This document shows, in pieces, positions 1 to 32,855 of a stretch of 32,855 nucleotides of DNA (its first letter is position 1; each line of letters starts with the position of its first letter). Below the pieces are notes generated by a model. That model made no database searches, had not been told where the DNA came from, and was given only the letters and a program-made list of their open reading frames with translations. The position numbers and the translations under genes are program-made. The DNA is from a virus: IMG/VR virus record IMGVR_UViG_3300029945_000037, positions 1 through 32,855 of that record, one strand, 5' to 3'.

Positions 1-2
1 GC

Positions 3-1133
3 GAGTCGCTGACGATCGGTCAGGTATCGGCCGTCTGCCAGCAATGGGGCGACAAGGTGGTCATCACCGACGTTGCCGAGATGACCGTCTTCCACCCGCT
101 GTTCTCGAAGGCCACCGAACTGGTGGGTTTGCAGATGGGGGAAACCCTGGAACGCAACACCTTCAACAACCTGATGGCGCTGACGCAGGTCAACTACGTC
201 AACTTCCGAGGTTCGCGCGCGGCGATCACCAGCACCGACTACCTCGACCCGCCGACCGTCTCGCGCACTTCCGCCAACCTCGAAACCATCGGCGCGCCGC
301 GCTTCATGGGTGACGAGCAGACCGACCAGAAGAACTCGGTCGAAGGCGGCGGCGCGGACGCCTCGAAAGACCCGCGCACCAACCCGCACTATGCCGCGAT
401 CATTCACCCGCTGGTGGTGAACGACTTCCGGCAGAACTCGACGGTTGTGACCGCATGGTCGTACAGCGACATCAATCGCCTGTATAACTTCGAGGCCGGC
501 GAATGGGCGGAAATCCGTTTCTGCAAATCGAACCTCATCCCGACGTTCACGGGTGTGGCCGCGATCAGCGGAACGGCGGGAACGTCGGGCACGATGGCGA
601 CCGGCACCTACTACGTGCAGGTCACCGCGAGCGACACGCAGAACCAGTACGAGAGCCGCATCTACCAGGTATCGTCCGGCATCTCCGTCACTGGCGCCAC
701 TGGCTCGATCTCGGTCACGCTGCCAATTCTGGCGGGGTACACCTTCAACGTGTACGTCGGCACCACGGCCAGCCCAACCAACCTGGGTGCTTGCGCCTCG
801 GGTCCGACCTACGGCCCGCAGACCGGACAGGCTACCCAGCTTGCCGGGAACCAGACCGTGACCATCACGGCCCTTGGCAACGCGCAGGTTCCGCCTGCCG
901 CGCCTGCAACCGGCATCACCGTGTTCCCAACCTTCGTGTTCGGGCGCGGCGCTTACGGTCAGGTCGTGCTCGACGATCCGAAGTTCGCCTACCTGAAAGA
1001 TCCCGACAAGTCGGACCCGTTCAACCAGCTTCGGGTCATCACCTGGAAGGTGTTCTACGGGACGATCATTCTCAACACGCAGTTCGCTGCGCGCATTGAG
1101 TCTGCGGCGTCGACCAACGGCACCTTCGGCTAA
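3..1133 (+). CDS. Major capsid protein, N4-gp56 family (5' end outside window)
   Basis: This is the main shell protein of the phage head. The frame is open from base 3 (ESLTIGQVSAVCQQWGDKVV) with no start, so the gene begins before the window; the GTG at 57 is internal. The stretch QWGDKVVITDVAEMT, then FSKATELVGLQMGETLERN and the C-terminal FGRGAYGQVVL, is the pattern of the N4-gp56 capsid family (HK97-type fold, from family knowledge). Between roughly residues 165 and 283, counted from the GTG, lies a Gly/Thr/Ser-rich beta segment (GTYYVQVTASD, GYTFNVYVGTT) that looks like a fibronectin-III/Ig-like domain inserted in the capsid fold. The capsid fold resumes at TGITVFPTFVFGRG. A strong hairpin follows the stop codon, as expected after a highly expressed capsid gene. 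Confidence 0.88.
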   Translation, partial: ESLTIGQVSAVCQQWGDKVVITDVAEMTVFHPLFSKATELVGLQMGETLERNTFNNLMALTQVNYVNFRGSRAAITSTDYLDPPTVSRTSANLETIGAPRFMGDEQTDQKNSVEGGGADASKDPRTNPHYAAIIHPLVVNDFRQNSTVVTAWSYSDINRLYNFEAGEWAEIRFCKSNLIPTFTGVAAISGTAGTSGTMATGTYYVQVTASDTQNQYESRIYQVSSGISVTGATGSISVTLPILAGYTFNVYVGTTASPTNLGACASGPTYGPQTGQATQLAGNQTVTITALGNAQVPPAAPATGITVFPTFVFGRGAYGQVVLDDPKFAYLKDPDKSDPFNQLRVITWKVFYGTIILNTQFAARIESAASTNGTFG

Positions 1134-1147
1134 GCCGCTTCTCTGGA

Positions 1148-1187
1148 CAGGGGGCTGATACGGGGTTAAACCCGCATCGGCCCCTTG
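1148..1187 (+). terminator. Strong hairpin after the capsid gene, probable terminator
   Basis: The left arm at 1148-1164 pairs with 1171-1187 around the 6-base loop GTTAAA. It contains GGGGCTGAT against ATCGGCCCC plus an inner CGGG/CCCG, with one A-C mismatch and two G-U pairs. Only a weak T-run follows (TTGGCCTTT), so termination may be partial. T7 has its main late terminator at the same place, just after capsid gene 10. The hairpin could instead be an mRNA-stabilising or processing structure. Confidence 0.65.
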
Positions 1188-1206
1188 GCCTTTGGAGGAA
1201 AGATTT

Positions 1207-1743
1207 ATGGAAGAAGACATCGACGCCCGGATGGCGCGCGAGGCGGCGGAAGCCGCAACGCCCAAGGCGACACGCACTCGCAAGCCGGTCGAGGAAGAGC
1301 GCAAGCATCCGATCCTGACCAACGCGGAATACGACGCTGCGGTGGCCGAAGCCGAGAAACGGCTGGCCGATGCGGAGCGAAAAGCCGCGCGCGAAAAGCT
1401 GATTGCGGACAGCATGGACGCGATCCGGCGCGAGCGGAACGCTCTGATCGGCGTCGTCGACCAGGACGAAGAAGTCGACATCACGATCGACGTGGCCGAG
1501 TATACCGACCGCATCATCATCGACGGCCAGCAGTTCTTTCACGGATCAACGTACAAGGTTCCGCGCCACAAGGCGGCGACCCTGAACGAGACGATGTTCC
1601 GCAGCTACATGCACCAGGCGCAGCTTGACGGGAAAGACCCGCAGGAAGCCTATCGCCGCAGCCACGCGAAGCACATCACCAAGGCGGGAACCTTCTCGGT
1701 TGACCCGGGCCTTGCCGCCAAGATCGGGAGTTTCGCAGCATGA
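1207..1743 (+). CDS. Conserved-looking phage protein next to capsid, unknown function
   Basis: A 178-aa protein with no recognised enzymatic motif. The ATG at 1207 was chosen over an upstream TTG at 1192 because GGAGGA at 1194-1199 sits at the right distance. The first half (about residues 1-80) is highly charged and probably helical, rich in Glu, Lys, Arg and Ala. The second half has a beta-like segment (VDITIDVAEYTDRIIIDGQQF) followed by FFHGSTYKVPRHKAATLNE. A small protein carrying a FHG-x-YxVP-type segment next to a capsid gene looks familiar from other podoviruses, but I cannot name the family. The place between capsid and tail genes suggests a minor virion or assembly protein. It overlaps the next gene by ATGA. 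Confidence 0.75.
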   Translation: MEEDIDARMAREAAEAATPKATRTRKPVEEERKHPILTNAEYDAAVAEAEKRLADAERKAAREKLIADSMDAIRRERNALIGVVDQDEEVDITIDVAEYTDRIIIDGQQFFHGSTYKVPRHKAATLNETMFRSYMHQAQLDGKDPQEAYRRSHAKHITKAGTFSVDPGLAAKIGSFAA

Positions 1744-2273
1744 CCCGGCCCGAAGACGTACCCGCCCTCGGGATCGAAATCGTGTCCGCCCTCGGCGACA
1801 CCCGGCAGGTCAAGCTGACGACTTTCGTCTCGCGCGACGCGCCGAAGGCTGAACTCGACGCGCTGCTCGACAAACTGGTGGCCGCAGCCGAGCGGCAGGA
1901 AGCCAAGCCGAAAGCGGCGAAGCTGCTTGACGACATCGAAGACGGGGAGCGCACCTTGCAGAACCTGCGCGACGACGTCGTGCGGCTCGACGCCGAGCAC
2001 CAGGTCAACCTGTCGCGTATCGATGTCCAGACCAAGTATGTGGGCGACCAGTTGGCCGCGCTGAACAGCCGCGAGCGCCTGGCAGGCAAAGCCTTGCACG
2101 ACGCCGAAAACCATTCGCGGACCCTCGACGGCCTGCGCATGGAAAAGGAAAAACTGGAAGCCGAACGCCGGCAGCACCGTGGCAACATCAGCGTGACGAT
2201 CGCGCGGCACGAACAGCACCTCGTCAAGCTGCGCGAGAAACTGGCGGCGCTGTCTGCCGTGGCGGAAGGCTGA
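1740..2273 (+). CDS. Coiled-coil protein, probable virion assembly factor
   Basis: A 177-aa protein starting at the ATGA overlap (1740-1743). After a short N-terminal beta-like part (IEIVSALGDTRQVKLTTFVS), residues of about 35 to 172 are almost entirely charged helix with heptad-like spacing (for example LLDDIEDGERTLQNLRDDVV and RMEKEKLEAERRQHRGNI). It is probably an extended coiled coil. It has no signal peptide or membrane segment. The function is unknown; its neighbours (capsid before, head-tail adaptor after) suggest scaffolding, minor capsid or assembly chaperone. Scaffold genes usually lie before the capsid gene, so that option is weaker. Confidence 0.72.
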   Translation: MTRPEDVPALGIEIVSALGDTRQVKLTTFVSRDAPKAELDALLDKLVAAAERQEAKPKAAKLLDDIEDGERTLQNLRDDVVRLDAEHQVNLSRIDVQTKYVGDQLAALNSRERLAGKALHDAENHSRTLDGLRMEKEKLEAERRQHRGNISVTIARHEQHLVKLREKLAALSAVAEG

Positions 2274-2276
2274 CAT

Positions 2277-2963
2277 ATGGCACTGCAAGCCCAGCAGATC
2301 GTGACGCTTGCAGTGCAGAAGGCAGGGGCGCCCGGCTTTCTCAGCCAAGCCGGGCAGCTTCTAAACTCCATCCTCGCAGACCTTTGCGAAACCTATGACC
2401 TGGACCTCGCGAAAGCGACGACGATCCTGAACATATCTTCGGGCGTTGGGCCTTACCCGCTCCCTGCGGCGTATCTGCGGACGCTTCCGGGCGAAGTGTT
2501 CATCACGTTCGACAACGTGCCCTACCCCTTGGTGCCGCTGGACTTGGCCGAATTTGATGCGCTGGTCCAGCAGCCGGGGTTGCAGTCTATCCCTACCATG
2601 TTCGCGACGGACATGAGCCAGTCGCCTCCGCAGATATACTTCTGGCCGCCCCCGAACGGCGTCTACCCGGTGACCATCCGCTACTACCAGCAGATGCCGG
2701 ATATCACCAATCCTCAGACCAGCACCGCTATACCGTGGTTCCCGAACACGAATTACCTGACGACGCGGCTGACCGCAGAGGTCATGGACCTCGCTGACGA
2801 CACGCGGGCCAACGCTTTCTTTGAGCGGGCAGAGGGCATCCTAGACAAATATCTCAAGATGAAAGACGATAGCAGCGATCGGTCGATGCGAGTTAAACTG
2901 GATCGACGGTACTTTGGTCAAAATTTTTCAAGGATTCCAAACACAAAAACCGTGGGGTTCTAA
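2277..2963 (+). CDS. Head-tail adaptor, tail tubular protein A-like
   Basis: A 228-aa protein, probably the ring that joins portal to tail (the role of T7 gp11 or P22 gp4). The helical N-terminus (QQIVTLAVQKAGAPGFLSQA...LNSILADLCETYDLD) is followed by a beta section with PPQIYFWPPPNGVYPVTIRY and a late helix (YLTTRLTAEVMDLADDTRAN). The combination of a xxIYFWPxP segment and YYQQMPDI is typical of podovirus adaptor proteins (family knowledge, recognised by eye). The ATG at 2277 has GGAAGG at 2264-2269. The next gene, a nozzle-like protein, supports the assignment because adaptor and nozzle genes are normally adjacent. Confidence 0.68.
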   Translation: MALQAQQIVTLAVQKAGAPGFLSQAGQLLNSILADLCETYDLDLAKATTILNISSGVGPYPLPAAYLRTLPGEVFITFDNVPYPLVPLDLAEFDALVQQPGLQSIPTMFATDMSQSPPQIYFWPPPNGVYPVTIRYYQQMPDITNPQTSTAIPWFPNTNYLTTRLTAEVMDLADDTRANAFFERAEGILDKYLKMKDDSSDRSMRVKLDRRYFGQNFSRIPNTKTVGF

Positions 2964-2971
2964 ATACGAAG

Positions 2972-5113
2972 ATGGCTCTTCGCGACGCCAAGAATATCGT
3001 CTTCACCCCCACCGGGGTGACGGACAGCCTCGACGGGACGAATGCCCCGCCGGGGTCGATGAGGCTGTTGCAGAACCTCGTCCCCAGCTACGGCACGTCT
3101 GCGGTCTACACCCCGCGCCCGGCAGGCGTGACCGTGGTCAACTTCGGGGGCTACCTCGAAACAGAAAGTGGGCTGCTGCTCGAAACCGAAAGCGGCCAGC
3201 TTTTGGAGACAGAGCAGTACGCGCCCCAAGGGGTTATCAGTGCGCTAATTGTGGTCGGCACCCGGGCCTACGGGTGGGTCCAGTCAACGGTGTCGTATCC
3301 CGGAAAGGACCAGCCGTTTTGCTACGACCTGGTCGCGCAGCGGTTCATCACCTTGGCCGGGGTGTCAGCCGCCCTTCTGCCCACCACGCAGCCCACCACG
3401 GGAGACTGGACGCCGCCCGTGGTGTGCGCCGTCACCAATTCGCTCATACTGTTTCTGCACCCCGGGTACACAGGCGGCGCCAATCCGTATTTTGGCTGGC
3501 TGGATATCAGCAGCTTCTCGCAGACCGTCCTCGGGAACACGACGTCAGGCTCGCCGGTCATCACCGGCGTGGTAACGTCGCAGGGCACGTCGGCGCCTAT
3601 CCTGCAAGGAATCCAGCCGGGCCAGATCGTAACGGGTGCGGGCATCCCGGCGGGGGCTTACGTCGAGTCCTGCGTGAACGGAACATTCAGCCTGAACACC
3701 ACGGGCAACGTGAACGCCACCATCACAGTATCGTCTGTAGCCAACACCACGGGCGTCATTCCCGGCATGTCGGTGACTGGCCCGGCGTTCCTTGCGGGCA
3801 CCTATGTGACCAACGTCTCGGGCGCCACCGTGACGCTCAATCAAGCGGCGGACACCACCGCGACGGCAACCTCGATCAACTTCTCCGGCGGCGGCACGAT
3901 CACCCTGTCGGCCAATGCCAGCGCCAGCGCCAGCAACGTCTCCCTGACGGCCGCTGGTGGGACGTTTGCCGCGCCGCTGTGGGGCGCCGGCAACACCAAC
4001 ACCAACCCGCTGTCACAGGTGCCGATCGCGTGCGCGGGGTTCAACGGCCGCGCATACTTCGGCCTCGGCCCCTACCTCTTCTACAGCGACGTGCTCAAAC
4101 CGCTGCAAGTCAGTTTAGCCTCGCAGGCGCTGGTCATCGGAGACAACACGCCGATTACCGCCATAACGTCGGTGCCGCTGACCTCGCAGCTTACCGGGGG
4201 CATCCAGCAGTCCCTTACCGTGTTCAAGGGCGCCGCTGCGCTGACGCAGATCACCGGGGATGCTGCGACCTCAAACCTGGCGCAGAATACGATTCAAGGG
4301 TCCGTAGGGACTTTGGCGCCTAACTCGACGGCGAGCACGCCCTACGGTACGGCGTTCATCGCCGCTGACGGCCTCCGAGTTCTGGGGCTTACAGGTACGC
4401 TCTCCGAGCCGATCGGGTCGCAAGGTTCCGGGGTATGCGTTCCGTTCCTCAACGCGCTGTATCCCAGCCGGATGTGCGCAGACTACGCCGAAGACATCTA
4501 CCGGGTAACCGTGCAGAACGCAGCGGCGCCGGGGGAACCGACATACGAATACTGGTTCAACTTCCAGAACCAGGAGTGGACCGGGCCCCACACTTGCGCG
4601 ATGCGAATGATCGCGGCCTACTCGAACGGGGCCGCCTTCTTGGGAGCCCCTTACCAGTCCAACGGGGTGCTGTGGCAGAGTGGTGTTCTCCCCGTAGCCT
4701 CGTCGGTGTACGTGGAGAACGGCGAGCAGCTTACCTGGACCTATCAGACCTCTTTGCTGCCGGACAACCGCGAGGGGTCGTACAACAAGGTCGTTCAGTC
4801 GAGCATCGCGCTCGCCATTCTGGCCAGCGACGTGCTTCTGGTGTCTGCTGTTGACGACAGCGGCGCAACACTTGCGGCCGTCAACGTCAGCGGGTTTTCA
4901 GGCGCTGCGTCTTATTGGGGGACGGGTACGTGGGGCAGCGGGGTTTGGGGGGCCGCATCTCCCTACTTGCGCGAACTTCCGGTATTGTGGCCGCTGCCCT
5001 TGATTTTTCGGCAGGCTTCGATCAGTGTGACCGGGGCGTCCAACGGCGGCCAGCAGATAGGCAACGTGTATGCCAAGGTCCAGCCTGTCGGCTGGAATGT
5101 GGCGTTGCAGTGA
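2972..5113 (+). CDS. Tail nozzle/hub protein (tail tubular B or P22 gp10-like role)
   Basis: A 713-aa beta-rich protein, probably the tube tip or nozzle below the adaptor. N-terminal PPGSMRLLQNLVPSY and DQPFCYDLVAQRFITLAGVS look like a podovirus tail-hub/DNA-stabilisation beta-propeller. The core continues with GFNGRAYFGLGPYLFYSDVL and EYWFNFQNQEWTGPHT. Two odd segments interrupt it. One is a short tandem repeat at residues 62-81 (LETESG-LL/LETESGQLLETE). The other is a Gly/Thr/Ser-rich insert at about 185-335 with two copies of an xVTGxxxxAGxYVxxVxG unit, probably beta-sandwich repeats exposed on the virion. The start ATG follows the adaptor stop by 8 bases with a weak ribosome site. Assignment is by pattern and position, not by a catalytic motif. 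Confidence 0.68.
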   Translation: MALRDAKNIVFTPTGVTDSLDGTNAPPGSMRLLQNLVPSYGTSAVYTPRPAGVTVVNFGGYLETESGLLLETESGQLLETEQYAPQGVISALIVVGTRAYGWVQSTVSYPGKDQPFCYDLVAQRFITLAGVSAALLPTTQPTTGDWTPPVVCAVTNSLILFLHPGYTGGANPYFGWLDISSFSQTVLGNTTSGSPVITGVVTSQGTSAPILQGIQPGQIVTGAGIPAGAYVESCVNGTFSLNTTGNVNATITVSSVANTTGVIPGMSVTGPAFLAGTYVTNVSGATVTLNQAADTTATATSINFSGGGTITLSANASASASNVSLTAAGGTFAAPLWGAGNTNTNPLSQVPIACAGFNGRAYFGLGPYLFYSDVLKPLQVSLASQALVIGDNTPITAITSVPLTSQLTGGIQQSLTVFKGAAALTQITGDAATSNLAQNTIQGSVGTLAPNSTASTPYGTAFIAADGLRVLGLTGTLSEPIGSQGSGVCVPFLNALYPSRMCADYAEDIYRVTVQNAAAPGEPTYEYWFNFQNQEWTGPHTCAMRMIAAYSNGAAFLGAPYQSNGVLWQSGVLPVASSVYVENGEQLTWTYQTSLLPDNREGSYNKVVQSSIALAILASDVLLVSAVDDSGATLAAVNVSGFSGAASYWGTGTWGSGVWGAASPYLRELPVLWPLPLIFRQASISVTGASNGGQQIGNVYAKVQPVGWNVALQ

Positions 5114-5120
5114 GGCGCAC

Positions 5121-5978
5121 ATGGGCATAGCCAACGGGTTGACAATACCGAACAACATTGCCAACGGCAACGCGCTCGACGCGCCCACAGCTATGGCCAA
5201 CTGGAACGCGCTGCTCGTTGCACTGAACCGCGCATTGCTTGATGCTGGAAACGGCAACGGGATGAGCGCTGCGGGATCGCAAATACACAATCTCGGCGCC
5301 GGGTCCGTTTCGAGCGATGCGGTCAATCTAGGGCAACTGACCGGGTATTTGCCCCTGACGGGAGGCACGCTGACCGGCCCTCTCGCGGCCACAGCGGGGC
5401 TGACAGCGGTCACGCAGGCTGTCAACGACAACACAACCGCCGTCGCGACAGACGCTTTTGTGCAGGCACAGTTGGCGGCCTCTCTCGCCGCATATCTCCC
5501 CCTCCTAGGCGGAACGCTGACCGGCCCGCTGGCAACGAAGGCCAGCACAGCCGCGACAGCAGGCTTAGGAATACCGCCGGGCGTCGCGCCCGCCACCCCG
5601 ACCAATGGCGACATCTGGATGACAGCCGCGGGGTTGTTCGCGCGTGTGGCGGGGACCACTTTGCAGTTCCTCGGGGTTCCCTCCACTCGCGCGTGGCAGA
5701 ACCTGACGGCGAGCCGGGCTTCGGGCACGCAGTACACCAACACCACCAACTACGATATCGAAGTCCTTCTGGTGTTTCCAGACACGGCCGGCGCTAGTGC
5801 CTACATCACGGTGGTTGTGGGCGGGGTCACGATCATAAACTCTTTGCTCTACGACCAGGGCTCAAGTTCGGCGACTTCGGTCCCCTCTTTCACTGTGCCG
5901 CCGGGGGCCACGTACACGGTGTCGTGGACCAGCACAGCGTGGTCGGGGGCTGCGATGCAATGGAACGAACTGCGATGA
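5121..5978 (+). CDS. Tail fibre protein with phage-fibre repeats
   Basis: A 285-aa probable tail fibre. I chose ATG 5121 (TGAGG at 5111-5115) over an in-frame ATG at 5070 inside the nozzle gene. The N-terminal helical part (ANGLTIPNNIANGNALDAPT) is the likely virion attachment end. Two copies of the short fibre repeat YLPLxGGTLTGPLA lie at residues 76-90 and 125-139, a hallmark of phage tail-fibre repeat proteins. From about residue 185 the protein becomes a compact beta domain (YDIEVLLVFPDT...AYITVVVGGVTI...WTSTAWSGAAMQW), probably the distal, receptor-facing tip. It ends in an ATGA overlap with the next gene. Confidence 0.8.
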   Translation: MGIANGLTIPNNIANGNALDAPTAMANWNALLVALNRALLDAGNGNGMSAAGSQIHNLGAGSVSSDAVNLGQLTGYLPLTGGTLTGPLAATAGLTAVTQAVNDNTTAVATDAFVQAQLAASLAAYLPLLGGTLTGPLATKASTAATAGLGIPPGVAPATPTNGDIWMTAAGLFARVAGTTLQFLGVPSTRAWQNLTASRASGTQYTNTTNYDIEVLLVFPDTAGASAYITVVVGGVTIINSLLYDQGSSSATSVPSFTVPPGATYTVSWTSTAWSGAAMQWNELR

Positions 5979-6181
5979 CGAACTTTGAAGCCGAAGCCTT
6001 GCGAGCCGAAGTCAAAGCCTTGGGCGCTAAGGTCGACAAAATCGAGCAAAGCATTGTCGATCTTGTCGACGCTTGGCGTTTAGCCGGGGGGCTGCTAAAA
6101 GCTGTTAAAGCTATCGCAGCCGTTGCTACGGCCTTGGCCGCTATCGCGACGCTGCTCCACTTCGGACCTAAAGGCCGCTGA
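5975..6181 (+). CDS. Small coiled-coil plus membrane-segment protein, holin-like candidate
   Basis: A 68-aa protein starting at the ATGA overlap (5975-5978). Residues 1-30 form a charged helix with coiled-coil spacing (LRAEVKALGAKVDKIEQSI). Residues of about 42-63 are an Ala/Ile/Leu-rich hydrophobic stretch (AVKAIAAVATALAAIATLL) long enough for one membrane span, followed by a basic tail (GPKGR). This helix-then-anchor layout resembles XhlA-type lysis accessory proteins and class III holins. No endolysin or spanin is recognisable in the window, so a lysis role is only a candidate. It may instead be a fibre-linked assembly factor. Confidence 0.6.
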   Translation: MTNFEAEALRAEVKALGAKVDKIEQSIVDLVDAWRLAGGLLKAVKAIAAVATALAAIATLLHFGPKGR

Positions 6182-6182
6182 T

Positions 6183-7904
6183 ATGCGCAAACCCCTGGTT
6201 TACCTGGCCCTGTACCTTATGCCGTTTTCGGCGATGGCGCAGACGGCTACGCCGATCTCGGGGCTGCCCGCCGCGACGACTCCCCTCACCGGCACCGAAG
6301 TCGTCCCGGTCGTCCAGGGTGGTGCGACAAAGAAAGCCACGGTCGCGAGCATTCAGCAGTCAGGTACGCAGACAGCCAACACTGTCTTGGCTGCGCCAAA
6401 CGGAAGCGCCGGGGCTCCGACATTTCGCGCGCTTGCGCCCGCCGATCACGCGGCGGGCGCCGCAATTGCTGCTGGCAATGTTGTGTCGTGGAATAGCGAT
6501 GTTGGGCTTTCGCGCACGGCTGCGGGCAATCTGGCGGTCGGGAACGGAACGGCGGGGGATATTTCCGGGGCGCTTGATATGGCGCAACTCTGTATTCAGG
6601 CAAACGTCAATTTAACGCAAATTAGCAGCGGCAACGCGCAGCTGGGTTCTGGCTGCACAGCGGGGCAAAACGCCAATTTGTTTCTCAACAGTGTCGGCGT
6701 CAACACAATTCAATGGAATAACGCTTACCCGCTATCTATGACCACCGCGAACAGTACCGCGATGTATTGGTCCGTGCCGGCGACGGCGGCGCCGACAAAT
6801 CCTTATTACGACAATTTAGCAATTGGCGAGCATACGCTGAACGCGACAACCCATAACGTTCCGGCGCATTGCACCAGCGTTGCGTTTCCTTTTGCAAATT
6901 TTTGCGGTGATGAAGTGGCATTCGGGGATTATACGCTCTCGACTGATACCCAAGGACATGACAACACCGCGCTTGGTGATCACGCCCTGGCTAACCTCAC
7001 AACCGGAGTTCAAAACACGGTGGTTGGATCGAGCGCTCTCCCGAACTATAACGGCTCAAACTCGACAGCCGTCGGCGTGAGCGCGTGCCAAAACGTCACA
7101 AATTCCGTCAATCCGCTGACTTGCATCGGCCTTAGCGCCCTCCAGAATGCCGGAACGTCATCGGGCAACGTCATCGCCATCGGCACTCAGACGATGATCG
7201 ACACGACTACGGCAACCAGCGACGTGGCCGTTGGCGATGGCGCCGGCTACAACTCTACATCGACAACCAGCAGCGTTTTGCTTGGGACGAATGCGTGCTC
7301 GAATGGGACGACTGTAACCAATTCGATTTGCATCGGCGTGGGTGGGCCTGCAACCGGCACATATTCCAACATGCTTTGGATTGGTGGTGGAACAAATCCG
7401 CCTATTCAAGGAAATTTGTCAACCAACGCTTTGACCTTTCCGGGCAGCGTTACCATCGGCGGTGGTTTGCTTGCTGGAGGCGTGCTTGGCTGGAACAGCG
7501 ACACTGGATTTAGTCGAACCAATTCCGCAACGGCGGCCTTAGGAAACGGCACTCAAAGTGATGCTACTGGCACACTGGTATTGGCGGGCCTCAATTTCCA
7601 GTACAACGCTAACTTTTCGCAAATCACAACGGGCCAAGTGCAGCTAGGGACAGGGAGCACTATTGGTCATGGGGGCTCGCTGTACTTGACCAATCTAACG
7701 GCTTATGGCTTTGTTCGTGAAGGGCAGACCACTTTCGCCAATCTCTCAACCATTGATCCGACGCCTCAAGTTGGTGATCATCTTGTCATAACCGATGCCA
7801 GCGCCTGCACAGCCAACACCGCTGTCACCGCTGGCGGCGGTTCCGCACATTCTTGCGCCGTGGTCTACAACGGCGCCAATTGGGTTGCTCTTGTTACACA
7901 TTAA
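6183..7904 (+). CDS. Fibre protein with signal peptide and YadA-head-like repeats
   Basis: A 573-aa protein starting at ATG 6183, 1 base after the preceding stop codon. Residues 1-19 (MRKPLVYLALYLMPFSAMA) look like a Sec signal peptide with an AMA|Q cleavage site, which is unusual for a virion protein. Residues 24-55 (ISGLPAATTPLTGTEVVPVV) are the common N-terminal part of phage tail fibres. Residues 211-400 hold about ten short units of the form x(V/A)xG(D/S)xAL (NTALGDHALA, NTVVGSSALP, DVAVGDGAGY), the pattern of the YadA/trimeric autotransporter head beta-roll. An ~80-residue module occurs twice (about 99-180 and 432-510; VVSWNSDVGLSR versus VLGWNSDTGFSR). The gene looks more AT-rich than its neighbours, which may indicate separate acquisition. 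Confidence 0.75.
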   Translation: MRKPLVYLALYLMPFSAMAQTATPISGLPAATTPLTGTEVVPVVQGGATKKATVASIQQSGTQTANTVLAAPNGSAGAPTFRALAPADHAAGAAIAAGNVVSWNSDVGLSRTAAGNLAVGNGTAGDISGALDMAQLCIQANVNLTQISSGNAQLGSGCTAGQNANLFLNSVGVNTIQWNNAYPLSMTTANSTAMYWSVPATAAPTNPYYDNLAIGEHTLNATTHNVPAHCTSVAFPFANFCGDEVAFGDYTLSTDTQGHDNTALGDHALANLTTGVQNTVVGSSALPNYNGSNSTAVGVSACQNVTNSVNPLTCIGLSALQNAGTSSGNVIAIGTQTMIDTTTATSDVAVGDGAGYNSTSTTSSVLLGTNACSNGTTVTNSICIGVGGPATGTYSNMLWIGGGTNPPIQGNLSTNALTFPGSVTIGGGLLAGGVLGWNSDTGFSRTNSATAALGNGTQSDATGTLVLAGLNFQYNANFSQITTGQVQLGTGSTIGHGGSLYLTNLTAYGFVREGQTTFANLSTIDPTPQVGDHLVITDASACTANTAVTAGGGSAHSCAVVYNGANWVALVTH

Positions 7905-7954
7905 TAAAATGGAAGGGCTGCACAATCTTTGAAATGCTTTTGACTGTTGAGGGG

Positions 7955-7985
7955 GCGCTAGGAAGCGCGTAATTCTTTTTATTGT
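7955..7985 (+). terminator. Probable rho-independent terminator
   Basis: GCGCT (7955-7959) and AGCGC (7964-7968) pair around the loop AGGA, followed by a T-rich run (AATTCTTTTTATTG, 7971-7984). The stem is short, so strength is uncertain. It lies in the 174-base gap 7905-8078 between the fibre gene and the next small gene; I see no gene in that gap. Confidence 0.5.
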
Positions 7986-8078
7986 TTGCCGCACCAGCAT
8001 ACGGGCAAGTTGCGATTTTCTCACGACCTTTACCCGCCAACACATCTGTGGCATAAACTCAAACCCAAGGAGTCAGGT

Positions 8079-8246
8079 ATGAAGAAAATGTCAGGCAAAG
8101 GTATGCTCGCAGGCATGACCGCCAAAAGCCCGATGGCACCGCACGGCTACGCGATCGACGGCATGGCGACCAAGATGGGCGCGGGCGAGATCGGCCGCAC
8201 CGATCCGGCGCCCAAAGTCAAAGTCCCGGGCGGCCGGGTTGCGTGA
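8079..8246 (+). CDS. Small Gly/Met/Lys-rich protein, unknown function
   Basis: A 55-aa protein. ATG 8079 is supported by an ideal AAGGAG at 8067-8072. The sequence is rich in Met, Gly, Ala and Lys (MKKMSGKGMLAGMTAKSP) and has no hydrophobic segment. It ends in a GTGA overlap with the next gene, so the two are probably translated together. Short basic, Met/Gly-rich proteins are common in tail modules of phages, but I do not recognise a family and assign no function. Confidence 0.65.
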   Translation: MKKMSGKGMLAGMTAKSPMAPHGYAIDGMATKMGAGEIGRTDPAPKVKVPGGRVA

Positions 8247-8743
8247 GCGCCTTCACGCCGATCGGGTTTTACGACCTCTCCAACCTGTTTGCCTCTTACG
8301 TCGGCAAGCATAAGCGCGCGCTGGTCGAGAGCACCGATCCCCGGCACACCGGGGTCCGGTATCTCGACCTGTTGCGCGACAAGGAGCGGACAGAAACCCT
8401 TGAAGCGTGGCCAAGTGCGCAGACGTTTTTGCAGCGGGTCGAGCGCCGCTTGGCGGAACTCCCCAACGCAACCGAACTGCTGAACGCCTATATCGTCGCT
8501 TTCGACCCTGACGGGTATGAGGCGTGGGGCCGAGAAGAAGCCCTCGAAGGTTTGATGCGGGTCGAAATTCTTTTGGTTCCGGCTCCTGGGTTTCGGGTCT
8601 ACTCTGGCAACGAGGCCATTGCGCCCGTGCCGTGGGTGGCCACCGTGGTTGACCATCGCGCGCTTTCGTCGCGCAGCAATTTCAACGCGCCAAACACCGC
8701 GCACCAGCTTGTTCTCGAACTGGCTCTCGACCCAGGAGCATGA
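8243..8743 (+). CDS. Hypothetical tail-module protein
   Basis: A 166-aa soluble protein with GTG start in a GTGA overlap with the previous stop codon. It has a mixed alpha/beta composition: a helical first half (TFLQRVERRLAELPNATELL) and a beta-like second half (RVEILLVPAPGFRVYS, PVPWVATVVDHRALSS). No signal peptide, membrane segment or catalytic motif is visible. It sits between fibre genes and is followed 1 base later by an 88-aa beta-rich protein, so a role in fibre assembly, attachment or as a small structural component is an inference from position only. Confidence 0.68.
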   Translation: MSAFTPIGFYDLSNLFASYVGKHKRALVESTDPRHTGVRYLDLLRDKERTETLEAWPSAQTFLQRVERRLAELPNATELLNAYIVAFDPDGYEAWGREEALEGLMRVEILLVPAPGFRVYSGNEAIAPVPWVATVVDHRALSSRSNFNAPNTAHQLVLELALDPGA

Positions 8744-8744
8744 C

Positions 8745-9011
8745 ATGACGACCACCACCACGTACAATACCACGGCGGCCAACTACGTGCAGGTGTCGAC
8801 CGGCTCGGCCAACGTCACCGTGCAGGGCGTCGGCGACGTTCCCTTCGAAATGATCGTCGCGCAGGCGCTCCCTTCGGCAACGACTGGCGGCTTGGTGATC
8901 GACGCCAATTCGGGCTTTGTCGCGTCGCTGACAAACCTCGCGGGCACGGACAATGTGTATGTCAGGGCCAGTGCTTCAGTCGGGGGCGCGGTTCGGGTTC
9001 TGGCCTCGTGA
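8745..9011 (+). CDS. Small beta-rich protein, possible decoration or fibre-linked protein
   Basis: An 88-aa protein. The ATG at 8745 follows AGGAG at 8734-8738 and begins with a Thr run (MTTTTTYNTTAANYVQVSTG). The longer upstream frame belongs to a shadow of the preceding gene. The whole sequence is beta-prone and poor in charged residues (SANVTVQGVGDVPFEMIVAQ, ASLTNLAGTDNVYVRASASV), as in small virion surface proteins that decorate capsids or fibres. It ends in a GTGA overlap with the large spike gene, which suggests a stoichiometric link. The function is not known. Confidence 0.65.
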   Translation: MTTTTTYNTTAANYVQVSTGSANVTVQGVGDVPFEMIVAQALPSATTGGLVIDANSGFVASLTNLAGTDNVYVRASASVGGAVRVLAS

Positions 9012-11860
9012 GCCTTTTCGGCACAACTACCCTTTCCCGGCGGCACCCGCTTGTCTTCGGAGGCTTGGCCGCAGTCGGCCCCACGACCGGCTCTCCGCTG
9101 GCAATCGAAATCCTGACCGGTGCTGTCACCAGCGACACCGGGTTCGCACCAAACGTCAACGGCTTTGTGGCGCGGGTCAAATTCCAGAACATGATCCGCC
9201 GCAGTCCGCACGGCTCAAAATACGGCGGCTACCCGGACCCAGTGACCAACTGCACCAGCTTGGCCATTACGGTGCAAGACGCCGGGTTCAGCGCGGCAGG
9301 CGTGCCGGTTACCTGGCAGCGTACCGTGCATGGGCGGTTGCCGCTCAAGAACCCATTCCCGAACCTCTGGTCTGCAATCGGTTCGACGGTGCCCGCGCTG
9401 TCGTGGTGTTCGAATGCGGGTATCGCCTATTACACGATTGCAGGCGGCACGAAGGGCGCAACGGCTCCTACCGGCACGACTGTCGGGACCGCGTATTCGG
9501 ACGGCTCGGTTTCGTGGATTTGCATCGGCGCAGGCGGCGTCGGCAGCACGGCCCTCGCCACAGGTGCGGGCGACAACGGCTATATCGAGGCGTCTGACGG
9601 GTCGGGTAATATGTGGGTCTACATGATCCTGGATGACCCGATCTATGCGACATCGACTGTGGTGTCGGCGTCGATCGGTGCAGGTGCCTATTCGGCGGCA
9701 GGCGTGAGCAGTCTTGCCGCGACAATTCCGACCTTGACCAACAACTCGACGCTGGCTGTGCCGCTGCCGCTGGTCAACCACCTGACGCCCGATCACTTGC
9801 TGGACCAAGGCGCGGCGCGGTTCGAAACGGTGGCGCACCACTATTGGGGACCCAAGAACGGCCAGTTGGCGAACGCATCGGGCGGCGCTGCGCCAGCGGG
9901 CAAGCAGATGATCGCGGGTGTCACGCTCAACCGCTACCTGTCGGCAACGCCGGGCACTGTGGTTTCGACCAGCGTCAACACCACGTCGCTCTCCACGCTG
10001 GTCACAACCAGTTCACCGGGCGGCTGCGCGGCCGAAGTGTTTGCCCTGTCCAATCCCGGCGCTGGTTTGGCGTCGGCAGGCGATGCTTATATCGAGGCGG
10101 TCTATTATCCCTGGATCGGCCCGGCCTATTCGACGGCGGTCTATGGTGAAGGCGCGGCCTGGACGGCCAGCACCAACTACGCCGCGGGCAATTATATCGG
10201 CGTCGGGCAGATCGTGCGCAACGGCGCCAACCTTTACTATCTGGCCACGGCGGGAACGTCTGCATCGTCCGGCGGACCCACTGGCACGACCACCGGAATC
10301 ACGGACGGCGGCTGCACCTGGAACTATTACGGCAACCTGCTGACCAACCGGATCAGTCAGAACGTCCCGGCGCGATCGCATTTCTACAACGACCCTTCAG
10401 CGCTCTACAACACGGGCTATGCGTTCTGCGATCCATCGGGGACAGCAACGGGCACAACCGGGGTTTTTTCGACGTATGCGGCTGCGGCTGCGGCCAAGGG
10501 CACATTGTCGAACTGCTACTCGTCGATCTATGCGGCGGCGGCGGCGATCCAGACATTCAACAACACCACCAATGGCAGCAACACGCTGCACAACGATACC
10601 GGGAACGGGCAAATCTATTTGAAGGCCGGCACATGGGCGGGTGTCGGAACTGCGATGAATACCCTGACGCGCGGTGCGACGTGGCTATATGTGCAGGCCG
10701 ATCCGGCAGCGACAGCAGGCACGGTTATCTATTCCGAAGGTACGGTCAAAACCCCCGCCTTGCGCATGTGGTTCGGCAACGGCATCAGTTTCACCGGATC
10801 GACCAACAACATCGGGCTTGACGCGACTATCGGATCATCGGTGGCGCAGGTCGGGACCGAAACGGTTATCAGCAGCATGAACCTGACGCTGCTGAGCGCG
10901 GGGGTTAACGATTTTGCCAACCGCACCGGCACGACCTGGTATCTCAACAACACCTTCACCACGCGCGCGAACTGCAATTCGCAGCTTGCGACCGCTTCGA
11001 CATGCGCGGGGTTCCACGGCAATAACTGCACGTCCCTCACGGTCGGAACGATCTTTGCGCCTTTCGCGATGGGCAACCGCATTGCGTGCGGCGCGATCCT
11101 GATCGATCCGCGCCAAAACACTGGAGCGCCACTGCTCTACTCGCAGATCATCGCGAGCAACAAAATCCTTGGCCGTACAGATACAGCCATTGCTGTCCTG
11201 TGCAATTTCGCGATCACGGCGATTGCGTTGGTTGGGCAGTCGATCACCGGCAATCTGATCGTCACGCGCCAGACCACCGAAAAGTGCGGGCAGATCAGCG
11301 CTGACTCTTCGACCAACGCGACGAGCAACACCGTCGTCGCCTACAACAGTTGCGTCGGGGATCGGCTCAACTATGCCTACGATGACGTCAACGGCCCGAC
11401 GACCGCCATCCACACCAATTGGTGCCATGCTCATAATATCACGACCCAAGAAAACATTGTGCGCGATACGATGTACCACATCTCTGTTCCGAACGGGCTG
11501 TGCTGTCAGAACTATTTCGCGGTCTACAAGGTCGGGTTTCAGGGCAACGTCAACCTGTTGGGATCGACCACGCAGAACCCTGCGGTCTTTAGTTTCTACG
11601 ACCTGATCGGCCCTGTCGATCCGGCGGTGTTTCCGGCGATCGGCAAATACAATCAGTATGCCAGCGGCACGGCCATGTCGGCGGAGTTCCACACTGACAA
11701 CAGCGCCACCAGTGCAGCCCCGTCGATGGCGGCAGATGGCGATTACCGACCCGTTGCGGGAACGGCCAAGAGCCAGGGCGCGGCGGCGTGGCTGGGGCTG
11801 CGGTATGATCTTCTGGGCGTGACGCGGGTCAACACCGCCGGGGCATTGGAAGCGGCATGA
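9008..11860 (+). CDS. Large tailspike/fibre with beta-helix and carbohydrate-binding-like modules
   Basis: A 950-aa protein with GTG start in the GTGA overlap (9008-9011). Two segments have the pattern xYxxAGTxxxxxPTGTTxGxxDGxxxW: residues 139-176 and 385-443 (the second includes NYAAGNYIGVGQIVRNG). This resembles the small carbohydrate-binding-like modules seen in many phage tail proteins. From about residue 545 to 840 short beta strands alternate with Asn/Thr/Gly turns, as in a right-handed parallel beta-helix. The C-terminus DGDYRPVAGTAKSQGA and YDLLGVTRVNTAGALE matches the usual end of beta-helix polysaccharide-degrading proteins. It is probably a receptor-binding spike, possibly a depolymerase. 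No catalytic residues can be assigned by eye. It ends in ATGA with the GNAT gene. Confidence 0.75.
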   Translation: MSLFGTTTLSRRHPLVFGGLAAVGPTTGSPLAIEILTGAVTSDTGFAPNVNGFVARVKFQNMIRRSPHGSKYGGYPDPVTNCTSLAITVQDAGFSAAGVPVTWQRTVHGRLPLKNPFPNLWSAIGSTVPALSWCSNAGIAYYTIAGGTKGATAPTGTTVGTAYSDGSVSWICIGAGGVGSTALATGAGDNGYIEASDGSGNMWVYMILDDPIYATSTVVSASIGAGAYSAAGVSSLAATIPTLTNNSTLAVPLPLVNHLTPDHLLDQGAARFETVAHHYWGPKNGQLANASGGAAPAGKQMIAGVTLNRYLSATPGTVVSTSVNTTSLSTLVTTSSPGGCAAEVFALSNPGAGLASAGDAYIEAVYYPWIGPAYSTAVYGEGAAWTASTNYAAGNYIGVGQIVRNGANLYYLATAGTSASSGGPTGTTTGITDGGCTWNYYGNLLTNRISQNVPARSHFYNDPSALYNTGYAFCDPSGTATGTTGVFSTYAAAAAAKGTLSNCYSSIYAAAAAIQTFNNTTNGSNTLHNDTGNGQIYLKAGTWAGVGTAMNTLTRGATWLYVQADPAATAGTVIYSEGTVKTPALRMWFGNGISFTGSTNNIGLDATIGSSVAQVGTETVISSMNLTLLSAGVNDFANRTGTTWYLNNTFTTRANCNSQLATASTCAGFHGNNCTSLTVGTIFAPFAMGNRIACGAILIDPRQNTGAPLLYSQIIASNKILGRTDTAIAVLCNFAITAIALVGQSITGNLIVTRQTTEKCGQISADSSTNATSNTVVAYNSCVGDRLNYAYDDVNGPTTAIHTNWCHAHNITTQENIVRDTMYHISVPNGLCCQNYFAVYKVGFQGNVNLLGSTTQNPAVFSFYDLIGPVDPAVFPAIGKYNQYASGTAMSAEFHTDNSATSAAPSMAADGDYRPVAGTAKSQGAAAWLGLRYDLLGVTRVNTAGALEAA

Positions 11861-12324
11861 CCCTGGCCCTCGCCTGGGAGCCGCTCGACCGGCTGCTCGA
11901 CGAGGGCGTCGAAGAACTCCTGTTCAATCATTGGCAGGAAGTCGCGATGGACCGCGAGCGTATTCCGCTCGACCCGGATTGGGATCGCGCCCGACAGCTT
12001 GAGCGCGACAAGGTGCTGTGGACCGCTGCGCTGCGCAGAGACGGCCGGTTGATCGGCTATAACTCGATGTGCGTCCACCCGCATATCCACTACCGCTCGA
12101 CGCTTCACGCGGTCAACGACGTGATATATGTCGACCCGGCAGAGCGCGGTGCGGCCGGGGTCAAACTGGTTCGCGGCACCGAAGCCATGCTTGCGGCGCT
12201 TGGGGTCGTCAAAGTCATCTACCACACCAAGCTGACCCCGATCGGCGGCAAGCACACCGTGGGTGACTTGCTTGCCGTCTTGGGCTACAAGCACTTCGAG
12301 AACCTTTACTGCAAACTTCTGTGA
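11857..12324 (+). CDS. GNAT-fold acetyltransferase-like protein (T7 gp13-like position)
   Basis: A 155-aa protein. The sequence DRERIPLDPDWDRARQLERD, then GRLIGYNSMCVHPHIHYRST, AVNDVIYVDPAERGAAGVKL and a C-terminal LGYKHFENLYCKLL, is the order of a GNAT N-acetyltransferase: beta strands, the acetyl-CoA-loop region (RGAAGVKLV in place of the canonical RGxGxG/A) and a final LGY/F strand. Small GNAT-fold proteins stand at this place, before the internal virion genes, in many podoviruses; T7 gp13 is assigned to this fold. The CoA-loop is degenerate, so activity is uncertain and an assembly or structural role is possible. It starts in an ATGA overlap with the spike gene. Confidence 0.8.
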   Translation: MTLALAWEPLDRLLDEGVEELLFNHWQEVAMDRERIPLDPDWDRARQLERDKVLWTAALRRDGRLIGYNSMCVHPHIHYRSTLHAVNDVIYVDPAERGAAGVKLVRGTEAMLAALGVVKVIYHTKLTPIGGKHTVGDLLAVLGYKHFENLYCKLL

Positions 12325-12331
12325 GGCAAAG

Positions 12332-13234
12332 ATGGGCGGATCGTCGGCACCAATGGCGTACACGCCGCAGAACCAGGCAGGCGCCGATTCGTCGTACACC
12401 AGCAACCTCAACTCCCTGACGCAGGGGGACCAGAACACCTACAACACGGCGCAGACTGGCTACAACCAGGCGTACCAGAACGTCCTGAACAACCCCTACT
12501 ACGCGCAGGGTCAGCAGCAGATCAACGCTTCCGGGGCGCAGCAGTACGCGCAGGGCGGGACGGACATCGCCAACGCCAACACGTTGAACAGCATGGCGCC
12601 TTCGATCGTAGCCAGCGGCTTCGACCCGACCTCTGCGCTGTACAACAACCAACTCAAGAGCGCGCAGGATGCGCAGTCGATCGCCTCGGCGCAGGCTGGC
12701 CTGGCCGGATCGCCGTTCGCAGCGGGGATGCAGGGCGACGCGACGACGAACTTCAACCTGAACTGGCAGGCGAGCCAGGCGCAAAAGCAGCAGCAGGCAA
12801 TCGCCGCGCTGTCCTCGCTGTACGGCAACTCTGCGAACCTGGCCTCGACGGGGGCCTCGCAGCAGATGCAGGGAGCCGCAGCGCCTGCGCAGGCGTACAA
12901 CGCCAACCAGTCGTCGATCATGTCGGCTCTGGCGAACCTCGTAAACGGCACGACCAGCGCAGGGTCACAGGTCAACAGTGACATCGGCCAGTATGGCAAC
13001 TACCTGCAAATCGGCCAAGGCGCCACCAACTCGCAGGACAACGCGACGCAGATCAACAACCAGCCGAGCGGCCTGCTTGGCGGGCTGACCAAGCTGTTCG
13101 GCATGGCTACGGGCACTGGCGGCCTGTCCAGCCTGTCCAGCCTGTTCGGCGGATCAAGCGGGGGCCAGTCGATTGGCAGTATGGCCGCTGCGGGCAACCC
13201 GTCGATAGACACTGCGGCGCTGGGGCTCTTCTGA
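12332..13234 (+). CDS. Putative internal virion/DNA ejection protein (gp14-like position)
   Basis: A 300-aa protein starting at ATG 12332, 7 bases after the GNAT stop, with GTGAGG just upstream. It is rich in Gln, Asn, Ala and Ser with few charges (PYYAQGQQQINASGAQQYAQ). The middle (SGFDPTSALYNNQLKSAQDA...NFNLNWQASQAQKQQQAIAA) looks helical. The C-terminus is Gly/Ser-rich with a hydrophobic character (LLGGLTKLFGMATGTG). Similar low-complexity proteins precede the larger ejection proteins in podoviruses, and T7 gp14 forms a channel in the outer membrane. The role is inferred from position and composition; no named domain was recognised. Confidence 0.62.
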   Translation: MGGSSAPMAYTPQNQAGADSSYTSNLNSLTQGDQNTYNTAQTGYNQAYQNVLNNPYYAQGQQQINASGAQQYAQGGTDIANANTLNSMAPSIVASGFDPTSALYNNQLKSAQDAQSIASAQAGLAGSPFAAGMQGDATTNFNLNWQASQAQKQQQAIAALSSLYGNSANLASTGASQQMQGAAAPAQAYNANQSSIMSALANLVNGTTSAGSQVNSDIGQYGNYLQIGQGATNSQDNATQINNQPSGLLGGLTKLFGMATGTGGLSSLSSLFGGSSGGQSIGSMAAAGNPSIDTAALGLF

Positions 13235-13235
13235 C

Positions 13236-14510
13236 ATGCGGTTCGGAAACCTCGAAGAGGCCGTAGGAGCCTACCAGCAGGGCACGCAGTGGGCGCAGCA
13301 GCAACAGCAGCAGCGCCAGCAGCAGGCCGCATTGCTCGCGCTGGGCAAGATGCTGTCTCAGCCGAACGGACAGCCGCAGGGCCAGCCGCAACCAACGCCG
13401 GCAGCGCCTCCTGCCGCCGCGCCGCAAGGACAGGCGCCGCAAGGACAGGCGCCGCAGCCCCCTATCACCCTTGCGCCGCAGACGGTGGCTGCGATGGGCG
13501 GCATGTCGCCCCAAGCATCGGCTGGGCTCGCCGCGCTTAACCGGCCGAGCGCCGCGCCACAGGGCGCTCAACCCGCGCAGCAGCCCATGCAGCAGCCCCC
13601 GGTCCCCGGCATGTCGAGCACCGCGCAGCCCGACGCCGCAGGGATGGACGACCCGATCAAAGCGGCGCAGCAGTCGATCATGGCGATCGCGCAGGGGATC
13701 AAGGCGGCCAACCCGAACATCGACCCGCGCACCTTGGCGCTTGCCGTTGACCAGCAGATCGAGACGATCAAAGGCGTGTCGCCGCTGACCAAGGCGGCGA
13801 TGACCGCGCAGATTCAGACCGTGAAGCTACAACAGGATTGGCAATACAAGCAGTCGCGGCTGGCGCAGATCGACCAGGACGTTGCGGTCAAAGTGCAGAA
13901 CGCCAAGACCGCCGAAGAGCGCGTGCAGGCTTATGCCGACGGCAATCAACTCCGTGCGCAAGTGATGCGAGAGGGGTACGCCGAGCGGTTGGAAGGCACG
14001 CGCGAAACCAACGCAACGCGCCTCACCACCGCGCAGATAGGCGCCAGCGCGCGGAAGTATGCCGCCGACAAGGGTTACGCGCGCGGCATTGACACGGCGA
14101 ACATCAGCCAGAGCGGCGCGAACGCCCGCGCAGGTGTCGGCGCAGAAGGCAAGCGCGGCGCGGCCGTTACCGGAGCGTACACCAAAGCCTACAGCGCCTT
14201 CATGGCTAACTCGCCCGGTGCCACGCCCGAGCAGGCGCAGGCCGCCGCAGAAGCAGCGGCTGACGCCGTGGCGGCAATGATGCCCGCCACCCCAGCGCGG
14301 GCGGCCAACGTGCCGTCAGGCGACCCCTTGGCCGGTCAGGGTAGGCCCGCAGGGCGCCCCGTGCTGACCGCCCGACCGGCGCCAAACCGCCCGGGGCGGC
14401 AGGCGCCACCTGCGGCCGCCGTGGCCTCGCTAAAAGCCAACCCTTCGCTCCGAAAATACTTTGACGAGAAATACGGGGCGGGGGCTGCGGCGGCGGCCCT
14501 TGGTAAGTAG
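13236..14510 (+). CDS. Putative internal virion protein, Gln/Ala/Pro-rich (gp15-like position)
   Basis: A 424-aa protein whose ATG follows the previous stop codon by 1 base. The first ~150 residues are low-complexity Gln/Pro/Ala (runs of QQQQ, PQGQAPQGQAPQP). Residues of about 150-290 are helical and charged (IMAIAQGIKAANPNIDPRTL, YKQSRLAQIDQDVAVKVQNA). The C-terminus is Ala/Pro-rich and ends FDEKYGAGAAAAALGK. The last base of its stop codon is the first base of the next GTG start. Size, composition and position between two ejection-type genes suggest an internal virion protein; there is no direct motif. Confidence 0.62.
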   Translation: MRFGNLEEAVGAYQQGTQWAQQQQQQRQQQAALLALGKMLSQPNGQPQGQPQPTPAAPPAAAPQGQAPQGQAPQPPITLAPQTVAAMGGMSPQASAGLAALNRPSAAPQGAQPAQQPMQQPPVPGMSSTAQPDAAGMDDPIKAAQQSIMAIAQGIKAANPNIDPRTLALAVDQQIETIKGVSPLTKAAMTAQIQTVKLQQDWQYKQSRLAQIDQDVAVKVQNAKTAEERVQAYADGNQLRAQVMREGYAERLEGTRETNATRLTTAQIGASARKYAADKGYARGIDTANISQSGANARAGVGAEGKRGAAVTGAYTKAYSAFMANSPGATPEQAQAAAEAAADAVAAMMPATPARAANVPSGDPLAGQGRPAGRPVLTARPAPNRPGRQAPPAAAVASLKANPSLRKYFDEKYGAGAAAAALGK

Positions 14511-17500
14511 TGCCCAATCCGTTTGATCGATTCGACGCGCCGCCAGCAAAAGCGGGGGGAAACCCGTTTGATCGATTCGACTCTCCCACGCCAGCGCCAC
14601 GAACGGGCAATCCGTTCGACCGCTTCGACGCATCTGCCCCCAAGACTTCCAAGCCCCCGCAGCAGCCTAAGCCCGCCGACCCGAGTTGGCTGTCGACCCT
14701 CGGCACCGCGGTCGAGAACTTCCCGTCGAGCGCCGTCAGCGCCGTCAAAGGGTTCTACAACCAGGTGCGGCACCCGGTCGACACGATCGGGCAATTGGCG
14801 TCGGCGCAGATGGGGCTCTACGGCCGGGCAGGGCTCCCCGGTGTCGATGACCGCAGCAAAGACCTGTCGAAACAGATGGGCCACGACATGGTCGACCCCT
14901 ACACCAGTGTGTCGAAATTCAAGAAGAAGCTGTCTACCGATCCGGTGGGGGTGGCCATGGACGCGTCGATGATCGCAGCGCCGTTCGACGCGATGGCCGG
15001 GGGTCGGGGGGCCGCAGCGATGGGCCGGTCGGTCAGCGCCGCCGCGCGGCCCATCGTGCGCGCGGGTGAAAGCCTGCGCAGCACGTTCAACCCCGCGCGC
15101 GCGTCGCCAGCCGCAGCGGACACAGCCGCTGCGTTCCGGCGCTTCCGGGGCACCCGAGGCGCCGAGGCGGATCGCACGGCGTTTCAGTTGGGCAAACTGT
15201 CCAAACGTATCGACGGGTCGCCGCCCGAGCAGCACGCGCCCTTCTACAAGTTCATCGAAACGCGCGGCAAGGCGCCCGCCAGCGCCAAGCCTGGCGTTGC
15301 GGGCCTCGACATCTCCGGGGCCGAGTACGATCGCGCCCGTGACCTTGGCCTCGACAGCAAGGACATCAAGGCCGCCAACCAGATCAGAGACGTCTACAAC
15401 CACTACCACGACGAGGCCGCCAAGGTCATCAAAGCCAACACCAACGGCCAAGTCGGGTTCGTGAAAGACTACTTCACTCACATGTGGGCCGAAGACGCTG
15501 CGACCGTCGAGCAGCGCATGACGAACTTTGCCACCAAGCAGGGCACCGGCCGCTACTTCTTCAAGCGCACAATCCCGACGATCGAGGACGGCATCGCCGC
15601 CGGCCTCACGCCCAAGTATGGCCCGATCCAGACGGTCCAGGTCTACACCGAGAACATGGGCAACCTGCTTGCGACGCACGAGGTTCAGGCGTTTTTGAAG
15701 CAGATGCACGACGAGACCCAAGGGCGCTCGGGGGCCGAGTGGTTCCGCCCCGGCCAGCAGCCCGAGGGCTGGCAACCGCTGTCGGGCATCCTGACCGAAC
15801 GCCAGCCAAAGGTCGCTCGCCGGACGGGTGGAGCAGGACGCAACGAGCAGCGGCCCGGTACGCAGGCGCGATTGCCAGCGCCAGACGCCCCGCAGCTTGG
15901 TGGACCCGGCGAGCGCCCTGCGCTCGGGCAGGAAGTCCCGGTCGTCGACGCGCAGACGCAGTTGCCCGGGCGCAACGCTGTCGCGCCCGCATGGGCGCCG
16001 AAGCCGCGCGACGGGCTGGGCGGGCCGGGTGCCGCGCCGCAACTGGAGGATGCGGCGGCCAACGCCAAGCGCGCCAAGGGTGTAGTCGAGCCTGACGCAC
16101 CGTCAACCGAGCCGGCGCCAGACCGCAGCGTGCAGAAGGAACAGCTTTACGCACCGCCGGAGGTCGCGCGGCTTTACAATAACGCAATTTCCAAACCGTT
16201 TGACCCGTCCGCCGGGCCAGCCGAAACCGTGGGACACGCGGCCTACAAGGCGGGCGTCAACGCTATGATGTGGAAGTTCGCGCTGTCGGCCTACCACGCC
16301 ACAACGATGATGCTGGAAAGCGCCGTCAGCCGTGCGGCGGGGGGCTACGAAGCCGCCTCGCGGGGGCAGATAGGCACTGCGGCCCGAAAACTGGCCACGG
16401 CGCCATTCGCGCCCGCTGTGGCGCTCGACTACGGGGTGCGCGGCGACTTGTTGCGCCGGCAGATTTTGGGGATCGCGGACCACGGCCCGTTCCGCCGCGA
16501 ACTGGCCGAGCGGTTTGCCAAGACCGGCGCGCGGCTGACAATGGACCGAGACTACCGGGGCACGCAGAGCAAACTGTTCTATGACGCCTGGAAAGACGGG
16601 TCGCTTGGCGCGGAGATGAAGCGCCAAGCCGCAGAGATGTATAAGGGCGACGCCAAGATGTCACAGCGCGCCGTGGCCGCCGCGCGCATAGTCTCAAATC
16701 TGATGACTTCGGCCAGCCGGCCGCTGTTCGAGGAAGTTATCCCCCGCATCAAACTCGGTGCGTGGTCCGACATGATGGGCGACTACCTCAAAGCCAACGA
16801 AGGTGCGCCGGAAGCGGAGATACAGGCTTACGCCAACAAGGCGTGGGACACGATCGACAACCGCTTCGGCGAAATGAACCGCGACAATATGTTTTGGAGC
16901 CGAAAGACGCAGCAGGTCTTGCAGGCCGCGCTGGCGTCGCCAACGTGGAAGATCGGGTCGTGGCGCGAGATTGGCGGCGGCGTGATGGACCTGCCCGAAA
17001 GCGTGAAGAACATCGGCACAGGCAAAGGCGTATCGCCGCGCACGGCGTACTTGCTTGCGATGGCCACGGTCGTTCCCCTCTACAATTCGATCTACCAGTA
17101 CCTGAAGATCGGCAAGCCGCCGCAAGACGGTCGGGACCTGATCGCGGGGCGGACCGGCGGGCGCGACCCCCGCACCGGTCAGCCCGAGCGTCTGCTGTTC
17201 CCGGGAAACCAGAAGGAAGTGTTCTCGGCTGCGCAGGCGCTGGGGGATGGACCTCCGGGCGTGATCCAGTACGGTTTGAACGCGGGCAACGCGGTGCCCA
17301 AGGCAATCGGCGAACAGGCACTGAACAAAGACTACGCCGGACGCCCGCTATATGGAGACACGGCCGCGCCAGGCGCCGAAGCGGAATGGCTCAAAGGAAC
17401 TGCGGCGCCCATCTCAATGGAGCAGCAGAAACTGAAAGGCTCGAACATCGGCATGGTCGAAAGCCTTTTGGGCGCCAAGTCCGCGCCAGCGTATCTTGAA

Positions 17501-17593
17501 GGGGCCTCAAATGCCAAGTACGAGCGGTGGAAGCGGCGGCAGGCCAAGATGAACGCCAAGGCCGCGGCCAAGCGGAAAGCGATCTACCAGTGA
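14510..17593 (+). CDS. Large internal virion/ejection protein with NPFDRFD repeats
   Basis: A 1027-aa protein, the largest in the window. GTG 14510 overlaps the previous TAG by one base. The N-terminus carries three copies of NPFDRFD (residues 3-9, 18-24, 34-40), a motif type (NPF/YDxFD) that recurs at the start of large phage ejection or polyvalent proteins. Helical segments follow, then a Pro/Gln/Ala-rich linker (about 430-540) and a long helical part with hydrophobic stretches (YKAGVNAMMWKFALSAYHAT; AYLLAMATVVPLYNSIYQYL). The segment RDNMFWSRKTQQVLQAALAS followed by WREIGGGVMD resembles the LPD38-type domain of large polyvalent proteins. No lytic transglycosylase motif was seen, unlike T7 gp16. 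It is probably injected with the DNA (inference from position and size). Confidence 0.7.
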   Translation: MPNPFDRFDAPPAKAGGNPFDRFDSPTPAPRTGNPFDRFDASAPKTSKPPQQPKPADPSWLSTLGTAVENFPSSAVSAVKGFYNQVRHPVDTIGQLASAQMGLYGRAGLPGVDDRSKDLSKQMGHDMVDPYTSVSKFKKKLSTDPVGVAMDASMIAAPFDAMAGGRGAAAMGRSVSAAARPIVRAGESLRSTFNPARASPAAADTAAAFRRFRGTRGAEADRTAFQLGKLSKRIDGSPPEQHAPFYKFIETRGKAPASAKPGVAGLDISGAEYDRARDLGLDSKDIKAANQIRDVYNHYHDEAAKVIKANTNGQVGFVKDYFTHMWAEDAATVEQRMTNFATKQGTGRYFFKRTIPTIEDGIAAGLTPKYGPIQTVQVYTENMGNLLATHEVQAFLKQMHDETQGRSGAEWFRPGQQPEGWQPLSGILTERQPKVARRTGGAGRNEQRPGTQARLPAPDAPQLGGPGERPALGQEVPVVDAQTQLPGRNAVAPAWAPKPRDGLGGPGAAPQLEDAAANAKRAKGVVEPDAPSTEPAPDRSVQKEQLYAPPEVARLYNNAISKPFDPSAGPAETVGHAAYKAGVNAMMWKFALSAYHATTMMLESAVSRAAGGYEAASRGQIGTAARKLATAPFAPAVALDYGVRGDLLRRQILGIADHGPFRRELAERFAKTGARLTMDRDYRGTQSKLFYDAWKDGSLGAEMKRQAAEMYKGDAKMSQRAVAAARIVSNLMTSASRPLFEEVIPRIKLGAWSDMMGDYLKANEGAPEAEIQAYANKAWDTIDNRFGEMNRDNMFWSRKTQQVLQAALASPTWKIGSWREIGGGVMDLPESVKNIGTGKGVSPRTAYLLAMATVVPLYNSIYQYLKIGKPPQDGRDLIAGRTGGRDPRTGQPERLLFPGNQKEVFSAAQALGDGPPGVIQYGLNAGNAVPKAIGEQALNKDYAGRPLYGDTAAPGAEAEWLKGTAAPISMEQQKLKGSNIGMVESLLGAKSAPAYLEGASNAKYERWKRRQAKMNAKAAAKRKAIYQ

Positions 17594-18921
17594 AAATCCT
17601 TTTAGTCGACAACGCGGGGCTGATGACAGACTTTGCCGTGCGCTGCATGGACGCAGGCCACACGGTCAAATGGTTCGTTCGCCCGTCGCGCATGACCCTG
17701 AACATCGGCAAGGGACTGCTCACTGGCCAGAGCGCGCAGGTCAACGACTGGCGCGAGTGGGCCAAGTGGGCAGACCTTATCATGCTGCCCGACAACGTGC
17801 GCTACCTCCAAGACCTAGAGCCTTATCGCAAGATGGGCATCCCGGTCGTGGCCGCCTCGGTCGAGACGGCTGCGTGGGAGACTGACCGCCAACTCGGTCA
17901 GAACCTGATGAAGAAGCGCAAACTTCCGGTGCCCGAGTTCAAGCAGTTCTCCGATTACGATTCAGCGATCGCTTACGTGAAGCGCGAGGGCCGCGCCTTC
18001 GTGTGCAAGCCCTGCGGAGACGAAGAGGACAAGAGCCTGTCGTATGTCGGCAAGTCGCCGGCCGACCTGGTGTTCATGCTCGAACGCTGGAAGAAGCAGA
18101 GCCGCCACAAAGACGCATTCATCCTGCAAGAGCGGGTCAAGGGCGTCGAGATGGCCGTCGGCGGCTGGTTTGGCCCGGGCGGGTTCATCACCGGCTGGCA
18201 TGAGAATTGGGAAGAGAAGAAGCTGATGGCCGGCGACACCGGCCCGGCCACTGGCGAGATGGGCACGGTGATCCGCGCCGTGCGCAAGTCGAAGCTGGCC
18301 GACAAGGTCTTGGCGCCGTTCGAGGAAGACCTGCATCGCGCAGACTATGTCGGCTACGTTGACGTGAACTGCATCATCGACGAAGACGGAACGCCGTGGC
18401 CCTTGGAGTTCACCATGCGGCCCGGCTGGCCCACGTTCAACATTCAGATGGGGATGCTGGCGGAAGGAAAGGACCCGGCAGAATGGGTGCTCGATCTAGC
18501 GGAAGGGAGAGACGCGAAGCCCTTCGTGCTCGATACCTTGGCGGTGGGGGTGGTGATGGCGATGCCGGACTTCCCGTACAGCCAGAACACGCGCAAGGAC
18601 TGCATGGGCATTCCGATCTACGGGATCAAGCCGTCGATGAAGAAGCACCTGCACCCGTGCGAACTGCAACAGGGCAAAGCGCCTCACGACGTGAACGGGA
18701 AGGTGGTGGAACTGCCATGTCTGGTGACAGCCGGAGACTATCTGCTGGTGGCGAGCGGGCTCGGGCAGAACGTGCGCGAAGCGCGCGCAAAGGCGTACCG
18801 GGTGATCGAAAACCTGTCGGTGCCGAACAGCCCGTTCTGGCGCCCCGACATCGGCCAGCGGCTCAAGAAGCAGCTTCCGACGATTCAATCCCTGGGCTAC
18901 GCGACGGGCTTGCAATTCTAG
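17590..18921 (+). CDS. PurD-like ATP-grasp ligase
   Basis: A 443-aa protein with GTG start in a GTGA overlap with the ejection gene. The whole length follows phosphoribosylamine-glycine ligase (PurD, GAR synthetase): N-terminal Rossmann-like strand (MKILLVDNAGLMTDFAVRCM), ATP-grasp Lys (K140 in FVCKPCGDE) and adenine-hinge Glu (E181 in ILQERVKGVE), the PurD-specific GDTGPATGEMGT loop (215-226), metal-binding end LEFTMRPGWP (272-281), and the C-terminal subdomain (GDYLLVASGLGQNVREARAK, then FWRPDIG). The usual PurD RxGDPE signature is changed to RPGWPTF, so the substrate may differ. It could make GAR for purine synthesis or join another amine and carboxylate. It belongs to the late virion operon, not to a nucleotide-metabolism cluster. 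Confidence 0.85.
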   Translation: MKILLVDNAGLMTDFAVRCMDAGHTVKWFVRPSRMTLNIGKGLLTGQSAQVNDWREWAKWADLIMLPDNVRYLQDLEPYRKMGIPVVAASVETAAWETDRQLGQNLMKKRKLPVPEFKQFSDYDSAIAYVKREGRAFVCKPCGDEEDKSLSYVGKSPADLVFMLERWKKQSRHKDAFILQERVKGVEMAVGGWFGPGGFITGWHENWEEKKLMAGDTGPATGEMGTVIRAVRKSKLADKVLAPFEEDLHRADYVGYVDVNCIIDEDGTPWPLEFTMRPGWPTFNIQMGMLAEGKDPAEWVLDLAEGRDAKPFVLDTLAVGVVMAMPDFPYSQNTRKDCMGIPIYGIKPSMKKHLHPCELQQGKAPHDVNGKVVELPCLVTAGDYLLVASGLGQNVREARAKAYRVIENLSVPNSPFWRPDIGQRLKKQLPTIQSLGYATGLQF

Positions 18922-18992
18922 CCGGCGAAAAGCCCGAGGCGTTTGACCTGCTGCTAGGGCTGGCGCTGGCGCACGCCAAGGAAGTCCTGGAG

Positions 18993-19184
18993 ATGGGCCT
19001 CGACCCAATGGACAAGAACTTCCCGAAGCTGCTGTCCACCAAGACGGCGATCATGTCGTCAGTGCTGACTGCGACAACGCGGGTCAATGACGGCGCGCTG
19101 CGGCGGAAGAACAACGACAGGATCGGCCAGCTTCTCGAAGAGATGAACCGGCCCGACCCTGTCGCTGCGGAGTTATTCGGGTAG
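18993..19184 (+). CDS. Small helical protein, start uncertain
   Basis: The ATG at 18993 has AAGGAAG at 18978-18984 and gives 63 aa (MGLDPMDKNFPKLLSTKTAI...RVNDGALRRKNNDRIGQLLE). The same frame is open upstream and reads protein-like from about 18915 (AFDLLLGLALAHAKEVLE), directly after the ligase stop at 18921, but has no ATG, GTG or TTG there. The true N-terminus may therefore begin at a rare start codon (CTG or ATT). The pattern DPxDxNFxxLLxxKTAxxxSxL...RVxxxxLRRK resembles small proteins that accompany phage packaging genes, by memory only. Its 3' end overlaps a possible minus-strand reading frame. Confidence 0.55.
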   Translation: MGLDPMDKNFPKLLSTKTAIMSSVLTATTRVNDGALRRKNNDRIGQLLEEMNRPDPVAAELFG

Positions 19185-19280
19185 CGCCGCGTCTTGTGCG
19201 GCCGCTTCAATCCCGATCCGCACGCCTTCGAGTAGCGCGGCTTGGCAGCATTTATCCCGCACAGCCTGCACTGCGGCCAC
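19173..19280 (-). other. Possible 35-codon frame, or in-frame tail of the upstream gene past a TGA
   Basis: From GTG 19280 to TAA 19173-19175 the minus strand encodes a helical, phage-like peptide (AAVQAVRDKCCQAALLEG...IEAAAQDAALPE). It lies in the same frame as the winged-helix gene that ends with TGA at 19296-19298, so the frame is open from 19295 down to 19176. It may be a small gene of its own, a readthrough extension, or the cut-off end of a once longer gene. It overlaps the plus-strand stop at 19184, and no ribosome site was seen before GTG 19280. Confidence 0.3.
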
Positions 19281-19295
19281 GACCGGCGCGGGGGT

Positions 19296-19517
19296 TCAAG
19301 GGGTGGCAGATTGCAGTGCGGCGATGCCTTTGGCTGTTAGCTTTGAGAATTTGTCAAAACCTCGACATTCGATAAGACCCATTTTTTCCAACCGCACTTG
19401 CGCGCTTTTTTTCATCGGTGCACCACGCAGCGCATCACGAAGCCCGCGCAACAAAACGCCCGACAGTGGTGCTTCTGGTTCTGGCCGGTGCGCACCAGGC
19501 CTGCGCCGATCAGCCAT
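19296..19517 (-). CDS. Small winged-helix-like protein
   Basis: A 73-aa protein starting at ATG 19517, overlapping the upstream gene by 8 bases (ATGGCTGA). The first ~18 residues are basic and disordered (MADRRRPGAHRPEPEA). The rest has the winged-helix order: helices (VLLRGLRDALRGAPMKKSAQ), then VRLEKMGLIECRG and a final LTAKGIAALQ, as in small MarR/PadR-like DNA-binding folds where xxLxxxGLIxxxxxxxxxLTxKG is typical. It could be a DNA-binding regulator of the early arm. It is the last clear gene of the minus-strand operon. Confidence 0.62.
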   Translation of the reverse strand: MADRRRPGAHRPEPEAPLSGVLLRGLRDALRGAPMKKSAQVRLEKMGLIECRGFDKFSKLTAKGIAALQSATP

Positions 19518-19686
19518 CAATCGCCCGAGCGAACAACTGCCGCTTGGCCTCCTCTAGCGCGCCGATTGCGCCTAGCAATGGAACGCGATCCGAATGCTCA
19601 TAGATCGCGGCAAGGATAGCCCGCGTCATGGCGTCAAGGTCTTTGTATGGATCGCCACCGAATTGACCTGTGATAACTTCGCTCAT
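19510..19686 (-). CDS. 58-aa hypothetical protein
   Basis: A short gene below usual length cut-offs, found by reading the minus strand. ATG 19686 is in an ATGA overlap with the DUF6378 gene, preceded by GGAGGAGAGG at the right distance. It encodes an acidic-to-neutral helical protein (MSEVITGQFGGDPYKDLDAM, then AILAAIYEHSDRVPLLGAIG and EEAKRQLFARAIDG). No motif or membrane segment was recognised. Strong coupling signals on both sides support it as real. Confidence 0.7.
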   Translation of the reverse strand: MSEVITGQFGGDPYKDLDAMTRAILAAIYEHSDRVPLLGAIGALEEAKRQLFARAIDG

Positions 19687-20153
19687 TTCAGCCTCTCCTC
19701 CACCAGTTTGGCGTAGCCCTGAATGTCGTGCCAGTTGTCGATATAGTCGGGGTCGCCGTTCAGGATGCGCGCGATCTTGTCTGCAATCACGCGCAGCGCC
19801 TGACGCTGAAACGGCTTCATGACGCCCCAGCTTGTGTTGAACTTGCCCGCAGGCGTGTCGCCGATCAGGATGCCGTGCAGCGCTTCGGCGATCCGCGCAT
19901 GGTCGGTAAAGTCGCCGTAGCGGGCGCCGCGCTCGGCCAGGGTTGCGTCAACCTTGGTGCCGCGGGTGTTTTCGGCGGCAACTTGATTGCCGACAGAAAG
20001 CCCTGCGGCTCGCCGCGCCAAGGCTGCGATCTGGTCTTCCTCGTCCGCATCGCCGACACTTCTCCCCGCAGTGCTGCCGCACTTCGGGCAGCACCCCTTG
20101 CCGTCGAGCCAGAAGTAGCCCTGGTGGCTCTTGCACTCGATAATGTCTCGCAT
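19683..20153 (-). CDS. DUF6378-type phage protein with N-terminal Cys motif
   Basis: A 156-aa protein. ATG 20153 was preferred over upstream in-frame codons because it lies right after the previous stop codon with GGAGG upstream. Residues 80-155 (LAERGARYGDFTDHARIAEA, FQRQALRVIADKIARILNGD, DYIDNWHDIQGYAKL) match the widespread phage domain DUF6378. That domain has an all-helical pattern with conserved Arg/Tyr/His/Asp and resembles MazG-like nucleotide-pyrophosphohydrolase folds, but its function is not established. The N-terminal part has three Cys in a ribbon-like setting (C7, and CCPKC near residue 21), perhaps zinc-binding. The neighbouring primase/helicase gene suggests DNA metabolism. 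Confidence 0.75.
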   Translation of the reverse strand: MRDIIECKSHQGYFWLDGKGCCPKCGSTAGRSVGDADEEDQIAALARRAAGLSVGNQVAAENTRGTKVDATLAERGARYGDFTDHARIAEALHGILIGDTPAGKFNTSWGVMKPFQRQALRVIADKIARILNGDPDYIDNWHDIQGYAKLVEERLK

Positions 20154-20154
20154 T

Positions 20155-22023
20155 TCATTCCTCCTTCTTGGTGTCATCAATCGAACCGTCTCGCAGGCCG
20201 CCGACCATCCGCATCACCTTGGCGTTCAGCGCCCACTCAAGGCATTTGTCGAACGCCCGGCTGGCGTTGCCTCTGTCCATCCCGGCCAGCGTCCCGAACG
20301 CCGCGCGCGCCAAGGTTCGTGGAACTGGCTCTCGGGGCGGAATGTTGTTGTCTATTCGAGCGTGATCGATCGCCGCCTCGAACTTGTCGTAGCGCGCAGG
20401 CTGCTTGCCGGTGACGATGCGCGGTTCGGACCCCATCGAGACTTCGCAGGTCGTGCGCGCTCTGCCGCGCCGGTCGAAGCCGACGGTGACGGAAATCAAC
20501 GTGAAGCTGCCCCAGGCACCGACGCGGCCTTCGCGCGCCTTGGTGCATTCGAGGTAGCGAATATCGTTGCCCTTTTCGTGGGCCACTTCGAGCACCACGT
20601 CGAAGCCCGCGTGCAGCGCCCCGCCGCCGCGCGCGCCGGTGCCGTTCTTGGGCGGGTGGTGGTTGACCAGCACCATGCAGTTGAACCGCAGCGCCAAGGC
20701 TTCGAGCGTCTTCACCGCCGCGCCGCACTCGCTGTTGTTGTTCTCGTCCTGCAACAGGCCGACTGCGGTAAGCGTGTCGAGCACGATCAGCCCGAGCCGC
20801 GCGCCGCGCTTCTCGCGCATGACCGCGGCAAGGTCTTCTATCTCCTGCACCAGTGCCTTGACGTTGGCCTTGTCGCCCAACTGGCCAGCCGGCAGGGTCA
20901 CGATCGGCAGGTGGCCCAAGGTCTTCATGCGCGCCGGAACGCCGGCCAGCCCTTCGCCCGCCAGTACGATCGTGCCGCACGTCTCGTCGGGCTCGACCCC
21001 GAAGAACTTGTCGCCCGTGGCCAGGCAGCGTGCCAGTTCGTAAGCGAGGAACGTCTTGCCTGCGCCCGATGGCGCGACGACCATCGCCGTTCCCACCTTT
21101 GGCATACGCTCGAACAGCAGCCATTCTTGGTCAAAGTCGATGTTGTCGCCAGCCCATATCGCCTTCCCCCGCTGGCGCGGCCGGTATTCAGGTTCGGGAA
21201 TCTCGACGCCCTCGAAGATGTGCTCGGGGCTTTTCACGCCCGGCGCGTTCGACCCGTAGGTGTAGGCGTTCTCGACCTTGACCCGCAGGTGATCCGGCTC
21301 CCACGGCGGATCGCAGCGGTCGTTGAAATGGTCGAGCATCAACTCGTAGCAAAGGTCTTCAGACACGCCGTAGTCGCGCACACCGCAAGCCGCCGCATAG
21401 GTCGTGTGGTCGCCGCCTTCGCCCTCGATCGCCAGTTCGGCCCGGTCTTCCAGAAACTCGATCGCCAGTGCGACATTTGCTTCACTGTCCAGTTCGACCA
21501 GTGGGTTGGCCGACTGGCGCTCGCGCGGCGCGCCAATCTGCTCGACGAAGTGCGCCGGGCAGTCTTCCATCAAGGCGTCTTGCCACAACGAGTATTCCCC
21601 GCCCGCCGGGCAGGTATTGTAAACGCCGGGGTGCAGCCTGGACCCAGGGGCCAAGACGTACCCGTGGAACGAGCGCACGTCGACGCCTGGGGCGATGCTG
21701 GCGCGGTTGCGCGTGCTGGGGCCGTGCAAGTAGTAGTGGACCCCGCCGGTGGGCGTGCGGACTGCCAGCGTGTCGCCGGGCAGGTCGAGGTCAAGATACG
21801 AGGCCAGCCCCGGCTTGCCGCCTTTGACGTCGCAGTCGACCACGATCATGTCGTTGCACAGCACCCCGACGTTGTAGTCCTTGGCGCCCCACAGCGCGTC
21901 GATCTCCAAGGCGTCGTCAGTCGCTTCGGCACGCCAGCCTTCGCTGGCAGGTTCCTTGCGGCCCGGCAGGCAGCGGAAAACCTTGAACCCGCGTGCCGCC
22001 CACGCCAGCGCCGCCTCGCGCAC
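20155..22023 (-). CDS. Bifunctional PrimPol primase and RecA-like ATPase/helicase
   Basis: A 622-aa replication protein. GTG 22023 was chosen because it lies 2 bases after the upstream stop codon and the PrimPol domain begins at once (VREAALAWAARGFKVFRCLP). The PrimPol active site is visible: D63 and D65 in VVDCD, H96 in TGGVHYY and D115 in GVDVRS. The ATPase domain has Walker A APSGAGKT (317-324), Walker B LGLIVLDTLT (D416) and a sensor-like NHH near 454, in the manner of RepA/AAA_25 hexameric helicases. The C-terminus may be a winged helix. It probably primes and unwinds DNA for the family A polymerase encoded three genes upstream. Confidence 0.88.
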   Translation of the reverse strand: MREAALAWAARGFKVFRCLPGRKEPASEGWRAEATDDALEIDALWGAKDYNVGVLCNDMIVVDCDVKGGKPGLASYLDLDLPGDTLAVRTPTGGVHYYLHGPSTRNRASIAPGVDVRSFHGYVLAPGSRLHPGVYNTCPAGGEYSLWQDALMEDCPAHFVEQIGAPRERQSANPLVELDSEANVALAIEFLEDRAELAIEGEGGDHTTYAAACGVRDYGVSEDLCYELMLDHFNDRCDPPWEPDHLRVKVENAYTYGSNAPGVKSPEHIFEGVEIPEPEYRPRQRGKAIWAGDNIDFDQEWLLFERMPKVGTAMVVAPSGAGKTFLAYELARCLATGDKFFGVEPDETCGTIVLAGEGLAGVPARMKTLGHLPIVTLPAGQLGDKANVKALVQEIEDLAAVMREKRGARLGLIVLDTLTAVGLLQDENNNSECGAAVKTLEALALRFNCMVLVNHHPPKNGTGARGGGALHAGFDVVLEVAHEKGNDIRYLECTKAREGRVGAWGSFTLISVTVGFDRRGRARTTCEVSMGSEPRIVTGKQPARYDKFEAAIDHARIDNNIPPREPVPRTLARAAFGTLAGMDRGNASRAFDKCLEWALNAKVMRMVGGLRDGSIDDTKKEE

Positions 22024-22025
22024 CG

Positions 22026-22265
22026 TCAGCCCCTGTGCAGCCGGTACGTGTAGACCTCTGGCCCGGGCACCACCATACAATCCGTGCTCTTCGCGTTGAA
22101 CTGCCGCACCAGCGACCCGAGGTTCCTCATGCACTTCGCTGCGCTCCCGCCAAAGTATTGCCTGCCGCGCACGGCTTCATAAATGTCGAAGACGTGCGCG
22201 TGGCCTTCGCGGTCGAGCAGGTCGTAGAGGCGCTGGTGCGCGCGGGGTCTAGGCTTGGTCAACAT
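22026..22265 (-). CDS. Small winged-helix-like protein before the primase gene
   Basis: A 79-aa protein starting at ATG 22265 with AAAGGG upstream. It starts basic (MLTKPRPRAHQRLYDLLDRE). The order of helices and a likely wing (HVFDIYEAVRGRQYFGGSAA, CMRNLGSLVRQFNAKSTDCM, then VVPGPEVYTYRLHRG) resembles small helix-turn-helix proteins of phages. It overlaps the Cys-rich gene upstream by 17 bases and is followed 2 bases later by the primase start. A role in replication initiation or regulation is an inference from context. Confidence 0.65.
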   Translation of the reverse strand: MLTKPRPRAHQRLYDLLDREGHAHVFDIYEAVRGRQYFGGSAAKCMRNLGSLVRQFNAKSTDCMVVPGPEVYTYRLHRG

Positions 22266-22425
22266 TTTTTACCCTTTCCGCTCGGCGGCGCTCCGCCTCC
22301 ACCACGATCCAACACCCCTTCAAGAAACATGCGAAAGAGCAGCAGCGCCCTTTGCAACTAGTGGGCAGCGCCTGCTCGCCACGCGCGAGGTATTCCGCAG
22401 GCATGTCCCGGAAGTTACTTGACAT
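22249..22425 (-). CDS. Cys-rich 58-aa protein
   Basis: ATG 22425 overlaps the polymerase stop (22415) and is preceded by GAGGA. The 58-aa product has five Cys in its centre (SCKGRCCSFACFLKGC), a spacing that could bind zinc or an iron-sulfur cluster, followed by a charged helix (VVEAERRRAERVKNVDQA). No known family was recognised. Position between polymerase and primase suggests an accessory replication factor, but this is only context. Confidence 0.6.
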   Translation of the reverse strand: MSSNFRDMPAEYLARGEQALPTSCKGRCCSFACFLKGCWIVVEAERRRAERVKNVDQA

Positions 22426-24469
22426 ATCGCTTGTCCTCCCAAGCACTCACCGCCACGGGCAGACCTTCTGCCCAAGTCGGTACAATGGACATGAGTTCTG
22501 CCAGTTCTTCGGGGCTTCCGAACCCGTCGGGTACTTCGCAGATGTTTTCGTCGTGAACGGTCAGCACCAGCGGGTAGCCTGCGTCTTCCAGCCTGAACAT
22601 GCCCTCGGCCAGAATATCGCGGGCGATGGCTTGAACGATATTTTCACAACTCCTGCCCCCATACAGGGCCTGCTTGCGCCACTGCTTGCTAGCGCTTTCC
22701 ATGCCGTAGAATGCCACGCGCTCTTTGACTTCACCCCGGCCCCAGCACTCGGGGCAGTCTTCGCGCGGATCGGCGAAGGCGTCAGCCTCTTTGTCGAACA
22801 GGTCGCCAGTCCCGCCGCACGCTTTGCATTTGCCCTGCTCGATGTGCGGCGCCACATAGGCCAGCGGCCTGCCGCTTGGCAGTCTGCACCACAGAATGTT
22901 GTTGGCGACGCGATAGACGATCTTGCCGTCAAGGCAGGGGACTTTCATCCCGGGGTTCTTGACCGCGTGGATCGCTGCGTCTTGCAGCGCGTACCAGCTT
23001 TTCACGATCGCCGGGTGCGCCTCGCGCCAAGCCACCTTCAACTCGTCTGCGCGCTCGTCGCTGACGATCATGCCGTAGCCGGCGGCCATCTTCTGAAAGG
23101 CGCGGACACCACCCTGATACCCGAGAGCCAGTTCCATGACCTTGCCCTGCTGGCGCAGCGACTTGTCTACTGCATCGGTAGAGACGCCAAACGCCTTGGC
23201 ATATGCCAGCACGTAGAGGTCGACGCCAACGCCCGCGTCGAAGTCGGCAAACGCCTCGACCTTCCAGTGCTCGCCCGCCAGCCATGCGTTCACCCGGCCT
23301 TCGATGTTCGAGTAGTCACCGCCGATCAGTTTATGCCCTGGGGCGGCGATCAGCATCGAGCGCAGCGCCTTCGAGAGCACGTCGAGCGGGTTGTCGAAGT
23401 TCAACTGGCACACGGCGAACGCTTCGTCCGCGTCGTGCGCTGCAAGGATCGCGTGCAGGTCTTCGACGTCTGGCCCGGCGTCGCCGATCCGTGGCAGGTT
23501 CTGCGGCTGTATCAAGCGCCCGGCCCAGCGGCCGGTGCTGGCGCCGTGAAAGTTCAGCGTGCCGCGCACGCGACCATCTTTGCAGACGCTGCGCTGCATC
23601 GCCCGGTACTTGGCCACCGACGACTTGGCGCTGGCCCGGCGCAGTTCGATGACCTGGCGGGCCAAGGGGTCGTCAAACAGGTCGGCGCGCACCAGCAGTT
23701 CTTCCTGCTCGCCTTTGGCGATCGACGAGGCGGGGATGCCGCGGTCGTTCAGCCATTTGACGATCTTCGCCGTTTCGGTCGTGCGCTGCACGGCGCCGCC
23801 GGTCAGTTCGTAAACCTGCTCCGATGCCGCCAACGCTGCCCGCTCTGCCACCGCCAGGGCCTTGTCGACCGCCGGCATGTCGAGCATGACCCCGCGTGCG
23901 TTGATCTTCTGGTCGAGCACCCACAGGCGCTTCTCGCTGGGGGAAAGCTGGGGCACCGCCGCGTCGATCGCGCATTCGGCCAGCACGTCCTGCGCGCAGT
24001 ATTCGGACAGGCGCGCAAGCTGCTCCAGCGTGTCGTTCCACTCGACCGTGCCGTCAGGGTGGACCTTCTTCGGCTTGCAAAGCCGCATCATGGTCCTGTG
24101 TCCTTCCACGTCTTTCTTGATCGACAGCCCCAAGGCTTTCCCGGCTTGCTCTAGGCTCTGTGGAAGCGAAAGCGACGCACACCTAGCCATCGTGCAGTCC
24201 GAGTTTTCAACCGCGATCGGGTACTGCGGCGCAATTTTTACGTTCCACCCTTGGCGGTCGAACGCGATGTTGTGACCCGTGACGACCGCCCCGGCGCGAA
24301 TGTGCGCGGCGGCCTCTTCGATCGCGCCTTCGCGCACCGGGCCGTCGTTGAGACGCCACCGAACCACAAGCACTTCCGACTCTGGGTCGTCGAAATAACG
24401 ATAAAGCCCGGCAGTTTTCAGGTCGCAGGTCGAACGGGTTTCGATGTCCAAGTGGAGAATATCAGACAT
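22415..24469 (-). CDS. Family A DNA polymerase with 3'-5' exonuclease and zinc-finger insert
   Basis: A 684-aa replicative polymerase of the T7/PolI family. The DEDDy exonuclease domain shows Exo I LHLDIETRS (D8, E10), Exo II GHNIAFDR (D71) and Exo III YCAQD (Y157, D161). The polymerase domain shows motif A GDYSNIEGR (D385), motif B RQQGKVMELALGYQGG (K443, Y451) and motif C TVHDEN (H639, D640, E641). All catalytic residues are present. Between B and C an insert has two CxxCxGxG units: CKACGGTG (from C548) and CPECWGRG (from C572). This is a DnaJ-type zinc-binding pattern, not part of the T7 enzyme. Y451 at the motif B position is the Tyr type of T7 polymerase. The start is ATG 24469, 21 bases after the NUMOD4 gene. 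Confidence 0.92.
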   Translation of the reverse strand: MSDILHLDIETRSTCDLKTAGLYRYFDDPESEVLVVRWRLNDGPVREGAIEEAAAHIRAGAVVTGHNIAFDRQGWNVKIAPQYPIAVENSDCTMARCASLSLPQSLEQAGKALGLSIKKDVEGHRTMMRLCKPKKVHPDGTVEWNDTLEQLARLSEYCAQDVLAECAIDAAVPQLSPSEKRLWVLDQKINARGVMLDMPAVDKALAVAERAALAASEQVYELTGGAVQRTTETAKIVKWLNDRGIPASSIAKGEQEELLVRADLFDDPLARQVIELRRASAKSSVAKYRAMQRSVCKDGRVRGTLNFHGASTGRWAGRLIQPQNLPRIGDAGPDVEDLHAILAAHDADEAFAVCQLNFDNPLDVLSKALRSMLIAAPGHKLIGGDYSNIEGRVNAWLAGEHWKVEAFADFDAGVGVDLYVLAYAKAFGVSTDAVDKSLRQQGKVMELALGYQGGVRAFQKMAAGYGMIVSDERADELKVAWREAHPAIVKSWYALQDAAIHAVKNPGMKVPCLDGKIVYRVANNILWCRLPSGRPLAYVAPHIEQGKCKACGGTGDLFDKEADAFADPREDCPECWGRGEVKERVAFYGMESASKQWRKQALYGGRSCENIVQAIARDILAEGMFRLEDAGYPLVLTVHDENICEVPDGFGSPEELAELMSIVPTWAEGLPVAVSAWEDKRYVK

Positions 24470-24490
24470 TGCAGTGGTACTTTCCCCAAG

Positions 24491-24622
24491 CTATAAGGAC
24501 ACCATGAAGTGCCCGGAGCGTTTGGCCCGCGCAGGGCGCAAGAACTTGCCCGAGATATGGCTCCAGACACGCCCGTCTTCGGTCGCGGCGTAGCGCCCCT
24601 CGTAGCCCGGAATGTCTTTCAT
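24491..24622 (-). CDS. NUMOD4-only peptide, likely remnant of an HNH homing endonuclease
   Basis: A 43-aa frame starting in an ATGA overlap with the upstream gene. KDIPGYEGRYAATEDGRVWS followed by FLRPARAKRSGHFMVSL matches the NUMOD4 DNA-binding motif (W/K-xIxGYExxYxVSxxGRVxS) found at the N-terminus of phage HNH endonucleases. No HNH domain follows before the stop, and the polymerase gene begins 21 bases later. It is either a truncated homing endonuclease or an orphan DNA-binding peptide retained in the operon. Confidence 0.65.
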   Translation of the reverse strand: MKDIPGYEGRYAATEDGRVWSHISGKFLRPARAKRSGHFMVSL

Positions 24623-24771
24623 GGCTTGCCCTTCCGCAACTCGAACCCGGCCAGTTTCACGCACTCGAACAGCGCGTGCAGTTCTTGGCCCCGGTCGTCG
24701 ACCAGTTTGACCTTCCGCGCCTTGATTTCGTCGCGCAGCACTTCGACGGCGCGCCTCTCGTCGTTGGTCAT
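24619..24771 (-). CDS. 50-aa hypothetical protein
   Basis: A short gene read directly from the minus strand: ATG 24771 with GGAGGG upstream, stop in the ATGA shared with the NUMOD4 frame. The product is charged and helical (MTNDERRAVEVLRDEIKARK, then LVDDRGQELHALFECVKLAG), with a basic end (ELRKGKP). No motif was recognised. It is the first gene after the terminator at 24786-24815, so its expression depends on read-through or a promoter that I could not see. Confidence 0.68.
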   Translation of the reverse strand: MTNDERRAVEVLRDEIKARKVKLVDDRGQELHALFECVKLAGFELRKGKP

Positions 24772-24785
24772 CTTTCCCTCCGCAG

Positions 24786-24815
24786 AAAAGCCCCGCCGGC
24801 CGAAACCGGCGGGGC
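24786..24815 (-). terminator. Rho-independent terminator after the ssDNA-binding gene
   Basis: On the minus strand GCCCCGCCGG (24815-24806) pairs perfectly with CCGGCGGGGC (24799-24790) around a 6-base loop, followed by TTTT. It lies 7 bases after the DUF2815 stop codon. It should reduce transcription into the polymerase-primase genes downstream. Confidence 0.85.
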
Positions 24816-24821
24816 AGTTGG

Positions 24822-25484
24822 TCAGTCGAACAGGCCAGTCGTATCGACGTCACCGGCGTCGATGTTGACACCTGCGAAGTCTGCGGCGATGTTTCCGCCG
24901 CCACCGCCGCCCAAGTTCTTGTCGTCGGCGACGAGCATCACGCTTTGCAGCCCGAACGACACACCCTTGTTGACGCCCTTGTCGTACCAGAAGGGGCGCA
25001 CGGTGCAGACGACCCACACCCCAGGGTAGACCAGCGTCTCGTCGGTGACGATTTGCTGGCGCGCGTCGACCAGCACCGGGCGGTTCTTCTTGCTGGTGGC
25101 AGAGATGAACTTGCCACCCTCGACGTACCCGTCGTACTTGAGCATGTCGCCTTGGTCCTTGAACGGGCTTTTCACCTTGACCCGCTTCTTGGGGTCAGAC
25201 GAAAGCGCGTCGGGGCACTTCTCCTTGAGGGCCTCGATCACTGCCTTTTCCAGCACTGACAGGTCAGCGCAGGTCGGGAAGATCAGGTTGCCGCCATAGC
25301 TGCCTTCGGTGGCTGGCGGGATCGGGCGTGACCGCTCGAACAGGTTCAGGAACGAGCCGCGCGTCGGGCAGAGCAGAATGTTGCCGCTGTCCAGAACGCG
25401 GATCGGGTTGCGCTCGCACGCCTTCTTGATCCATTCGTCGGTCATGTTGGTATCGGCCATCAGTGTCATATCAGTCGCTTTCAT
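24822..25484 (-). CDS. Single-stranded DNA-binding protein, DUF2815 family (T7 gp2.5-like role)
   Basis: A 220-aa protein. The core is an OB-fold-like beta pattern with family-typical segments (GDMLKYDGYVEGGKFISATS, PVLVDARQQIVTDETLVYPG, VVCTVRPFWYDKGVNKGVSF), followed by a Gly run (GGGGGG) and an acidic tail ending in Phe-Asp (DAGDVDTTGLFD). Acidic tails of this type in T7 gp2.5 and SSB recruit replication partners. The start is uncertain: ATG 25484 overlaps the DUF2800 stop, and ATGs at 25469 and 25460 are alternatives. It would coat single strands for the polymerase, primase-helicase and nuclease encoded nearby. Confidence 0.85.
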   Translation of the reverse strand: MKATDMTLMADTNMTDEWIKKACERNPIRVLDSGNILLCPTRGSFLNLFERSRPIPPATEGSYGGNLIFPTCADLSVLEKAVIEALKEKCPDALSSDPKKRVKVKSPFKDQGDMLKYDGYVEGGKFISATSKKNRPVLVDARQQIVTDETLVYPGVWVVCTVRPFWYDKGVNKGVSFGLQSVMLVADDKNLGGGGGGNIAADFAGVNIDAGDVDTTGLFD

Positions 25485-26805
25485 TTCCGAGCATCACAGA
25501 GCCGAACTCTGCGGCGACCGGCGATATTGCCGCCCGGCGGTCGCTCTCCGGGGCCGTGGTCAGCCCCTTCGATTCTTTGATGGTGAAGCGCAGCGTCATG
25601 TCGCGCTCTGCCTCGGCGTAATCTGCCTTCGACACGTAGGTCTTGAGCAGCTTCTTGGCGTCGGTGATCGTGACCAGCTTGCGCGGCATCACTTCGTCGC
25701 CCGGCACATCGTACATCAGTTCGAGGTACTCGGCGATTTCGGTGTCCCCCTTGGTCCAGGCACGGCGCCCGACCTGCTCGACCACCTTCCAGCCCTTGAC
25801 GGTTCCGCCGGCCAGCAGGTGTTCGTCCATGGCCGTCCGCATCGCGGCGATTTGCGACCCGAGGCGGTCATACGCCGCGACGATCCGCGCCATGTGGTCG
25901 AAGTCCAAGGTCTTCACTTCGAGCGCCGCGACCACCGGCTCGATACCGAGCAGGTCGACCCCGGCGAAGTCTTCGCGCACCGCGGTAACGAACGATTGCT
26001 CGCGCGCCGTGCAGATCGTGGCGGCCGGGCACCAGCGGCAGTGCTCGCCGGGGACGAAAGGTTCGAACCCAAGGGTTTCCGACAGCATCGGCCCGGAAGT
26101 GTTCTTGCTCTCCATGCCGCCGCCCAGGAAAGGGTACACGGCCTTGCAAGCGGCAACCGCTTCGTTCAGTTCGTAGGGGAACTCGATGACCTCTGCCATT
26201 GGCAGCGACCACCGCTTCACCCCGTCACCGCCGGCAGAGAAGGCGCGCGGCTGAACGATCACCAGTTCAATCTCGCGCACGTCCCATTCAGGGTGGCCCT
26301 GCATGGCGCCGATCGCGTAGAATTTAAGCTGCGTGTTGTCCTCGACGTCGACGATCACGCCGGCGCCGTGCTTGTAGTCGAAGATCGTCAGCTTGCGCCG
26401 CGCCGGGCTGTAGACCAGCGCGTCGTTCGTGCCGAACACCTCGCCAGGCTCTGCCGCGTCTAGGTCCAAGGCGAAGCCCTGCTCGACCTCGATTTCCGAA
26501 TTGGGGTCCAGGTCGTACTCGTCCCACACCGCTTCGAGATAGACGTCCACCGCCTTGCTGATTTCGGCGGTGATCTCGCGGGTCTTGCTTTCGCCGTGGT
26601 CGAGGAACCCGAGCACCTTGCCGATCGCCGCCGTGGTCGACCGTGCGCTGGTTTCCAGCGCCTCGGCCGCGACCGCGTGGGCAAAGGTGCCTTCCTCGGC
26701 ATAGGGGCTGGGTTTTTCGGGGGGCGCCTGCCCCGAGAGCGCAATGCTCCCGGGGCAGGCCATGAACCGGCTGGCCGCCGATCCGCCAAAGGGCGAGTGC
26801 TTCAC
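25471..26805 (-). CDS. DUF2800 PD-(D/E)XK nuclease with Cys cluster
   Basis: A 444-aa Cas4/RecB-like nuclease. The PD-(D/E)XK core is visible as H43, FGTNDAL (D128), the DxK pair in TIFDYKHG (D143, K145) and the following NTQLKFYAIG (Q159, Y163). Four Cys (C17 in FMACPGS; C256, C259 and C265 in HCRWCPAATIC) have the spacing of the iron-sulfur cluster of Cas4/AddB nucleases. It probably degrades or trims DNA ends in recombination or host DNA breakdown. It begins in an ATGA overlap with the linker protein, and it lies between the SNF2 helicase and the single-strand binding protein genes, an arrangement familiar from other phages. Confidence 0.85.
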   Translation of the reverse strand: MKHSPFGGSAASRFMACPGSIALSGQAPPEKPSPYAEEGTFAHAVAAEALETSARSTTAAIGKVLGFLDHGESKTREITAEISKAVDVYLEAVWDEYDLDPNSEIEVEQGFALDLDAAEPGEVFGTNDALVYSPARRKLTIFDYKHGAGVIVDVEDNTQLKFYAIGAMQGHPEWDVREIELVIVQPRAFSAGGDGVKRWSLPMAEVIEFPYELNEAVAACKAVYPFLGGGMESKNTSGPMLSETLGFEPFVPGEHCRWCPAATICTAREQSFVTAVREDFAGVDLLGIEPVVAALEVKTLDFDHMARIVAAYDRLGSQIAAMRTAMDEHLLAGGTVKGWKVVEQVGRRAWTKGDTEIAEYLELMYDVPGDEVMPRKLVTITDAKKLLKTYVSKADYAEAERDMTLRFTIKESKGLTTAPESDRRAAISPVAAEFGSVMLGNESD

Positions 26806-27266
26806 TTCAACGCTTCCAGGATCGAGTAGGCGCGGTCGTAGTCGGCCGGGTCCAGTCCGCCGAACGCCTTGACCTGAAAGTTCTCGATCAGCGCCTGCTG
26901 GATCGGCCCGGCCCCGAGTTCGGACACCTTCTTGTTCCCCAGCGCCTTGACCTCGGCCAAGGTCTTCGGGGTGAGCATGGGGTGCTCATCGGCTGGCGGC
27001 GATTCCGTCTGCGTAGTGGGCGTCGCAGACGGCTCGCTTGAAGAGCCGGTGCTCTCCTGCGGGACGGCTGCACCAGTGGCAGGTTTGCGCTGGCGCGTCT
27101 TCGTCGCCGGCGGGTCCAAAGGGGTTTCTGCTTCGGCAGCAGCCGACCCCCGGGCTTCAACAGACACGACGGTTTCCGGCGCTCGCACCGTAGGCCCGAC
27201 AAACCGCGCGAGCAGGGCGTTGAACTCGTGCGTATCGGCGGCGGTAATTTTCAATTCAATTGGCAT
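26802..27266 (-). CDS. Linker protein of the recombination cluster, unknown function
   Basis: A 154-aa protein with an ideal GGAGGAAACA site before ATG 27266. A short beta-like N-terminus (MPIELKITAADTHEFNALLA) is followed by a long Pro/Thr/Ser/Ala-rich linker (about residues 35-95) and a helical C-terminal domain (LAEVKALGNKKVSELGAGPI...GLDPADYDRAYSILEAL). The C-terminal pattern is similar in type to short helical domains next to phage nucleases and ssDNA-binding proteins, where the last segment ends in Y-x-x-x-x-x-LE. A tethering or loading role is possible but is inference. Confidence 0.7.
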   Translation of the reverse strand: MPIELKITAADTHEFNALLARFVGPTVRAPETVVSVEARGSAAAEAETPLDPPATKTRQRKPATGAAVPQESTGSSSEPSATPTTQTESPPADEHPMLTPKTLAEVKALGNKKVSELGAGPIQQALIENFQVKAFGGLDPADYDRAYSILEALK

Positions 27267-27283
27267 TGTTTCCTCCTGGGTTG

Positions 27284-28618
27284 TTAAAGGTCAGAGCCTT
27301 GAACTTCGATGATCGCGCGCGTCTTGCGCGCAACGGATTCGCTGACCTGTTGGTCGATCGACTTGGCCAGTGAAATGAACCGGACATGCGTGTGCTGTGA
27401 CTGGCCGATGCGGTGGACCCGCTTCAACGCCTGGCTATTGTTGGCAGGCGTCCAGTCGCTTTCGAGCATGTCCAGATAGGGCGCAGCGGTCAGCGTGATG
27501 CCCGTCCCGGCCGCAATGATGTTGCCGATGAAAACCTTGACCTCCGGGTCGTTCTGAAACGCCTCGACAGCTTCACCTCTGGCCTTGTCGCTGACCGAGC
27601 CGTCGATCTTGACAAACCGGATACCGTGATGGCGCAGCGTCTCGCACAGGATCTCGACCGGGCGCTTGTGCGCGCAGAACACTACGACCTTGTCCTTGCC
27701 GCCGCTCAATTCTTCGATCAGTTGCCGGGCGTAAACCGGCGCCTTGGCCTCTCCGACCAGTCGGCGCAGCGTGGTGACGTGGCCGGCCATCTCGTCCAGT
27801 TTTTGCAACCCGCCTTTCTCAATCGCCGACGTGATCGCTGTATCGAGGCCCGGGTGGGCGGCGAGCAGCGCGTTGATCTCTGCGGTCGAACCCTCGATTT
27901 CCTGCGTGGTGATCCACAGCGGCGGCAACTGAATGCCGACTTGGCCGATCGTGCGCCGGATCATGTAACGGGCAAGAACCTCTTTCAGTTCGGGCAGCGT
28001 GTCGCGACGCGGCTTGTAGCTGGTGCTCATGCCTTGGTTGACCGCGATGAAATAGCGCGTGGTAAAGTTCTTGAACGACAGCGGCGTGCCGCCGACGTAG
28101 CGCAGGAACGTCCAGATGTCGGCCGGGTCGTTGGCCATCGGGGTTCCCGACAGCCACCAGGTATAGGCGCCATAGCGCGCGTAGCCGTGCGCGCCTGAAC
28201 CATCAGACCCGAGCGCGCGGCGCGTGCGATTGCTGGCGATGTTTTTCAGGCCGTGGCTTTCGTCAAAGATCGTGAACTCGCGCAGGTCGCGCTGCAACTC
28301 GTTGTGCCACTTGCTCGCACCCTCGTAAGACATCACAAGCACGTCGACGCGCTCGCGCAGCCACAAGTTCAGGTCGTCGTTGGTCAGGCCCTTGATGACC
28401 TTGCGCCGGATGCGCGCCCACTTGCGGAACTCCCCGGGCCAGACGTTGCGCACGCTGGCCGGGCACACGACGATGCCGCGGATCAACCCGCCCGTGTCGA
28501 GCGCGCGGATCGCTTGGGCACTTTTTCCCAGCCCTGGCGAATCGAACAGCCCGGCGCGCGGGCGCTGCGCGATGAACGCGGCGCCTTCGACCTGGTAGGG
28601 GAAAAGGAGGTCAGTCAC
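27284..28618 (-). CDS. SNF2-family DNA helicase/translocase
   Basis: A 444-aa DEAD/H-box translocase of the SNF2 group. GTG 28618 lies in a GTGA overlap with the HNH gene stop; a TTG at 28633 is a weaker alternative. The domains are in order: FPYQVEGAAFI, motif I DSPGLGKS (26-33), motif II DESH (119-122), motif III LSGTP (about 156-160), then domain 2 with VVVFCAHKRPVEIL, GTGITLTAAP and motif VI QALKRVHRIGQ. It is short for SNF2 and has no extra DNA-binding domain, as usual for phage members. It would move along double-stranded DNA in replication-fork remodelling or recombination, with the DUF2800 nuclease encoded next to it. Confidence 0.9.
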   Translation of the reverse strand: MTDLLFPYQVEGAAFIAQRPRAGLFDSPGLGKSAQAIRALDTGGLIRGIVVCPASVRNVWPGEFRKWARIRRKVIKGLTNDDLNLWLRERVDVLVMSYEGASKWHNELQRDLREFTIFDESHGLKNIASNRTRRALGSDGSGAHGYARYGAYTWWLSGTPMANDPADIWTFLRYVGGTPLSFKNFTTRYFIAVNQGMSTSYKPRRDTLPELKEVLARYMIRRTIGQVGIQLPPLWITTQEIEGSTAEINALLAAHPGLDTAITSAIEKGGLQKLDEMAGHVTTLRRLVGEAKAPVYARQLIEELSGGKDKVVVFCAHKRPVEILCETLRHHGIRFVKIDGSVSDKARGEAVEAFQNDPEVKVFIGNIIAAGTGITLTAAPYLDMLESDWTPANNSQALKRVHRIGQSQHTHVRFISLAKSIDQQVSESVARKTRAIIEVQGSDL

Positions 28619-29073
28619 AGGCTTGCCACCCAAGCCCGCACGACGCGGAGAAGATCGTCTTCCCCCCAGTCACCCATTCCCGCATTCAGCGCGTGGCAGA
28701 CAACCCGCACGTTTTCCGGCACGTACCCCAGCGCCGGGACGCGGCGGTCTAGGCTTGGACTGGTGGCAGACCGGGGGCCTTTGAGCGTGAACGCCACTCC
28801 ACTAATTTCGCAACGCCCGGCATCTATCGTCGATTGCAAACGCGCTACGTCGGCGTCGGTCAGCGTAAAAGGAACCCCGCTCTTGCGAGCGCGAACGCGA
28901 GCAGCGGCCACCAAGCATTTCGCGCGCGACTTTTCGCGGCGTAGCGCGTGCTTCTTGCGCAGCGTCTCGCGGTTTTGATCGCGCCAAACCGCCTGCACCG
29001 CACGCATGTGGTCGCCATTAACGGCTTTGCGCTCAAGGTAGTATTGGCGCTTTCGTTCAGGAGTCTGGGGCAT
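28615..29073 (-). CDS. HNH-like/recombination endonuclease-type protein
   Basis: A 152-aa protein. ATG 29073 has GGAGG seven bases upstream, and it overlaps the methyltransferase stop. The first half is highly basic (TPERKRQYYLERKAVNGDHM; KKHALRREKSRAKCLVAAAR). The second half has CEISGVAFTLKG, SPSLDRRVPALGYVPENVRV and VCHALNAGMGDWGEDDLLRV, the typical G-x-C-x-x-S/TG ... SLDRxxPxxGYxxxNxRxVC pattern of small phage HNH-type endonucleases. The pair Asp-Arg in SLDRR and Asn in ENVRVVC are the conserved residues that can be seen; the central His of a canonical HNH is not obvious. Activity is therefore likely but not certain. Confidence 0.78.
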   Translation of the reverse strand: MPQTPERKRQYYLERKAVNGDHMRAVQAVWRDQNRETLRKKHALRREKSRAKCLVAAARVRARKSGVPFTLTDADVARLQSTIDAGRCEISGVAFTLKGPRSATSPSLDRRVPALGYVPENVRVVCHALNAGMGDWGEDDLLRVVRAWVASL

Positions 29074-30148
29074 CAATAGCCTCCATGCAGGCGAGAATGA
29101 AGTTGGTTGCGGTTTCGGCGTCTAAGGCGTTTCCGTAAGCCCGAAGCCTCCCTACCCGCGAGGGAGATTGCGTGTCAAGGGCGCGCAATCGTCCCACTCG
29201 GGCGGGAGCCGCATCAACCAGCGGGAATGCGCCGGGTTCAACCGGCCTCCACTTTCCATCCCGGCAGAACAGCCAGTCAACAGCGTGCCGTCCGAGCACA
29301 GGCGCGCGGGACCGTGTTCTGTCGTCCAGTGCGTCAGGTCTGCGTCCAGAGCCAGACAGGCGCATCCGTGTTTCGTGCCGTGGATCGCCTTTTGCGTCTT
29401 GCTCCGGCCCTGCGCGTCGTGCGCCTGCGGTGTCGTCCAACCCGCAAGATGCGTCGCCACCGCCGTCAGCGTGTCGAACGTCCCCCGGCTCCAACGCGCG
29501 CCCGACGATTCCCCGTCCTCGGTTCGCGCTGTTGGCCAGCCCGCGAACTTCACCGCATGTTCCAGCGACGCTGTGTGCTTGCGACCGTCTATCGTTTTCC
29601 CGGTCGCGTCCATCTTGTCGGTTGACATAGACCGGCCACCGCTCGGCGTGTTGGGCGTAGGCCACCCAGTAATTGCGGGACCGGATATGCGCGCCGCCGA
29701 AGCCCGCAGCAGGCAGAAACGCCGCCCCGAAGGCGTAGCCTTGTGCTTCCAGGTCAGCCGATACAAGATCGAGCCAGTCGCCAGCGTTCTCAACTTGCTC
29801 TCCAGCGACGACTGGAGGCTGGCACTGCTCAACGAGATGGTTGAAGGCGGGCCATAGGTGCCGCTCGTCAGCAAACCCTGCTCTTGCGCCCGCCGCGCTG
29901 AAAGGTTGGCACGGGCAGGAGCCTGTCCAGATTGGCCGATCATCGGGCCAACCGGCGCGGCGTAAGGCGTGGCTCCACACGCCGATCCCTGCGAAGAAAT
30001 GGCATTGTGTGTAGCCTTTGAGGTCGTCGGGTCGAACATCTCTTATGTCGCTTTCGTCAACGTCACCGGGCGCAATGTGGCCATTCAGGATCAAACGGCG
30101 CAGCCATTCGGCGGCGTAAGGATCATGATCGTTATAGTAGGCTGTCAC
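29057..30148 (-). CDS. DNA (cytosine-5) methyltransferase
   Basis: A 363-aa enzyme that should methylate cytosine-5 in a specific DNA site. GTG 30148 lies in the GTGA overlap with the upstream stop. Visible motifs: motif I CHFFAGIG (52-56 for FAGIG), motif IV TGSCPCQPFS with catalytic C80, motif VI GEQVEN (a phage-type variant of ENV), motif VIII RSRNYWV, and motif X YGNALDAETA (N340) at the end. The N-terminal YYNDHDPYAAEWLRRLI is typical of the phage subgroup. Residues of about 165-310 are a low-conservation Arg/Gly/Asp-rich region with repeated LANSAN/LDDTAG-type units; that stretch includes much of a second open frame on the same strand. It may protect phage DNA from host restriction. Confidence 0.87.
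   Translation of the reverse strand: MTAYYNDHDPYAAEWLRRLILNGHIAPGDVDESDIRDVRPDDLKGYTQCHFFAGIGVWSHALRRAGWPDDRPIWTGSCPCQPFSAAGARAGFADERHLWPAFNHLVEQCQPPVVAGEQVENAGDWLDLVSADLEAQGYAFGAAFLPAAGFGGAHIRSRNYWVAYAQHAERWPVYVNRQDGRDRENDRRSQAHSVAGTCGEVRGLANSANRGRGIVGRALEPGDVRHADGGGDASCGLDDTAGARRAGPEQDAKGDPRHETRMRLSGSGRRPDALDDRTRSRAPVLGRHAVDWLFCRDGKWRPVEPGAFPLVDAAPARVGRLRALDTQSPSRVGRLRAYGNALDAETATNFILACMEAIDAPDS
29152..30039 (-). CDS. Possible overprinted protein nested in the methyltransferase gene
   Basis: A 295-aa open frame wholly inside the methyltransferase gene, same strand, +1 frame. It is more than an empty shadow: it reads LTSGTYGPPSTISLSSASLQ, SSLESKLRTL, LYRLTWKHKATPSGRR, FCLLRASAARISG, repeated GWPTP / GWTTP units and a C-terminal GSSAGMESGG-like segment (GCSAGMESGGRLNPAHSRWL) before MRLPPEWDDCAP. 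From memory, proteins with this exact order of motifs are annotated in many phages and prophages. GWPTP units coincide with (R/G)LAD/N units in the methyltransferase frame. It may be a real overlapping gene or a by-product of codon constraint; no clear ribosome site was seen. Confidence 0.35.
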   Translation of the reverse strand: MFDPTTSKATHNAISSQGSACGATPYAAPVGPMIGQSGQAPARANLSARRAQEQGLLTSGTYGPPSTISLSSASLQSSLESKLRTLATGSILYRLTWKHKATPSGRRFCLLRASAARISGPAITGWPTPNTPSGGRSMSTDKMDATGKTIDGRKHTASLEHAVKFAGWPTARTEDGESSGARWSRGTFDTLTAVATHLAGWTTPQAHDAQGRSKTQKAIHGTKHGCACLALDADLTHWTTEHGPARLCSDGTLLTGCSAGMESGGRLNPAHSRWLMRLPPEWDDCAPLTRNLPRG

Positions 30149-30429
30149 GGCAGCACCGGCTCGCCGACATCGCGGCAGATCGCCTCCCACACCACAACAC
30201 CAGCGTGCGCGCCCCACCCAAGCAGCACAGCCGCATAGCGCGGGCTTTGGCCCTGCGATACAATCTCTGCCAAGTCAGCCTTGAGCGGGGCCATCAGCCT
30301 GCGTGCGCGCGTACCAGACAGGCGCAGCGCCTTTTGCGCGCTTGCAATATTCTTGCCTTCGCTGAATGCGGCCAGCAGCGCGGCAGTGGCGCGGGCGTTG
30401 GCTTCGGCGTTGCTGCCGGCGCGGGTCAT
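30145..30429 (-). CDS. Small HTH-like protein before the methyltransferase
   Basis: A 94-aa protein that starts in an ATGA overlap with the RuvC-like gene and ends in a GTGA overlap with the methyltransferase. Its first half contains a helix-turn-helix-like stretch (AALLAAFSEGKNIASAQKAL, then RLSGTRARRLMAPLKADLAE). The rest (SPRYAAVLLGWGAHAGVVVW) is more hydrophobic. Terminase-small-subunit or control-protein roles are conceivable; context suggests a regulator or partner of the DNA-modifying genes. No firm family assignment. Confidence 0.65.
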   Translation of the reverse strand: MTRAGSNAEANARATAALLAAFSEGKNIASAQKALRLSGTRARRLMAPLKADLAEIVSQGQSPRYAAVLLGWGAHAGVVVWEAICRDVGEPVLP

Positions 30430-30896
30430 ACGATCCCCGCTTGCAGCGCGTATTGCCCGAGCAGCGCGGCCTCTGCCGCCCCGTCATCTTTGGCCCGGGC
30501 GAAAAATGTCTTGGCGTGCTGTGGCCACAGTTCGCGGGCCATCGCCAGCGAGCGCCCTTTGAACTTTGCGTTGGTTTCGCCGTATTCGCGGCGCAAGCCT
30601 AACCCGCCTTTCCAGTCGACAGGCCGGATCAGCACAGGCTCGACGTCGAGCGCGATGCACACCCCCAGCAATTCGCCGTAGGACTTGCCAAAATTGAACG
30701 ACGCAGGGCCAGACTGGCCCGGCGCGCCGTTGACCTGCTCGATCACGACGCGAACCGACAAGTCTTTGTCCGCTGGCTTGAGCCAACCGACGAGGTCGGC
30801 GGCGCTGGCCCTCGACATGCTGGCAAGGTCGCCGCGCACAAAGCAGGCGATACCCCCAGACTTGCCGGGGTCGATCGCCAAAAGGACTTGAGTCAT
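30426..30896 (-). CDS. RuvC-like Holliday junction nuclease
   Basis: A 156-aa RNase H-fold nuclease. ATG 30896 in an ATGA overlap was chosen over an upstream in-frame start. The acidic active site is laid out as in RuvC: D9 in LLAIDPGKSGG, E53 in VVIEQVNG, and a C-terminal KDDGAAEAALLG with D137/D138 and E142. Between them lies the GKSYGELLGV segment typical of phage RuvC-like proteins. It probably resolves branched DNA before packaging, working with the replication and recombination proteins of this arm. Confidence 0.86.
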   Translation of the reverse strand: MTQVLLAIDPGKSGGIACFVRGDLASMSRASAADLVGWLKPADKDLSVRVVIEQVNGAPGQSGPASFNFGKSYGELLGVCIALDVEPVLIRPVDWKGGLGLRREYGETNAKFKGRSLAMARELWPQHAKTFFARAKDDGAAEAALLGQYALQAGIV

Positions 30897-31633
30897 ACGC
30901 TTGGCTCCGGCAGGGCGAGCACTTCGGGTTCGTCGTCGGACAGCCACAGAACGAGGCGGCCAAACTGCCACGCTGATTCAGCGTCCCAAGCAGCGGCCCG
31001 AGCAGCGTCCCAAGCAGCGGCCCGAGCAGCGTCCCAAGCAGCGTCCCAAGCAGCGTCCCAAGCAGCGGCCCTAGCGGCGTCCCGGGCAGCGGCCCTAGCG
31101 GTGGCCCTAGCGGTGGCCCAAGCAGCGTCCCGGGCAGCGGCCCTAGCGGTGGCCCTAGCGGTGGCCCAAGCAGCGTCCCAAGCAGCGGCCCGAGCAGCGG
31201 CCCTAGCGGCGTCCCGGGCAGCGTCCCAAGCAGCGTCCCGGGCAGCGGCCCTAGCGGTGGCCCTAGCGGCGTCCCGGGCAGCGGCCCTAGCGGCGTCCCC
31301 AGCAGCGTCAGAAACCTCGCCGTTCGCAAACGCTCGGGCCGCCTCGATCGCTTGCGCGGGGCGCAGATCGGAAGGCGCTACCTTGTAAAATATAGGCAGG
31401 ACGCGCGCGGCGCAGTCCGCAAGCCACAGTCGCAGGCGCCGCTCGACCGCCGGGTCTTTCCGCGCTTGGGCGGCCGCCACCCAAACAAGATCATCGAACG
31501 TGCAGCCTGCCGCGCGTGCTTGAGCCGCGGTAATCGGCGCGTCGGCGGGCAGGTGTTTGAGCGCGTAGGCATAGCGGCCCGCGCAGGGGTTAAGTGCGCC
31601 GACCTCGGCCAGAGTAAGAGCAAAAAAAGGCAT
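30893..31633 (-). CDS. Protein with 27 Ala-rich tetrapeptide repeats (immunity-like family)
   Basis: A 246-aa protein starting at ATG 31633 with GGGAGGA upstream. The N-terminal ~115 residues form a compact domain (MPFFALTLAEVGALNPCAGR, ITAAQARAAGCTFDDLVWVA, RLRLWLADCAARVL). The middle is a near-perfect run of A-(R/W)-(D/A)-A units: 27 copies of a 12-base unit at 30981-31304. It should form a long, Trp- and Arg-striped alanine helix. A short C-terminal part follows (ESAWQFGRLVLWLSDDEPEV). Proteins with such Ala/Trp/Arg/Asp repeats are sometimes named putative immunity proteins in phages and bacteria; the function is unknown. Confidence 0.75.
   Translation of the reverse strand: MPFFALTLAEVGALNPCAGRYAYALKHLPADAPITAAQARAAGCTFDDLVWVAAAQARKDPAVERRLRLWLADCAARVLPIFYKVAPSDLRPAQAIEAARAFANGEVSDAAGDAARAAARDAARATARAAARDAAWDAARDAARAAARAAAWDAAWATARATARAAARDAAWATARATARAAARDAARAAAWDAAWDAAWDAARAAAWDAARAAAWDAESAWQFGRLVLWLSDDEPEVLALPEPSV
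30981..31304 (-). repeat. Tandem 12-base repeat inside the Ala-rich gene, 27 units
   Basis: Twenty-seven consecutive 12-base units, written on the plus strand as GCG(T/G)CCC(A/G/T)AGC(A/G) with small variations. In the minus-strand gene each unit encodes one A-(W/R)-(D/A)-A tetrapeptide. The variation falls on two codons only, so the array is maintained both as DNA repeat and as protein pattern; slippage is the likely source of copy change. Confidence 0.9.
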
Positions 31634-31691
31634 TCGATCCTCCCGAATCAGTGCGGAAATGTTTGGCAGTTTTCGCGCTGATTTGTAAAAC

Positions 31692-31730
31692 AAAAAACCC
31701 GATCAATCCGCAAAGGTTGATCGGGTTTTT
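31692..31730 (-). terminator. Strong, probably bidirectional terminator
   Basis: A 14-bp perfect stem (plus 31693-31706 with 31717-31730) around a 10-base loop. It has T-runs at both ends: TTTTTTG on the minus strand and GGTTTTT on the plus strand. It lies 4 bases after the 50-aa gene stop and 59 bases before the Ala-rich gene. It divides the minus-strand operon. Confidence 0.9.
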
Positions 31731-31733
31731 CGA

Positions 31734-31886
31734 TTAGTCGAATAAGTAAGAAAGCATTTCGAGCAAGCGCGCCACAGTCATGTTCTCCATTTCCTCGCGC
31801 ACTCTTTCCGGGTCGTGGTACTCGAAACCTAACTGAGTCTCGATCCGCTCTTGCAGTGTTGCCAGAGCCTTCTGCGCCTCCGTCAT
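31734..31886 (-). CDS. 50-aa acidic helical protein
   Basis: A short gene read directly from the minus strand. ATG 31886 has AGGAGG just upstream, overlapping the end of the HTH gene's stop region (31895). The product is a charged helix (MTEAQKALATLQERIETQLG, then YHDPERVREEMENMTVARLL) and ends LSYLFD. No motif was recognised. A strong terminator follows at once, marking the end of the first transcript of the arm. Confidence 0.72.
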   Translation of the reverse strand: MTEAQKALATLQERIETQLGFEYHDPERVREEMENMTVARLLEMLSYLFD

Positions 31887-31894
31887 AAAACCTC

Positions 31895-32290
31895 CTATCC
31901 CAGCGCCTTGCGCGCCGTCTGTATCTGCGCCTCGGCAAAGTCCAACAGTGCGTGAAACCGGGCGCGCTGGTCAGGCTTGAACCGCTCGGGCACGCGCCCG
32001 GCGCCCATCGCCTGAACCGTCGATTTCGGCAGGCCGATCTCTTTGCCGATCTCCTCGTTGCTCATGCGGGCGTTAAGGAAGGTGGCCAGCGCGCCGTAGC
32101 TGGCCCGCTCGTCGCGGATCACCCAGGCGGCGCGCTTGCGGCACGCCTTCACCCACGCTTGGTCGGTGGTGTCGTAGCCTTCGAGGTCCAGGATCATCTC
32201 GATTGCCGCCATGTCATCCTTGTTGCCAGGGATGCACGCGGCCAGCCGCTCGATCAGTGCGGCTGGCAGGCTTTCGACTGGCGGGTTCAT
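31895..32290 (-). CDS. HTH protein, probable regulator
   Basis: A 131-aa protein. ATG 32290 lies in an ATGA overlap with the 36-aa gene and has an AAGGA-type site upstream. The helical N-terminal half (LPAALIERLAACIPGNKDDM, AAIEMILDLEGYDTT) is followed by a helix-turn-helix of Xre-like type (NARMSNEEIGKEIGLPKSTV, QAMGAGRVPERF) and a closing helix (RARFHALLDFAEAQIQTARK). It could control expression of the early arm. Other DNA-binding roles fit equally well. Confidence 0.72.
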   Translation of the reverse strand: MNPPVESLPAALIERLAACIPGNKDDMAAIEMILDLEGYDTTDQAWVKACRKRAAWVIRDERASYGALATFLNARMSNEEIGKEIGLPKSTVQAMGAGRVPERFKPDQRARFHALLDFAEAQIQTARKALG

Positions 32291-32397
32291 TCCTTCGTTT
32301 CCTTCTCTTTGCGGGCCTCGGCCCAGGTTTTGCCGTCGGCCCGTTTCAGGGGCCAAACGTCGTCGCGCGATCGGCGCGGTTCGTGCTGGTATATCAT
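32287..32397 (-). CDS. 36-aa basic peptide gene
   Basis: A very short frame joined at both ends by ATGA overlaps: start with the pentapeptide-repeat gene stop (32394-32397) and stop with the HTH gene start (32287-32290). It encodes a charged peptide ([20 protein letters not shown], then [16 protein letters not shown]). The double ATGA coupling is the main support. No function can be given. Confidence 0.6.
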
Positions 32398-32855
32398 GCG
32401 CTTGCTTCCAGGTAAGCGATCGCCGCCAAGATCAGCGCCTTGCCGGCGGCAAAGTGCGCGGCCTCGGCGTCACCTTCCAACACCTTGAATGCCTCCAAGG
32501 ACCAAGCGCGGCACCCGACTTCAACGTGAGTCGGGAACACAAGCGCGGGGTATTCGCCGCCCAGCACCCGAATCGGCGGGCGGCGCAGCAGTTCAAAACC
32601 CTTGCGCTTCGCCCGCGACAGGTCCGCCCCCGACAGGTCCGCCCCCGACAGGTTCGCCTGCGACAGGTTCGCCTGCGACAGGTTCGCCTGCGACAGGTCC
32701 GCCCCCGACAGGTCCGCCCCCGACAGGTTCGCCTGCGACAGGTTCGCCGACGGCAGGTTCGCCCCCGACAGGTCCGCCCGCGACAGGTTCGCCTGCGACA
32801 GGTTCGCCTGCGACAGGTTCGCCTGCGACAGGTTCGCCAGCGACAGGTCCGCCCG
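32394..32855 (-). CDS. Pentapeptide-repeat protein (5' end outside window)
   Basis: The frame is open from the window edge (codon CGG at 32855-32853) to TGA at 32394-32396, 153 codons seen. About 16 pentapeptides A(D/N)LS(Q/G/R) follow each other, the central hallmark of the right-handed quadrilateral beta-helix fold that mimics DNA in MfpA/Qnr proteins. The C-terminal 70 residues form a globular part ([40 protein letters not shown], then [13 protein letters not shown]). In a phage this could bind or protect gyrase or another DNA-binding partner, but many such repeats have no known function. Confidence 0.85.
32616..32855 (-). repeat. Tandem 15-base repeat, about 16 units, running off the window
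   Basis: Plus-strand unit GC(C/G)x(C/G)CGACAGGT(T/C)C repeated about 16 times, each coding for one pentapeptide A(D/N)LS(Q/G/R). One unit is variant (GGCAGGT near 32752). The array continues beyond the window end. Confidence 0.9.

Follow-up and report, generated by a model that had tools for sequence, protein, structure and literature searches.

A late gene in the window (the whole 32,855-nt stretch of viral DNA analyzed here) encodes what we take, with a probability of about 60%, to be a catalytically active carboxylate-amine ligase of the ATP-grasp type that keeps the complete PurD fold, has had its substrate site rebuilt and acts on substrates other than those of PurD. This reading is drawn from sequence comparison and a predicted structure. 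Acting late in infection, the ligase would bind ATP and phosphorylate a non-glycine substrate at a carboxylate gripped by R277; the acyl-phosphate would then be attacked by some amine, not phosphoribosylamine, to yield an amide. A peptide or protein, of the phage or of its host, is the most likely substrate, with a small metabolite as the next choice. The ligase gene and its neighbors in the late cluster are:

11857..12324, plus strand, GNAT-like acetyltransferase, first gene of the ejection cluster; a common companion, also present in ligase-free phages
12263..13234, plus strand, first internal-virion-type protein, 323 aa; putative role, from its position
13236..14510, plus strand, second internal-virion-type protein of the same gene run, 424 aa; putative role, from its position
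14510..17593, plus strand, last ejection-type (internal virion) protein, 1027 aa; its TGA overlaps the ligase start
17590..18921, plus strand, PurD-fold ATP-grasp ligase of a non-PurD clade, 443 aa, GTG start
18921..19184, plus strand, small conserved frame after the ligase; putative start

Predicted fold and active-site residues

The ligase frame is open and intact, and its GTG overlaps the TGA of the 1027-aa frame (GTGA), as the sequence-only reading had it when it described a PurD-like frame coupled to the largest ejection-type gene. When compared with its closest relatives, the gene has a dN/dS of 0.11 (L005), 0.15 (L006) and 0.20 (L099); it is a real gene under purifying selection. Searches for RNA families and tRNAs found none. 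Both PurD domains lie in the one frame, GARS_A with 40.4 bits (Pfam cut-off 27) and GARS_C with 29.6 bits, slightly below its Pfam cut-off of 34.8. The TIGR00877 purD model matched residues 79–424 with 87 bits and missed the equivalog cut-off of 288; relatives of the ligase from cells score ∼65–122 bits.

Modeled with AlphaFold2 and 59 family sequences (pLDDT 94.4, pTM 0.92), the ligase is predicted to adopt a PurD fold over its whole length. The top 15 Foldseek matches of the model were PurD chains (best 2yw2, E 3e-30), and VIA-align 2 gave Z 35.5 over 395 residues with 2yw2. The 13 PurD rows (Z 30.7–35.5) scored far above PurK, PurT, biotin carboxylase and PylC (Z ∼22–24), suggesting that the ligase has the entire PurD fold, beyond the ATP-grasp core. 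The viral structure library held no close neighbor of the model, with a best TM of 0.46 among the matches listed. The whole PurD fold speaks for a PurD identity, and the TIGR00877 score and the glycine-site residues speak against it.

QM/MM analysis of A. aeolicus PurD assigns K103, K143, E185, E192 and K214 as ATP ligands and D212, R287 and E292 as glycine ligands, and places E100 at Mg (PMC8880213). To map these residues on the ligase, 8 true PurD sequences were aligned with 23 members from chromosomes and 21 from phages. K143, E192, K214, E100 and R287 are kept as K140, E187, K210, E97 and R277, respectively, and two ATP ligands are changed (K103 to R100 and E185 to Q180). Only the Arg is retained among the glycine ligands: D212 is replaced by E208, an invariant E in the clade, and E292 by T282, which is T in all cell members and in about half of the phage members. 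Within the clade, D290 of PurD becomes W or Y, the metal-binding EFN becomes EFT with an invariant T275 in place of N, and most members carry D258 where PurD carries Tyr. The PS00184 signature R[LF]GDPEx[EQIM] is missing; the ligase has RPGWPTF, and phage and cell members have RxG(W/Y)P. In the alignment, the ligase also lacks the N-terminal GxGGREHA loop of PurD, which probably contacts phosphoribosylamine. The replacements at the lost PurD positions are mostly invariant within the clade. K140, the GDTGPATGEMGT loop, LEF and RPGWPTF are all present as first read. E181 had also been listed; it is not a catalytic residue of the whole family, because the cell members shown have K or R at position 181, and the invariant residues are Q180 and E187.

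Across 61 aligned sequences from phages, CPR, DPANN and proteobacteria, K140, Q180, E187, E208, K210, E223, E273, T275 and R277 are invariant. In the 57 non-PurD rows of a wider tree, E97, R100, K140, E208, K210 and R277 are kept throughout (57/57), with either E or D at position 273. The ATP/Mg site is therefore retained (E97, R100, K140, E187, K210, E273, and D258 in most members), R277 is the retained carboxylate-facing arginine, and the substrate site is rebuilt. The features that mark an ATP-grasp enzyme are found together in the ligase, namely the predicted fold, the ATP lysines K140/K210 and the acidic Mg ligands E187/E273, these residues being invariant in the 61 sequences. A dead protein, using the PurD fold as a non-catalytic scaffold, would fit the disappearance of the PurD signature residues, but the invariance of the ATP/Mg ligands makes it the least probable of the readings weighed here. 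The divergent clade carries D in place of E273 plus a gapped loop, so that one shared reaction for all members is not required.

An ordinary viral purD, supplying glycinamide ribonucleotide for purine synthesis, would account for the full PurD fold and both GARS domains. Surveys of ocean, snow and vent viruses also count phosphoribosylamine-glycine ligase (purD) as a viral purine auxiliary gene (PMC11360552, PMC11097641, PMC12043954), and one of them found it commoner in viruses than in cells (PMC11360552). The ligase shares with PurD (TIGR00877, EC 6.3.4.13) the whole-length predicted fold, the ATP/Mg residues, the GxTGxxG loop, the substrate arginine and the C-terminal RxDIG. It differs from PurD in having E for D212, T for E292, W/Y for D290, T for the metal-binding N and R for K103, in the loss of GxGGREHA, in its separate clade and in a score far below the cut-off (87 bits vs. 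288). The glycine-site acids, RxGDPE and GxGGREHA are swapped for family-specific residues, and the scanned ORFs of the window include no purine gene, as had been reported. On score, residues and tree we reject an ordinary PurD as highly improbable: the ligase is very probably not PurD. Of the two outcomes first named as weighing against a ligase with new substrates, intact PurD substrate residues are absent, and loss of the ATP site is not seen in the aligned relatives.

Clade and distribution

In the tree, true PurD (100), chromosomal members (99) and phage members (87) form three separate groups, the tree having been built by a quick method and carrying a warning of long branches meeting at the PurD join. 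This places the ligase in a sister clade of PurD. A scan of IMG/VR with the family alignment confirmed at least 596 stretches of the non-PurD clade, and a comparable scan with true PurD motifs returned 18 contigs, both scans being pattern-limited. The clade is new, of a known enzyme kind and widespread in phages.

Chromosomal members are patchy, being found in 11/287 genomes of one CPR phylum (over 470 bits), 30/146 in a Micrarchaeota group and 11/196 in one gammaproteobacterial order. A true PurD above the cut-off is also present in 12 of the 16 checked genomes that bear a chromosomal relative, indicating that the relative is a paralogue there; this, too, counts against an ordinary purD. Residue mapping, tree, family thresholds and distribution together give good support to the proposal that a PurD-like ATP-grasp ligase acts on another amine/carboxylate pair.

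Among cultured phages no close relative of the ligase was found, and one environmental genome has one; the ejection protein and the first internal-virion protein likewise had no match among cultured phages. A ligase homologue at L026 20001-21317 (MW202796.1 42140-43456) was left without annotation in the public genome. MW202796.1 is labeled Myoviridae, but the order of its annotated genes, with a head-to-tail connector and an internal-protein-like run, resembles that of a podovirus. Another homologue lies in a Paraburkholderia prophage (L103/L107).

Haloarchaeal “extra” PurD-like proteins (Hlac_1553 and rrnAC0307) lack the RxGDPE aspartate and were judged non-GARS (PMC3261824). The same aspartate is missing in the ligase, a comparison made by description only, and any kinship between these proteins and the ligase clade is a guess.

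The ligase in the late gene cluster

The 1027-aa protein had no Pfam or PHROG match above cut-off; its position and analogy with Pseudomonas phage PfAn1 suggest an ejection-type protein. A long frame (at least 450 aa, or running off the contig) ends just upstream of the ligase in 84/91 distinct viral or prophage loci, and the xTGA overlap at the ligase start is found in 69/91. This gene order supports the view that the ligase is produced late, together with the virion proteins.

A search with the ejection protein, for which a narrower sequence set was used and the broader alignment was too diverse, returned 62 loci, and 56 were examined. The ligase lies downstream of the ejection gene in 27 of the 56 and is absent in ∼20 despite sufficient downstream sequence. 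In non-carriers such as L273, L276 and L305, a homologue of the small frame 18921-19184 lies directly 3′ of the ejection gene, and in carriers it comes after the ligase. The ligase is thus an accessory cassette set between two late genes that are themselves conserved, and it is the small frame (to 19184), not the ligase as had been supposed, that closes the operon.

Specific modification of the neighboring ejection protein, before packaging or during ejection, would fit the translational overlap and the fixed adjacency. It would also fit the Bacteroidota-like phages, where a divergent member flanks the homologous ejection gene on its other side. Many relatives, however, have the ejection gene without the ligase, and some pairs of the ligase with its HExxE partner (described below) lie elsewhere than at ejection genes, next to ParB-like genes. 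Carriers and non-carriers have ejection proteins of like C-terminal charge (KR-rich ends, p = 0.63), so the C-terminal tail found no support as a ligase target. We regard this specific modification as unlikely. In the broader suggestion, a virion protein of any kind stays a candidate target; the ligase is dispensable in related phages, and the tail charge is the same with or without it.

GNAT genes occur in 31/49 loci with enough upstream sequence. The GNAT was rejected as an obligate partner; it also occurs in Vibrio and Pseudomonas phages that carry no ligase in the regions read. The N-terminus of the 1027-aa protein (window 14510-14660) carries three tandem NPFDRFD units, and its relatives (L005, L007, L030, L044, L051, L074) carry other units in the same place (SYDPFAAP, DLFAGFPTKKAP, VPPFLRAQ, LPKWAQAQ, LLSDADVGL); these units are perhaps fast-evolving head- or portal-targeting motifs. 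The early region encodes a DNA methyltransferase (phrog_363; window 29057-30217, minus strand).

Partner gene, cellular neighbors and candidate substrates

Directly beside the ligase in some relatives (L017, L018, L020, L101, L114) lies a gene for a ∼120-aa protein with an invariant HExxE. It also adjoins the very divergent PurD-like ligase of Bacteroidota-like phages (L327, L331) and the CPR homologue L133; the window phage has no such gene. A viral scan with the HExxE protein returned 80 loci (L338–L417), and in half of these (40) a PurD-like ligase is encoded close by on the same strand; in 32 the two genes are within 60 bp of each other, either one coming first. The pairing is spread over the ligase tree and needs at least five label changes, so that it either recurs or is ancient.

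The members of the HExxE family tested had no Pfam or NCBIfam match. Its model (pLDDT 97) has no clear match to a known fold; the weak matches are led by metallopeptidases (Z 5.3 for IrrE, 4.8 for abylysin; Foldseek E at least 0.58). Minigluzincin/IrrE/SprT-type metallopeptidases are the best of these and share a helix with an HExx motif, but they carry HExxH, the zincin motif missing in the partner, and Z is at most 5.3. By its predicted structure, the partner is possibly zincin-like.

Genes near the chromosomal PurD-like members include a PGM1-like ligase and another ATP-grasp (L165), an L-amino-acid-ligase/Ddl-type double ATP-grasp (L139), GNATs (L120, L178, L235) and SAM methyltransferases (L131, L133, L157, L235). 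In a Woeseiaceae cluster (L165, L156, L162, L163, L166, L175) the PurD-like gene is accompanied by genes for an ATP-grasp and a PGM1-like ligase, and in L165 the cluster adjoins genes resembling glycogen-synthesis genes. L235 carries two tandem PurD-like copies (4902-7646), preceded by a GNAT gene and followed by a methyltransferase gene. A CPR operon in L237 joins the PurD-like gene to two saccharopine-dehydrogenase-fold genes and an Orn/DAP decarboxylase (polyamine-type). A conserved operon in cells was dropped as an idea, the neighbors differing and sharing short-range themes only. The partner genes vary, and methyltransferases and GNATs are common, so that the neighbors of cell members are weakly informative.

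The HExxE partner, taken with these neighbors (the PGM1-like ligase, second ATP-grasp, L-amino-acid-ligase-type gene, GNATs and methyltransferases), favors a peptide or protein target. A small-molecule amide, such as a polyamine, sugar or cell-wall precursor conjugated to an amino acid, would suit the small-molecule substrates of the PurD, PurK and PurT relatives, the polyamine-type operon of L237 and the glycogen-type cluster of the Woeseiaceae homologues. We consider it possible, although a peptidase-resembling partner suits a peptide better and neither the window nor the annotated genes of the 43.8-kb relative MW202796 gave recognizable genes of a matching pathway. The modification of a DNA base, which had also been suggested, was rejected: no hypermodification gene was recognized in the window scans or in the MW202796 annotation, where many genes are unannotated.

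PGM1-type and L-amino-acid ligases, PylC and YwfE share ATP-grasp amide-bond chemistry with the ligase, and some adjoin cell members; they do not belong to the family of the ligase (structural Z ∼22 for PylC, against 35 for PurD). Phage amidoligase systems of the phiEco32 type, with a COOH-NH2 ligase and GAT-II, were predicted by Iyer et al. (2009; cited in PMC10580990 and PMC4431377). As described in those citations, they resemble the ligase in being phage-borne amide ligases whose target is not known, and differ from it in ligase family; the window ORFs scanned had no Pfam match to the COOH-NH2 ligase or GAT-II families.

A two-gene phage system is a more speculative and rather doubtful extension: the PurD-fold ligase would add an amino-acid or peptide tag to a protein and the zincin-like HExxE partner would process or remove the tag, with a virion protein as target in ejection operons and the cellular CPR/DPANN versions as chromosomal relatives.

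For the family, the proposed non-PurD ligase activity suggests that (i) the non-PurD clade is a family of amide ligases, so far unstudied, whose genes have a recurring partner; and (ii) with the substrate pocket rebuilt, many viral “purD” genes probably do something other than purine synthesis. If the published viral purD hits fall in the non-PurD clade, the conclusion that they are purine auxiliary genes would need revising.
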